From the NCBI RefSeq assembly GCF_021155765.1, contig NC_060118.1, forward strand, positions 2,852,001-2,916,000: a DNA stretch of 64,000 nt, read 5' to 3'. The DNA comes from Diprion similis. Its lineage: Eukaryota > Arthropoda > Insecta > Hymenoptera > Diprionidae. Position numbers and translations under genes: made by a program. Every line of letters starts with the position of its first letter. Positions within the stretch are counted from its first letter, which is position 1. Positions 1-64,000 of this stretch are shown here, in pieces. The notes below the pieces were generated by a model. The model worked only from the letters and a program-made list of their open reading frames with translations. It ran no database searches and was not told the origin of the DNA.

Positions 1-144
1 ACTTTACATACGATGAGACGATTGTTGCTCTAGTAGATCGCTAAATTTGTTCATATGCGTATCCAACAACATACCTGATTGACCAGTTCTCTGCAAGACC
101 GCGAAATCATCCGGGGATAATTCTACATACCTGCGACGATTCAT
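1..144 (-). CDS. Partial ORF running off the window edge, unknown
   Basis: A minus-strand reading frame starts at ATG 144 with MNRRRYVELSPDDFAVL and is still open at base 1. The segment MLLDTHMNKFSDLLEQ loosely resembles the start of Ulp1-type cysteine protease domains found in some insect transposons, where a W/L-L-x-D-x-H-I-N-x-A motif opens the domain. The catalytic His, Asp and Cys would lie outside the window, so this is only a resemblance. An in-frame extension to base 189 is possible. It may equally be chance coding. Confidence 0.25.
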
Positions 145-642
145 GGTAGTATTATTTTTTATTTTTTCCTCTTTTCCACTCAACTTCACGCTCGCTCACA
201 AATCAGCAACAATTCTCCAATTATACTTTTGACACCGATGTAATTGATTTTATCACGTCACACTCACAAACTCGAACGATTAAATCCATTATGAACGTAT
301 ACGACGTAACGGTCTGGTAATCGAACATAAACTGAAGATTACATACAATGACGGGAGCACAACATAAATACACGACGTCCATGTGCCCGTCAATACGCCT
401 ATAGAATTCAATCAATGTAGAGGTGGTTCGAGTTTTCATCTACGACGAATACCCAAACAAACATTTCCAACTCTATCATGACACAATAATATATATGGGA
501 TATGCCGTGAATATTTCCATATATATACAAAATAGCCGTGCACCTGACGCACTGAGGGAGACAACCAGATTTACCTACAAGTCCACGTACCTCAATCGCA
601 AATTTTATACGCAATTTCCATAAAGCACTCACGCTCGAGGGT

Positions 643-1690
643 GTGTTCCCCATAGATGTGAAAATTCACCAGGTAGATGACCTAGAGCACAGGAATTCCA
701 GAATGTTGGCCCTGGAAATCAGAAGTCACCAGATGTTCGACCTGGAGCGCAGGAACTACGGTGCGCTTATCCTGCAACTAAAAATTCACCAGGTCAAGGA
801 CCCGGAGCGCGGGAACTACGGTGCAGGGGTTCTGGAAATCGGAATTCACCAGGTAATAGGCCTGGAGCGCAGAAACCACGGTGTGCCAGTCCTGGAAATC
901 GGAATTCACCAGGTAATGGACCTGGAGCGCAGGGACCACGGTGCGCCGGCCCTAAAACTTGAAATTCACCAGGTAATGGACCTGGAGCGCAGGAACCACG
1001 GTGCGCTGTCCTGGAAATCGGAATTCACCAGGTAATGGACTTGGAGCGCAGGAAACACGGTACGCTGGTCCTAGAACTCGGAATTCACCAGATAATGGAC
1101 CTGGAGTGCAGAAACCACGGTGCGCCGTCCTGGAAATCGGAATTCACCAGGAAATGGACCTGGAGCGCAGGAACTACGGTGCACCGGTCCTGGAAGTCAA
1201 AATTCACCAGGTGAAGGACCTCAAACGCAAGAACCACCGGGCGCTTCTCCTAAAAGTCAAAATTCACCAGGTAAAGGACCTGGAGCGCGGGAACTACGGT
1301 ACGCTGATCTTGGAAGTCGGAATTCACCAGGTAATTAACCTGGAGCACAGGAACTACGGTGCGCTTATCCTGAACTTCAAAATTCACCAGGTCAAGGACC
1401 TGGAGCGCAGGAACCACGAAGCGGTGGTCCTGGAAATCGGAATTCACCAGGTAATGAACCTGGAGCGCAGGGACCACGGTGCGCCGGTCCTAAAACTTGG
1501 AATTCACAAGGTAATAGACCTGGAACGCAGGAACCACGGAGCGCTGGTCCTGGAAGTCAAATTTCACCAGGTAATGGACCTGGAGCGCAGACAGGAAAGT
1601 CGGAATTCACCAGGTAGAAGACCCGGAGCACGGAAATTTACCCCACAAGTCAAAAATCACCAGGTCGACGATTTGGAGCGCAGAAACTAA
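643..1690. repeat. 60-bp minisatellite block A (about 17 units)
   Basis: About 17 tandem copies of a roughly 60-bp unit, each opening with AATTCACCAGGT and continuing through ACCTGGAGCGCAGGAAC. Units differ by scattered substitutions and occasional 1-bp indels. Because 60 is a multiple of three, long open frames arise (643-1035 and 1001-1690 on plus, others on minus) encoding a drifting 20-residue repeat with IHQVMDLERRN. The frame changes where a unit loses one base, near 1014. I read this as a minisatellite rather than a protein gene. Confidence 0.9.
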
Positions 1691-1915
1691 GATGCGCTCC
1701 TCCTGGGAGGTGGAGGACCTGGTGCTCGAATTCCGTGGAGCACGATTTTCGTACGTCCGCTCTACCGCGCGTTCAGTTCTGGACTGAGGAATTCTGCCGA
1801 TTGATTTTCGTCGGCTGGGAGTATACGACGTCATGAAAGAAAAAAATTCCGGTCGTCACTTTCGGGACCGACGAACAGACGAAATTTTCTGCCTTCGAAC
1901 TTTAATATATAGATT
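1650..1915. repeat. Shared flank of the 60-bp minisatellite, copy 1
   Basis: About 265 bp following block A are repeated almost exactly after block B at 4898-5163. Both begin with the last minisatellite unit (AAATCACCAGGTCGACGATT), pass through CTCCTCCTGGGAGGTGGAGG and GTGGAGCA, and end in AGATTCC or AGATTACC. The two blocks therefore belong to one larger repeat family whose right end is constant and whose array length varies. Confidence 0.85.
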
Positions 1916-3315
1916 ACCTACGCGATCTTGACAAAATACAGTCGATCTGATGAATTTTTATTTACATACTCAAGCTACATTCGACGTTTCGAAATTATTC
2001 TCTCAAAACATGCGAGTACAAATGAAGATTGTATCTCTGAATTTACTTTTCGACTATCATTACATCGTACATTGGCTACGATAACATCGCTGATTGAAAT
2101 ACATATGTAAGTTTTGAATTAACGAATACTTAAAGATTTGATGTGTTTACGTAACGTTTCTCGCAGATACCGAGATGAATTTTTTGGAATTATTGTTGAA
2201 GCATTACGTTACCATAGCCAATCAACGTCTACAACTGAAAATAACTGCTATCTTATATTCTAAAAGTTTGAATTACTACTCTAGACTTCTCTCCGCTGAT
2301 TTTTGGTGCGCTCCGCTGGTGAAGTAGCTGATTTTTATGCTCGTGCGCTCGCTTACTCGTTGACAGTGTTTCACTTGATTATATGATTTTTACCAGATAT
2401 CTTACGCCCTCGCTACTTGAGGATTTTTCAATGGGTAATAAACGATAATCAATATATTATCACAACATGTGTGCAAATACACAATTCAAGAAATACTCAT
2501 GCCAATGTGGTGTATCCAGGATCATCAACCCCGTTTTTTTTATCACCTTTTCAAAGTGCGGTCGGTAACTCAGTTGAGTAAACTTGTATACATGACAGTA
2601 ACCAAATTGTGTTCTTCATTATTCAACAAAATATTAAATCTCTAAATCTCTCTAAGTGTACGGATCTCTAAATGTACTGATAGTGATTAACAAATTATAC
2701 GGAATAATAATAAAAATATATATATATCAACGATGAACTTTCTTCGTAAAGTCATTGATTTAAACATCCTTTCGCATTGCAATAACTCTTAACAAAATTC
2801 AATAATTATATAAAAAAGAAATGAATGTTATTTACCTGATAATAAGGTACTGAATGAATGTGATCTACATACGATGTTTCTGAATTCTGACATTATTATT
2901 ATTCATTGTAAATATTTCTAAACGATTAATATTTTTTTTTGTTTTTTACATTTATTTCAATAATAATTCCGTAATATCAGCAACTGCCAATATGGTATTC
3001 CATTCGTCAGCTAAAGAAGAAAACGTAATAATTTCGATAATAGATTTTCTTCTGACATTTCAATATAATGTTTCTGAAAATTGATGTACTGAAAGTAGTT
3101 TAACTTTAAAATCTCATACAAAACGTTATACTTTTACGGAATTCTGAAATAGCAATGCAAGCAGCTAATTGTTAGTAACCTGAACAAAGCAAAGGATGCT
3201 CAACAATTTGTAAATTCAGCTACTCATCTGTATTCATTCTTTCTGCACGGAAATATGTCACGTAAATGTTACACCTGTTGTATGATATGTACAGTTCTTT
3301 TTTGAAGTCGGAACT
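1916..3315. other. AT-rich DNA, no gene seen
   Basis: AT-rich sequence with only short chance ORFs. I find no RNA gene, long repeat or recognisable protein fragment. A cluster of short direct repeats (tctaaatctctctaag, tctctaaatgtac) lies near 2640-2680, and a short TA run lies near 2718. Confidence 0.5.
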
Positions 3316-3319
3316 TCAT

Positions 3320-4245
3320 CAATTGTAAATTTTATCTCGAACATGCATTTCAATTTGTTAATGCAACACATTACGTTTTCAATAATTAGATCTTAACCGA
3401 CTGAATACATATCTCCACTGTCATAGTTACAATGTTATAAAATATAATACATATTCTGTAGCTGAAGCAGGACACTTGTATACATGACGCGAACACAATC
3501 TGCAATCAAATTAGTTTTATAACATGCTACACACACATGTAAGTACAGTGTATCCTAATTTAATGAAGATGAATTTTTTCAAGAATCAGGACTGGACCAT
3601 CCGCGGAGTAAAAAATTCTAGTCGAGTATTTGAATGTGTACAATGCCAGCTACTCACCAACTTTATGATTGACCTCCTGTTCGGCATTAATAATTTTTTT
3701 TTTTGTTATTCTGAATTTGATCTGAAACATGCATATTGGCTTGTTAATATAAACATAACATTTTCAATAATCCAAATTCATCCGACTGAATTATTACCTC
3801 TACTTCTTAATTATGATAATTGTACAAAATCCAATACACTCTATGTAATGCTACACCCCCATGTAAGTCCAGTGTAACGTGATTTTATAAAAATGAATTT
3901 TTTCAAGAAACACAACTGGACCATCAGCAGAGTAAAAAATTCTAGTCGAGTATTTAAATGTGTACAATGTCAGCAACTCACCAACTTTAGTGTTATGAGC
4001 CTGCTCGGCTTTCCTTTTTTTTATTGTGATTCTCAACTTTATCTGAAACATGCAAATTGGCTTGTTAATATGAACATAACTATGACAATTGTAAAAAATC
4101 TCATACATCTAATACATTCCATGTAATGCTTCACCCGTATGTAAGTCCAGTGTATCGTGATTTTATAAAAATGAATTTTTTCTAGAAACACGACTGGACC
4201 ATTATCGAAGTGAAAAATTGTAGTTGAGTATTCGAATTTGAATTT
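3320..4245. repeat. Degenerate ~280-325 bp tandem repeat
   Basis: The phrase ATGAATTTTTTCAAGAA, preceded by CATGTAAGTMCAGTGTA and followed by GGACCAT and AAAAATT, recurs at about 3568, 3892 and 4170. Unit starts near 3523, 3848 and 4127 give periods of 325 and 279 bp. An older, more diverged unit occupies about 3320-3520, shown by the AACATGCAT..TTGTTAAT motif. The short ORFs here are internal to the repeat. The last unit runs directly into minisatellite block B. Confidence 0.75.
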
Positions 4246-4255
4246 GAAATCGGTA

Positions 4256-4940
4256 TTTACCAGGTCAAGGACCTGGAGAACGGAAACCACGGAGCGCTTC
4301 TCGTGATTGTCGAAATTCACCAGGTGACGTACCTGGTGCGCAGAACCATGGAGCTGGTCCTGGAAGTCAAAATTTACCAGCTAATGGACCTGGAGCGCAG
4401 GAACTACGGTGCACTGGTCCTGGAAGTCAAAATGCACCAGGTCAAGGACCTGAAACGCAAGAACTACGGGGCGCTTCTCCTAAAAGTCAAAATTCACCAG
4501 GTGAAGGACCCGGAGCGCAGGAACTACAGTGCGCTGATCCTGGAAGTCTGAATTCACCAGGTAATCAACCTGGAGCACAGGAACTACGGTGCGCTCATCT
4601 TGAAATTCAAAATTCACCAGGTCAAGGACCTGGAGCACAGAAACCGCCGCGCGCTCTTCGTGGAAGTCGAAATATACCAGGTCAAGGACCTGGAACGCAG
4701 GATCCACGGAAAGCTGGTCCTGGAGGTCAACATTCACCAGGTAACGGACCTGGTGCGCAGAACCACGGAGCGCTGGTCCTGGAAGTCAAAATTCACCAGG
4801 TAATGGACCTGGAGCGCAGGAACCACGGAGCGGTGGTCCTGAAAGTCGGAATTCAACAGGTCAAAGACCTGGAGCACGGAAATTTCTCCCGCAAGTCAAA
4901 AATCACCAGGTCGACGATTTGGAGCGCAGAAACTAAGATG
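4256..4940. repeat. 60-bp minisatellite block B (about 11 units)
   Basis: About 11 copies of the same unit as block A (CACCAGGT, then GACCTGGAGCGCAGGAAC). The array begins abruptly inside a copy of the ~300-bp tandem repeat and ends in the shared flank. Several units match particular units in block A better than their neighbours, for example the CAAACGCAAGAAC type, so the arrays probably came from one ancestral array. Confidence 0.88.
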
Positions 4941-5163
4941 CGCTCCTCCTGGGAGGTGGAGGACCTGGTGCTCGAATTCCGTGGAGCATGATTTTCGTAC
5001 GTCCGCTCTACCGCGCGTTTAGTTCTGGACTGAGGAATTCTGCCGATTCATTTTCGTCGACTGGGAGTATACGACGTTATGAAAGAAAAAAATTCCGGTG
5101 ACGTCACTTCCCGGACAGACGAACAGATGAAATTTTCCGCCTTTGAACTTTAATATATAGATT
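4898..5163. repeat. Shared flank of the 60-bp minisatellite, copy 2
   Basis: Near-identical to 1650-1915, with only a few substitutions and a small indel near the end (ATTCCGGTGACGTCACTT here versus ATTCCGGTCGTCACTT there). It marks the constant right end of the minisatellite-bearing repeat. Confidence 0.85.
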
Positions 5164-5165
5164 CC

Positions 5166-5735
5166 TCAGTGAAGTGGTTTTCAAACTGCAAAGATCTCTG
5201 AGCGCACAACTATTTATAATTTCAGTAGGCCGGGCTTTGTTTAGACCAAATGCTCATACAATACGCTAACCCATCGCTCCTTAAGTGTATGAAATTTTAC
5301 TATGACCCACTAACGTAAACTCCACGGCGGCTAGTATCGAGGCACCCGTAGACGGGCTAAAAATTAAACCAAAGCCATGCCGACCTAGGCATCAGTCCTC
5401 TACCCAATACAGACTACATGTCAGCACCGGAGGATCTATCACGAGACCACAAAATCAGAATATGTCACACAAATACACGGCGTACAGTACAAGCGCTAGC
5501 ATCCTATCCCTCGTAGCATTATCTATCTGCGATTTTCGGTTGCAAGAGAGTACGTTAGTTTTACGCGAACGATGACAAACATGCAATAATATTCCCTCAG
5601 CATCCTTTCGCTGCCTCGCAGATATATCAAATGCTGACCCTTTCAGGTGTAGGGGGTGAAGCGGGAACCGGCCTGTTCACTGTAACAACCTATGAATGAT
5701 GTTACATCGAAATGAGACGGTGTTTGCAAACTGTA
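5166..5735. other. Region before the R2 remnant, no clear gene
   Basis: No open frame of note and no repeat I can place. It may hold decayed 5' sequence of the R2-type element that starts to be readable at about 5740, but I see no conserved N-terminal zinc-finger or Myb-like motif. A stop codon lies in frame just before the readable part. Confidence 0.4.
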
Positions 5736-5739
5736 GACC

Positions 5740-7592
5740 AAACCGTTGACAATGATAGATATCTTGCGACCTATAACAGTTAAAGAGGTCAGAACTCGAG
5801 TGGAAGGGATCAGGGGCAACTCTGCAGCAGGCCCCAATGGGGTGCGAAAGGCACAGCTCACGAAACTGGAGCTAATAGAAATCCTCACGATACACTTCAA
5901 TTCATTAGTGGTCAAGGGAGTATTCCCAGAGTTGTGGAAAGTGAATCGTATATCACTAATCTCAAACAACGGCAAAGACAAGAAAGACGTCAGAAACTGC
6001 CAACCCATCACGATAGGTTCGATGGTGGGCCGCATTTTCTCGAGTATGATTGACCTGAAGCTCGGAACATTTGTGACCCAGATAGTGAGGCAAAAGGGCT
6101 TCACGAGCGGGGATAGGTGTAGGCAGAACATCACCATTCTCACAGAAACTATTGATGAATATTGTTATGACTGTGGTTGATAAAGCCAAGGCATTCGACA
6201 CCCTGCCTCACAGTGCGTTCCGTAAGGGTCTAAGGAACAAGAGAGTACCGCAAGAACTAGTTTATCTTCTGACGGACATGTATTCAGAGTGCACGACGTC
6301 GATAAAGGCATACGGTGACAAAACGGTAGTCGTTGAGCTACAGAGAGGTGTCAAGCAGGGCGACCCTCTATCACCCCTGCTCTTTAACCTCGCAATAAAG
6401 GAATATATAAGGCAAATTACAATGAAGCGAGAAAGGTTGGCAATGGTTAACCAAACACTGTCTGCTCTAGCCTTTGCAGACGACATAGTGCTAGTGGCAA
6501 AAGATGGGTCGAAAGCACAAGCCAGATTCATAAGATTATCCAGGTGATGAAGAATGTCGGAGGCCTGAGCCTCAAACCCTGGCGAAAGTTTACAACTCCC
6601 CCAAGCTTATGCACGAACTTATGTATAGTCGGAGCACCCGCTAAAAGAACTCTCAAAATGTTGGACGGATGGGATTGGACAATAAGAGAAGGAGATACTT
6701 TACCTAATGACATCCACTGCCTTGGGTTTTTTCCATATGCCAAAGAAGGACGGGGGTCTAGGGCTGCTCAGATTTGAGCAAGCAGTAAGCTTCGCTATAC
6801 TCAGAGGAGCAGTCAAAATGAGTGAATCAGTAGGTCTGATAGTGTGGCACGCACTACGACAAAATAATGGCAGATCCAAGAGAATCGCCGGTAACTTGAA
6901 ACTAGATTGGCCAACTCAGGTTGAATCAATTGAACACGCCAAGATGAAGGCCACGAAAACTGAATCGAAGAACTGGGAGGAGAAAGTATCCCAGGGCCAT
7001 GGCGTGGCCAAATTCCGGAATGAGGTAGGCAACAAGTGGCTGTCAAACCCGGCGCTCCTAAATTCTTCGCGCCATCTCAGCGCGATAAGATGACGGACTA
7101 ACATTTTTGGGACCCGAGTTGTGCTCGCACGAGCAAATGAAACCATCGACACGATTTGCAGGAGGTGTCGACGAAAGCCCGATTTCCTATGGCATATTCT
7201 AGGAAAGTGCATATATACGAAGAGTGCGAGGATACGACGACACAACGAGATGAAGGCGTTCGTAAGCAGCCAGATCGCGAAACACACAGTTTCCGAAGAG
7301 CCCATGGTGCATTAATAATGTGGTGCACGTCATTGATGTGACGCTGCGGTATGAAAACCACCAATACCTGGACAAGTATATCGAAGTAGCGGAACTCATT
7401 AGCAATCGCACTAACAAGACGGTAAGTATGGTTGCACCGATTGTCGTGGGTAGCAAAGACACAATGCCGCAAGCGACGTTGATGGCTCTTGAAGCACTGG
7501 GACTCGAGACTAAGAACTCTCTGAATATATCTATCATGGCATTGAGATCGTCTATAGAGATAGCAGACGCCTTTTTATGGATGCATGCATAG
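5740..7592 (+). pseudogene. R2-clade non-LTR retrotransposon, broken ORF
   Basis: Fragments in changing frames keep the order of an R2 polyprotein C-terminal half. A segment with NSAAGPNGVRKAQL (5805-5870) opens the reverse transcriptase, then DKAKAFDTLPH (6181-6210), RGVKQGDPLSPLLFN (6343-6388) and LAFADDIVLVA (6469-6500). After these come a GGLGLL stretch (6755-6770), a CxxC..H..C zinc knuckle with CRRCRRKP (7160-7215) and a restriction-like endonuclease part with DVTLRYE and KTVSMVAPIVVGS (7330-7450). Frame changes near 6150, 6545, 6710 and 7315, plus stops, make it non-functional. The ORF ends at the TAG at 7590-7592, a few bases before 28S-like sequence. The family normally inserts by target-primed reverse transcription into 28S rDNA, and that context is kept here. 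Confidence 0.85.
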
Positions 7593-7597
7593 ATCAA

Positions 7598-8795
7598 CAC
7601 AGGAGTGGATGACCGAGATTCCCACTGTCCCTATCTACTATCCGGTAAAACCACTGCCAAGAGAACGCGCTAGAAAAAAGTTGCGGGAAAAGAAGACCCT
7701 GTTGAACTTGACTCTAGTCTGGCCCTGTGAGAAGACATAAGAGGTGGAGCATAAGTGGAAGGTGGCAGCATCGCCAGTGAAATACCACCACCTTAATCGT
7801 CTCTTTACTTACTCGGTTGGGCTAAGCGCGTGCGCCGAGAGTTTTCGTTCCGGCTGTCACGGTGCTCTACAGCCAAGCGTGTAAAAGTCGCGTGAGGTTT
7901 CGGCCGATCGTCAGTCATACTCCCGCGTGATCCGGTTCGAGGACACTCGCAGGTGGGGAGTTTGTCTGGGGCGGTACATCTGTCAAAGAATAACGTAGGT
8001 GTCCTAAGGCTAGCTGAACGAGGACAGAAACCTCGCGTAGAGCAAAAGGGCGAGAGCTGGCTTGATTTCGATGTTCAGTACGCATAGAGACTGCGAAAGT
8101 ACGGCCTATCGATCCTTTTGGCTTAAAGAGTTTTCACCAAAAGGTATCAGAAAAGTTACCGCAGGGATAACTGGGTTGTGGTGGCCAAGCGTTCATAGCG
8201 ACGTCGCTTTCTGATCCTCCGATATCAGCTCTTTCTATCATTGGAGAGCAAAATTCGCCAAGCGTTGGATTGTTCACCCACCAATAGGGAACGTGAGTTG
8301 GGTTTAGACCGTCGTGAGCAAGGTTTGTTTTACCATACTGATGACTTGTCGGTACGACAGTGATCCTGCTCAGTACGAGAGGAACCGTAAATTCAGATAT
8401 TTGGTTCATGCACTCGTTCGAGCAGCCGGAGGTGCGAAGCTCCCATCCATGGAGTTATGTCTGAACGCCTCTGAGGCCGTATCTTCTGTAATCAGAGGAA
8501 CAACGATATTTCTAGGTGTCTCGTGGGTAGAAAGGCTTGAATCTAAGGGACTTTACTACGTAGCCAGTCCACGGACCGGTCGTCGCACGAGCCCCTTTGC
8601 CGGTCGGGGTCTCCGGCCTTCGTCGAGATCTGCCCGCTTGTTGGTCTGGCTTCCGACGGTCGATAATGGGACATCCAGTTCGATGTCGAGATTCAAAATC
8701 ATCTGTAGACGACTTAGGTACCTGGTAGAGTGTTCTACTCGGTGGAGCAGTTACCACGCTGCGATCTGTTCAGACTCAGCCCTTGGCTTGGGAAT
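7598..8795 (+). rRNA. 28S rRNA 3' portion, degenerate copy
   Basis: Homology to the 3' third of insect 28S rRNA starts near GAGATTCCCACTGTCCCTAT (7609) and continues through GAAGACCCTGTTGA, GGATAACTGGGTTGTGG, CAAGCGTTGGATTGTTCACC and CAGTACGAGAGGAACCG to CTCAGCCCTTGGCTTGG near 8790. Many normally invariant positions differ from the canonical sequence as I know it, for example in the GGCTTGTGGC and CCTTCGATGTCGGC core segments. This looks like a decayed or divergent rDNA copy rather than a working gene. The part upstream of the R2 insertion region is absent from this window. Confidence 0.85.
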
Positions 8796-9945
8796 TCGTC
8801 TTGTCAGTTGGACAAGGCCCTACTTTCGCGTTGGGCGCGGTGCTATTGCACACCACTCGCGCGAAACGCAGGGAGTCCGGTGACGCGACGCGCTGCTTGT
8901 CCTGCCGGACGAGTCGCGGGCGTACCGGCGTTTCTTTCAACGGGGACAGTGGCAATGCGAGACCGGTGACTTAAAAGAAAAATCAAGTGCTCGTGCCTAG
9001 TCGCGCTCTTAGATCGTGTCGTTGAGACCGCCTGGGTGGCGCTCCGGGCCGGCAACGTGAAGACAGAGGTCCCAGATTGCGACTTGTGATCATTTTTCCG
9101 TCTCGGACGCGGAGAAGGCAATGCGTGAGCGGTCGGAGGTGCACCCGTTCAACGCCGTGCCGTTTAATCGCCGAGTCGGCAACCAAGGTAATGCAACTTT
9201 GCTATTCGGCGGCCGGCGAAATGCGAACATTTTTGTCCCGGGCGAGGTAAAGACGATGCGTGCCCGCTAGGAAAAGCGACCCTCGGCTGAGCTGCCGAGG
9301 CCCGGGGACGACGGACCGCCGCGCCGGCCTAGGACCAATCGACCAAACGCGGCGTGGCGGGGCTTGTCGAAATTATTGTACCGGTCGACCGGCGGGCAAT
9401 GCGCCGGATGCCCCATGTAGGCCGGAGGCGGCGCTAGGTAAGATGAGCACTGCGAACCGATCGACGGTCGAACGGAGTCGTGGAAATTTCCGTCACGGTC
9501 GACAGAAAGGCGATGCGCCGGAACTCGGAGTCGGTCTGTGGCTGAACTTGTGAAAAATCGTTGCCCCGTTCAATTGGTAAGCGATGCGCCGGCTGATGGA
9601 GTCGGCCCAAAGCCGGACTTGTGAAAAACTTGCTCTCGTCCCGGTCAACGAAAGGGCAACGGCTTCCGTCGTCGGTCCAAGGTCGGACTTGTAGAAAACC
9701 CCTGCCCCGGTCGACCAAAAGGCAATGCGCCTGAACCCGTCGTCGGTCCGATACCGGAAAGCCGATAAGCTTTAGAGAATTTGGCTCAAGGAGTCTTGTC
9801 CAGCAGCGACAGAGTCCCGACGCCGAGCAATTTTTTGAATAGCCCACAGAGGTTCCGCGCCGAATGCCTACCGTGTTAACACCACATCGGCGTCGACGTC
9901 CTAGCGGCCAGTTTCCTACTAGTCAGAGGAGCGACTCGGGCGTGC
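8796..9945. repeat. rDNA spacer-like GC-rich repeats
   Basis: GC-rich sequence follows the 28S end. A motif of the form GGCAATGCG or GGCGATGCGCCGG recurs at about 8950, 9116, 9250, 9394, 9507, 9580, 9653 and 9720. The last four are spaced 67-73 bp apart and share CCGGTCGAC and GTCGTCGGTC flanks. This fits the downstream spacer of an rDNA unit with degenerate subrepeats. Short ORFs here have no support as genes. Confidence 0.65.
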
Positions 9946-9949
9946 CAAG

Positions 9950-10605
9950 GTCCCAGCAGAAGAATTGAAGTTATTTCGATTTGGAGAAAAGTTAGCCAGA
10001 TATTCTACATTTTCACAGGATTTTGCCAAGTTATGAGTCAAACCTGAGATTCTCGGGTGGGTTCGACGGACTTGCAGACACTCAGCCAGCCCGCACCAAA
10101 AAATCAGAGAAATGTTGGTAAATAGCCAGGAAAACCACGATTTTCCTCGTTTTCTGATCGATCTGACCAAGTTTTGATGTAAATCAGAAATCCTTGAATG
10201 CGCTCGTCAGACTTCCGAACACTCGGGTCAGCACAGGAGAAAAATTGAAGATCTCTAGGTTTGGACACGAGATTCCTACATTTTGCGACGGAATTTCTTC
10301 AGTTATAAGTCGAACCTGAAATTCTGACGTGGGTCTGACAAACTTGCAGACACTCAGCCAGCCCGCACCAAAAAATTAGAGAAAGTTTGGTTATTAGCCG
10401 AGTAAACCACAATTTTCGTCGGTTTTTGACCGATCTCACCAAGTTTCGATCAAAACCAGAACTCCCTAAATGCGCTCGTCAGTCTTTTGACCACTCAGGT
10501 CAGCACAGGAGAAAAATTAGAGATCCCCAGATTTGGAGACGAGAGAGCCAAGAATTTGACATTTTGCGACGGAATTTCTTCAGTTCCCCAATAAACACAG
10601 GATGG
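9950..10605. repeat. ~275-bp satellite, block 1
   Basis: About 2.3 tandem units. CTTGCAGACACTCAGCCAGC occurs at 10071 and 10343, a period of 272 bp. Units contain a hyphenated inverted repeat of the GTCGAAC..GTTCGAC type and end in GCGCTCGTCAG..CACTCGGGTCAG. The same family forms the blocks at 49,145-49,597 and 55,107-55,675. Here it lies next to the rDNA spacer. Confidence 0.88.
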
Positions 10606-10739
10606 TCAAAACTACGTGTTATACACGAAAAATAGGTATAAATATAGTATGGGTATAAAATATAACTATTCTTTATATACGTTTTATAAATTTACTTCTA
10701 TAAAACCACTATCTTATACGTTTTTATTGAGTCGACATT
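10606..10739. other. AT-rich junction, nothing seen
   Basis: Short AT-rich stretch between the satellite and the 228-bp tandem repeat with no gene or repeat I can assign. Confidence 0.4.
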
Positions 10740-11860
10740 CATATTGTAGGTACGTACGACGTATAAGTGCTGTGTTACGTTATGCGTATATTCGAATGAA
10801 TTACTTGCAATGTGTGATAGACGTATTTGAAACACTATCTTTACACATCGTAACTCAAAAACCCCGCTGAATGTACCATATTCACGTTTAAATTACGCGC
10901 ATAACAGACGTCTATCGAAATCCAAATCTTACACGGTTCGATCACATCGTGGATACGTACATAAAACGTGTATCTCCAGTCCTTTGTTTACCCCTGACAA
11001 GAATGGTTACACGTGCATTCGCATGTATCGACTATTAGATATGATAGACGTATTTTAAACACGACCTTCACACTTCGTCGATAAAAACACTAATTTGAAA
11101 GAATGATTTTTACGTTCAAATTACGCCTACATCAGACGTCTATCGAAATCCAAATCTTACACGGTTCGATCACATTGTGGATACGTACATAAAACGTGTA
11201 TTTCCAGTCCTTTGTTTACCCCTGACAAGAATCGTTACACGTGTATTCGCATGTATCGACAATTAGATACGATAGACGTATTTCAAACACGACCTTTACA
11301 CTTCGTCGATGAAAACACCAATTTGAATGTACGATTTCTACGTTCAAATTACGCGTATATCAGATATCCATCGGAATTTGAAACTTATGCCGTTCGAGTA
11401 TACAAGGAACCTCTCTTGAACCGATGGCTCCGAGCTCCTTGGTGACAATCTAGATAGAACACACACGTATAGATAAAGTCTGAATGAGCGTCCATAATAC
11501 GTATACTATCCGTTATTGACGTATTTTACGAACATTACACGTGATTTAGACGGTCATTTAGACTTCATCTTTTCGTGTGTTCAATCTGGGAGCCAGCGCC
11601 AACACATGTAAAAGTTTCCGAGCGTTTGTTCGACACGCTTGCCTTATTGTCAGGTCAAAGTTGTGCATGTGTAACGTCAGCGGTCAGCACGTTGCTCGGC
11701 CTGTTGCGTCGCGCCGGTTGCAAGAGACGTTCCCTGTTTACGCAGATACGTGAACGTATAAATGCAGTATCCTGTTTATCCCTTACAAGACTTGGAATAT
11801 GATAATTGATAACTGTGCATGATGGACGTATCTCAAATACAACCTTCACGCATTATAAGT
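10740..11860. repeat. 228-bp tandem repeat
   Basis: CAGACGTCTATCGAAATCC occurs at 10905 and 11133 and a diverged form at 11361, giving a 228-bp period. Units carry ACACGGTTCGATCACAT, CCTTTGTTTACCCCTGACAA and GATAGACGTATTT. A diverged earlier unit lies at 10740-10900 and another at about 11450-11860 (CGTATAAATGCAG..CCCTTACAAGACT). No protein is supported. Confidence 0.8.
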
Positions 11861-12060
11861 TTTACCAAAAAACTCCTAAAAGTTGGGTAAAATGAATGAA
11901 CAATATTAATTTTTCAACAGATATATGGTATTTAGCATATAAGTAAGGACAACTCAAATTACAGGTACTTAAAAATGTAGAGGGCCAAACTATAAAATAC
12001 TCAGAATGAGAAATAAAAACATTCGAAGAAAAATACAGAATTCTGAGCATTTTAAACGGC
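11861..12060. other. AT-rich sequence, nothing seen
   Basis: No ORF or repeat with support between the 228-bp and the ~395-bp repeats. Confidence 0.4.
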
Positions 12061-12538
12061 TGTATATTTCGACTTTGTCTGTATATACGCGTTTATAAGT
12101 GGCATAAAACACGTCGTAGCTACGACTTCAAACGTATTAAACATATAGCATCATGGTTTCGAACCAGAATCTATAAGTTTACATTTCCCTCATCCATGTT
12201 TATCAGTATTTCTGGTTGTAACGTCATTGAATTAGTATTCGAAACAAAATTTTCGATTCGTATTTATTCCTACTTTGTAGTGTATTTTTTTATCGGTATT
12301 TTGATTGAGAAATACTTTCAACGCCTCGCGTAACTTCGGCGTTCACATTTCTTTTCTCTTCTTTCACCCTGGACTGCTTTTCTTTCTATGTTTTGATTCT
12401 ATCGGATTCTATCATTCGGCCGATCGGCCAACTGCAACTGAACAAAGAAACAATTCTTAGCTCTCTAAAAGTATATACGCGTTTATAAGTGGTATAAAAC
12501 ACGTCGTAGCTACGACTTTAAACGTAATAAACACGTAG
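12061..12538. repeat. ~395-bp dispersed repeat, left block
   Basis: TATACGCGTTTATAAGTGG begins units at about 12085 and 12473. The unit includes CACGTCGTAGCTACGAC, of which GTCGTAGCTACGAC is a perfect 14-bp palindrome, and GGTTTCGAACCAGAATCTAT. The second unit is cut after 66 bp by the BEL element. The same family recurs at 22,386-23,120. Confidence 0.85.
12534..12538. repeat. BEL element target site duplication, left
   Basis: CGTAG directly precedes the 5' LTR and is repeated directly after the 3' LTR at 19,213-19,217. BEL/Pao elements commonly make about 5-bp duplications. Confidence 0.9.
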
Positions 12539-13062
12539 TGTTTGAGAATAAGTGTTCTCAAAGGCAGCCCCAGACGGCTGTCGCTCGATGTGGACTAGCC
12601 CGCTCTCCCACGGTCGCCGAGGACGCGCCTTTACACCGGCTTCTCCGGCAGTTATTACACTCTCATTAGTCTCGCGCTCAACACGTGTTTCAAGGTGTTC
12701 AGTGAAAACTCTTTTTCTCTTGTATTTACTCATGTAAGAAGGCCGCTCAATTGATTAGTATAATCAAGAAGTCTTCTCACCTGATTAGTATAATCAAGAA
12801 GTCTTCTCACCTGATTAGTATAATCAAGAAGTCTTCTCACCTGATTAATATAATCTAACGTCAACTCAGTGATTAATATAATCGTAAAGACTTTAAGTGA
12901 AATACATTTTCTCTCACTTTTTCACACACTCTCAGACTCTCACACATACATACCTACATACACACATTCGTATCAAATTGTAATTTTGAATAAATAGTGG
13001 AGTTATAGCAATTGTTCGACGTCCTTATCATCTTGTACAATTATTTCTCTCATTCCTAAACA
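12539..13062 (+). repeat. BEL 5' LTR (524 bp)
   Basis: Starts TGTTTGAGAATAAG and ends ATTCCTAAACA. It contains three tandem copies of a 30-bp unit (CTGATTAGTATAATCAAGAA and following) at about 12,751-12,840, against one copy in the 3' LTR. This accounts exactly for the 60-bp length difference. Sequence after the LTR (TTTGGTCCTTCGAGCCGG) is where the primer-binding site should lie. Confidence 0.95.
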
Positions 13063-13289
13063 TTTGGTCCTTCGAGCCGGATCGAACATTTGCTATCTCA
13101 CTCATTCTCGTGGTGTATAAACTCAGTGTCGTCTCATTCTCTCTCGTGTGGTGCGCGGATTAGTGCCGTCTCGCTCGATCTCGCGTCGTGTCGATTCAGT
13201 GCCGTCTCGTGTGTTCGTGACCTCTCTCTGACTTTCTGACTCTTTGACTTTCATCGTGTTGTGCCAGTGTTCCCATTCGAACAATAACA

Positions 13290-16200
13290 ATGCCTGTCAC
13301 CATGCGGGACGACAAGTCATCGACCAGAGGGTCGACAGAGTCGCTGCCGACATTACCGACGGTGCCTCTGCCGGTAAATCCGCCTACTGCTGACCTACTC
13401 ACAGCTGATGCCTCTTGTGGTGCAGGCCGACTCACCCGTAGCAGCTCACCGTCCGCGCTTAGTAGCGAGTTATTTTTGCGCGTCAATTCGCAAAATGAAT
13501 TGATTGAGTCAATGGAGGATATGCTCACTCAACTCACGGAAGATCTCACGCTGGGCGAAGTCACCATGATGCTCGAAGAGCTGGAAGAATCTCACCAGGC
13601 CTTTCGCAGCGAACATACCTGGTTGGTTTCGCACTGGCCTCCCGCTCATCTTGACCACGCATACTTCACCTGCAAGACCAACCTTGTCGAGTCCAAGTTG
13701 GTACTCAAGGTAAAGCGACATCTCGGGCGTCTCCAAGACAAACTCACTCAGCCCACTCAACCTGCCGTCTCGACTGAAGCCACCTCAAGAGTCCGCTCAC
13801 GTTTACCAGAGCTCACGATGCCGAAGTTCTCCGGTGAGTGCCGCCTGTGGCCGGACTTCAAGGCCATGTTCACTTCGGTCATTGGGTCCAGCAAGGATCT
13901 CAGCGAGCTAGAAAAGTTCCAGTACTTGAAATCGGCGGTGGAAGGCGATGCCGCGGATCTCATCTCCAACCTCGCTCCCTCAGATGGCTCTTTCAACTCA
14001 GCCTGGCTCCTGCTCATCGCGAGATACGAGAACAAGAGGCTCATTGTGAAATCTCACCTCGAGAGAGTCTTGGCGCTCAAGCCGATGCAGAAGAGGTAAG
14101 CCCGCTCATTGACCAAGATGGTCAATATCATCCACCAGACCACTTAGGCTCTCTCGACTCTCACAAATGAGACCAATAATGATTGTCTCATGGTCACGCT
14201 CGTTTCAAATCTGCTCGACTCAGACACTCGTGAGAAGTGGGAAACTTCCTTAGTCTCGTCTACTGAATTTCCCACCCTCGGTCAGCTCACGAACTTCCTC
14301 ATTGCTCGTGCTCGTACCTTGGACAGCATGGAAGACGACTCAACGAAGGCTCAGGTCTCGCAGGCGAAGGGTGCTGTGCCAAAACGCAGTGCTGGCCATC
14401 ACGCGAGCTCATCAAAGACTCCGCAGACAGCTCAAGGGTCCACACAGTCAGCTCCTGCCTCGTCGCTCTCATCAGGCTATTCTTGCGACAGCTGCAAGCC
14501 GGACCATTTCATAGTGGTCTGTCCACGCTTCCGAGGCCTCTCAATGGAACATCGAGTTCAGCTCATCAAGGAGAGAAGCCTGTGCTGCAATTGTCTGGGG
14601 AGGCACAACATGAGAAAATGCAACAGCAAGAGGCTCTGCAAAACTTGCAACGGATCTCACCATACGATGCTGCACGGTGCTGACCTCTCATCCGTCTTCA
14701 CCTCTCCTGCTACAGCTCGGACCACTCAAGAAACGCCGTCAACCTCTGCAGCCTCGCACTCGGCATGAAGCGAGTTCACCCCAGCCAACTCAACAGACCA
14801 CGCACCGACCAGAGCACTCATCGGAGCCACCACGCCCATCTTGCTGGCAACTGCCACAGCAACAATCTTCTCATCTACCTCATCGCACGAGGTACGACTA
14901 CTGGTCGATCCTGGTTCAGAAATCTCATTCATCTCAGAAGGTCTCGCCAGGCAGCTGAATCTCAAAAGGAGGTATGCGAAATTGGATATCTGGGGAGTGG
15001 GAGGAAAGAAGACCGCTCAGACAAAAGGTGTCGTCTCCCTTACCCTGACGTCAAGGTACAGATCAATATCTATCACTATCCAAGCTCATGTTCTTTCAAC
15101 GGTAACAACCATCCTGCCTACCGGCCAGCTGACTCACCAACCGGAATGGCCCCATCTCAAGGGATTGAATCTCGCCGATCCTGACTTTCTCATTCCAAGG
15201 CCTGTAGATGTCATTATCGGAGCTGATGCTTATGGGCAGCTCATAAAACCGAACATTATCAGATACTCAAGCTCCGCTCCCATAGCTCAGCTATCAATCT
15301 TCGGATGGCTCGTGATCGGTCCAGTTGACTCACCCATGACGGCAGTCAGAACAACTCATCATGGCATCTCACGACTTTCAGATTCACCCTTGCAAGATCT
15401 GCTGACGAGGTTTTGGATCCAGGAAGAAACTCCCACCTCAACTGACTCTCACCTGTCACCTGAAGAGCAGGAGTGCGAAGAACACTTCGCATCTACTCAC
15501 TCAAGAGATGGAAGCGAACGATACATCGTCAAGCTGCCACTCAAATCATCACCAACGGTGCTGGGAGACTCATACAGAACCGCTCATCAATGCCTCCTAC
15601 GGATCTGCAAAAGGTTAGCCAGGGACACTCAGTATGGTGAACTCTACACTCACTTCATGCGTGAGTACGAACAATCTCAGCACATGATCAAACTCAACGA
15701 TAACTCTCTCACGAGCCAACCTCATTATTACCTGCCTCATCATGGTGTTCTCAAGCCAGAGAGTTCCTCAACGAAGCTCAGAGTAGTTTTCAACGGCTCC
15801 AGCTCCAGCTCTACCGGGTGTTCCCTGAATGATCTCATGCACACCGGTCCAAACCTGATGCTCAACATATTCGACCTACTCATCTGGATTCGACGATACA
15901 AGTATCTCTTCGCGACGGACATCACCAAGATGTACCGTCAAATCAAGATACATCCTGCTGACTGGGATCTCCAACGGATTCTCTGGATGGATGAGCAAGG
16001 ATTGGAAGCTCACTATCAACTCACCACGGTCACGTATGGCACAAAGGTAGCTCCGTTCTTAGCGGTAAGAACACTCATTCAACTGGCTCAGGATGAAGGC
16101 AGTAAGTACCCTCTTGCTGTCGAGCCAATCACTCATGGCCGATACGTCGACGACATCTTTGGAGGATCCGACTCAGTTGAAAATCTCATTCAAACTGCCA

Positions 16201-18755
16201 ATCAACTCACTCAACTGTGCCATGCGGGCGGATTCCCGTTGGCAAAATGGCATTCGACATCACCAAGGCTTCTTGAAGCCGTCTCATCGGAGCGAAACAA
16301 CTCATCCACGATCTCCTTCGACGACTGCACCACCAAGATTCTCGGAATACGGTGGTTACCTCAGCAAGACACTCTAGACTTTTCGACCATCTCCACATCG
16401 CACTCAAACAGATTTTCAAAACGCCTCATCCTGTCAGAAGTAGCACAACTCTTTGATCCGCTGGGCTTCGCAGCTCCAGTTGTAATCAGAGCGAAAATGC
16501 TTCTACAAGAACTCTGGTTGCACAAACTCAATTGGGACGATTCACTTCCAGAACAGCTGATCTCACGATGGCGCAGCATTAGACAAGATCTCACCAGTCT
16601 GGCCAGACTCTCAATCCCACGCTGGTTCAACACATTGTCCGACTCAACGGTTGAACTACACGGATTCTCTGATGCGTCACAACTCGCAATGGCAGCTGTT
16701 GTGTACTTAGTCGTCTACTCTCCGTCCACTGGCGCCAACGTCTCGCTCATTTGCTCAAAGACGAAGGTCTCACCTCTCAAGCGTTTAACCATCCCGAGGT
16801 TAGAACTCACGGCAGCGCTGATACTCTCCACGTTAATTCATCATGTTTGCGCTACTCTGAACATGAACATTACCAAAACTCATTTGTGGACGGACTCTCA
16901 AGTGACACTCTCATGGATCAAAGCTCATCCCTCAAGGTGGAAAGACTACGTCAGAAACCGAGTGACCAAGATTCAAGAACTCACCGAGGGAACTCAATGG
17001 AGGCACATCGCAGGCACCTCAAATCCAGCTGACTGTGCATCACGTGGAATAACCACAGATCAGCTCGAACACCATCCTCTCTGGTGGTCGGGACCACCAT
17101 GGATGACTCAACCAGAGGACTCTTGGCCCTCTGAACCAGAGACCGCCCTTGACAATTTGTGCGCACAAGAAGCCAGGGCCGGGGTCTCACTACATGCATC
17201 TCACTCAGTCAAGGAGTATCAATGGGATCTCATTCACCGATTCTCATCGCTCACCAAGCTCTTGGGAATTACTGCTCTATGCATCAATTTCACCAAGAAG
17301 CTGTCAGGAAACCTCAACTCTTCACCAGCCGCACTCATCACCTCAGAAGAAGTAGAAAACTCAAGACTGTTCTGGGTCAAGGCCACTCAAGCAGTCTACT
17401 TCCCAGAGGAACTCGCCCTACTCAGACGACAAGGGCAGCTGTCTCCATCCAATCCTCTCTGCAAGCTCACTCCATTCATAGACAGCGATGGTGTGCTCAG
17501 AGTGGGTGGACGGCTAGACAATGCTGAACTCTCATACGATGTAAAACATCCTGCAATTCTTCCTCGCTCATCAAGATTCTCCGAACTGATCATCGCAGAC
17601 GCTCATCAACAGACGAAGCATGGAGGCACTCAGTCAACGCTAGCATTCATCAGACGACTCTATTGGATAATCGGCGGCAGAGCTCCAGTAAAGTCTCACA
17701 TTCTCAGGTGCGTGGTGTGTGCTCGCCAAAGGGGGATCCGTGCACATCAACTGATGGGCCAACTACCTCTGGCGCGAGTCACACCATCACGCCCTTTCTC
17801 TCACACTGGAATCGATTATGCTGGCCCACTCACTCTCAAGACGTGGAAGGGTCGAGGCTCAAAAACCTACAAGGGTTGGATCTGCGTCTTCGTCTGCCTC
17901 ACGACATCGGCCACTCACCTGGAAGTGGTTTCAGATTACTCAACCGAAGGTTTCATCGCAACCTACAGACGTTTCACCTCCAGACGAGGAATTCCATCAG
18001 CCCTCTACTCGGACTGCGGAACCAACTTCCTGGGTGCTGACGCACAACTCAAACAGTGCTTCGCCGCAAGCTCAGCAGGTCATCACAAAATCTCAACGGT
18101 ACTGGCTCAAGACAGGACTTAGTGGCATTTCAACCCCCCCGCAGCTCCTCACATGGGTGGGAAATGGGAAGCAGTGGTGAAGTCTCTGAAATTTCACATG
18201 AGGCGAACAATTGGAGACGTATCACTCACGTTCGAGGAAATCACTACTCTTCTCACTCAAATTGAAGCAATTCTCAATTCCAGACCACTCGAGCCACTCA
18301 GCGATGACCCAGATGACACTTCAGCACTCACACCGGGACACTTCCTCATTGGCACTGCTCTAAATGCCGTTCCTGAGCCATCTCTTCTGGAACTTCCTAC
18401 AAATAGATTGTCTCGATGGCAATTTATCCAACAAAGGATGCAACAGTTCTGGCACATGTGGTCGACTCAATACCTGCAGCGATTGCAAGCCATCTCCAAG
18501 TGGCATCACCCACACAACAATATTCAGGTGGGCTCACTAGTACTACTCACAGATGAACGTTTACCACCAGGAAAGTGGCCTATGGCCAGGGTACTCAAGC
18601 TGCTGCCAGGAAAGGATGGACTCACCAGGGTGGTATCTCTGAAGACAGCCACATCTACGCTCACCCGACCAATTGCCAAGCTTGCGCTTCTCCCAGTGAC
18701 GTTTCCAGGAAACTCATCATCAACACCGTTGCTGATGGCGGGCGGAAATGTTTGA
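13290..18755 (+). pseudogene. BEL gag-pol polyprotein with four in-frame stops
   Basis: One frame runs from ATG 13,290 to the stop at 18,755. Gag occupies the first ~490 codons, ending in Cys/His knuckles (CDSCKPDHF, CCNCLGRHNMRKC). Protease follows with LLVDPGSEISF (near 14,897), then reverse transcriptase with FATDITKMYRQI and YVDD (16,143-16,154). RNase H has FSDASQLAM and WTDSQVTLSW. Integrase has a His-His-Cys-Cys region ending CVVCARQRG, GIDYAGPL and YSDCGTNF. The frame is interrupted by TAA 14,097, TAG 14,145, TGA 14,766 and TAG 18,120, with homology continuing in the same frame across each. The coding strand is strikingly rich in the tetramer CTCA. The copy cannot make full-length product without readthrough. 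Confidence 0.93.
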
Positions 18756-19212
18756 GAATAAGTGTTCTCAAAGGCAGCCCCAGACGGCTGTCGCTCGATG
18801 TGGACTAGCCCGCTCTCCCACGGTCGCCGAGGACGCGCCTTTACACCGGCTTCTCCGGCAGTTATTACACTCTCATTAGTCTCGCGCTCAACACGTGTTT
18901 CAAGGTGCTCAGTGAAAACTCTTTTTCTCTTGCATTTACTCATGTAAGAAGGCCGCTCAATTGATTAGTATAATCAAGAAGTCTTCTCACCTGATTAATA
19001 TAATCTAACGTCAACTCAGTGATTAATATAATCGTAAAGACTTTAAGTGAAATACATTTTCTCTCACTTTCTCACACACTTTCAGACTCTCACACATACA
19101 TACCTACATACACACATTCGTATCAAATTGTAATTTTGAATAAATAGTGGAGTTATAGCAATTGTTCGACGTCCTTATCATCTTGTACAATTATTTCTCT
19201 CATTCCTAAACA
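18749..19212 (+). repeat. BEL 3' LTR (464 bp)
   Basis: Same termini as the 5' LTR, with one copy of the 30-bp internal unit rather than three. It is followed by the duplicated CGTAG. Confidence 0.95.
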
Positions 19213-19217
19213 CGTAG

Positions 19218-19731
19218 CATTATGGTACTTTTCACCATTGCGGAAAGAATGAGAAGTGAAATAAGCTATCGTGAAATTGCTTTCAGGCAATACTGAGGTT
19301 GCTAGACGAAAATTAGTAATTACAATCATTCCGTAAATAAAAATAATCTCATAATCAGTTGAGCGCACGATGGAACGGCGGAACGTTCAATAAAACGCTC
19401 GGCCGTGCGCCTCGCCGTGTGTTCCGCTGTTGACGAAGCTATTGTAATTACTAGTTCTCGTCGAACGACCTCAATATTGCACAAAAACAGTCTCACGATG
19501 ATTCATTCCACTCCTCATTCTTTCTAGAATGGCGGGAAGTATCTCAGCTGTCTACTTTTTGGCCCCTGAAATGCGGGAATGTGGAAATAGTAAGACGTGT
19601 CAAAAAACACACATTTTGTTTGACGATTTTCGGGATATGAGTAACCTTCCTCGATTCCGCAACGGAAGAGCTATGCACTATCAAAATATCAACCCTTTCC
19701 GATGAGTTTGCTCGGTTGGTAAAGGCAGAAG
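19218..19731. other. No gene seen
   Basis: Continuation of the DNA interrupted by the BEL element. Only the first bases (CGTAGCATTATGG) match the ~395-bp repeat consensus CGTAGCATCATGG, after which the sequence diverges. Short minus-strand ORFs have no recognisable content. Confidence 0.4.
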
Positions 19732-20200
19732 TGCTACATGCATAGAAGTATAAGTAACGTAAAAAGTATACGAAGGATTCCAGGCAGACTGTACGAACGT
19801 TGGAACCTCACCATTGTTTTTTTTTATTTTATTTTTCAAATTCGATGCGATTGTTCCAACTTTCAAATAGTATCCTCAATTTCTCAAGATTTTTTTTGAC
19901 TATATTTGTATTACTCACAATGTTTGAAAACCAAAATCTGAAAAAAATTCTCAAAAATCTTAAAATGCTACATGCATAGAAGTATAAGTAACGTAAAAAG
20001 TATACGAAGGATTCCAGGCAGACTGTACGAACGTTGGAACCTCACCATTGTTTTTTTCTATTTTATTTTTCAAATTCGATGCGATTGTTCCAACTTTCAA
20101 ATAGTATCCTCAATTTCTCAAGATTTTTTTTGACTATATTTGCATTACTCACAATGTTTGAAAACCAAAATCTGAAAAAAATTCTCAAAAATCTTATAAT
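19732..20200. repeat. 234-bp tandem duplication
   Basis: TGCTACATGCATAGAAGTAT starts two nearly identical copies at 19,732 and 19,966. The copies differ mainly in homopolymer length and single bases, so the duplication is recent. Confidence 0.92.
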
Positions 20201-21012
20201 GCATATAACAATTTTCGAGCTTGGACCGAACATGGGCCGGTGATTATTTTTATTCTTTTTTGAGCTTGTGAGAGAAAGAGAATTGGAAAAAAGGAAGAAA
20301 AGTCGCGGGTTTACTATATAGACGCCTGTCAAACATTTTCGTATATTACACCAGATTCTTAAGACATTTTCAGATTTTTCTAATCTAATTAATTATTCAC
20401 AGTTTTTTGGTTCTAAAGTATGAGAATCTTGTCAAAGAAATCTAGTAGAATACTCAAAAATCCGGTGTTGAATACGAAAATAGGAACTGACTCTTCATTA
20501 AAATATATTTTAAAAAAATTTCTTCCAAAAGCGCTAAAAGAGCAGACGCAATCACCAGTCCCCTCTGGGTTGACTCTTAAAATTTTGTATATCTCAATCA
20601 AGATTTTTAAGGATTTTTACATATTATTAAATTACGGTATATGAAATTATAGTTATCAAAAATTGTAAGTAATGTGAATTTACTACAAAAATTTGAAGAA
20701 ATTCGAGGCACTTTTTTGTAGTTGGACCAATGACATAGAATTTGTTGTACAAAATCGAAAAGGGCGAGGGTCAGATGTTGGTGAAGGTGGCCCCATTTAA
20801 TGCAAAGAAATTCCCGATTTCATTTTCACGGAAACGGTTAGGCCAGTCAAATGAGCGTCAATTTTTATCAACAAACTAAACAAATTAACTATAGCTCGAG
20901 ATTTTTAGGGTAGCTGCGTTACATTTCTCCAAGACTCTTTTCTGAATGAATTTTTGAAATGTGAGTGCTACAGGGGGGTGAAAATAAATAAAATCTACCG
21001 AAAATCAAGACG
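20201..21012. other. AT-rich sequence, nothing seen
   Basis: No supported gene. Short ORFs on both strands are lysine/phenylalanine-rich products of A/T tracts. Confidence 0.4.
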
Positions 21013-21839
21013 TCAAAACGGTGTCTCGATTGCGGTTCGAACAAATTAAAAAATGTCCAAAATCAGAAAACACAATTTTGTAGAGGATTAAATTCTCAAC
21101 AAAAAAGTCCGCGTGTGAACCCTTCTACCTCTCATAGATAAGGCGTGGGAGTAGTGTAAAGCTTAGGGGACGAATTTTCGATTTCACCTCGACGTGGCGA
21201 CAAATTACGCGATATCTAAAAATTCATACAAAATACAAAAAGCAATCATTTTGAGAGAAGAAGGCGTGCTTTTAATTCAGAATCAATTTATCTATAAGCT
21301 CAGTGGCTTAGATTTTTTTTGCTTTTTCGAATAAATTTTTACAACGGTTTGAAATATTAAAAATAAAATTATTCCGTATCTGCGTGATTAAAAAAAATTT
21401 CTGAGGACCTTTTCTTTAAAGGATATTTAAAGGATCTTAAAAATAAAAATGGATAATTTTTTACTTATGCAGATTCCGAGTAAATTGATTTTAATATATC
21501 AAACCGATGTCGAAATTGATGGGAAGAAGCATAAAAAAATCTGAACCACTGAGCTTATAGATAAATTAATTCTGAATAAAAAGCACACCTTTTATTTTTA
21601 AAACGATTGATTTTTGTATTTTTTATGAATTCTTAAATATCGAGTAATTTGTCGCCGCTTCGAGGCGAAATTGAAAATTCATGCCCTTAACTTTGGGCTC
21701 CTGCCACGCCTTATCTATGGGGGGTAGAAGGGGTCACTCGCGGACTTTTTTGTTGAGAATTTAATCCTCTACAAAACCATGTTTTCAGATTTGCGAAATT
21801 TCGTAATTTGTTCAAACCGCGATCGAGACACTGTTTTAG
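21013..21839. mobile_element. Foldback (MITE-like) element, ~830 bp palindrome
   Basis: The left arm (AAAACGGTGTCTCGATTGCGG from 21,015, then TTGTAGAGGATTAAATTCTC and GATAAGGCGTGGGAG) is mirrored on the right (GAGAATTTAATCCTCTACAA near 21,755, CGCGATCGAGACACTG ending near 21,833). The centre is near 21,426 in TTTAAAGGATATTTAAAGG. Almost the whole length is one imperfect hairpin with no coding frame. Target duplications could not be fixed. Confidence 0.82.
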
Positions 21840-22385
21840 TGTTTCACGATATTACAGTTACGATACTGAGTAGCGAGTTCGGCTATCCTCATGCAGCCGA
21901 CCCCCACTCCGGCCGGCCCAATCTGAACTGCACTGTGTTACGGGGTTACGGCAGTTTCGATTACATGCTCGAGTGAGAAAGATCCGTTGTCCGCCACGTG
22001 TGTTGTCAGCAGTTAAAAGTACAGGTCAGTTACATATTGTTATCAATCCTGAGAAAGTAGTATTTTATTGTTCACCTGAATTATATCGATTACTGGTTGT
22101 TGATTCTCACGATATCTTTCAGCATTTTCTTTTTGCAGTAGTCTCCGAATAATTAATTGGAACTCTAGAACCCAAGGATCCGCTTTGTGTGAAACACATT
22201 ACTATAACATTCGGTGTCAGCGTGCAATCAACCTCTCATTCTGAGTTATTTTCCACTCGTGCAAACGGTAATAAGCGTCATCGAAACAAACAGAAGGTAG
22301 CTTTGGATAAAAGGTATTCTTTTCAAGAATGAAGAACCCGTCAGAATCATTACTCAGAACAGAAAAAAGTTTTTGCTCTTGGAAA

Positions 22386-23120
22386 GTGTATACGCGTTTA
22401 TAAGTAGTATAAAACACGTTGCAGCTACGATTTTAAACGTATCAAACACGTAGCATCATGGTTTCGAACCAGAATCTATAAGTTTACATTTCCCTCATCC
22501 ATGTTCATCAGTATTTCTGGTTGTAACGTCATTGAATTAGTATTCGTAACAAAATGTTTGATTCGTATTTATTCCTACTTTGTACTGTATTTTTTTATCG
22601 GTATTTTGATTGAGAAATACTTTCAACGCCTCGCGTAACTTCAGTGTTCACATTTCTTTTCTCTTCTTTCACCCTGGACGGCTTCTCTTTCTACGTTTTG
22701 ATTCTATCGGATTCTGTCATTCGGCCGATCGGCCTCTTGCAACTGAACAAAGAAAAATTCTTAGCTCTCTGAAAGTATATACGCGTTTATAAGTGGTATA
22801 AAACACGTTGTAGCTACGACTTCAAACGTATTATACACGTAGTATCATGGTTTCGAACTTGAATCTATGAGTTTTCTTGTCTTTGATCCGTGTTTATCAT
22901 TATTCCTGGTTGTAAAGTCATTGAAATAGAATTCGAAATACTATTTTTGACCCGCATTAATTCAAACTTCGTACTGTATTTCATCGTTATTTTAATTGAA
23001 TGTTTTCAACGACTCACGTGACTTGAATGCTTGCTATTTCGTTTGTTTTCTTTCCCTGAACTGCTTTTTTTCCTACCTGATTCTATCTGATTTACTACCA
23101 TGCTCATCAAACGTATGCAA
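22386..23120. repeat. ~395-bp dispersed repeat, right block (two units)
   Basis: Units start with TATACGCGTTTATAAGT near 22,388 and 22,778. The first is close to the copy at 12,085-12,472; the second is more diverged. The palindrome-containing segment CACGTYGTAGCTACGAY is kept in both. Confidence 0.85.
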
Positions 23121-23142
23121 CTTGGCAAAGATAATAATGTGA

Positions 23143-23636
23143 GGGGGGGGGGGGGGGGGGGGGGGGCAGGGCAAAACGGGGTAGTGGTGTAAGATGGGGT
23201 GCCCCAAAAATTTAGTTAAAAAAGATTTTTTTTCATCAAATGTCTCTGAAATTGTTAAAAACAGTTTCCAACGTCATTCTAAGTCATTTTATTTAATAAA
23301 ATAAATCTCGAACATTTTTTTTTTCGAAAACATTTTTTTTTTCTACTAGTCACGCAAGTACCTGATGTACTTTTTTGTATCCAGTTATAGTTTATTTCAC
23401 AATATAAATCCGATCTATCCAAATTCTTTTGATCTTTGTTCTCAGTAACTTAAAAATAAATTTTTTCACACAAATTATTCATAAAGAATTTTTTTTTTTT
23501 ACTGGCAGCTGAAAATTCATTTTATTTTTTTTAATACAATTAGAATAAAAGAGAATTCGGCATATTCAAACCCCCCAAAACGGAATACTTTCTTAAGTAC
23601 CCTATTTTGCCCCCCCCCCCCCCCCCCCCCCCCCCC
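23143..23636. mobile_element. MITE-like element with G-run and C-run ends
   Basis: A run of about 23 G starts the segment and about 28 C end it. Inside the runs, CAGGGCAAAACGGGGTA on the left mirrors TACCCTATTTTGCCCC on the right, and AAAACGGAATACTTTC lies further in. The pattern of a GGGGCAAAAYRGGGTA terminus suggests a non-autonomous DNA element whose terminal G tracts expanded. The target duplication is unclear and homopolymer lengths may be assembly-sensitive. Confidence 0.55.
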
Positions 23637-25272
23637 ATATCGTGTAAGAACGAGGCAAACTCGGTCTGTCTGGGCTGAGTGTAAGTTTGCAATATGAGTC
23701 TCAAGTGAGCCCAAGACGAACATTGCAAATACCCGAGGTGAAACGACCGTTGCCTATACTAGCTCTAAATCATATTTGTTTCCTGAGAAACTATGGCGTT
23801 CTAATGACATTTACGACATGATATTTACATCATACCAAAATCCATTCATTTTCCTTTTTTCCACAATTTCACCCTGCTTCTGTCCCAAACCCACTCAATA
23901 ATTTATGGAACAATGCCACTGGAAAGAAAGACGATCAGTAAACGTCATTTACGACGTAAAATAGCACAAAATATTTTTAAAGTAACGGCTGAACTAGAAC
24001 AGGAAAATGATGATGCTAGATAATCTCGAATATTAAACTTGAATACTATTGATAATATTCCAGGTCATGAAAGAAATGACAACGATCCGGTTGTCCACTG
24101 GCCGTTACCATTTGCCTATGATTCCCACTATTGTCATTTCACTACATCTTCAACCGTCGACAAGGAAACCAGCCCTGCTCTCGAAGGTATCAGAGAGAAA
24201 ACATCGAGTTATCCTTGTCAGCACGGTGAAAATCTCAAATTTCCGCAAATGCAAGTTAGTTTTGATTCAGACGAGGAATTTTTATTGCACAGTAGTTCTG
24301 ATAGTGAATACGAGGATACTAGTAGCATTGACCATAATGATATTTCCGAGGAAGAGACCATACATAACATTTTCTGTCAATAGAAATCAATTTATTCGCG
24401 ATCTCCGAAAAATGACAATTGACAATAACTTCCATCATACAGCAATCACACGTTTATTGACCTTGATAAAGCCAGCTTTTCCTTTTTTACCGATTGATGC
24501 TCGCACGCTGTTGAAAACTCCGAGGTCCGGGAAAATGCGAATGCAAACTAAACTCAAAAGCGAAGAACTACTTTATTTTGGCATAGAGGAAGCTTTGCGA
24601 AAAGAACTCTGTAACTGCGTAACAGAAACAAATAAAATTATTGAACTAGACATTAATGTAGATGGCTTACCGATCTACAAAAACAGTAGGTCTGAACTAT
24701 GGACAATCCTAGGATACTGTCGGGCCTTCAAGGGCAGTAAACCATTTATTATTGCAGTTTACTGTGGTACAGGAAAACCTTGTCCTGTAAAAGATTACCT
24801 GAAGGAGTTCATCAGCGAAACCAATCATTTAAAAGAAGCAGGACTTACATGTAACGGCAATACTTATGGAATCAGAATTAGATGTTTTGTATGTGACGCA
24901 CCAGCATGGGCTATGCTAAAAATGATCATGGGACATACCAGTCATCATGGTTGCGAAAAATGTAAAATTTTAGGTAAAACGAGAAACCGCCGATTATTTT
25001 ATCCAACGAGATCATGTTCATACCGTGCCAGAAAAGATAGTGATTTCTCTCGATATAATCCACGACATCGAACCAAGAAATCTCACATTCAGGGTAGGTC
25101 TCCCTTATTAGATATTCCGGGATCAGGACTAGTATCGCATTTTCCGTTGGATCCTTTGCATCTGTGGTACCTTGATGTTGGCAAGCGCCTTCCCACAAAC
25201 TATTGGGTCGAAGGAGGACGTCGAACAAAATTGTCAGCCCAACAGCTACTCCTCATAGATAGCCGAATTCAA

Positions 25273-25278
25273 CAAATA
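25273..25278. repeat. hAT target site duplication, left
   Basis: CAAATA precedes the element and is repeated at 29,064-29,069. hAT elements make 8-bp duplications. Shifting the ends by one base gives ACAAATAC versus GCAAATAC, an 8-bp pair with one mismatch. Confidence 0.7.
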
Positions 25279-25886
25279 CAGGGCTGGTAGCAAGTCACTT
25301 TTTTCACTATTAGTTACTTTTTATTAAGGAAGTCACGTTTTTCAACTTTTTTGCAGAAACTATCACTTAAGTCACTATTTTGGGTCGTAATCGTATTTGG
25401 GGCTGCAAAAATTTGAATTTTCTTCTCATTTCACACGCTAACAAGAAAAATCGGTTATGTTGTATCTGTTGATAAAGAAGAAATACCGCGCGCGCCCCTT
25501 ACCGACTGGGAGCGCATCCCGGTAAACGCGCGCAACGACAATGCTAAACTCAGTTTGTGTTTAATAGCTCAACTCATCCTAACCTATTTGAAATACTAGA
25601 AGGTAAGTTTGTTGAATTTTTGTAATAAAACACTTATGAGTTTACTGAATTATGTCTTCGATGTGTGAAAAATTGTTAAAAGAATTGAATAAATACGGAA
25701 CATGATGAAACATAAATTGTAGAATTTGACACGATTATCGTAATCTAACATAACCTCTTCCTAGTTCACAATTCTGATTGACGAGTATAATTTATGACCG
25801 AGAAAATGATTTTCTAACTCCAAAATAATGTCGGCAATTATTCCATAGCTTCTGTAGAGTACATAAAAAAAAATACAACGTTGAAT

Positions 25887-28293
25887 ATGGGAAAGTGCAA
25901 ACTTCGTGACTGCTGGTTCGCTAGGGATGACACCAAAGGTCGAAAAGTATCGGAGTGGGCTAGAAAACACAACAATCAGGAAATATTCTGCACACTATGT
26001 TCCTGCACCGTCGGGGTTGGAACTAAAGGATTTCAAGCCATTGCCCAACATGCTTCTATATCGAAACACCAGCAGGAATGTCGGACAAAATTAGCAGCAA
26101 TACAACTTCACTTACATGGTTCATCTTCTGATAGTCAATCAACCGAGCGAGAAGGAAGATGTTTAAAAATGTATGACGTAAATAACAGAAGGATTTCCTC
26201 TGAGCTTATATGGGTAATGAAATGCATCGCAAGTAATTACTCAGCTGCATCCTGTGATGGAATTGCCAACGTATTTAAAGCAATGTTTCCGAATGCTGTA
26301 CCGATTGAATTTAGCTTGAGCAGAACCGAATTTCGATACTTGGTAGCAGATGCTCTGGGGCCTTATTTTCAAGAACGCCTGACAGATGACTTGAGTGGAG
26401 CATACTACACTCTAATTTATGATGAAACTACGAATGCCGGTGATAGGAAAGAACTCTAAATTTCAGCACGGTATTGGTCAAATAATTGTAATCGTGTAAT
26501 TTCGCAACACTTGCAAACCTTTTTCATTGGCCAAGCAACTGCGAAAGACATTCAAGCAAAGCTTAATGTAGCTATTGATACTGCTAATTTATCTCGTCAC
26601 AAATTACTGATGTTGGGTCGCGATGGACCTAATGTCAATAAAAAAGTTGCACGACTCATCAATGACGAAGTGATCTTTATTCGTCAGAAAGGCCTGATTG
26701 AAATGGGAACCTGCAATATTCACATTGTCCATAATACGTATTTGAAGGGATTGAATCACCTTAGAGAGGATGCTTCCGATCTAGTCCTGGCAGTTTATTA
26801 CTTCTTTAATGGATGGCCAGTTAGGTGGGATGATTTCACCGACATACAACGTAAAATAGGAATACCGAATAATCATTTCATCAAACACGTGCCCTCAAGG
26901 TGGCTTACTTTGGAGAATTCTGCTGAACGTCTACTTCAACAATGGACTGCATTGGACAAGTACTTTTTACACCACATTCCCAATGAGCAAACGACGCTCT
27001 CAGAAACAAACAATTACAAAATAATAGTAAAATTACTCAAAAGTCCCACCATGAAATCTGAATTAATGTTTGCTTGCTCCACCGTTAAAATCTTCACTCA
27101 GTTCACTGGAACTTTTCAAAGGGAAGAGCCATTAGTGCTTTGCTGAATTCAGAGATCTTGTTCAGAAATTATTCGGAAGGATATGTTATCAGGAAAAAAT
27201 CCCAAAGATGTTGAGAGATATAAATGATGATTTTTTCAAAAATACAACTAATCTGCTTTCGCTTGAAAAACTTGTATGTGGTGATCAGGTGAGTACCGAA
27301 TTACTGAAAGTCAAGGAAACGGATAAGCTATGTTTCTTGAACGATGCACGAAAATTTTATATAACAGCATGTAAGCACATTCTAGAAAAGACTCAAATTG
27401 CTAAAATACCTTTGCTGAAACATCTAAGATGCTTACATCCTGACGAAAGAACAACCGCTCATAGCTGTAGTGACATAATTATGTTCGCCAAAGCCTTACC
27501 TTTTGATGCGGAATATGATACCTTGTTGGACGAATGGAAATTATTGCAACTCGAAAATAATACTAACATTACCGAGTTTCGTGTAGATACATTTTGGCAC
27601 CAATTCTTCACCGTACAAAATTTATCAGGTAATTTGAAGTACCCTAATGTCACGAAAGTAGTAAAAGCCGCCTTATCATTGTCTCACGGTAGTGCAAACG
27701 TGGAACGAGGGTTTTCAATGTCCGGTCGGGTACTTACTGAAGATCGAGTCACTATTTCAGAAAGAACTTTAAATGCTTTTCTTACTGTTAAAGACGCTTT
27801 AAAACAATGGGATAATAAACCACATTATGTACCAATTACCAAAAAACTATTAGGCTTAGCCAGAGTAGCCTATCAACATTACCGAAGTCATTTAGAAGAA
27901 GAAAAGAAAAATAAGGACCAAAGAGAATCCCGAGAAAAAGAAGAGGCAGTAGCAAAAGCTGCAGAGGAAGAAAAAGCACGAAAACTGGAAGAAGAAAAAA
28001 AAGATATCGAAGTGCAAGAGATATTATTGAAAGAGAAGAGACTAACAATTGACGCTAAAAGTAAAGGAGCTAAGAAATTATTCGATGAAGCTAATACTAG
28101 ATTAAAGAAAGCTATTGAATCCAAAAACATGGAAGAAATTGAACTTGCACAAGCTATGCTACAGAGGGTCTCAAATATGAAAGAAGATGAAGAAATGAAA
28201 AGACGTAAGGCAGAATCAATACAAACGAGTGTAGAAAAGCGAAAGTCTTCCATGATTGCATCAGTCACAAGTAAAAAACCCAAAGTACAATAA
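25887..28293 (+). pseudogene. hAT transposase, one nonsense codon and one frameshift
   Basis: The start at ATG 25,887 (MGKCKLRDCWF) is followed by a BED-like zinc finger with CTLCSC and HASISKHQQ. YDETTNAGD and LMLGRDGPNVNKK carry DDE acidic residues. ANVERGFSMSGRVLTEDR lies in the hAT C-terminal dimerisation region near 27,695. A long Glu/Lys-rich coiled coil follows (27,890-28,220) and ends in a basic KKPKVQ that may be a nuclear localisation signal. TAA at 26,457 sits where homology continues in frame, and a frameshift lies between 27,125 and 27,146. About 800 residues in total. The extended coiled-coil tail is longer than in typical hAT transposases. Confidence 0.87.
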
Positions 28294-28960
28294 TTCTTAC
28301 ATTCTCTGTATACATGGCTGGACCTTTATTTTGCAGACAGTTTTAAGAAAAGATATTACGTATTGAGATTTAAGATTGAACTGAAAGACTAATCATTTTT
28401 GAAAAGATAATTTATATTTATATGTATAAAATAAGTTACATAGTTCCTCGTACTAATAAGAGTAAGGTAATATTAATGTGTTATTCCAAAGATTTATTTG
28501 ATATCATTACAAGTAGTCAGCAGGTTATAATTTCACGTGTGATAAGTTGGGTAAAATTATTAACAGCTTTAATAGAAAAGTACAATTGGTTTAGTTTGTG
28601 GCATAATATTATTTATTTCATACTGGTCTTTACTGTGATCTTGAATCAGATAATATCTGAGTCCTACAGTATTTTTGGTAAAAACAACCGCTTTATATTT
28701 GAATAAGTTACGTTAATCTTGATGTTTATGGTTTCCATATTTTCATGTGTCACTTGAAAATGTAATAAATTTATCTATCAGTACTATCATTCATTGGTCG
28801 TTTATTTCCTGAACACAGCGATTAGTTGAACGCTATACTGCACAACTGAAAGAAAAAAGGAACAAAAATTACTATAAAAAGATGTAAATGGAAAATAAGG
28901 ATAGTTCTGCTGAGAATTATAACAGTATAGCAACTCCTGTTGGTGTAGCTACTGTGTGAC
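28294..28960. other. 3' untranslated part of the hAT element
   Basis: AT-rich DNA between the transposase stop and the right terminal region. A short ORF at 28,422-28,706 has no recognisable content. AATAAA-type signals occur in this tract. Confidence 0.4.
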
Positions 28961-29638
28961 AATTGATTTTAACCATTCACTTTAATCACCTTTTAGTCAT
29001 TTTTTCTTGGCTAAAAATCACTTTTCTCACTTTTTTAGAGCAACTTGAGCGCTACCAGCCCTGCAAATACGATCATATATACCGAAAGATTTTGCAAGAA
29101 AACCACGTGGATTTGTGGACCTCAAGCGATGGAAAGCAACAGAATTTCGTCTCTTTCTTCTTTATACTAGTCCAATTGTAATGCATAACATTTTAGATGA
29201 CGATAAATATGAACACTTTCTACTGTTGCATTGTGCGGCAACGATTCTCTCGAGTGCTAGTCTGATTGGTTCCCATTTACATGTTACTGAGAAGATCATA
29301 CAAGATTTTGTAACACAATCAGTCCGTCTCTATGACCGTTATTTTGTTACATACAATGTGCATTCGTTGCTTCATGGATGTCGCGATGTACAACTTTACG
29401 GTACCCTTGAAAATTACAGTGCCTTTCCATTTGAAAACTTTCTATATACCATAAAACGCCGAATTCGAGCAAAGAGACTTCCGTTGGAACAGGTCGCTAA
29501 CAGGTTTGTCGAATGGAACTGCTGTGAACACGACAGTGTCACTAAAGAAAATCCAGCGGAAAAAGAAGATTATTATCCTAAAAGAATTGTTTATCCCAAT
29601 CCGAGTCAAACAAGTTATTTTGAATGTAAATCACTGTC

Positions 29639-29642
29639 ATGT
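29639..29642. repeat. SWIM-YqaJ element target site duplication, left
   Basis: ATGT precedes the left terminus and is repeated at 32,221-32,224. Collapsing the two copies returns the host transposase to the correct frame. Confidence 0.75.
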
Positions 29643-30186
29643 GAGCGAATCCACGTCACTTCACTCAAAAAAAAACCGTCAAGTCACGGATCTTTGCGCC
29701 ATTTGAAATATCCGTAGTATTATGTGAAAAAAAAATATATAATTTCAAGGATTTTGAAATTTTTTCAAAAATGGCCGAGTTCGAGCTATGTAAAGTTTTG
29801 TATATCACTGTTGCACTGCTATGTTTGAAAATTCATATCTCCGAAAAGTATACATCGGAGCGGACTGATCCTGCAATCGTGCTGTTCATAAAGGAATGCG
29901 CTTCGATAAAAAAAAATTTATTCGGAAAAAAAAAATTTCTTCCAATATTTTTTTACCGTTTCTTTTTTTGATTTCGCTGCCATTTTCGCGGGACTAACAA
30001 CAATTCATGGAGATAATTTTTTTCGGATACCTGTATCCTTCCTCTTTAATCCTGAAAAAAAAAATTGATGGAGAAGTTACTAGGGCCGGAGAAAAAAAAT
30101 GAAACGTCTCGTCTCGCGTCACCGCGCGCGCCGATCCACGTCAGCGCTACTCCCGCGAACTCGGTGTGTTGCGTATATTATATTAT
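29643..30186 (+). repeat. Left long terminal inverted repeat of the SWIM-YqaJ element
   Basis: 544 bp mirrored by 31,698-32,220. It includes homopolymer tracts that differ in length between arms and the GC-rich CGCGTCACCGCGCGCGCCGA segment at the inner end. Confidence 0.9.
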
Positions 30187-30890
30187 ACCTCTCACACACT
30201 TTCCTCCTCCGCCACACTTCTTTCTGCACGAGCGGTAGCTTTCTCCAGCAGCATATGCGATGGGGCTTTCCATCCATTATCGTCCACGTTTGACCTCAAC
30301 ATTTTTTCCTTAATCAATTTTTTTTGATACGTTGTAGTACTATATTAAAAGATGATCTGTGATTGTGAAATTTTCTTTAGCAAACGGTTTTTTTTTTAAG
30401 TAAATAAGTATATTGGTCATTGAAATTAGATTTAGAAAACTACATTTTTTATTTCGGTTTATAACAACATTAACAAATGACAGATTTTCTTCCATTGTTA
30501 AGAATGGATATAGAATGTGAAACTAATAATATATTATTGGTGGAGACTATTTCATCTTTAAGAACAAGCATGAAATTTTGAACTAATAAAACTTATAGAT
30601 GAAAAACAATTAAATAAAAAATGACTTGCACGTGATTCTCTAAAAATGTTGATGCAAGATTTTAAATTATACATGATTAAAATTTAGCATGTTTGTTTCG
30701 ATTTTTATTTATGCTAGTTTTAGTATGTATAATACTTAAAAACATCTCACATCGTTAACACAGTAATGAATATTGAGTACTGCATGTTTTGATTTGCAGC
30801 TTCTGTTTGTGTATGTATGTTTGTGTACATTTTTGCGTGTATTTTCTCGATCCTTATGTTCTCTTTCTAATAGGAACTGATTGTTTTTTA
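30187..30890. other. AT-rich part of the SWIM-YqaJ core, no ORF seen
   Basis: No reading frame with recognisable content. It ends at a TTTTTTAG acceptor-like site at 30,890, after which the coding homology begins, so upstream exons may have been lost or be too decayed to see. Confidence 0.4.
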
Positions 30891-31766
30891 GGTAAGCCTA
30901 GATCGTTTGATAAGTAGAACAAAATGTACCTGCAAGGCTGGTTTATCGGTTTGAGGTTGCAAACATGTAGCAGCGGTCTGCATTTTCATAAATAATGAAT
31001 GCTCGCAATCAAAAACTGATCAGCCGCAATGTTGGAATCGGCCTAGTCAGAGCCAAGTTGATAAATATAAAAAAGGTTGCACTATTGTTAAAATGTTTCC
31101 AGATAAGGAACAATTGATTGATTGTAACGCGACGTATACATTTAACGACGTCCAAAATGTACCGCATGAGGTGGAAAATTCTTTGTTTGGCCAATACTTG
31201 GAATATGAAACAGCTATTGAACCGCTAAGAAAAACTGCGAGAGAGGAAGAGAAAAAAAGAAAAGAACGGGCATTAATATTCTGGATCAAATTTATAGCTT
31301 ACAAGAATCGAGACGCGATGACAGGTACTACGAAATTTCGTCAGTCGATGATTTGAAGATGCGACTGAAAAAATCTACGTGCCCTCGTGAATTGCAATCG
31401 AAGTACGAAGAATATATTGTAGCAAACAGGAGTGAGTGTTTGACTATTAGCGTATTATCTGAAGGTCAATCAGATTGCTTCCAATGGTTTGAAGAAAGAG
31501 CAAAACGAATTACATGCTCCAACAAAGCTCACCGTACAAAAACGAGGCGAGAGGCATTCGAATCTTTGGCGACACAATTCAAAAAGACTAAATTTGATGG
31601 CAAAATGACAGAAGCTATGAAATATGGTCTTGAAACAGAGCCGGATGCAAGAAAGTCTTTTGAAGAGCAAACTGGATTGAAAGTCAATTTAGTAGGGTTA
31701 AATATAATATACGCAACACACCGAGTTCGCGGGAGTAGCGCTGACGTGGATCGGCGCGCGCGGTGA
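30891..31766 (+). pseudogene. SWIM zinc finger / YqaJ-like exonuclease fragment
   Basis: From 30,919 the frame reads TKCTCKAGL then, after an in-frame TGA (30,952), GCKHVAAVCIFINNEC. This is the CxC..CxH arrangement of a SWIM finger. The same frame continues through QPQCWNRPSQSQVD and FNDVQNVP. Between about 31,200 and 31,320 the readable frame shifts by one to YYEISSVDDLKMRLKK. Then come RTKTRREAFESL and MKYGLETEPDARKSFEEQTG, the E-P-x-A-R-x-x-Y/F-E hallmark of YqaJ-family nucleases. The ORF runs into the right inverted repeat and ends at 31,766, so the distal catalytic motifs are missing. Non-functional as it stands. Confidence 0.75.
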
Positions 31767-32220
31767 CGCGCGACGAGACGTTTCATTTTTTTTCTACGGC
31801 CCTAGTAACTTCTCCATCAATTTTTTTTTTTAGGATTAAAGAGGAAGGATACAGGTATCCGAAAAAAATTATCTCCATGAATTGTTGTGAGTCCCGCGGA
31901 AATGGCAGCGAAATCAAACAAAGAAACGGTAAAAAAATATTGAAAGAAATTTTTTTTCAAATAAATTTTTTTTTATCGAAGCGCATTCCTTTACGAACAG
32001 CACGATTGCAGGATCAGTCCGCTCCGATGTATACTTTCGGAGATATGAATTTTCAAACATAGCAGTGCAACAGTGATATACAAAACTTTACATAGCTCGA
32101 ACTCGGTTCAAAATCCTTGAAATTAAATTTTTTTTTCACATAATACTACGGATATTTCAAATGGCGCAAAGATCCGTGACTTGACGGTTTTTTTTTGAGT
32201 GAAGTGACGTGGATCCGCTC
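31698..32220 (-). repeat. Right long terminal inverted repeat of the SWIM-YqaJ element
   Basis: 523 bp, the inverted partner of 29,643-30,186. Confidence 0.9.
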
Positions 32221-32520
32221 ATGTAGCTGATTTATGATATCGTCTGGAACACCTGACAATGTTGTTATGGTCGGCAACAGTATTTACGTGATAAAATCAA
32301 TATTTTTCATCGATGGGCAGTATAAGTGTATTGAAAATCCCTTCCGATATTTACGTGATCTTTACAGTTATCCAATACTCTCTTCCGAATTGGGGATTCA
32401 TTTTGTCAGAGGTTTTGGACATTCCACGACATTCCTGGTTGAAAACGTATCTTTTAAATGTCTTAGGCTACCTTTCAAGGATGGCTATGGCATTTTTCCG
32501 ATACTGCATTTAACCTAACT

Positions 32521-33254
32521 AAACATAGATTTTTCAAAACTTATTATTATCTGACGTGATAAATTTACCGGGTGCGTACTATATATCAAGAGCAAAAAAT
32601 GAGAATGAACGGTATAATAAACGTAGGTATAATTAAAGTTTTATCCTTTTCAGTTTTGTTTGGATTGAGGGCTAACAATAAATTTGTATTACGAATCAAA
32701 CCGCAATCGCAAATGGCGTATAGTAGGGCTCTATCCCCGTCTGCAGTTGATACATTCCGAAACATGAAGCAATAGTAGACTTGACCTTTAAACTTATTAC
32801 GTCATTTTGCATCAACTAAGATGTCACCGTGTGAGGAATATGTCGATAAATAATACAGAACTTCTATAAGTTCAGCCTTACTATATAAATGTTGCCAGGG
32901 TGTCCTAATCTACAAATCGGAGAGTGATATTTGACCGAAATCCATGATTCATCAATATTCGTGGTGTTGGTTAACCATACCAATTTCATACTTAGTCACG
33001 TATGTTTTAACGTTATTCTAAAGGGTATTAAATTTCGCATACCCGTGGAAAAATTCGCGGTCAATGATTCACAGTTTGCTACTGTAAGTTCGTGAAAATA
33101 TATAAGAAGTTGTTTATTTCGAGTGGGATACTTCCTTTCGTTTCTCCTACCCCTATTCATGTCTAAATAAACAGGAGTTTGATCTAAATTTGAAACTGAA
33201 ACTGGAACTGACATGGAATTGTAACATCTTGCTGTCCGACAGACGCCGGAAGCA
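32521..33254. other. Spacer between the two genes of the CACTA-like element
   Basis: AT-rich, no supported ORF. It would carry the 3' end of the transposase transcript and the promoter of the accessory gene; no specific motif can be assigned. Confidence 0.4.
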
Positions 33255-34868
33255 ATGCCTTATGCCGTAGTTGAATTCTTGTCATCGCGCGACAAGAATC
33301 GCGAATGTGCGGTCGTTCCTGTTTTATGGTTGGTACATGATGCAAAAGAATGTTACTGGCCACCGGTCAAAAATGAGGATGCCTTTCAAAAACTGGTCGA
33401 GGAAGCCGCACCTTATCAGAAATCGTGGCGACTTTATCCTGTTCATCGAATTCTTTTTACACATGGTAAGCGAGAAATTCTTTAACCTATTCAGAAAAAG
33501 AATACTCAAAAAAACTTTCGCCATATTTTTCTATGAAATACTTCGTAATTCAAGAGAAAAAATGGCATGATTTTCTAGTATTATGAAAGTAGGGCGAGTA
33601 CATAACTTACTTTGCCTATTTGCATTTCAGATGACTTGACTGTTACCGAAGCACAATTGTCACATATCATAGAGAACGGAACGTCCGAGGAGGGCGGTGG
33701 AGATAATTTGATAGTGACAAAAAAGAGTGTGATGGAAAGATAAAAAGTTTCTCCTGAACTATATGAATCCTCACCGTATATACCGATCAGTCAATACCGA
33801 TATGAACAAGCCACTTACCCCAAGGACTCCGCGAATGCAATTTGTGCCACTGTCAGTTGGCGCATTCCAAGAAAAATTTCTTAGATACTTTGAACGTCTT
33901 CAAGCAACGCAGGAAGAGAACAACATAGTACTTGGTCAAATACTGAGATGCGTAGAGTCCAATAGCCAATCTGCATCAAAACCAGAAAATATGCCGAATT
34001 TTCCTCTCAAAGATATGGTGACGTTTGAGGAGCTGGATACTCTGCTACGAAACGAAGCTCACTCCACTTATCTTGTAGGTTTTCACTTCTTTATTCATTT
34101 CTATAGTATGTTTGAATGTATCTAAGGTAACAATAAACTTGAACAGGACAAATTTTGTCAATTCCGAATTAGATTCATGAAAGGTACTGCAAAAATAGAT
34201 GCATTATGATGCAGAATTATAGTTTAGTTCAAGAGCTGCGATGTCAGAAAAATTATATTATTACCGTATCGAAAAATTCCATTTCCTAATAAAGACCACT
34301 TAAAAATTGAAATAAAAATTTCCAGATACATGCAGCGAAACAAATATGTTTCACGATTCCCGCAAATGTTAGTATTAATTTCGAGTTTCTTTGACATTTC
34401 TTTTATTTAATTTATCTTACAAATTTTTAATTTTGTGTTTGCAAAAATGTTATAATTAACCCATTCTTAGTGCCAATTTATAGTGGTTTTCGTGTGGTTT
34501 TCTTTCTGTACGGTATATTAATTGTCAAAGTGGTTCCGCAGCAATGTAAAAAATTGATAGTAACTTTACTAGTGTAGACAGCGAAAGGATTCGAAGTATC
34601 ATTCACAAATGAATTTTCAGAAAAATAGGCTCGCAGCTATCGGAGGACTCACTCAACGACAAAGTGTCATGGGTATTATGCGGTTTTTGCTGACCAACGA
34701 AGTTGCCATGCGATTCAGCTGGGCTGGCCAAAATCAAAAGCGGAGCTTTAAACAAACAACCGTTATGGGAGTTATCTTTGGTAAAAAAAAATTTCTTGTA
34801 TAATGCACGATTCCAAGTGAAATCGATAATGTTTCCGGGTTAAGATGTATTAAGGGATTAAAGGTATG

Positions 34869-35516
34869 TGGGGCATTCCATGACATCTCGATCAAGATTC
34901 GAGAAGACGATGTCTCAGCTTGGTTTTATAATTTTTTGTATAAAAGTACAGAGCGAAAAACCCTTTCGCAATTCATTTCAATTTTATAATTCAGTGTAAC
35001 TGGGGTGTATTTCAAAAAAATCTAAAAAAAAAAGATGATGTAAAATCTGAGAAAATTCAAAAAAATCTCATATAATGTAACAAAAGTTTTGACGGCTATC
35101 AGAAGATGATGGATTTCATAAATTCAATAGATGAATAAGAAATGGAAAAGAAAAAAATAATCATTATTATCATATTGCAATAAAGGATAATAAATGTCTT
35201 TAGACATTTATCGGTCCATATTATGATGGCCTTTGATGTTCATTCTCATGTTAAAAGTAAAATCCAATAATAATAATTTTTAATTTGTTTCATTTTTCGC
35301 ATTCATCTTTTGAACTTATGGAATCTCCATTATTCAATAACTGTCAGAAGTTTTGTTATGTTTTATAAGATTTTCCTGAATTTTTTAAGATTTAAGAAAC
35401 TGGGTATTTTTTTTTACGTTTCGAAATTATACTACAGATACGCTGAGTCGACAGTTTGAAAAAATTACGATTGTATTCTGATTAGAATCTTGATCGAGAT
35501 ATCTTGGGATGCCCCA
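34869..35516. mobile_element. Foldback (MITE-like) element, ~650 bp
   Basis: The left end TGGGGCATTCCATGACATCT, followed by CGATCAAGATTC, mirrors the right end GAATCTTGATCGAGATATCT, followed by TGGGATGCCCCA. The centre is the palindrome AAATGTCTTTAGACATTT near 35,200. No coding frame. It lies in the last intron of the DUF4806-type gene. Confidence 0.75.
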
Positions 35517-36381
35517 TTAGTACAAACAGTGCTTCAAAAAAGGCCTCGTGAGAATTTTGGGTAGAACGCTATTTTTTTGTTTCATTTCGTGGGAGGGTCG
35601 GCCATAAGTGTGAAACTGAGTTTGTGGGTCGTTAAGGTTAGTAGAACGGCCGTTATATTGAAATTAAGGGTTAAATTCTAATCTAAGGTAGATTATTTTT
35701 TCGATTTATCTCAGTAACCGTGAGGCTAACAAAAATTTTGTATAGAGCTTTTTGTAGGTGATACAATTATCCATAACCTCTTCCTATAACTTCTTGCGCT
35801 AATATCGATAATAAAAAATTTATAAACAAAAAAAGATGAAAAACTGAGAGATAAAATACTTTGAGGCAAGATTATCAATTAATATGAAATCTGACAATAA
35901 ACATGCTTCTTATCTTTTTTATAGAGCATTTAGTCATAAACGATTTGACGAGTTCCATCTTTTTATTCGGTTTGTTTTCCTTGATTCTTACGGTTATTTA
36001 ATCCCATTCTTTGTTCTTCATTTAATCCAAACGGAATAAATTCGAGCCCCTTTCCTTTTTTATTTATTCATAAAAGTTAATGATAATAATCTTCAATTTA
36101 GAAATTTGTAAAAATGCAAAAATTATATGATAATTAAATTCTTCATTATTCTTAATTGAGAAAACAGTGTTGTCTCTTGGAAGTTTATTCGTTCTCTTTT
36201 TGGTTTGAAAAGTATTCATATTGCTCATCAATTATTGGAATTTATTATTTGACGTTCAGGTTAATTATTTCTTATTTAATTAATATGAATTAAATTTAAT
36301 TAATTTGAATTGACTTCATAATTCAAAATTGTTTCTAATTGAGAATTTTTAAATTAAATGATTTATTTGAATTCATTCAGA

Positions 36382-36823
36382 TGTTACGTCCGACGTCCTG
36401 CCTCACGTCTCTCCCACCTTCCTCGACGCTTGTCTTTACCTACCATTCCCACATTCCATATCTTGTCATCCTATTTCCATCTTGGCTTACACCACTCGCT
36501 ATCGCCCTTACCTTGCTATTTCGATCCCCCTCTACCCTGTATCCTCGCTCATTTTCTCATGCAAAAGACTCACTCTCATTCCAACGCTCTTACCTCTTAC
36601 ATTCAACTTCAACTTCCGTTCCCCAAAACCATTGTCTCAACTACTCCTCATCGACTTCACTCAATTTCCAAATCAAAATAAAAGTTATAATCATTCTGTA
36701 ATTACTGTTCTTTCCCTTCCGTTCCCTGAACGAAAACGGCGACGACTACGAACCTACAAAAATAGCACCCGAACCAACACCATCGGGTGGGTACATGGAC
36801 TGCCGTCCCCCTGTACCGTAACA
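36382..36823 (+). repeat. Gypsy 5' LTR (442 bp)
   Basis: TGTTACGTCCGACG to CCGTAACA. The following TTCTGGTGGCAGCGG is in the position of the primer-binding site. Confidence 0.96.
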
Positions 36824-36880
36824 TTCTGGTGGCAGCGGTTTTGCCGTCGACCTACCCTTTGTTCAGTGCTTCGGAAAATC

Positions 36881-37146
36881 TACGCAAGAAAAGTATTAAT
36901 ACGCAAAACTCCCGATATCATATCAATAAGTGATAGCCACGTAGAGAGTGTTCGCCGGCAAATCAAGTGCGTACCTGACAAATTCAGAACCCGCAACGAA
37001 CTGTGCAACGAGTGGAAATATACGACGCAAGAAAAGTGTTAATACGCAAAACTCCCGATATCAAATCAATAAGTGATAGCCACGTCAAGAGTGTTCGCCG
37101 GCAAGTCAAGTGTGAACCTGACAAATTCAGAACCCGCAACGAACTA
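36881..37146. repeat. 143-bp duplication in the gypsy leader
   Basis: CGCAAGAAAAGT followed by ACTCCCGATATCA and GTGTTCGCCGGCAA occurs twice, with starts at about 36,884 and 37,027. It lies in the untranslated leader, where packaging or dimerisation signals would be expected; whether it has such a role is not known. Confidence 0.85.
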
Positions 37147-37511
37147 AATATACGGACGACAGCCGATCTATACCATACATCACCTTTTGGAACCCAAAAT
37201 TGTGATTAGCCCCCACCCGTTTCTGGACGCCTGCGACGCTGGAACAAGAATTTGGACCCAAGATTGGCATCACTCAGATACCTGGAACACCAAACCGAGA
37301 CTCTTCAACACGCAACGGACTTCCCCGCCTACACCCTCCTCTTGCCGACGGACGACGTGCATCACTTCTTCAAGTCTCACCTGCCTTCAGCCGCCTACAA
37401 CCATGCTGTACCTTGCGTTTGTGTTCATCTTTGCTCTGTAAGTTCGTTGTAATCCTTAGTAATAAGTTGATATTTCATCCCCGTACCCATTGCCCATCTA
37501 CGAAAATCGAT

Positions 37512-38630
37512 ATGGCACCAACTAGTGAGACCGGTTCATCTTTTTGGTCAGTAAAAGACGTCTTACCGACGATCCCTGCATTCGATGGCAAAAACATGCC
37601 TTTTGACCAATTTGTGGAACAATTGCGCCACGTGGAAACCCTCACTAGAGCTTCAGACAAAATGACCCTTGCTAAATTTGCACAATCAAAAATTACCGGC
37701 CCCGCTTCCCAATATTTAGTAGGCATCAATTGCAACGACGTCGAAGACCTTATAACGGCCCTCAGCCGAGCATACCGTCCAGACATCCCCGTACGTCAAT
37801 TGTCAATTCAATTAGATAGAATTACCCAACAACCGCGTGAGCGCGTCATCGATTACTCATGCAGAATAAGAGTAATATCAAACGAAATAAGCAAAGCTAT
37901 CGAAAAAAAATACCCGCCAGACATAGCAAGCGCTTTGCTAAATGACTTAAGAAAGGACACTGCTAGAACATTCATTAGAGGGCTTAGACCAGAATTAGAG
38001 TGGAGAATAGCTACCATCAGACCACTCCCTACCTTTGATATCGCCGTCAGCGTCGCCGAAAACGAGGAGACCGAGTTAAATAACCGTCAAATGCAACGCT
38101 TTGCACAATATTGTACTCCTCTTACACCTATGTATCCCCCAATTTCCGGCTCTGCCTGCCAAAACGATACCCCTCCACCTCAGGTATCCATAACCCCCTC
38201 CCTCATCCCCCCTCTAATGTCATTGCCCACACCTGGTTACGCGCATCAGCAAGCGCCCGGTATCGAACCCATGTCCTACGCCCAAGCGCTCGGTGCAAGC
38301 ACCCTCGTGCCTCCCGCAGATCGAACGAGGACCTCGCCGACTATTTGCCAATTCTGCAACCACCGAGGTCACCTGATCACGGAATGCCATCGCCTGCAAA
38401 ATACAAGATACTGTACCAAATGTCGCAGAATGGGCCACTTTTACAATGAGTGCAACCAACCCAGCAGAAGCGACAAATTGTACTGCGATAACTGTAAGCG
38501 CAGAGGCCACACATCAGACCAATGTAGATCTCCCCCGCGTGATAACCAAAACCATGTAAGTTCGAATCAAGATTTAAACGGCAACACTGCCCGCGGGGAG
38601 AACGCGCCCGCGAGCTATGCAAACAACTAG
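37512..38630 (+). CDS. gag: Gypsy Gag with three zinc knuckles
   Basis: The start at ATG 37,512 (MAPTSETGSSFW) is preferred because upstream in-frame residues look untranslated. The 372-residue product has a gypsy capsid region (VLPTIPAFDGKNMPFDQFVE, and RVIDYSCRI further on). A Pro-rich linker follows, then three CCHC knuckles: CQFCNHRGHLITEC, CTKCRRMGHFYNEC and CDNCKRRGHTSDQC. Gag should form the virus-like particle and bind the element RNA. The last ~20 codons overlap pol in the -1 frame, and the slippery heptamer at 38,573-38,579 lies in that overlap. Confidence 0.92.
   Translation: MAPTSETGSSFWSVKDVLPTIPAFDGKNMPFDQFVEQLRHVETLTRASDKMTLAKFAQSKITGPASQYLVGINCNDVEDLITALSRAYRPDIPVRQLSIQLDRITQQPRERVIDYSCRIRVISNEISKAIEKKYPPDIASALLNDLRKDTARTFIRGLRPELEWRIATIRPLPTFDIAVSVAENEETELNNRQMQRFAQYCTPLTPMYPPISGSACQNDTPPPQVSITPSLIPPLMSLPTPGYAHQQAPGIEPMSYAQALGASTLVPPADRTRTSPTICQFCNHRGHLITECHRLQNTRYCTKCRRMGHFYNECNQPSRSDKLYCDNCKRRGHTSDQCRSPPRDNQNHVSSNQDLNGNTARGENAPASYANN
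38573..38579 (+). promoter_or_regulatory. -1 ribosomal frameshift site T TTA AAC
   Basis: In the Gag frame the codons are GAT TTA AAC, giving the classic X XXY YYZ heptamer T TTA AAC. Slipping one base back enters exactly the pol frame, which is open from about 38,545 onward. Twelve bases downstream, CGCGGG (38,592-38,597) can pair with CCCGCG (38,607-38,612) to make a GC stem. The motif and frames are seen directly; function is inferred from known retroviral and coronaviral sites. Confidence 0.75.
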
Positions 38631-41600
38631 CGTTCCGATCCACAAGACACATCTTAATAACAGCTTCAGCTGATCCCCCTTTAATTTCAATCGATACCCC
38701 TGAATTGACAAAGATCTCTAAATTTAGTATCGACACCGGTGCAGACGTAAACTTAATCAAAGAAAGTTGCGTTAAGCCCTTCGTACGACGCACCACAGAC
38801 GAACGTTTGACATTGACTGGTATAACGGACGAAAAGACGGAAACCATCGCAAAAACGGAAATACGCTTTAATAACAACTCCCATACCTTTCACTTGGTCC
38901 CTGATTCATTCCCAGTCCCACATGACGGTATTTTAGGCCAACCCTTTTTACGAAAAGAGAAAGCAACTATCTCGTTCAACTCAAACTCGGTAATGCTTGG
39001 ATCCTCATTGCCAATCCACTTCAACAAAATCGAACAACCACCTCCTGAAACCGCACGTGTTATTACAATACAGGCCCGCACCGCGAAGGTCATCCCGATA
39101 ATAGTTGCAAACCCAGATATCAAAGTAGGCTACCTTAAACACATTAATTTAGGCAACAATGTTCTTTGTGGTGAAGCAATAGTTCGAAATCAGAACGGCA
39201 TCGCTTATTCCTACGTGTTCAATTGCAACGAATCTGTCGTAGAGATAGCATCTCCAACGGTAACCCTGGAAGAATTCGACGAACCACTGAGCACAGCCAT
39301 GCCCGAAATTAAGTCTACCCCGCCGAATAATTCTGACAAAAATAATGGACAAAAATCCCCCCTTCCTACCCAAACCACTTCTCATAATAATTCATTAATT
39401 CTTTCCACTAATAATCACATATCCCGTCCGCCCCATTACCCCTCCTCCAACCCCCGCCAGCTCACTGACCTCGCACATCAGCAACCTGAGCCCCGCATAC
39501 CTGATAACAGTGCACCTCCTCGTGGCGCCGTAACAGTACTCTTGACTGACAGTAGGTCAGAGAGATTGGACACCCTAAAGAATAGTGTGTGCCTCGATCA
39601 TCTAAATGACACCGAAAAACAATCAACACTCGACCTGCTAACAGAATCTAACCATCTTTTCTATCTCCCGGGAGATAAATTAGGCCATACCAATTTAACC
39701 CATCACACTATCCCCACGACGGACGACACACCAATTCACACCAAACAATATCGTTTCCCAAAAATCCACAAAGATGAAATCGAATCCCAGGTCAATAAAC
39801 TCCTTCGGCAAGACCTTATTAAACATTCCGCATCTCCTTATAATTCTCCGGTTTGGATCGTCCCCAAAAAACCCGATATTGACGGTAATAAACGATGGCG
39901 CATGGAGATCGACTACCGAAAGCTCAACGAAAAAACAATCGGCGACGCCTATCCAATGCCCGACATCACCGAAATTCTTGATCAACTTGGCTCAGCTAAA
40001 TATTTCTCTACATTCGACCTTGCTTCCGGCTTTCATCAAATTCCCATGCACCCCGATCACAGTGCAAAAACTGCGTTTTCGACGCCCCGGGGTCACTATG
40101 AATTCTCCCGAATGCCCTTCGGACTAAAAAACGCCCCTGCCACGTTCCAAAGGCTCATGGATCAAGTCCTGCTAGGCTTACAAGGCAATGAGATGTTCGT
40201 ATATTTGGATGACATAGTTATTTACGCTCGAAATTTACAAGAACATGAAATTAAATTCAGAAAATTGATGAAAAGACTAACTGAAGCCGGCTTGACTCTG
40301 CAGTCAGACAAATGCCAATTCCTGCGCAAAGAAGTCGTTTACCTTGGTCACCTTATCACTGAGTCAGGAGTTAGACCTGACCCTGGGAAGTTAGTAGCTG
40401 TGAAAGAATATCCTGTCCCGAAAAATCCCAAAAATGTTAAACAGTTCCTCGGTCTTTTGGGTTATTATTGCAGGTTTGTCCCAAATTTGGGAAAAATTGC
40501 AAAATGCCTCACTAATCTAACCAAGAAGGATACCCCTTTCATTCGGACATCCGAACACCAATCTGCCTTCGAAACCTTACGTGATTGTTTATGCAAAGAG
40601 CCAATTCTCCAATACCCGGACTTCAGCAAGCCGTTTACGCTCACTACCGACGCGTCAAAATTCGCCATCGGTGCGGTTCTGAGTCAAGATAAGAACGGTG
40701 CCGACTTACCAGTAGCGTACGCATCCCGAGCACTCAAATCCGCTGAATTAAACTACTCGGTGCCCGATAAAGAATTTTTAGCCGCCTACTGGAGCATCAA
40801 CCACTTCCGCCCCTACATCTATGGTCAGAAATTTACTTTAGTTACAGACCACGAGCCCCTCAAGTGGGTAAAAAGCGTTAAGAAGCCTAATTCTCGTTTA
40901 TTACGATGGAGTCTAGAACTAGCAGAATACGATTTTGATACCAAACATAAATCGGGAAAAGCAAATGTCAACGCCGATGCTCTATCAAGAAACACGCCGC
41001 CTGACGTCGCACAAATCCTTCCTATAGATGCAAAACGCCCTTGTCCCACGACCGAATCCTCTGACAGCAGACCGAAAAAACGCACCAAAGAGACCCATCA
41101 GTACCTCCGACACCCTCGACAGACCACAGACGAATCTACGAACCCGGCCCCGCTCAAATGCCCAAAAATCTCACAACCCACCTATCAAATGATATACCCC
41201 TCTGATTCTTCTGATCTCTCAGATGACGAATCCAGTGACAAAGAAACCGCAATGCCTTTTAAACCTCCCCCCTCCATCCCACCTCCGCACCCGGTTCATC
41301 CCTACCCGAAACGCCATCGAGAAACGAATTCCTCTACAAACCCTGGACCACGTAAGAGACCACACCTGAGCTACTTTTCGGACACTTCAACTAGCTCAGA
41401 TGACCTACAAGCCCCAGAGACGAACTCAGAAGTTGATGACATTAATTCGTCTACCGATTTACCTAGCTCCCCTCACATTCACAACCCTTCCTATAGCGAT
41501 TTCCTTATAGAATGCGACACGTTCCCTCTTATGCGTAATAAATATATTAAAGAAATAAAAGCCGACCTACTACAGCAAAAAGATAATTTGGCTCACTGCA

Positions 41601-43951
41601 TATCAGCTGATTGCCAAATGTCAAAAGGAATCGCGTCACAGCTAAGAGAACGTAAATTCATAAATCGCGAACAACTCAGAGAATTCAATTCGACTGTGAC
41701 TGACGTTATTTCTACCACTCACGGAAACCGAAAAATTTACAACCTAGTGACAAAGCCAAAGTACAATGACAAACCCTTACCACACGTTTTTTTTGATACC
41801 TTGGTCAACTTTAGGAAAACCTTGGAAGAAGATGGTGTAAGATCTGTCTCAATCCCGTTAATAGGCTGCGGACTCGACAAACTAGAATGGAGCACGGTGC
41901 GCAAAATGATCCACTATATTTTCAAAGATTCAAAAATGAATATCACCGTTTTTCGCCTTGACCCTCCGCTTTCAACCCCCACACACCACGACGACACAAC
42001 GGTGTCCGTTGATAGCGCCTCACCTGACCCCATTCCTTCCACATCTGGCAACCCCGCTCCCTCTCTTCGTCCGCCGCGTAAGAAACCGCAACCTCCGACC
42101 AAATCAGTCGCACCTCTCGCGACCCCACCTCCCCTCCCAGCCACGAACGTCGTCATGCCCCCGCCTGTAGGACCCCCGCGTCGTGCTAAGAGACGCCCAA
42201 CAGCTGTCCCCAGGCCAGCAAACTCTACTACTCACCCCCCTCCACCTCCTCCCTCAGTACCCACACTGGCCTCTGATAACGACAACAGCTCCAACTCGCT
42301 CACGGATACCGAATACAATACATGCGCCCGACAATCCGATTCCGATATGGAAACCACACACTCTGACCATGACATTGATCCCAATGTCGACGACGATTTG
42401 ACCGATACCTCCCACGATTTCACGAACTTTGTTGACAACTTGGACGACATACCGGTAGCTGACAATGTCAAAGACACCAATGATGGTCTTTTGATGCTCA
42501 AAACCAATTATGCACACTTTATATCAACAGACTGCTCTTGGACTAAAGGCATATCATCACAACTTGCCCACGATAATATCGTTGACCCAGATATAGTTAT
42601 GAGGCCCCGTCCACAGAAATTTGATATTATCGAATCCAAGCACAACAACCGACGGATCTTTACTCTAGTACTAAAATCAAAAGAATCAGATAAAAGCAAC
42701 CTATATGATATTTTTCAACTCTTGTCTAAACTGAAAACAGTCTTGACCGATTCAATTCCGAAATCCCTTGCTTTCCCAATAACGGACGATAGTTTAGGTG
42801 GACTCGATCCTCGTGTTATCCGAAAACTCTTATCTTACCTTTTCGCAGACTTACAAATTCAAATCACGCTTTGCCGCAACACGACTGTCACCCCAGACGA
42901 ATGTTTACGTAAAGAAATAATTAAAGAATGCCACGAATCATTAATTGGCGGTCATCAAGGCGTCACAAAAATATGCAACCGCATTAGACAAAAATATTTT
43001 TGGCCGCACATGAAAGAACAAATCCAAGACTTTATAAGAACTTGTGAGAGTTGCCAAAGGAAGAAACTAGTAAGAGTAAAAACCAGGTTGCCGATGGTGA
43101 TAACAGATACTCCTGCCGATGCATTCGACAAAGTAGCACTAGACATCGTTGGACCTCTCCCCCTTACTAAATCAAACAACAAATACCTTTTGACGATACA
43201 ATGCAACTTGACGAAATTTCTGGACGCCATCCCTTTACCTGACGCCACTGCCAAAACAATAGGTGCAGCATTCGCGAAAGAATACATTACACGTTACGGT
43301 GCCCCTCGAGCAATACTTACAGACCAAGGACAGAATTTCATGAGCACAGTCATTAAGCAACTTTGTAAACTCTTTAAAATAAAACAAATTCGAACTACAG
43401 CTTACCGCCCACAATCTAACGGATCGCTAGAACGCAGTCACCTTGTTCTCACTGAACACGTCAAGCATTACACGAATGCTGGGAAAGACTGGGATGAATA
43501 CATCCGCTTTGCTATTTTCTGTTATAACACCGCGAAGCACGAAGGCACTAACTTCACTCCCCATCAGCTAATTTTCGGTTCCCATGCCAGACTTCCGACA
43601 GACGCGAACCCTGCCAGCGCTTACACCCGTTCCTACGATTCGTTCCTTCTAGATTTAATCTCCAACCTGTCCACCATACGAAAAAACGCCGCGGCTAACC
43701 TCATTTTAGCAAAGCACCGTTCCAAGACGTACTACGACCGTCGTACCAATAACCAAAATTTCGAAGCAGGCCAAAAGGTCTATCTACTAAACGAAACCCG
43801 ATCTAAATTTGACGACCACTATAAAGGAGCATATACGATCAAGCGCATAATTGACGATATCAATGCCGAAATTTTCATCACCCCCCATAAGACCAAAATT
43901 GTCCATCTGAATAAACTCAAATTAGCACAGGAAGAAAGTGATTCAAATTAA
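38582..43951 (+). CDS. pol: Gypsy Pol: PR-RT-RNase H-macro-macro-integrase
   Basis: Entered by -1 shift; codon numbers here count from the first codon after the overlap usable as start (38,705). Protease DTGAD is at residues 10-14 and RT has YLDD at 500-503. RNase H runs from TLTTDASKFAIGAVLS (about 644) to NVNADALSRN (about 757). A Pro/Ser-rich linker follows, then macro module 1 (about 929-1089) with HCISADCQMSKGIA (964-977), K1017 and PLIGCGLDKLEW (1051-1062). After a second Pro-rich linker comes macro module 2 (about 1240-1400). Integrase has the H2C2 finger ending CESCQRKK, LDIVGPL, LTDQGQNF and AYRPQSNGSLERS. At ~1,750 residues it is far longer than usual for gypsy pol (about 1,000-1,200). 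All key polymerase and integrase residues are present. Confidence 0.93.
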   Translation, partial: QHCPRGERARELCKQLAFRSTRHILITASADPPLISIDTPELTKISKFSIDTGADVNLIKESCVKPFVRRTTDERLTLTGITDEKTETIAKTEIRFNNNSHTFHLVPDSFPVPHDGILGQPFLRKEKATISFNSNSVMLGSSLPIHFNKIEQPPPETARVITIQARTAKVIPIIVANPDIKVGYLKHINLGNNVLCGEAIVRNQNGIAYSYVFNCNESVVEIASPTVTLEEFDEPLSTAMPEIKSTPPNNSDKNNGQKSPLPTQTTSHNNSLILSTNNHISRPPHYPSSNPRQLTDLAHQQPEPRIPDNSAPPRGAVTVLLTDSRSERLDTLKNSVCLDHLNDTEKQSTLDLLTESNHLFYLPGDKLGHTNLTHHTIPTTDDTPIHTKQYRFPKIHKDEIESQVNKLLRQDLIKHSASPYNSPVWIVPKKPDIDGNKRWRMEIDYRKLNEKTIGDAYPMPDITEILDQLGSAKYFSTFDLASGFHQIPMHPDHSAKTAFSTPRGHYEFSRMPFGLKNAPATFQRLMDQVLLGLQGNEMFVYLDDIVIYARNLQEHEIKFRKLMKRLTEAGLTLQSDKCQFLRKEVVYLGHLITESGVRPDPGKLVAVKEYPVPKNPKNVKQFLGLLGYYCRFVPNLGKIAKCLTNLTKKDTPFIRTSEHQSAFETLRDCLCKEPILQYPDFSKPFTLTTDASKFAIGAVLSQDKNGADLPVAYASRALKSAELNYSVPDKEFLAAYWSINHFRPYIYGQKFTLVTDHEPLKWVKSVKKPNSRLLRWSLELAEYDFDTKHKSGKANVNADALSRNTPPDVAQILPIDAKRPCPTTESSDSRPKKRTKETHQYLRHPRQTTDESTNPAPLKCPKISQPTYQMIYPSDSSDLSDDESSDKETAMPFKPPPSIPPPHPVHPYPKRHRETNSSTNPGPRKRPHLSYFSDTSTSSDDLQAPETNSEVDDINSSTDLPSSPHIHNPSYSDFLIECDTFPLMRNKYIKEIKADLLQQKDNLAHCISADCQMSKGIASQLRERKFINREQLREFNSTVTDVISTTHGNRKIYNLVTKPKYNDKPLPHVFFDTLVNFRKTLEEDGVRSVSIPLIGCGLDKLEWSTVRKMIHYIFKDSKMNITVFRLDPPLSTPTHHDDTTVSVDSASPDPIPSTSGNPAPSLRPPRKKPQPPTKSVAPLATPPPLPATNVVMPPPVGPPRRAKRRPTAVPRPANSTTHPPPPPPSVPTLASDNDNSSNSLTDTEYNTCARQSDSDMETTHSDHDIDPNVDDDLTDTSHDFTNFVDNLDDIPVADNVKDTNDGLLMLKTNYAHFISTDCSWTKGISSQLAHDNIVDPDIVMRPRPQKFDIIESKHNNRRIFTLVLKSKESDKSNLYDIFQLLSKLKTVLTDSIPKSLAFPITDDSLGGLDPRVIRKLLSYLFADLQIQITLCRNTTVTPDECLRKEIIKECHESLIGGHQGVTKICNRIRQKYFWPHMKEQIQDFIRTCESCQRKKLVRVKTRLPMVITDTPADAFDKVALDIVGPLPLTKSNNKYLLTIQCNLTKFLDAIPLPDATAKTIGAAFAKEYITRYGAPRAILTDQGQNFMSTVIKQLCKLFKIKQIRTTAYRPQSNGSLERSHLVLTEHVKHYTNAGKDWDEYIRFAIFCYNTAKHEGTNFTPHQLIFGSHARLPTDANPASAYTRSYDSFLLDLISNLSTIRKNAAANLILAKHRSKTYYDRRTNNQNFEAGQKVYLLNETRSKFDDHYKGAYTIKRIIDDINAEIFITPHKTKIVHLNKLKLAQEESDSN
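41489..41971 (+). other. TARG1-like macrodomain in gypsy pol (module 1)
   Basis: The segment matches the OARD1/TARG1 branch of macrodomains in motif order: a short N-terminal strand ending in a polar residue, HCISADCQMSKGIA (ADP-ribose-binding loop), a YNLVTK strand, then PLIGCGLDKLEW. It ends in an ITVF strand. TARG1 catalysis uses Lys84 and Asp125, 41 residues apart. Here K1017 and D1058 are also 41 apart and in the same motifs. By homology it should bind ADP-ribose and may remove it from acidic residues. This is inferred, not shown. Confidence 0.82.
42440..42895 (+). other. Second, diverged macrodomain-like module (module 2)
   Basis: It repeats the layout of module 1: HFISTDCSWTKGIS (from residue 1271), TLVLKSK (Lys 1324) and GGLDPRVIRKLL (Asp 1368), then QITL. 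The Gly-Cys-Gly loop is replaced by DDSLGG, so binding may be altered or lost. It looks like an internal duplication of module 1 that has diverged, separated by a Pro-rich linker. Confidence 0.65.
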
Positions 43952-44030
43952 ACCACCTTTAGAAGCCAACAGCCGTATATTATCAATCTACCCGTAACTG
44001 CATCATATTACGCCTCATGCCCTGAATGAC

Positions 44031-44459
44031 GTGCTCAAACGCTCAGCCGATCTAAGCACACACTATCGTACTCAAAGTAACATGCATCGCCTCACCACCA
44101 ACCTCAGCTATGGCGGAATCGTCTTCGCGCCCCTCTCAGCAGTTTTCTTTTGCTACAAACTCTCATTATTTAGAAGAATCTCAAAAGTATACTCTTCCTG
44201 TAAATCCAGGCGAATACGCCACAACCTCGACTCACGTCATCCAAGACCCCAAATCCTTTCCCACCATGCCATTTCCCACCCTCACCTAGAAAATAGGTCA
44301 TTCCCTAAGGACCTGTCTCCTCGCACTTCGTCGCTGCCCCGAGCTCATTCAGAAATTGAAATGATGGAAATGTCCAAGCTACGACAACACCCACGTAAAC
44401 TGCCCCGCGATCAGAGCCTTGACGCTAGTTCCGACTCCCTCTTCATCTGGACAGACTAA
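44031..44459 (+). CDS. Short third ORF of the gypsy element, unknown
   Basis: A 142-codon frame follows pol by about 80 bases, with the first ATG somewhat inside. It has a short hydrophobic stretch (GGIVFAPLSAVFF) and a basic, Ser/Pro-rich remainder (RISKVYSSCKSRRIR, then SPRTSSLPRAHS). It sits where envelope genes of errantivirus-type elements lie, but it is far too short and lacks a signal peptide and a cysteine pattern. I do not recognise it. Confidence 0.3.
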   Translation: MLKRSADLSTHYRTQSNMHRLTTNLSYGGIVFAPLSAVFFCYKLSLFRRISKVYSSCKSRRIRHNLDSRHPRPQILSHHAISHPHLENRSFPKDLSPRTSSLPRAHSEIEMMEMSKLRQHPRKLPRDQSLDASSDSLFIWTD

Positions 44460-44551
44460 GCCCTCTACTACATATTTATAAGAACATATCCATTGTTATG
44501 CCCAAATATCATTCAATAAAAATGTCTCAAATTACGCTATTATAATAACCG

Positions 44552-44885
44552 TATACACTATCTACAATTATACCCCTGACATTGTCATTTAACTTCGACT
44601 TGTATCTACAATATCTACAATCAAAACCCTAAAAATTATAATTTAACTATAATGGTATATATACTATCTACAATTATACCCCTGACATTGTCATTTAACT
44701 TTGATTGTATCTATACTCTCTACAATCAAAACCTTAAAAATTATAATTTAACTATAATCGTATATATACTATCTACAATTATACCCCTGACATTGTCATT
44801 TAACTTTGACTTGTATCTATAATATCTACAATCAAAACCCTAAAATTATAATTTAATTATAATTGTATCTTTACAATATGTAACT
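44552..44885. repeat. ~105-bp tandem repeat in the gypsy 3' region
   Basis: Three copies of a unit with CTATCTACAATTATACCCCT and GACATTGTCATTTAACTT start at about 44,558, 44,664 and 44,769. AT-rich and non-coding, ahead of the polypurine tract. Confidence 0.88.
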
Positions 44886-45121
44886 ACTACACACTTAAAT
44901 TATAAGAACATACCTATTGTTACGAAAAAAAAAAAAAAACATTTCTGCTAAAAATGTATACTAACCCGCTTAAACGCGCATTAACCCTAGGCGCTATACT
45001 CTTTAAGGCAAACTATATTGTAATCTTTCGTAAGTGAGTCGATACATTACCCAAAAATTCGGTTTTCCTTCGAACATTCGGCTCTGTACCCTCACCGAAT
45101 GTTCTTCCCGAAGGGGGGGCG

Positions 45122-45563
45122 TGTTACGTCCGACGTTCCGCCTCACGTCTCTCCCACCTTCCTCGACGCTTGTCTTTACCTACCATTCCCACATTCCATA
45201 TCTTGTCATCCTATTTCCATCTTGGCTTACACCACTCGCTATCGCCCTTACCTTGCTATTTCGATCCCCCTCTACCCTGTAACCTCGCTCATTTTCTCAT
45301 GCAAAAGACTCACTCTCATTCCAACGCTCTTACCTCTTACATTCAACTTCAACTCCCGTTCCCCAAAACCATTGTCTCAACTACTCCTCATCGACTTCAC
45401 TCAATTTCCAAATCAAAATAAAAGTTATAATCATTCTGTAATTACTGTTCTTTCCCTTCCGTTCCCTGAACGAAAACGGCGACGACTACGAACCTACAAA
45501 AATAGCACCCGAACCAACACCATCGGGTGGGTACATGGACTGCCGTCCCCCTGTACCGTAACA
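45122..45563 (+). repeat. Gypsy 3' LTR (442 bp)
   Basis: Same length and ends as the 5' LTR, with about four substitutions between them (for example GACGTCCTGCC versus GACGTTCCGCC). Followed by the CAGA duplication. Confidence 0.96.
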
Positions 45564-46044
45564 CAGATATAATTTTTTGGTTTTAAGATTCTGAATTATT
45601 TTGAAACTGTAAAAAAAGAATTTCTTAGTTATTTTTCACAATATTTAAATTTTAAATATAATATCATTTTTACATTTTTATAAATTTCTAAATTGAAAAT
45701 TTTTATTATTTACTTTTATGAATAAATAAAAAAAGAAAGGAGCTCGAATTTATTCCTTTTGAATTAAACGAAGAAGAAAGAATAGGATTTAATAACCATA
45801 AGAATCAAGAAAACCAAACCGAATCAAAAAAATGGAACTCGTCAAATTGTTTATAACAAAATGCTCTATAAAAAGGTAAGAAGCATGTTTATTGTCAGAT
45901 TTCAAAGTAATTAATAATCTTGCCTCAAAGTATTTTATCCTTCAATTCTTCATCTTTTTTTGTTTGTAAATTTGTTATTATTGATATAAGCCCAAAAAGT
46001 TACAGGAAAAAGTTAGGGATAATTGTATCATGTACAAAAAATTT

Positions 46045-46698
46045 TGCAACGTGAAGACGTTTAAAAGAAATAAGTGCGATTCGAGTCCGCGTACCCCTCG
46101 CAAGAGGGGAACCGGGAGGGGAATAGGCCCAGTGAGCCACCTTTGACCATTAGTCAGTATTCGTCACTCGAAGGTGTAACCAGCGCGTATTGTGATCTCG
46201 GAGTCAAGTGTACCCGTGAGTGAGTGTGTGTGCAGTGCGCTACGGCTATCAGAAAGTTCGGACAGGGTGCCCGTGAGCTACATCTCAGGGATTACCTGGT
46301 ATAAGGTACGAAATAAATTGATGTCCAAAACCTAATTAATTCACCCGTGTCGAATTTATCAGATTCCATTCCGTTCCTCCTCGCACGCTCTTGAGATTAT
46401 CCTCGAACCTCGCTCGGTAGCCGTGTTTCAGTCACGGACACACGACCCTCGGGCCGCCGACTTAGGTAGTTGGGGGCAAATATTCTAGTTTGGCTCGGAG
46501 TTAGATAAGACCAATCATATCCGACCTGGCGCTCAACATTGAAGAGGAGAAAGGTGAGAAAAAGCTTCGTGCCGGCGAGCCGTGGATCGCCGGCGCACGA
46601 CAAATCGGCCCGTTTGTGCCCCTGCATGTCTTCGCTTCATTGCCTTGGCGATTACACGTAGGGTAAAGAAAGAGTATTTTTGTCACAATTTTACCACA
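46045..46698 (+). mobile_element. Probable solo LTR
   Basis: A 654-bp segment starting TGCAACGTGAAG and ending TTTTACCACA interrupts the right arm of the inverted-repeat element and has no counterpart in the left arm. AAATTT flanks both sides (46,039-46,044 and 46,699-46,704). TG..CA ends, an AATAAA near 46,311 and higher GC suggest an LTR left by recombination. The family is not identified and the duplication lies in AT-rich DNA. Confidence 0.45.
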
Positions 46699-47229
46699 AA
46701 ATTTTTGTTAGCCTCACGGTTACTGAGATAAATCGAAAAAATCATTGGAAGCCTTAATTTCAAGATAGCGGCCGCTCTACCACCCTTAACGTCCGACAAA
46801 CTGAGTTTCACACTCATTGCCGACCCTTCCACGAAATGACAAAAAAAAATAGCGTTCTACCCAAAATTCTCAGCAAAATCACCATTTGCCCGTACTACAT
46901 ATGTATAATATAGGTAAAGTGATAACCCTGCCTCGTTACTCACGACCGATGGATATTCAAATTGCATGGACATGTATACCTCTTTGGGAAATTTCGACCG
47001 CCATACAACTTTTTTCTTTTCCATTACTATTATAACTTTACTCGCCTATTCGTATTTAAATTATTATAAAAGCTATCAAACGCATTATAAATAATTTACA
47101 GTCAACTCTATGTTTGTAGATGCAGCAAAGGTGATGTTCAGAGGAAAACACTCATCAGATAAAATGATCACTGGTGCGATTCAGGACTGGCTGAAATTAG
47201 CAAAGAACCGTTACACCTATGCGAACTGA

Positions 47230-48300
47230 AAAAGATGAACGAAAAGTACGACCGAAATTTGTTTTGACCATTGGTTGCAATATTCATCACTTTATTATTT
47301 CTATCACATACACACCTTGTATGTCGTGTAATTATCATTGGGCTCACTTAGAAAACGATGCTTTATTCACGTATTATACGATATTTTATATAGATTTTAT
47401 GAGCGTGTTGTTTCAAAGAGGTATATGAAATTAGTGAAATACCTCTACACTATCCAGATTTCTAGAGTTGTTATAATACTTTTAAAAAAACTTTACAAAA
47501 TTATCTATAAACATCAAGGAAAAAAATGAGCGTACGCTTAAGGGCAGAGCAGGATTTGTCCATTAGGTATGATGGTCCAATTGATGAATACGCTGAAAAG
47601 AAAAAAAAGAATTCGTCATGATAAGTAATATTATTTCATTCTCGATATGATTCATACTCATTTGACGATATAGGTTGCTAATTTATTTGTTAATACTTAC
47701 TTGTCAATGAAAATCGTTAGGCTATATTCAATCGAATTACAGGAGTCATCTGAAAGAAAAGAATTGATAATTACCATTTAAGTTTACGAATTCTAATCAA
47801 TACTTGTTACCTGAGCGTTATAACACGTACCTTTTTACGTACTGATTTACAGTGTGATATTTAGTCGAAGTAGAATTTCTTTTTTATAGCATTTCCAATA
47901 ATTTTTTTGTCTAGTTATAGTTTTGTATAAGCTTTATCATGTACTTCTCTTGCATACATATAGTGTATATTTACTTTTCATAAATGACTTTACCAGTGGT
48001 CAGCTATGATTGTTGTTTTTTTTGTTTTCTTTATCAGTTTAAGTTGCTGTTTTTTTTCTAATTGCTTTAGACGAATACTGGTACTTGTCTTTAAGCTGTC
48101 TGATTACCAGTACAGCATGTTCCTATCACTGATGCTCAGGAATGGTGTGAGCAAGTTTGTTGCGAACGCATTTATATAGTCATTTTTTATATTTTGTGAT
48201 ACTGTCATTATTTTAAGATAAAGTCTTGCGTATCTTATGATAAATAAAAATCATATTTGCGCCACACATTTTTAATCAGTTATTTCACTTAAATACCTTC
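47230..48300. other. AT-rich sequence, nothing seen
   Basis: Follows the last exon of the DUF4806-type gene and may include the right end of the CACTA-like element, but no terminal repeat could be paired. No supported ORF. Confidence 0.4.
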
Positions 48301-49110
48301 ACCGTTTGTACGTATATACGGTATATACCGGGACCATCTCTAGAAACTAAACAGGAACTGCGCATGCGCCAAATGATTCAATTTCATTGGTCAGCGAAAT
48401 TGCCCCGCGGAGTAATTTTCGTCAGCTAACCAAGGCGACCAACGTACACGAAATGTGACAAGGCTTTGAATATCTCGCGCGTAAAGTAGCGTATTGAGGT
48501 TAGGTTGTTATTTATTCCTACTTATCGTGAATTTTCGAAGAAAAGTGTCATTCAGCAATACCGTAGTTGATATTAGCAGATATTTAATCGACACAATAAA
48601 GGCGTCAATGGAGAAACAAATATCAAAAGCTACAGAAATTGGATCAGTTATTTATTGAAAGAAGAAAACTGAAATTAAATGTGGAACATCATCAACGAGT
48701 GGGAATCTAGACAAACTGAGGCAGGTAAGTAAAAATATTGTTTATTTCAAACAGATTCTTTATTTACATAAAATTAAAAATAAATGGATTGTTGAAACCC
48801 AGTAGAAGGTTGCTTCAGAGTAGATTTGTTACAGTGCAGTGCTCCAGAAGCCAGTAATCAGTGCCAATGAACATGAAATATTGAAATAAAATCAGTAACA
48901 AGGAATAAAAGAAATAGTGTATCTTGAAACACAAAGCTTAGGAGTACAAAAAGTAGCAATTCGTTTTTCTGTCGCAATTTATTGAAAATTAGTGGTATTC
49001 AAAACAATTAGAAGCGCTTGTCTGATGATAATATCTTTTAATATTTTCAGGTGGGAAACAAACATCATCGAAGCGAGACTAAAGTTGTCAGGCGTTGAAG
49101 CGTGTAAGTA
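48301..49110 (+). other. Possible promoter and non-coding exons
   Basis: A CpG-containing, less AT-rich stretch (GCGCATGCGC, CCCCGCGGAG, ATCTCGCGCG at 48,360-48,480) precedes segments with good splice signals. GAGGCAG|GTAAGTA lies at 48,724, TATTTTCAG at 49,051 and GCGT|GTAAGTAAA near 49,105. No long ORF is seen, so this could be the 5' end of a host or transposon transcript, or chance. The next sequence is the satellite block. Confidence 0.25.
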
Positions 49111-49144
49111 AATTTCTGATACTATGATATTTGCACATCATGTG

Positions 49145-49597
49145 TTTATTGGGTATGAGTCGAACCTGAAATTCTGACGTAGATCCGACAAACTTGCAGA
49201 CACTCAGCCAGCCCGAGCCGAAAAATCAGAAAAATGTTGGTAATTAGCCGAGAAAACCACAATTTTCGTCGGTTTTTGACCGATCTGACCAAGTTTCGAT
49301 CAAAATTAGAAATTCTTGAATGCGCTCGTCAGACTCCCGAACACTCGGGTCAGCACAGGAGAAAAATTAAAGATATCTCGATTTGGAGACGAGATAGCTA
49401 TGAATTCTACATTTTGCGAAGAAATTTCTTCAGTTATAAGTCGAACCTGAAATTCTGACGTGGGTTCGACAAACTCGCAGATACTCAGCCAGCCCGCACC
49501 AAAAAATCGGAGAAATGTTGGTTATTAGCCGAGGAAACCACAGTTTTCGTCGGTTTTCGACCGATCTGACCAACTTTTTATCAAAACCAGAAATTCT
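49145..49597. repeat. ~281-bp satellite, block 2 left of LINE
   Basis: About 1.6 units of the same satellite as 9,950-10,605. CTTGCAG and CTCGCAG markers at 49,191 and 49,474 give a period of 283 bp. It stops at CCAGAAATTCT, where the LINE begins, and resumes at 55,107 with the same bases. Confidence 0.92.
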
Positions 49598-49790
49598 GAG
49601 TTCGGTTCGAGCAGTCGCGCGAGAGAGACGTGTTTCTACACTCGCTCCACTAGTGCTTCTTATTAGTGTATCTACACGTCGCGTCTCGGGCGCGGCGTCT
49701 TCCTGAACACTTTTCCTGGTGGCACCCCTGCCCTGCTACCTCACATACCTAACTGTAAAGTTTAATACAAATAACGTAACCAATATAATA

Positions 49791-51135
49791 ATGGCACAAT
49801 ACAACCAAAGTTCCACTACACCTGACAACGCAAAGAGCAACAGAAAACAATTAGCTTCTTTCTCCAAAGTTGTGAGTAACAGTTTGTTCCCCAAAAAAAT
49901 CAAGCTATTGTCATCGACACTGTAGAAGGTATAGAGGTCAAGACGTATTTAAGAGCTATTGCTACGAAAACTGCACCAACGAACATAGTAGCCGCGTCTA
50001 AAATAGCACAGAACCGATTCTGTTGTTACTTTAATACCGCTAGACTAGTTGACGAACTAACTACAGAAGGAAACAATACGATTGAAATTAGCGGACACAA
50101 GTTAAAAATGCGGCCTTACGTTAGCAAAGCAAAGAGAGTCATTTTCGGTAACGTACATCCGTGCATTCCACACGACGAGATTACTTCCAAGCTGATAGAA
50201 CTTGGTGTCGTTCCTAAATCAAACATGAGCTCTATTCGGCTCGGATTTGATGAACCTGGCTTTACGCAAATAGTCAGCTTCAGACGACAGATATTTATAG
50301 ATCCAGACGACGTAAACAAACTGCCCACCGAATTCACTGTTAACTACGACGAGACACTCTACCACATATACGTTTCTACGGACAAAATCACTTGTTTCAC
50401 GTGCCATCAAGAAGGACACACGGCCAGGTACTGCCCCACGCTGAATGATATACAAACAGAGGTAATTCCTACCCAACAAACGGAAACACCCTGCATCAGC
50501 TGACAGATACGAGTGAGCTAAATCGAATGCCGGCCTCGACCACTAATGCCAGCACCTCCTACACACCTAGTACAAACGACGAAGCGTCTACTGATCATGA
50601 CTTGCAGGATAAGAATGCATTCGAATTTAAAGGAACACCCCTATTCAGAAAGCCCTCTTACGGTACTACTAAGCAGACAAAAAGGCCTACACCATCTACA
50701 TCCTCATCTGCACCTAGTTTAAAGGACACCACCGGTAAAGACTCACTGACGCAGAGTAAAACCAAACCACCTCACAAAAAGAAAAAAACCACACACGATA
50801 AAACTCCACCCTCGGATCTACAAACACAAATTGAAGCAGCGGCCTCAAGCATTGATGAATCCAAAACTGCGACTTTTCCTATTTCACCCAATGAATTATC
50901 TAAATTCCTAAATGACACATACAAAGCGAGATACAGAGAAGTTAAAACCATAGCGGTGAAATACGTTAGCAATAACGCCTCACTGATAGTTATGCTACAA
51001 GAAGTTTACAGTAAAATCACTGATTCCAAGCTAAAAGCGCGAATCACACGTATTATCAATAATTTAGGGGAGGATAAGAAGGATCCTGACGGAGCCGGCG
51101 ACGCCTCTACGTTCTCAGAGAGCCAAGAAGATTGA
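49791..51135 (+). pseudogene. LINE ORF1 (Gag-like), two frameshifts
   Basis: Start at ATG 49,791 (MAQYNQSSTTPD). The readable frame shifts at an A-run near 49,893-49,899 and again between about 50,450 and 50,500. The middle part has IVSFRRQIFIDPDDVN and a CCHC knuckle CFTCHQEGHTARYC (about 50,395-50,436). The C-terminal part (50,527-51,135) is Ser/Thr/Lys-rich with KPPHKKKKTTHDK. ORF1 proteins of such elements bind element RNA. The first shift is in a homopolymer, so sequencing error should be excluded before calling this copy dead. Confidence 0.82.
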
Positions 51136-51202
51136 TTGATAACAACTCTTTTTTTTTTTTTGTTTTTTTTTTTTTTTTTTTCCCTAACCCTTCTCCCACA
51201 TA
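51136..51202. other. T-rich spacer between LINE ORF1 and ORF2
   Basis: Contains T-runs of about 12 and 20 bases. The runs may affect how ORF2 is translated, or be unstable in assembly. Confidence 0.6.
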
Positions 51203-54200
51203 ATGGATCGCAATTATACTAAATTTTTGCCTACTAAGCTTAAGATAACCTTTTGGAATGCACGCAGCGTTTGCAATAAAAGGGAGGAAATTGAAAAAAT
51301 AATACAAGACCTAGATATTCTGATTTGCGTTGAGTCCTGGCTTAATAATAACGTCAAATTCCAATTTCCCGGTTTCAATACAATAAGACAAGACAGACAG
51401 TATGCATCTGGTGGCGGAATTGTTATTCTACTTCGCAAATCACTTAGGTACATTGTAATTAAGAACATACATCAGATCAATGTTCAAACCGAAATACTTG
51501 GCATCGAAATCACTAATTTAAAAGTTCCTCAGACTATAATTGTTTGCTACAAGCCTCCAGGCATTGATCTGACTGACGCTGAATGGGGCTCCCTTGTCGG
51601 CAATTCCAAAATCACATCAAACTGCTTATTAATTGGCGATTTCAACTCACACAATGAGGCTTGGAACTGTATAAATACGGATAATAACGGGAAAAATTTG
51701 CTAGAACAAGCAGAGAACCACAATTTATTCCTGCATAACACAAACACTATAACCCGATTCAACACCAACACAAATACAAACACTAATATAGATCTTGTTT
51801 TTACGACAATGAACATAGCACCTAATGTAAAAGTAAAAGTTACCGAGGACTCTCTGGGTTCCGATCACTTCCCCATACAAATAACGATTGACACTGAAAA
51901 GGAGATCTATTTCCAGAAAACCTTTAAAATACAGTCTAAACGCACTAATTGGAACGCTGTACGGGAAATACTTGAAAAAGAATATGCTAAATTTCTGCCC
52001 AACTTATATGACGAATTACCACCCACGGAAAAATACGACCTGTTCACACAAATTGTTAAAGAGGCTGTCATTGCATGTACACCAAAAAAAAAAAAGCTTA
52101 CCCAAAAAAATCACAGAAACCCAGTTCCATGGTGGGACAATGATTGTAATCGAGCCAAAAGACTGAGACAAGCAGCTTACAAGAAATGGGTATACACGGG
52201 TAACATTTCTGATCTCATTGATTATAAGAAAAGAAGAGCTACGACTAAAAAGTTATTCAAACAAAAGAAAAACGAATGTTATCGCAAATTTACTGAATCT
52301 GTCAATTTTAACGTGAACCTTAGTTACACATGGAACACTGCAAAAATTTTGAAAAATAAATGGATTAAAGTTAATCCCACGAGTAACGAAGAAAATGGTC
52401 AAAAAAGACAAAAGATTGAACTTGCTCTGAACAACCTGTGTCCGGTGTGGGTTGAAACCAATCCTACTGATATTCCACAAGCACCAGTAAATGAGTTTTT
52501 TGACGAAGCATTCACTTACACCGAATTCAATACAGCATTGAAATCCCGCAGTAACAAATCGGCTGCGGGCATGGATGGTATAAACTACGAAGTACTCAAT
52601 AATCTGCCGATCAAATACCACCTTATACTGCTAGACATACTAAATGAACTATTCGCCAAAGATATGTATCCTGCAAGCTGGATCAACACGTATCTACACT
52701 TCGTCGAAAAACCCAGTGGTAAGGGCCTTACGCCCTTGGCCCTCACGTCTTCTATTTGCAAAATTTTTGAACTAATGGCATCTAATAGACTTCGATGGTG
52801 GGTTGAGCGTCACAATTTACTACCTGACAACCAAACTGGTTTTCGCAAAGGTCTCTCCTGCGCAGATAACTTGGTCACCCTTAAGCTAGACGTAGAAAAT
52901 GCTCTCGACAAGAATGACCACGTTATGGCTGTTTTTCTTGACGTTAGCAACGCATTCAACGACGTTCACAGTCAGGTACTATTGCATAAACTAGCTCACG
53001 TTGGATGCTCTCCTAAAGTTCTTAGATTTGTTCACTTTCTCATTCATAAAAGGTTTATTTACACCGAAATCAATGATATCTACCCAAGAGAGACTTTTAA
53101 AGGCGTACCTCAAGGGGGTGTCTTGAGCCCTTTGTTGTATTTGATATACGTAGCCGATACCTTTACTGATATAGGAAACGATATTAAAGTACTTCAGTTT
53201 GCTGACGACGTAGTCATCTACCTTAGGACACCTGACCCCGTGGATGCTAGGCCTACTATAGAGAAAGCTCTTGATAAGGTTACTCATAGACTCAAAGAAT
53301 CTGGTCTAGAGGTATCTCCTGATAAGACTCGCTACGTTCATTTTAATAAAAAAGAGATTAACCCCGGCTCATCCGAGATTACTTTCGTTGGCAAAAATAA
53401 TGTCTCCACTCAATATGCTAAGTTCTTAGGAATTTACTTTGACTATCAACTCAATTTTGACAGGCATATACGATACGTTTTAGAAAAAACCAATAGATCT
53501 TTAAACATCATTAAGTTTCTTAGAGGCATCTGGTGGGGTGCACATCCTGAGACCCTATTGACGTTTTACAAAAGTTATGTTAGAACTATTATTGATTATG
53601 GTTCGTTCATTTACTTTCCGACCCAAAAAACAAGAAAAGAAAAGCTCGAAAGGCTGCAATTCTCGGCCATCAGAATGGCACTAGGATTGAGGTTGAGCAC
53701 ACCCACTAATGTACTTTTGGCTGAATCAAAAATGGTTGCCATACAACACAGGACAAAAACACTATGTAAAAACTTTCTGTTGAAAGCATTTAGCGTTAAA
53801 CGTTCTATTTCTAGACAAACTATCAAAGAATACGTACCGAGCTTTATTAAGGATCGCAGAAAAAAAGTCAATTTACTGACGGAATGTATTAAAAGTGTAG
53901 TTAGTATTGAACACCTGATCCACGTTGATGAATCACGAGGAATTTACACTTACGATTATTCAATTACAAAAACGGGTATCAGTACTGACATTGACATAGG
54001 TAAAAGGCTCCAAAAAAGCGACAAACCATATGAACTATGGCAGGAAATATATGGTTCAGAAGACTCTCTAAAAATTTTCACTGACGGCAGCAAAAGTACA
54101 AACAGCCTATCGGTAGGTACTGCTTGTATATGTCCTGAGTTAAAATTCGAGAAAACACGAAGTGTCAACAATAAAACCTCAATATTCACCGCAGAGTTAA

Positions 54201-54946
54201 TCGCAATTGCTGATGCTATGGGTCTTGCACTTCGCCACACCAACAGACACATACACATATTTACTGATTCACTAAGCGCTGTTCAAACCCTCAAGAACCC
54301 TACAAACAAAGCTGAAATTAATAGATTTACGCTCGAGATACGGAGTAAAATCGTTTCTTTCCTCAACAACAGTGTTGACAAATGTATGGTCAATATACAC
54401 TGGATACCTGCCCATGTCGGCATAGAGGGTAATGAAATTGCGGATAAACAAGCAAAAGTAGCTGCAAACCAACGACCATCATCATTGAAATTGCCCTATA
54501 CGGACCTCAAACCCTTTTTTAGACAACTTGACAGAAATGAAACAATTAAAATGACGATAAACCAAAGTACCAACAAAGGCCTGACATACTTTTCATCCTT
54601 TTATAAACCAACCATGAGACCTTGGTTCAAAGGACTAAAGCATAGTAGAGATTTTATAGTTACACTCTGCAGGTGTCGCAGTGGGCATGTTAATCTTAAT
54701 GAATCCTTATCCAAGATAAAAGTCATACCTAATGCAAATTGTGACTGTGGCTGCCCATCCCAGAACCTAAATCATGTAATATGGCAGTGTCCGACATACG
54801 ATGCACAGAGAGTTGCTCTACTAAAAGACCTGGCTAAGATGAAACAGTTTCCCCCATTCAATGTAGAATGCTACTTATCTACACCTGATATTAAAGTAAT
54901 GCTAGTCATACACAACTATCTAAATAAATGCAAGCTGCGAATCTAA
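51203..54946 (+). CDS. LINE ORF2: endonuclease-RT-RNase H
   Basis: An intact 1,247-residue frame from ATG 51,203. An apurinic-like endonuclease opens it (ITFWNARSVCNKREEIEKI, LLIGDFNSHNEAW, LGSDHFPIQI). RT contains KSAAGMDGINYEVL, VFLDVSNAFNDV, VPQGGVLSPLLY and FADD (residues 666-669). RNase H has IFTDGSKSTNS, FTAELIAIADAM, IFTDSLSAVQTL and IHWIPAHVGIEGNEIADKQA. The C-terminus has a CRCRSGH motif and CDCGCPSQNLNHVIWQC knuckle. All catalytic motifs look complete, so the protein could be active in trans even though ORF1 is broken. Confidence 0.95.
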   Translation: MDRNYTKFLPTKLKITFWNARSVCNKREEIEKIIQDLDILICVESWLNNNVKFQFPGFNTIRQDRQYASGGGIVILLRKSLRYIVIKNIHQINVQTEILGIEITNLKVPQTIIVCYKPPGIDLTDAEWGSLVGNSKITSNCLLIGDFNSHNEAWNCINTDNNGKNLLEQAENHNLFLHNTNTITRFNTNTNTNTNIDLVFTTMNIAPNVKVKVTEDSLGSDHFPIQITIDTEKEIYFQKTFKIQSKRTNWNAVREILEKEYAKFLPNLYDELPPTEKYDLFTQIVKEAVIACTPKKKKLTQKNHRNPVPWWDNDCNRAKRLRQAAYKKWVYTGNISDLIDYKKRRATTKKLFKQKKNECYRKFTESVNFNVNLSYTWNTAKILKNKWIKVNPTSNEENGQKRQKIELALNNLCPVWVETNPTDIPQAPVNEFFDEAFTYTEFNTALKSRSNKSAAGMDGINYEVLNNLPIKYHLILLDILNELFAKDMYPASWINTYLHFVEKPSGKGLTPLALTSSICKIFELMASNRLRWWVERHNLLPDNQTGFRKGLSCADNLVTLKLDVENALDKNDHVMAVFLDVSNAFNDVHSQVLLHKLAHVGCSPKVLRFVHFLIHKRFIYTEINDIYPRETFKGVPQGGVLSPLLYLIYVADTFTDIGNDIKVLQFADDVVIYLRTPDPVDARPTIEKALDKVTHRLKESGLEVSPDKTRYVHFNKKEINPGSSEITFVGKNNVSTQYAKFLGIYFDYQLNFDRHIRYVLEKTNRSLNIIKFLRGIWWGAHPETLLTFYKSYVRTIIDYGSFIYFPTQKTRKEKLERLQFSAIRMALGLRLSTPTNVLLAESKMVAIQHRTKTLCKNFLLKAFSVKRSISRQTIKEYVPSFIKDRRKKVNLLTECIKSVVSIEHLIHVDESRGIYTYDYSITKTGISTDIDIGKRLQKSDKPYELWQEIYGSEDSLKIFTDGSKSTNSLSVGTACICPELKFEKTRSVNNKTSIFTAELIAIADAMGLALRHTNRHIHIFTDSLSAVQTLKNPTNKAEINRFTLEIRSKIVSFLNNSVDKCMVNIHWIPAHVGIEGNEIADKQAKVAANQRPSSLKLPYTDLKPFFRQLDRNETIKMTINQSTNKGLTYFSSFYKPTMRPWFKGLKHSRDFIVTLCRCRSGHVNLNESLSKIKVIPNANCDCGCPSQNLNHVIWQCPTYDAQRVALLKDLAKMKQFPPFNVECYLSTPDIKVMLVIHNYLNKCKLRI

Positions 54947-55106
54947 CGTGATCAATAAAACAAAGGATATATTAGTTCTAAGTTCCTTTGCATCTAGCAC
55001 CATGTATACAATATAATATAATGTTATACTCTTTCTTTACTAATTCTGTAGCTAAATAACTTACTTGAGAAGTTAATAAAGCATATATTAAAAAAAAAAA
55101 AAAAAA

Positions 55107-55675
55107 CCAGAAATTCTCGAATGCGCTCGTCAGTCTTCCGAACACCCGGGTCAGCCTAGCAGGAGAATTGAAGATATCTCGATTTGGAGACGAGATAGCC
55201 GAGAATTCTACATTTTGCGACGGAATTTCTTCAGTTATAAGTCGAACCTGAAATTCTGACGTGGGTTCGACAAACTCGCAGATACTCAGCCAGCCCGCAC
55301 CAAAAAATCGGAGAAATGTTGGTTATTAGCCGAGGAAACCACAGTTTTCGTCGGTTTTCGACCGATCTGACCAAGTTTTTATCAAAACCAGAAATTCTCG
55401 AATGCGCTCGTCAGTCTTCCGAACACCCGGGTCAGCCTAGCAGGAAAATTGAAGATATCTCGATTTGGAGACGAGATAGTCGAGAATTCTACATTTTGCG
55501 ACGGAATTTCTTCAGTTATAAGTCGAACCTGAAATTCTGACGTGGGTTCGACAAACTTGCAGACACTCAGCCAGCCCGCACCAAAGAATCAGAGAAATGT
55601 TTGTAATTAGCCGAAAAACCACAATTATCGTCATTTTTCGACGGATCGGATCGAGTTTTGATCAAAACCAGTGTA
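55107..55675. repeat. ~281-bp satellite, block 2 right of LINE
   Basis: Two further units. CTCGCAGATACTCAGCC and CTTGCAGACACTCAGCC at 55,275 and 55,556 give a 281-bp period. It begins with the second copy of the LINE target duplication and ends near ATCAAAACCAGTG. Confidence 0.92.
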
Positions 55676-55722
55676 ACGACGTGCTCGTCGGTTATTCCCG
55701 AGCGGTAAGGAATAGACATTTT

Positions 55723-55727
55723 GGTTC
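55723..55727. repeat. Minus-strand gypsy target site duplication
   Basis: GGTTC at 55,723-55,727 is repeated at 60,040-60,044, directly outside the LTRs. Confidence 0.92.
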
Positions 55728-55901
55728 TGTTGGTATGTTATTAAAAACACATAATTAAGTCTTCATGACATTTTATTAAGGCAATACAAGTAATATATAA
55801 TTAACAAGCTGCATCCATGTTAGCACACGCTCTCGGCAATCTCTTGCTGCTACTTCGCATGCATACCAACCTTACTTCTAATAATTCCCTAGTCCTCAAC
55901 A
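55728..55901 (-). repeat. Minus-strand gypsy 3' LTR (174 bp)
   Basis: TGTTGGTATGTTATT to CTAGTCCTCAACA on the plus strand. Reads as identical to 59,866-60,039. Confidence 0.96.
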
Positions 55902-55916
55902 TCTCCCTTTTTTAAG

Positions 55917-58900
55917 TCAAGTTTCATAATCTCTGAATCTTACTGGAGGCTGCCTTAGTCTCTGAGGTCTCTCACCCCGATTCTGTTCATCACCAATCAC
56001 AGCATTTGGCTCATCAGCAATCACAACATTTGGCTCATTTCTCATTTGATTTTCAATTATTGAATCATATATGCTTACATGAGTTCTACATGGGAACTCA
56101 TTCTTTGATTCTCTTATATGTATTTTATTTCTACGATAAACCTGACCAGTTTCACTTTGTTGAACAAAGTACGACCTTGGGGCACTACTTTTACCTATTA
56201 TCTTTGCAGGCTCCCACATCCTTCCTCTCCGAAGTAAAACACTTTGATCTAGCTCTAGCTCAGGCCTTTCTTTACTTTTCTTATCAAACTGTTTCTTTAC
56301 TATCTGTTGCTTATGCTTTAATTTTGTACATACTTTCTTATTATCTATGACTTTAGGTTCTAATGATTTTTGGATTATTGGTAACTTCGTTTTCAACCTG
56401 CGATTCATCATCAATTCTAATGGGGTATAGTCAATTCCAGTTATTTTAGTGTTTCTATAATTAAGCAATGCTACATCTAAATCACAACCTTTTTTTAGTA
56501 TCGCTTTTGCTATTTTTACACCACTCTCTGCAAATCCATTACTTTGTGGGTATCTCGGACTGCTATTAATTATCTGAAATTCAAATTCTTTTGCAAATTG
56601 TTTAAATGCATATAACGCATATGGCATGTTGTCCGCTATTAGCATATCAGGTATCCCATGGGTTGCAAAGCACACTTTAAATTTCTGTATTAATTCGTCA
56701 GCAGTTTTACCCGATGTTGGTATCACTTCAAGCCATTTTGAAAAATAATCGAATATTATTAAGTAATTTTTTCCTGCATGTTCACACATGTCTGATGCGA
56801 TTTTGGCAAAAGGTCTATCCAATATTTCATGATTGATGAGTGGTTCTTTTGTGTTATTTGGCAAATATCGCTCACAACTCTTACACTCGGATACAAACTC
56901 AATTATGTCTTTTGTCATTTCTGGCCAAAACAATGCCTCTTTCAGTCTTTCTGTGGTTTTATTTATCCCTACATGCCCTTCATGAGCTAATCTCATCATC
57001 TCTAATCTTAATTTACTTGGTACGATTAATCTATCCTTATACAACAAGATATCCTCGACTAGACTAATTTCACTTTTATAGCTCTTGAATTTTTGGACTT
57101 CATCTGGTACTTTTGATGGCCATCCATCAATGCAGAATTTTTTTAGTAATTTCAACACTGGTTCCTCTTCGATTCTTTTTTGGAACTCTGATTTTTTAGC
57201 ATCCGTTATGTTCACTATTGCTTGGACATTGTGTATTACTTCTAGCATTGTTGGATCGTCATCTATGACATCACTCAAATAATTTCTAGACAACAAGTCC
57301 GCCACATACATTTGCTTTCCTGGCATGTATTGCAAATTTATCAGATATTTATTGAGTTTCGTTTTTATTCTTTGAAGCCTCGGTGACACTATGTCAGCTA
57401 ATTTTTTATTCATTATCGCAACTAGCGGCTTATGGTCCGTCCACACATTAACATGTCTCCCGTAGATGTAATAGTGAAATTTTTTGACAGCGAACCAAAC
57501 CGCTAAGAACTCTTTTTCTATCTGAGCATAGTTTTTTTCTGCATCCGTTAAGCTCCTTGAAAAAAATGATACAGGCTTATTATTTTGTAACAGACAGCAA
57601 CCCAAACCATCTTTTGATGCATCAGTTTGTATTGTTATTTGTTTTTTACAATCAAAGTTTGACAGTACTGGCGCTCGCGTCAGTAATTGTTTCAACTCTG
57701 ACAGTGCTTTTTCATGTTTACTGGTCCATGCAAAAACTACATCTTCTTTTAGTAAGTTTCTGAGTGGAGCAGATAGCTCTGACAATTTTGGCATGAAACT
57801 TCGGAAGTAATTGAACATCCCCATAATTTTTTGTAAGCCATTTTTGTCTGTTGGTGCTTTTAACTGTAAAATTGCTCTAATTCTCTCAGGATCTATTTCT
57901 GTGCCTTGAGCTGAAAAAATGTGACCCAGATATTTAACCTTATCAACTTTATATTGTACTTTATTGGGGTTGAATCTAACATTTCTTTCTCTTGCTCTGT
58001 TTAACACTTTCTCTAAAATTTTATCATGTTCTTCCTCACTTGTTCCTGCAATTAACAAGTCATCAAAGTAAATTATTACACCCTCTATGTCCCCAAAATT
58101 TTCCTGATTTATTTTTTGAAATAGTTCCGGTGCCATATTTAACCCAAAAGGCATTCTGCAAAATTTATAGTATCCAAACGGTGAGCTGAATGTACACAAA
58201 TCACTTGACTTTTCATCCAATTCTACATGGTAATACCCATCTTTTAAATCTAGAACTGTAAACCAAGTTTTTCCTGTTAGTTTTGAACAAACTTCTTCAA
58301 CCGTTGGTATTAGAAAGTATTCTCGCTTTATATATTTGTTTAAATCTGCTGGATCTAAACACACCCTCAGTGTTTTATTTTGTTTCTCCACAATAACTAA
58401 ATTACTTGCCCACTCAACTTGGCCTGTAACTTTTTGTATGATGCCTCTAGATTCCAAATCATCTAAAGTTTGTTTCAGTTTTTCCTTTATTGCTAACGGG
58501 ACTCTACGAGGCGCCCTAACAACTGGTATTGCATCTTCTACCAGTTTGATTGCACATTTTTTATTGAACTTACCTATTCCTTCAAAGAGATCTCGGTGTC
58601 TATTAATAAGTCCATTTTTTTCTTTATATTCTACATTTTCAATCCTTTTTACTAACCCTAGCTGAGTACAGGACTCTAGTCCTAGCAACGGTGTCGAATC
58701 ATTATCAACTATTACAAAATTCAGACATTTTCTTGTTCCTTTGACTTCGCAAATTAATTTTACAGTTCCAAGTGGTGACCATTTCGTACCTCCATACGCT
58801 TCTAATACTATTTTGGTTTTTTCAATTTTTTCTTTACCACCCAGCGACTCTAACACTTGTTTAGGTATTATATTTACCTGTGCGCCTGTGTCTAACTTAA

Positions 58901-59759
58901 ATTTTATAATCTTGTCACTTACTTTTAGATTTTCATACCACGATAACGACTCTACTTTCGATATTACATTTATCACAGACTTGACTAGCAGCGTCTCTAT
59001 CTCGTCACTGTTTTCTTCGTCCGCCTCTTCAAGCTCCTGAACGATCTTCACTCTGCAAGCGACTTTCCAGTGATTTAATTTCCCGCATCGAGCACACTTT
59101 TTTCCAAATGCTGGGCACTGGTTGACTCCATGTTTGGTTTGACATCTCGTGCATAAAAATGTGTTATGTTTTTCTTTTGACTTTTTGACGTACTCTTTTT
59201 TCTTGACAACACTGACTTTATTTTCTTCCTGCACAATTTTAACTTGATCCCTTGTTACTTCACAGGATCTACAGATATTTATTACCTTCTCTAAGGTCAC
59301 CTCCTCTAACCCGATGAGTCGTTCCTGCAATTCTCTGTCGGCAATTCCGAGTACAATTCGGTCCCGAAGCATCTCATCTTCACTATTTATAAATTCACAT
59401 TTTTTTATAATTTTTTTTAGGTCAGTAACAAAGTGATCAAATGGCTCATTTTCTTCTTGTTTTCGGTTGTAGTACAGGAATCTTTCGTAAATAATATTTT
59501 TCTTTGGGTTCACATATTTCTCAAATTCTTGTACTACGCGGTTGAATTCTTTTCTTTCTTCATTTGACAGTTTAAAATTATTGAAGATATCAATTCCTTC
59601 TTCACCCATAAAATTCAGAAGTAACGCTACCTTAACCTCATCTGTTGAGTTATTTTTTTCCGCAGCTAGCAAATAAATTTCAAAATGTTGTTTAAATTTC
59701 TTAAAATTTTCCAATATGTTGCCTTCAAATTTACATGGACCCGGTATTCTCGCGTCCAT
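55917..59759 (-). CDS. gag-pol: Gag-pol of the minus-strand gypsy element
   Basis: A 1,280-residue single frame starting MDARIPGPCKFEG. Gag has a capsid-like N-terminus (FKKFKQHFEIYLLAAE) and two CCHC knuckles (CTRCQTKHGVNQC and CARCGKLNHWKVAC). Protease has FKLDTGAQVNIIP. RT has FCRMPFGLNMAPELF and YFDD (near plus-strand 58,070). RNase H has QTDASKDGLGC and MYVADLLSRN. Integrase has the H2C2 finger ending CKSCERYLP, then ASDM, IADNMPY and SPRYPQSNGFAESG. The second integrase motif reads ADNMPY rather than the usual SDNGPQF, but the Asp is kept. Gag and pol share one frame, so no frameshift is needed. Confidence 0.95.
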   Translation of the reverse strand: MDARIPGPCKFEGNILENFKKFKQHFEIYLLAAEKNNSTDEVKVALLLNFMGEEGIDIFNNFKLSNEERKEFNRVVQEFEKYVNPKKNIIYERFLYYNRKQEENEPFDHFVTDLKKIIKKCEFINSEDEMLRDRIVLGIADRELQERLIGLEEVTLEKVINICRSCEVTRDQVKIVQEENKVSVVKKKEYVKKSKEKHNTFLCTRCQTKHGVNQCPAFGKKCARCGKLNHWKVACRVKIVQELEEADEENSDEIETLLVKSVINVISKVESLSWYENLKVSDKIIKFKLDTGAQVNIIPKQVLESLGGKEKIEKTKIVLEAYGGTKWSPLGTVKLICEVKGTRKCLNFVIVDNDSTPLLGLESCTQLGLVKRIENVEYKEKNGLINRHRDLFEGIGKFNKKCAIKLVEDAIPVVRAPRRVPLAIKEKLKQTLDDLESRGIIQKVTGQVEWASNLVIVEKQNKTLRVCLDPADLNKYIKREYFLIPTVEEVCSKLTGKTWFTVLDLKDGYYHVELDEKSSDLCTFSSPFGYYKFCRMPFGLNMAPELFQKINQENFGDIEGVIIYFDDLLIAGTSEEEHDKILEKVLNRARERNVRFNPNKVQYKVDKVKYLGHIFSAQGTEIDPERIRAILQLKAPTDKNGLQKIMGMFNYFRSFMPKLSELSAPLRNLLKEDVVFAWTSKHEKALSELKQLLTRAPVLSNFDCKKQITIQTDASKDGLGCCLLQNNKPVSFFSRSLTDAEKNYAQIEKEFLAVWFAVKKFHYYIYGRHVNVWTDHKPLVAIMNKKLADIVSPRLQRIKTKLNKYLINLQYMPGKQMYVADLLSRNYLSDVIDDDPTMLEVIHNVQAIVNITDAKKSEFQKRIEEEPVLKLLKKFCIDGWPSKVPDEVQKFKSYKSEISLVEDILLYKDRLIVPSKLRLEMMRLAHEGHVGINKTTERLKEALFWPEMTKDIIEFVSECKSCERYLPNNTKEPLINHEILDRPFAKIASDMCEHAGKNYLIIFDYFSKWLEVIPTSGKTADELIQKFKVCFATHGIPDMLIADNMPYALYAFKQFAKEFEFQIINSSPRYPQSNGFAESGVKIAKAILKKGCDLDVALLNYRNTKITGIDYTPLELMMNRRLKTKLPIIQKSLEPKVIDNKKVCTKLKHKQQIVKKQFDKKSKERPELELDQSVLLRRGRMWEPAKIIGKSSAPRSYFVQQSETGQVYRRNKIHIRESKNEFPCRTHVSIYDSIIENQMRNEPNVVIADEPNAVIGDEQNRGERPQRLRQPPVRFRDYET

Positions 59760-59865
59760 CTTGTTGTGGAATCACGTGTATCGTTGACGCTCAGTTACTG
59801 TAGACAATTTGATGCACTATTCCTTTCTTTTTTAAACTTTTGACTTCACTTGACCGACTGCGTCA

Positions 59866-60039
59866 TGTTGGTATGTTATTAAAAACACATAATTAAGTCT
59901 TCATGACATTTTATTAAGGCAATACAAGTAATATATAATTAACAAGCTGCATCCATGTTAGCACACGCTCTCGGCAATCTCTTGCTGCTACTTCGCATGC
60001 ATACCAACCTTACTTCTAATAATTCCCTAGTCCTCAACA
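59866..60039 (-). repeat. Minus-strand gypsy 5' LTR (174 bp)
   Basis: Identical by reading to the other LTR. Followed on the plus strand by the GGTTC duplication. Confidence 0.96.
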
Positions 60040-60044
60040 GGTTC

Positions 60045-60650
60045 TACTTCGCTTTTACACTATTGTAGTAACCGGGAATGTTGACGTCTCTTAAGCTGGA
60101 ATGACCACTTCACCAGAATCAAATCTAACCGATTCAGGGATTTAGTTTCGCCGGAATTGAGGGCGATGCCAGCTTTAAAAAAAGTTGGCAAAGCCAGACT
60201 AACGGATGGCGGAAAATTAAAAAAAAATACATGGGAATTTGTTGCTAATTAGTTGCTTAAACAATACACTTATTTCGAACCAAAATAATTTACCCCTGGT
60301 CCGAAAACCACCCCTAAGTCGTCACGCACAAACAATACGCTTAAAATATGATTGAATGTACAGCACATTTTGTTTTCGATGGATAAATAGATGGATTAAG
60401 TCAATCTGACGTATCTAGGATTATGTTGCTTGACCCTTGATGCCTGAAACTCACCCCCGATGCCCAAAACTCACCCCCATGCCAGCTACGTTGGAGAGAA
60501 ATGAAATAACGCGTGTTTTTTAAAATTCAAAGAAAATCGATTTTGGACCCACGATTTAGTTGCTCTCGATATACTAACTCCTAAATAAAAATAAAAAACC
60601 AAGAAATTAAAAAAAAATGTGTCTTGTACTACCTCACTGGTGTGAGTTAC
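60045..60650. other. No gene seen
   Basis: Non-coding sequence between the gypsy element and a decayed foldback element. The segment CTCACCCCC occurs twice near 60,450-60,478. No supported ORF. Confidence 0.4.
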
Positions 60651-60654
60651 AGTT

Positions 60655-61125
60655 GAGGGGATACCCGGAACGATTTCCACGTTGACGTATATATCACCAA
60701 ATATCGTAGTCCACGTAGCTCAAAAACGAAAAACGTCTTAATAACGCCATTCTATACGCAATTGTGAACAAAAAGACTCAAATGCATTTTCAGTTGATGC
60801 AGAAATAACGAAATGGCACGGGCACTACGAATTTACTATTGGGATTTCAGAGTTTTTGTGTCATTTCTTTATTTATGCATGAAATGAAAATGCATTGGAG
60901 TCTTAACAAAGTAAAAATACTGGAAACTGTATTCAGAATTCAAATTATTATTAAATTTTTTTTCATTGACAATGAATAAATTAGTTGTTTAATTTAACTT
61001 AATTTGAAATTATTACATTATTAATTAATTTATTTGAAAAATTATATTAATAAAAATATTGTCATTAGTATGGCGCTGTTAAGCCCTTTGTCGTTTTAGA
61101 GATACCGGGACTTCGGTATTTGGAT
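60655..61125. mobile_element. Decayed relative of the 63.26-kb MITE
   Basis: The left part (GGGGATACCCGGAACG, CACGTTGACGTATATATC, CAAAAAGACTCAAATGCATT) matches the left arm of the element at 63,258-63,624. The right part (GCGCTGTTAAGCCCTTTGTCG near 61,070) matches its right arm. An AT-rich stretch of about 150 bp at 60,915-61,070 has no counterpart in the other copy. TTGA precedes the left end. Confidence 0.65.
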
Positions 61126-62070
61126 GGCCGGGAGTGAAAAAAAAAAGTAGTTTCCCAAAAAAAGCACCCTAATGTATATGCAGTATTCGATAAATTATTC
61201 GTTATTGTAGAAATGGCCATTTTCGCAGGTTTTTATTACTTTGCGAGAGAAAAAATCTATCAATTTCAATTTGCGACCGGCCAAATTGTTGGTCTTTTTA
61301 ATACCTACAAATTCTTATGAAACTTTTTTTCTCTCAGATCAATAGTTTCCTCGTTATCGCTCAAGAACATCGTTTCACCAACTTTGAATGCTCCGCATTT
61401 TTTTTTTTTTGCCAACAAAATCGTGGTTGGAAACACATAGGCCTTCATTACGGGCATCAGCTCTATGAGAATATATAGGTCTCATCCATCCTGAAATTGT
61501 GTCATGCAAAAATGCTTTATTTCCTGGACTATATTGTGGACTTCGATCGGCTAGCGGCATCTGCTAGCTTCAGCGTAATCATCCAACTATTTTCCATTTT
61601 CAATATTCATAAAATTCCGTATATTTTTCTGTAGTGGATATTCCATTGCTGATATAGGCTCAGATTTTTTTATTTTAACAAATTTTGTAAAATTTTTTCC
61701 GAATTTCATAAAATGACCAATTGAGCGATGGCAAATCAAAATACACCTCATCGTCAGATACGGGTAGTCATCGAAATTTTCTTTAATCTGGAGCTCTTTT
61801 TTGACGAGCTGCGTTGTTTTGACTGTGATGTTCAATATTTGAGGTCGGATAGATTCAGGTGTGGCGGCGCGCGGCGTTACAATGTAATGCAGCACATCGT
61901 TACTGATCTTCGCCGTCCAGACGTACTTCGATGACACCGTCGTTCTTTCGGCATTTCTTCCCCACCGAACGTAATTTGCATTTCCCCTTAGCTGCTGATT
62001 TTTTCTTTGTTCTCCTCCGCATTAGCTGTAGTATCTTCGAATCTCTTGTCGTGAACGCATCAGTTGCACA
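61126..62070. other. No supported gene
   Basis: Overlapping short ORFs on both strands (for example minus 61,587-61,937) show no motif I recognise. The last ~100 bases before 62,071 may be the 5' leader of the following ORF. Confidence 0.35.
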
Positions 62071-62644
62071 ATGAATCCAACGCGTGGTCGACCCTCAAAA
62101 GTCAATCAGACGACAATCATTGATACAATACTGGAGCACGGGGAAGAAGTATTGTTGCCAAATAATAAAATAGTTGCAAAATCAAAACCAATATGGAACG
62201 TGATATCACGTGAACTTAATAATAATATTACCTCAAGCTCCTTGTATGTATTTGTTACATGCAACAGATATGGAGTCAGAGATAAGCTATTACAGAGGCA
62301 TTCGAAGGATCTTAATATTGACGTATCGGCGTGTGATAGCGTCTGCAGTGACTTTGTTCTGGATTCTTCAAATGTTTGCGAGGCATCTTTTGAAGAACAA
62401 GATCCCGAGTGTCTGAGTTTCGCACTTCCGGTTTTGCGATCCGATTTTCAAGAACTGGTTGTTGACCGATTGTACAAGCGTACAGATAAGAAAAAAAGTG
62501 GCTACCGTGAACAAAAAGTGCTCAAACCGGGTAAATGGCAGGAAATGATTACCCACAGAATTTGGGATTCAACTCGAGTTAAATGTGGTTTTAATTTTCA
62601 AAATCATTTTCTATCTGGTGATGCCAAGTCCGGCTCCATAAACG
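62071..62644 (+). CDS. First exon of a transposon-like protein, unclassified
   Basis: Starts MNPTRGRPSKVNQ; the RGRP core looks like an AT-hook. VLLPNNKIVAKSKPIWNVI and LNNNITSSSLYVFVTCNR follow. Downstream are a Cys-containing acidic segment and YREQKVLKPGKWQEM, ending in HFLSGDAKSGSING. A donor-like AACG|GTACGT at 62,644 suggests the exon ends here; frame continues without recognisable content to 62,748. I have seen this general layout in repeated insect proteins with transposon distribution, but I cannot name the superfamily. No downstream exon is visible before the MITE. Confidence 0.45.
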
Positions 62645-62749
62645 GTACGTATTATTTCTTTATTATCACAACAAATTTTGTTTTCCTGCCAACAGAAATA
62701 CAGAAGTACCCAGATTGTTGTGGTTTTTTCGGACAAAAATCTATTTAAT

Positions 62750-63253
62750 AGTGTTATAATTATTATTCGAGCGATATGTTAAATTCCTGCAGTAGTAACG
62801 TATCTTTATTACGTCCGAATCGCTCCAATACTCACCATATTTCACAGAAAAATTTTGAATCAAAAACAAATATACCACATATCGCATCGGTAATCAAACA
62901 CAGTCAAAGTTCGCAAGCGAACGCCGCAGGTTAGGACCGCGGAATACGGACAAATAGTCTCGCAGCCAGCTATGTGCACCCGTGCGTCTTGTCCATCAAC
63001 TCGTCTATCAAAGTTTTACCCACATATCATCAGCACCTAAACACGAAATTTCGGGGCGGCGCCCACTTTTCTCCTATATATAAATGTTCACAAATCATTC
63101 CAAATGTGTTGAACAATAAATTGTTTTAAAAAAATTTTTTTAAATAAACTTGTAGAGCAAATGTATATACCATATATACAATACACAGCCATACATTTGC
63201 TACGTAATATGATCTTTACAATTCAGCCGAAAAAAATTGTGATTGCTTTCTGA
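62750..63253. other. No gene seen
   Basis: AT-rich with one less AT-rich patch (62,930-63,060). No repeat or ORF assigned. Confidence 0.4.
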
Positions 63254-63257
63254 TTGA

Positions 63258-63624
63258 GGGGGTGCCCTGGTCGGTTTCGACGTTGACGAATATATCTCCA
63301 AATATCGAAGTCCACATATCTCAAAAAACAAAAAAGGGCTCAAGAGCGTATTCTATACGCAATTCTGAACAAAAAGACTCCAATACATTTTCAGTTGATG
63401 TAGAAATAAAGAAATGGCACGAAAACTACGGAATTGCAACAGTAAATTCGTAGTTTTCGTGCAATTTTTTTATTTGTGCATCAAATAAAGATGTGTTGGA
63501 GTCTTTTTGTTCAGAATTGTGTACAGAATGGAGCTGTTAAGCCCTTTTTCGTTTTCAAGATACGTGGACTTCGATATTTGATATATATATATACGTCAAC
63601 GTCGAAATCGACCAGGGCACCCCC
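63258..63624. mobile_element. Foldback MITE, 367 bp, possible TTAA target
   Basis: Left end GGGGGTGCCCTGGTCGGTTT and right end AAATCGACCAGGGCACCCCC are inverted repeats. The arms continue through GACGTTGACG and TCGAAGTCCA, and the centre is near 63,445 (GTAAATTCGTAGTTTTCGTG). TTGA flanks the left and TTAA the right, consistent with a TTAA duplication carrying one substitution, as made by piggyBac or Kolobok-type elements. The ORF at 63,262-63,453 is just one arm. Confidence 0.82.
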
Positions 63625-63628
63625 TTAA

Positions 63629-64000
63629 GCGTATCAGATCTATATTTTTCTTCAGCGTGCTTGGCCACCGCTCGTTTGCAATCGCCGCGAAGTGTCATTC
63701 ATCGAGCACGCATGACTAGGGTAAAATTTTAATTAAAAAAATTGTGAAGGCCAGACATTCAATGAGGAAAAGGTGCAAGTCGACTGCATGTACCCTTGAC
63801 TGTAAAAATAAAAAGATTCGGAAAGAAGCGATCCAAAATGAAAATTTTGTGTACACGTGTTGAGAAAACTGCCCTTATTTACCTTGTTCTATGACAGTAA
63901 TGTAGCTTTAATTTGGTACGCTTTTATTTAAAAAAGGAGCAACATTCGAATCAATTGATTGCAAGCTAGGACGATAATTGATGTATACAATAAACAGAGT
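63629..64000. other. No gene seen to window end
   Basis: Non-coding sequence ending with AATAAACAG near the edge. Nothing assigned. Confidence 0.4.

What the first reader, a model, noticed from the sequence alone, without database searches (positions are those of the whole stretch)
41489..41971. A TARG1/OARD1-like macrodomain inside a gypsy Pol, between RNase H and integrase
The pol insert carries HCISADCQMSKGIA and PLIGCGLDKLEW, the signature segments of the TARG1 branch of macrodomains. K1017 and D1058 are 41 residues apart, the same spacing as TARG1 Lys84 and Asp125. An ADP-ribose-binding or -removing domain in a retrotransposon polyprotein would be a candidate counter-defence against host PARP signalling or a helper in DNA repair at integration. 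dUTPase occupies a similar pol position in some retroviruses, so this slot is a known site for captured enzymes. The domain match is strong by reading; the role is inference.
Basis: partly seen in the sequence, partly recalled or inferred. Interest (0 to 1): 0.93.

Follow-up and report, generated by a model that had tools for sequence, protein, structure and literature searches.

The report
ADP-ribose-removal domains inside sawfly retrotransposons
A group of jumping genes in an insect, probably a sawfly, carries one to three copies of a domain that in animal cells removes the chemical tag ADP-ribose, one of them lying right beside the enzyme that pastes the element into the genome, which suggests that the tag may matter in the conflict between jumping genes and their hosts.

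The parts
36382..36823 (+). 5' LTR (TGTTAC...GTAACA), preceded by CAGA (36378-36381), a target-site duplication
   Evidence: 438 of 442 identical to the 3' LTR; ends and flanks read
37512..38630 (+). gag, 372 aa from the first likely ATG, three CCHC-like knuckles by reading
   Evidence: Pfam Retrotrans_gag (E 0.041) and zf-CCHC (E 0.15) below their cut-offs
38546..43951 (+). pol, 1801-aa open frame, -1 relative to gag (85-base overlap)
38720..38971 (+). aspartic protease (DTGAD)
   Evidence: Pfam RVP E 0.0013, 19.5 bits, just under its cut-off of 20.7
39863..40351 (+). reverse transcriptase
   Evidence: PF00078 E 8.3e-39
40619..40930 (+). RNase H
   Evidence: PF17917 E 2.9e-39
40991..41542 (+). 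linker 1 (charged, Ser- and Pro-rich by reading)
   Evidence: pN/pS 0.55 pooled over 29 copies against the window
41543..41956 (+). macrodomain m1, TARG1/OARD1 type; catalytic Lys (41753-41755) and Asp (41876-41878) equivalents present
41972..42466 (+). linker 2 (proline-rich, then acidic, by reading)
   Evidence: dN/dS 0.23-0.28 against L087, L089, L090 and 0.43 against L088
42467..42877 (+). macrodomain m2, degenerate (GCGLD loop replaced by DDSLG, Asp lost, Lys kept); four residues lie between its profile match and the integrase match
42896..43411 (+). integrase: H2C2 zinc-binding and rve core
   Evidence: PF17921 E 2.9e-22, PF00665 E 3.4e-9
45122..45563 (+). 3' LTR, followed by CAGA (45564-45567)

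Best explanation
A Ty3/gypsy clade acquired a TARG1-type macrodomain between RNase H and integrase and kept it. The element makes a Pol with a catalytic-looking ADP-ribosyl-hydrolase (m1) and, just before integrase, a derived macrodomain (m2). Mechanism judged most likely: m1 travels with reverse transcriptase and integrase in the particle and pre-integration complex and removes mono-ADP-ribose that host transferases put on the element's proteins (Asp/Glu esters) or on its RNA/cDNA (terminal phosphates, thymidine), so that reverse transcription and integration are not blocked; m2, which has lost key pocket residues, works as a docking module of integrase for protein, nucleic acid or ADP-ribose. 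Shown: domain identity, place, repeated presence, the catalytic residues in families A-E, purifying selection, tandem macrodomains. Inferred: hydrolase activity (about 0.75), action against host ADP-ribosylation (about 0.4), m2 staying with mature integrase (about 0.6) and its docking role (about 0.4).
Against: No activity, binding or mobility was measured. Family F shows only the integrase-side domain; the 666-residue stretch after its RNase H has no other, so a hydrolase is not needed in every family. Among recent family-A copies m1 is no more constrained than the linkers (pN/pS m1 0.55, linkers 0.55 and 0.47, m2 0.47, RNase H 0.14; 29 copies each against the window, whose own changes are counted repeatedly). 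Other computable cross-family m1 pairs give dN/dS 0.25-0.38 near saturation, a close E pair 0.47, and L088 gives m2 0.52 on 11 changes. E copy L071 reads LNTK for LITK and E copy L070 gave no GCGLD. A review reports that insect-restricted alphaviruses have lost macrodomain catalytic residues (PMC7729036, figure legend), so removing ADP-ribose may matter less in insects. No ADP-ribosylation defence against sawfly retrotransposons is known to me.
Confidence: 0.5

Rival explanations
1. Integration-site reader: the integrase-side macrodomain (m2) is the core function, tethering the pre-integration complex to a chromatin mark or protein, as chromodomains are thought to do for chromoviruses; m1 is secondary.
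For: The integrase-side domain was found in A, B, C, D, E, F, P0011 and P0012, with 4 to 10 residues between it and the integrase match (in E by a weak partial match, E 5.6e-5, in D 1.3e-7). A query from family F's domain matches the integrase-side domains of B, C and D in the host genome (100 matches; 150 of 176 candidates scored). These domains are one clade (98/95), m2 is under purifying selection, and F has only this one.
Against: Its ADP-ribose pocket is eroded (GCGLD is DDSLG in the window), so it may not read ADP-ribose. In A the F query found m1, not m2. Several of the clade's branches are long. No insertion-site preference was tested.
Confidence: 0.25
2. Nucleic-acid repair role: m1 removes ADP-ribose from thymidines or terminal phosphates of the element's own cDNA or RNA (TARG1/DarG chemistry), whether or not the host uses it as defence.
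Against: No DNA- or RNA-specific residue was tested; it overlaps the favoured explanation and differs only in substrate.
Confidence: 0.15
3. Structural passenger: macrodomains serve as spacers between RNase H and integrase and their chemistry is irrelevant.
For: Linker-like constraint of m1 among recent copies; no upstream domain in F; m2 lost its Asp.
Against: Lys and Asp kept in representatives of all five families with an upstream domain although synonymous sites between families are near saturation; 30 of 30 recent copies keep both.
Confidence: 0.1
4. One-off chimera or assembly error.
For: None found.
Against: 35 near-full-length m1 copies among 150 scored matches, long open frames in four families, Neodiprion relatives.
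Confidence: 0.005

Closest known systems
TARG1/OARD1 (C6orf130), human and animal
   Same: Fold, signature motifs, catalytic Lys-Asp pair and spacing
   Different: A cellular single-domain enzyme; the host's own two genes match in two pieces 185 and 535 bases apart, read as an intron inside the domain, the retrotransposon copies are unbroken
Retrotransposons with captured modification enzymes: AlkB-like m6A demethylase in orchid gypsy (PMC9289625, outline and one section read), DNMT in dinoflagellate and charophyte retrotransposons (PMC5890265, abstract read)
   Same: Host-type modification enzyme carried by a retrotransposon lineage, recurrent in the DNMT case
   Different: Different chemistry; here tandem, partly degenerate copies inside Pol, one beside integrase
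Viral macrodomains, e.g. coronavirus nsp3 MacroD plus SUD macrodomain folds, alphavirus nsP3 (PMC7729036, passages read)
   Same: Macrodomains inside a polyprotein; in the coronavirus case an enzyme-type domain with further macro folds
   Different: Positive-strand RNA viruses, MacroD-like class rather than TARG1; no reverse transcription or integration
Chromodomain of chromoviruses (recalled)
   Same: Accessory module tied to integrase of a Ty3/gypsy clade
   Different: Different fold, and C-terminal to integrase rather than before it
DNA ligase III-like proteins with a TARG1-type macrodomain (P0004-P0008; domain labels recalled from Pfam accessions)
   Same: TARG1-type domain joined to a DNA-joining enzyme or its BRCT part
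   Different: Not retroelement proteins by their domains; the three placed in the tree form a separate branch

Membership tests
TARG1/OARD1 macrodomain (m1) | Sequence and fold closest to TARG1 | tested here: met
   the model's alignment held TARG1 relatives, so fold and sequence are not independent
TARG1/OARD1 macrodomain (m1) | Catalytic Lys84 and Asp125 equivalents at the same spacing | tested here: met
   K1070, D1111, 41 apart; aligned to 4j5r
TARG1/OARD1 macrodomain (m1) | Reaches the curated cut-off of Pfam Macro (a broad model; a label, not a biochemical definition) | tested here: not met
   17.5 bits against 22; the D-family domain passes it in the genome search
TARG1/OARD1 macrodomain (m1) | Binds and hydrolyses ADP-ribose adducts | not testable with these tools
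   needs protein
TARG1/OARD1 macrodomain (m2) | Macrodomain fold | tested here: met
TARG1/OARD1 macrodomain (m2) | Catalytic Asp and GCGLD loop | tested here: not met
   DDSLG in the window
Ty3/gypsy LTR retrotransposon | LTR pair with short target-site duplication | tested here: met
Ty3/gypsy LTR retrotransposon | Order protease-RT-RNase H-integrase | tested here: met
   protease just below its cut-off
Ty3/gypsy LTR retrotransposon | tRNA primer-binding site after the 5' LTR | not tested
   not searched
Chromovirus | Chromodomain after integrase | tested here: not met
   no chromodomain among Pfam matches of 42851-43948 at E up to 1
Viral MacroD-like macrodomain | Closer to MacroD-class than to TARG1-class structures | tested here: inconclusive

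The most novel reading that the evidence does not exclude
One gypsy clade captured the host's ADP-ribose-removing domain at least twice at the same site, keeps an active hydrolase in most families, and turned a duplicate into an integrase-linked pseudo-macrodomain. This would be a retrotransposon-borne counter-measure to host ADP-ribosylation, and so evidence that ADP-ribosylation is used against transposable elements in insects.
Probability: 0.3. Interest if true: 0.92.

Novelty: new variant of a known kind. Interest (0 to 1): 0.8.

Why it matters
Macrodomains in RNA viruses are studied because they remove ADP-ribose that hosts add in defence. A retrotransposon clade that keeps, duplicates and possibly recaptured the TARG1 type would point to a similar conflict inside the genome, give a testable link between ADP-ribosylation and reverse transcription or integration, and add an unusual integrase-side module. 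Families with and without the catalytic copy in one genome allow natural comparison.

Tried and rejected
Single chimera: rejected. Macrodomain as a general gypsy feature: rejected; six sampled elements of the same genome have none (L084 and L086 at RT 61-62%, two of the four loci at RT 60-63%; L080-L083 at RT 42-46%, of which L081 and L082 are close to each other), and a second gypsy in the window (55917-59771) has RNase H and integrase matches 91 residues apart without one. Further upstream domain in F: not found. IMG/VR viral contigs: no relative by single sequence or alignment. PHROGs: m1 matches phrog_335 (E 5.2e-20, called phosphatase), m2 nothing. Between most families synonymous sites are saturated, so dN/dS is given only where it could be computed. 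The first motif regex on family-A loci was wrong (0 of 30) and was replaced by an alignment count; the variable-column figure for m2 counts gaps and is not used. L076, first called family G, is identical to F in the RNase H region and is counted with F; its integrase was outside the fetched piece. One against two captures is unresolved: topology supports two (DE domains with the host OARD1 genes, 91/97), but one clade of all retrotransposon macrodomains is not rejected (AU p 0.177; 0.141 without long branches), and without the long branches the link to the host genes is an unresolved fork. DNA of the Neodiprion copies could not be had, so no dN/dS between species. Other short TARG1-like matches (for example C3:16841312, C12:1174364) were not examined, nor were most elements.

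Full report
WHAT IS THERE. The window lies in an unnamed 269-Mb genome in 60 contigs (G000, C14:2852001-2916000). The element spans 36382-45563: two LTRs of 442 bases, 438 identical, TG...CA ends, CAGA on both sides; gag from an ATG at 37512; and a single open pol frame 38546-43951, -1 to gag. Pfam finds RT, RNase H and integrase, and protease just under its cut-off. Four differences between the LTRs suggest a recent insertion.

FAMILIES. m1 finds 150 scored matches (241 candidates) in the genome; 35 of the 150 are at 83-100% identity and span at least 142 of the 143 query residues. m2 finds 131 matches (150 of 188 candidates scored), 47 of them at 75-100% over at least 120 of 139 residues. 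Of 30 fetched family-A loci, window included, 30 have m1 and 30 have m2, in part only in L036; K in 30 of 30 and D in 30 of 30; 2 of 30 have a stop in m1 and 1 of 30 in m2. Other families (RT identity to the window 69-78%) carry macrodomains at the same site: B, C, D and E with an upstream domain that keeps Lys and Asp in the representative aligned, and F (L074, with L076 as a near relative) with only the integrase-side domain, about 658 residues after RNase H. Weak F-type matches also occur in two elements not sampled otherwise (C10:2906599, C8:946321). Long open frames: 8 in A and 6 in C, 6 in D, 4 in F. Outside the genome: Neodiprion lecontei P0003 and N. virginianus P0013 show one domain each, in gene models that lack most or all of integrase; P0012 has two and P0011 three, both from unnamed contigs of about 7.5 kb. 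Athalia rosae P0014, annotated OARD1-like, groups with the P0011 and P0012 upstream domains (96/93). That the host is a sawfly is inferred from these. Each family was judged from one to a few representatives, not from every copy.

WHERE IT IS ABSENT. In L084 and L086 (RT 61-62%) the RNase H and integrase matches are 21 and 46 residues apart; in L080-L083 (RT 42-46%) 70 to 113; none has a macrodomain match. The second gypsy of the window has a gap of 91 and none. On an RNase H-region tree of 20 rows the 14 macro-positive rows are one side of a branch (83/85): one gain is the simplest reading of the element tree.

ORIGIN. In a 41-row macrodomain tree the integrase-side domains are one clade (98/95; several branches are long) and group with the A, B, C-type upstream domains (96/94), as expected of duplication inside the element. 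The D and E upstream domains and the middle domain of P0011 form another clade (99/98), next to the host's own two OARD1 genes (91/97). That suggests a second capture, and P0011 would then hold all three types. But holding all retrotransposon macrodomains together is not rejected (AU p 0.177; 0.141 without long branches), and without long branches the link to the host genes is an unresolved fork. The host genes match in two pieces, read as an intron within the domain (splice sites not examined), the elements in one, which fits capture from RNA.

SELECTION. Against L087, L089 and L090, copies of one diverged subfamily and so not independent, m2 shows dN/dS 0.16-0.19 with dS about 0.75, m1 0.28-0.40 with dS 0.22-0.30, and linker 2 0.23-0.28; L088 gives m2 0.52 on 11 changes, m1 0.31 and linker 2 0.43. 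Fisher tests on rounded counts for the first three: p below 1e-11 for m2, 0.007 to 0.0001 for m1. These copies are partly decayed, which raises the ratios. Between D and E m1 is 0.18; computable RNase H pairs are 0.15-0.20; other computable m1 pairs between families are 0.25-0.38 and integrase-side pairs 0.28-0.84, near saturation; the close E pair L069-L071 is 0.47. Against constraint: among recent A copies pN/pS is 0.55 for m1, 0.47 for m2, 0.55 and 0.47 for the linkers, and 0.14 for RNase H. The different dS of m1 and m2 in the same copies suggests recombination between subfamilies.

MECHANISM. The best reading is a Pol-borne TARG1-type hydrolase that keeps the element's proteins or nucleic acids free of ADP-ribose, plus an integrase-side macro fold with a docking role. 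TARG1 is reported to reverse ADP-ribose on DNA and RNA ends and on thymidine (PMC8501950). A review reports SIRT6 silencing of L1 by mono-ADP-ribosylation of KAP1 (PMC4695847, passages): ADP-ribosylation can act on retrotransposons, though in mammals. Against: insect-restricted alphaviruses are reported to have lost macrodomain catalytic residues (PMC7729036, figure legend).

LITERATURE. Ten answered searches of open-licence PMC text. Seven of them (11, 14, 28, 32, 64, 89, 100) combined macrodomain, macro domain, Appr-1, TARG1 or OARD1 with retrotransposon, gypsy, transposable element, endogenous retrovirus or Hymenoptera; no listed title or abstract start reports a macrodomain in a retrotransposon, but four of the ten lists were cut (20 of 185, 15 of 48, 15 of 40, 10 of 11). 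I read passages, an abstract or one section of six papers. Subscription papers and repeat databases were not searched. Captured enzymes in retrotransposons are known (PMC9289625, PMC5890265), so this is a new variant of a known kind.

Noticed in passing
window 35549-36138 and 45651-46872: Inverted repeats of 83-88% identity flank the element, which seems to have landed in the loop of a large palindromic repeat.
   Followed up: no
window 44547-44862 and 36882-37145: A 105-base tandem repeat after pol and a 121-base duplication in the leader.
   Followed up: no
window 55917-59771 (-): A second gypsy-like gag-pol frame of 1284 aa without a macrodomain match.
   Followed up: partly
window 14769-18122 and 51188-54946: A BEL/Pao-like pol frame and a LINE-like frame with endonuclease and RT, by reading only.
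   Followed up: no
G000 C2:13509259-13509830 and 13511756-13512686 (L078, L079): Two neighbouring host OARD1/TARG1-like genes, each matching in two pieces with the break just after the catalytic Lys.
   Followed up: partly
P0004-P0008: Ligase III-like proteins (BRCT, in three also DNA ligase domains; labels recalled from Pfam accessions) carrying a TARG1-type macrodomain; the three placed in the tree form one branch.
   Followed up: partly
L074 and L076 (family F): Only the integrase-side macrodomain, after about 658 Ser/Thr/Lys-rich residues with no further macrodomain.
   Followed up: partly
L087, L089, L090: m1 is much less diverged than m2 from the window copy (dS 0.22-0.30 against about 0.75), which suggests mosaic elements.
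   Followed up: no
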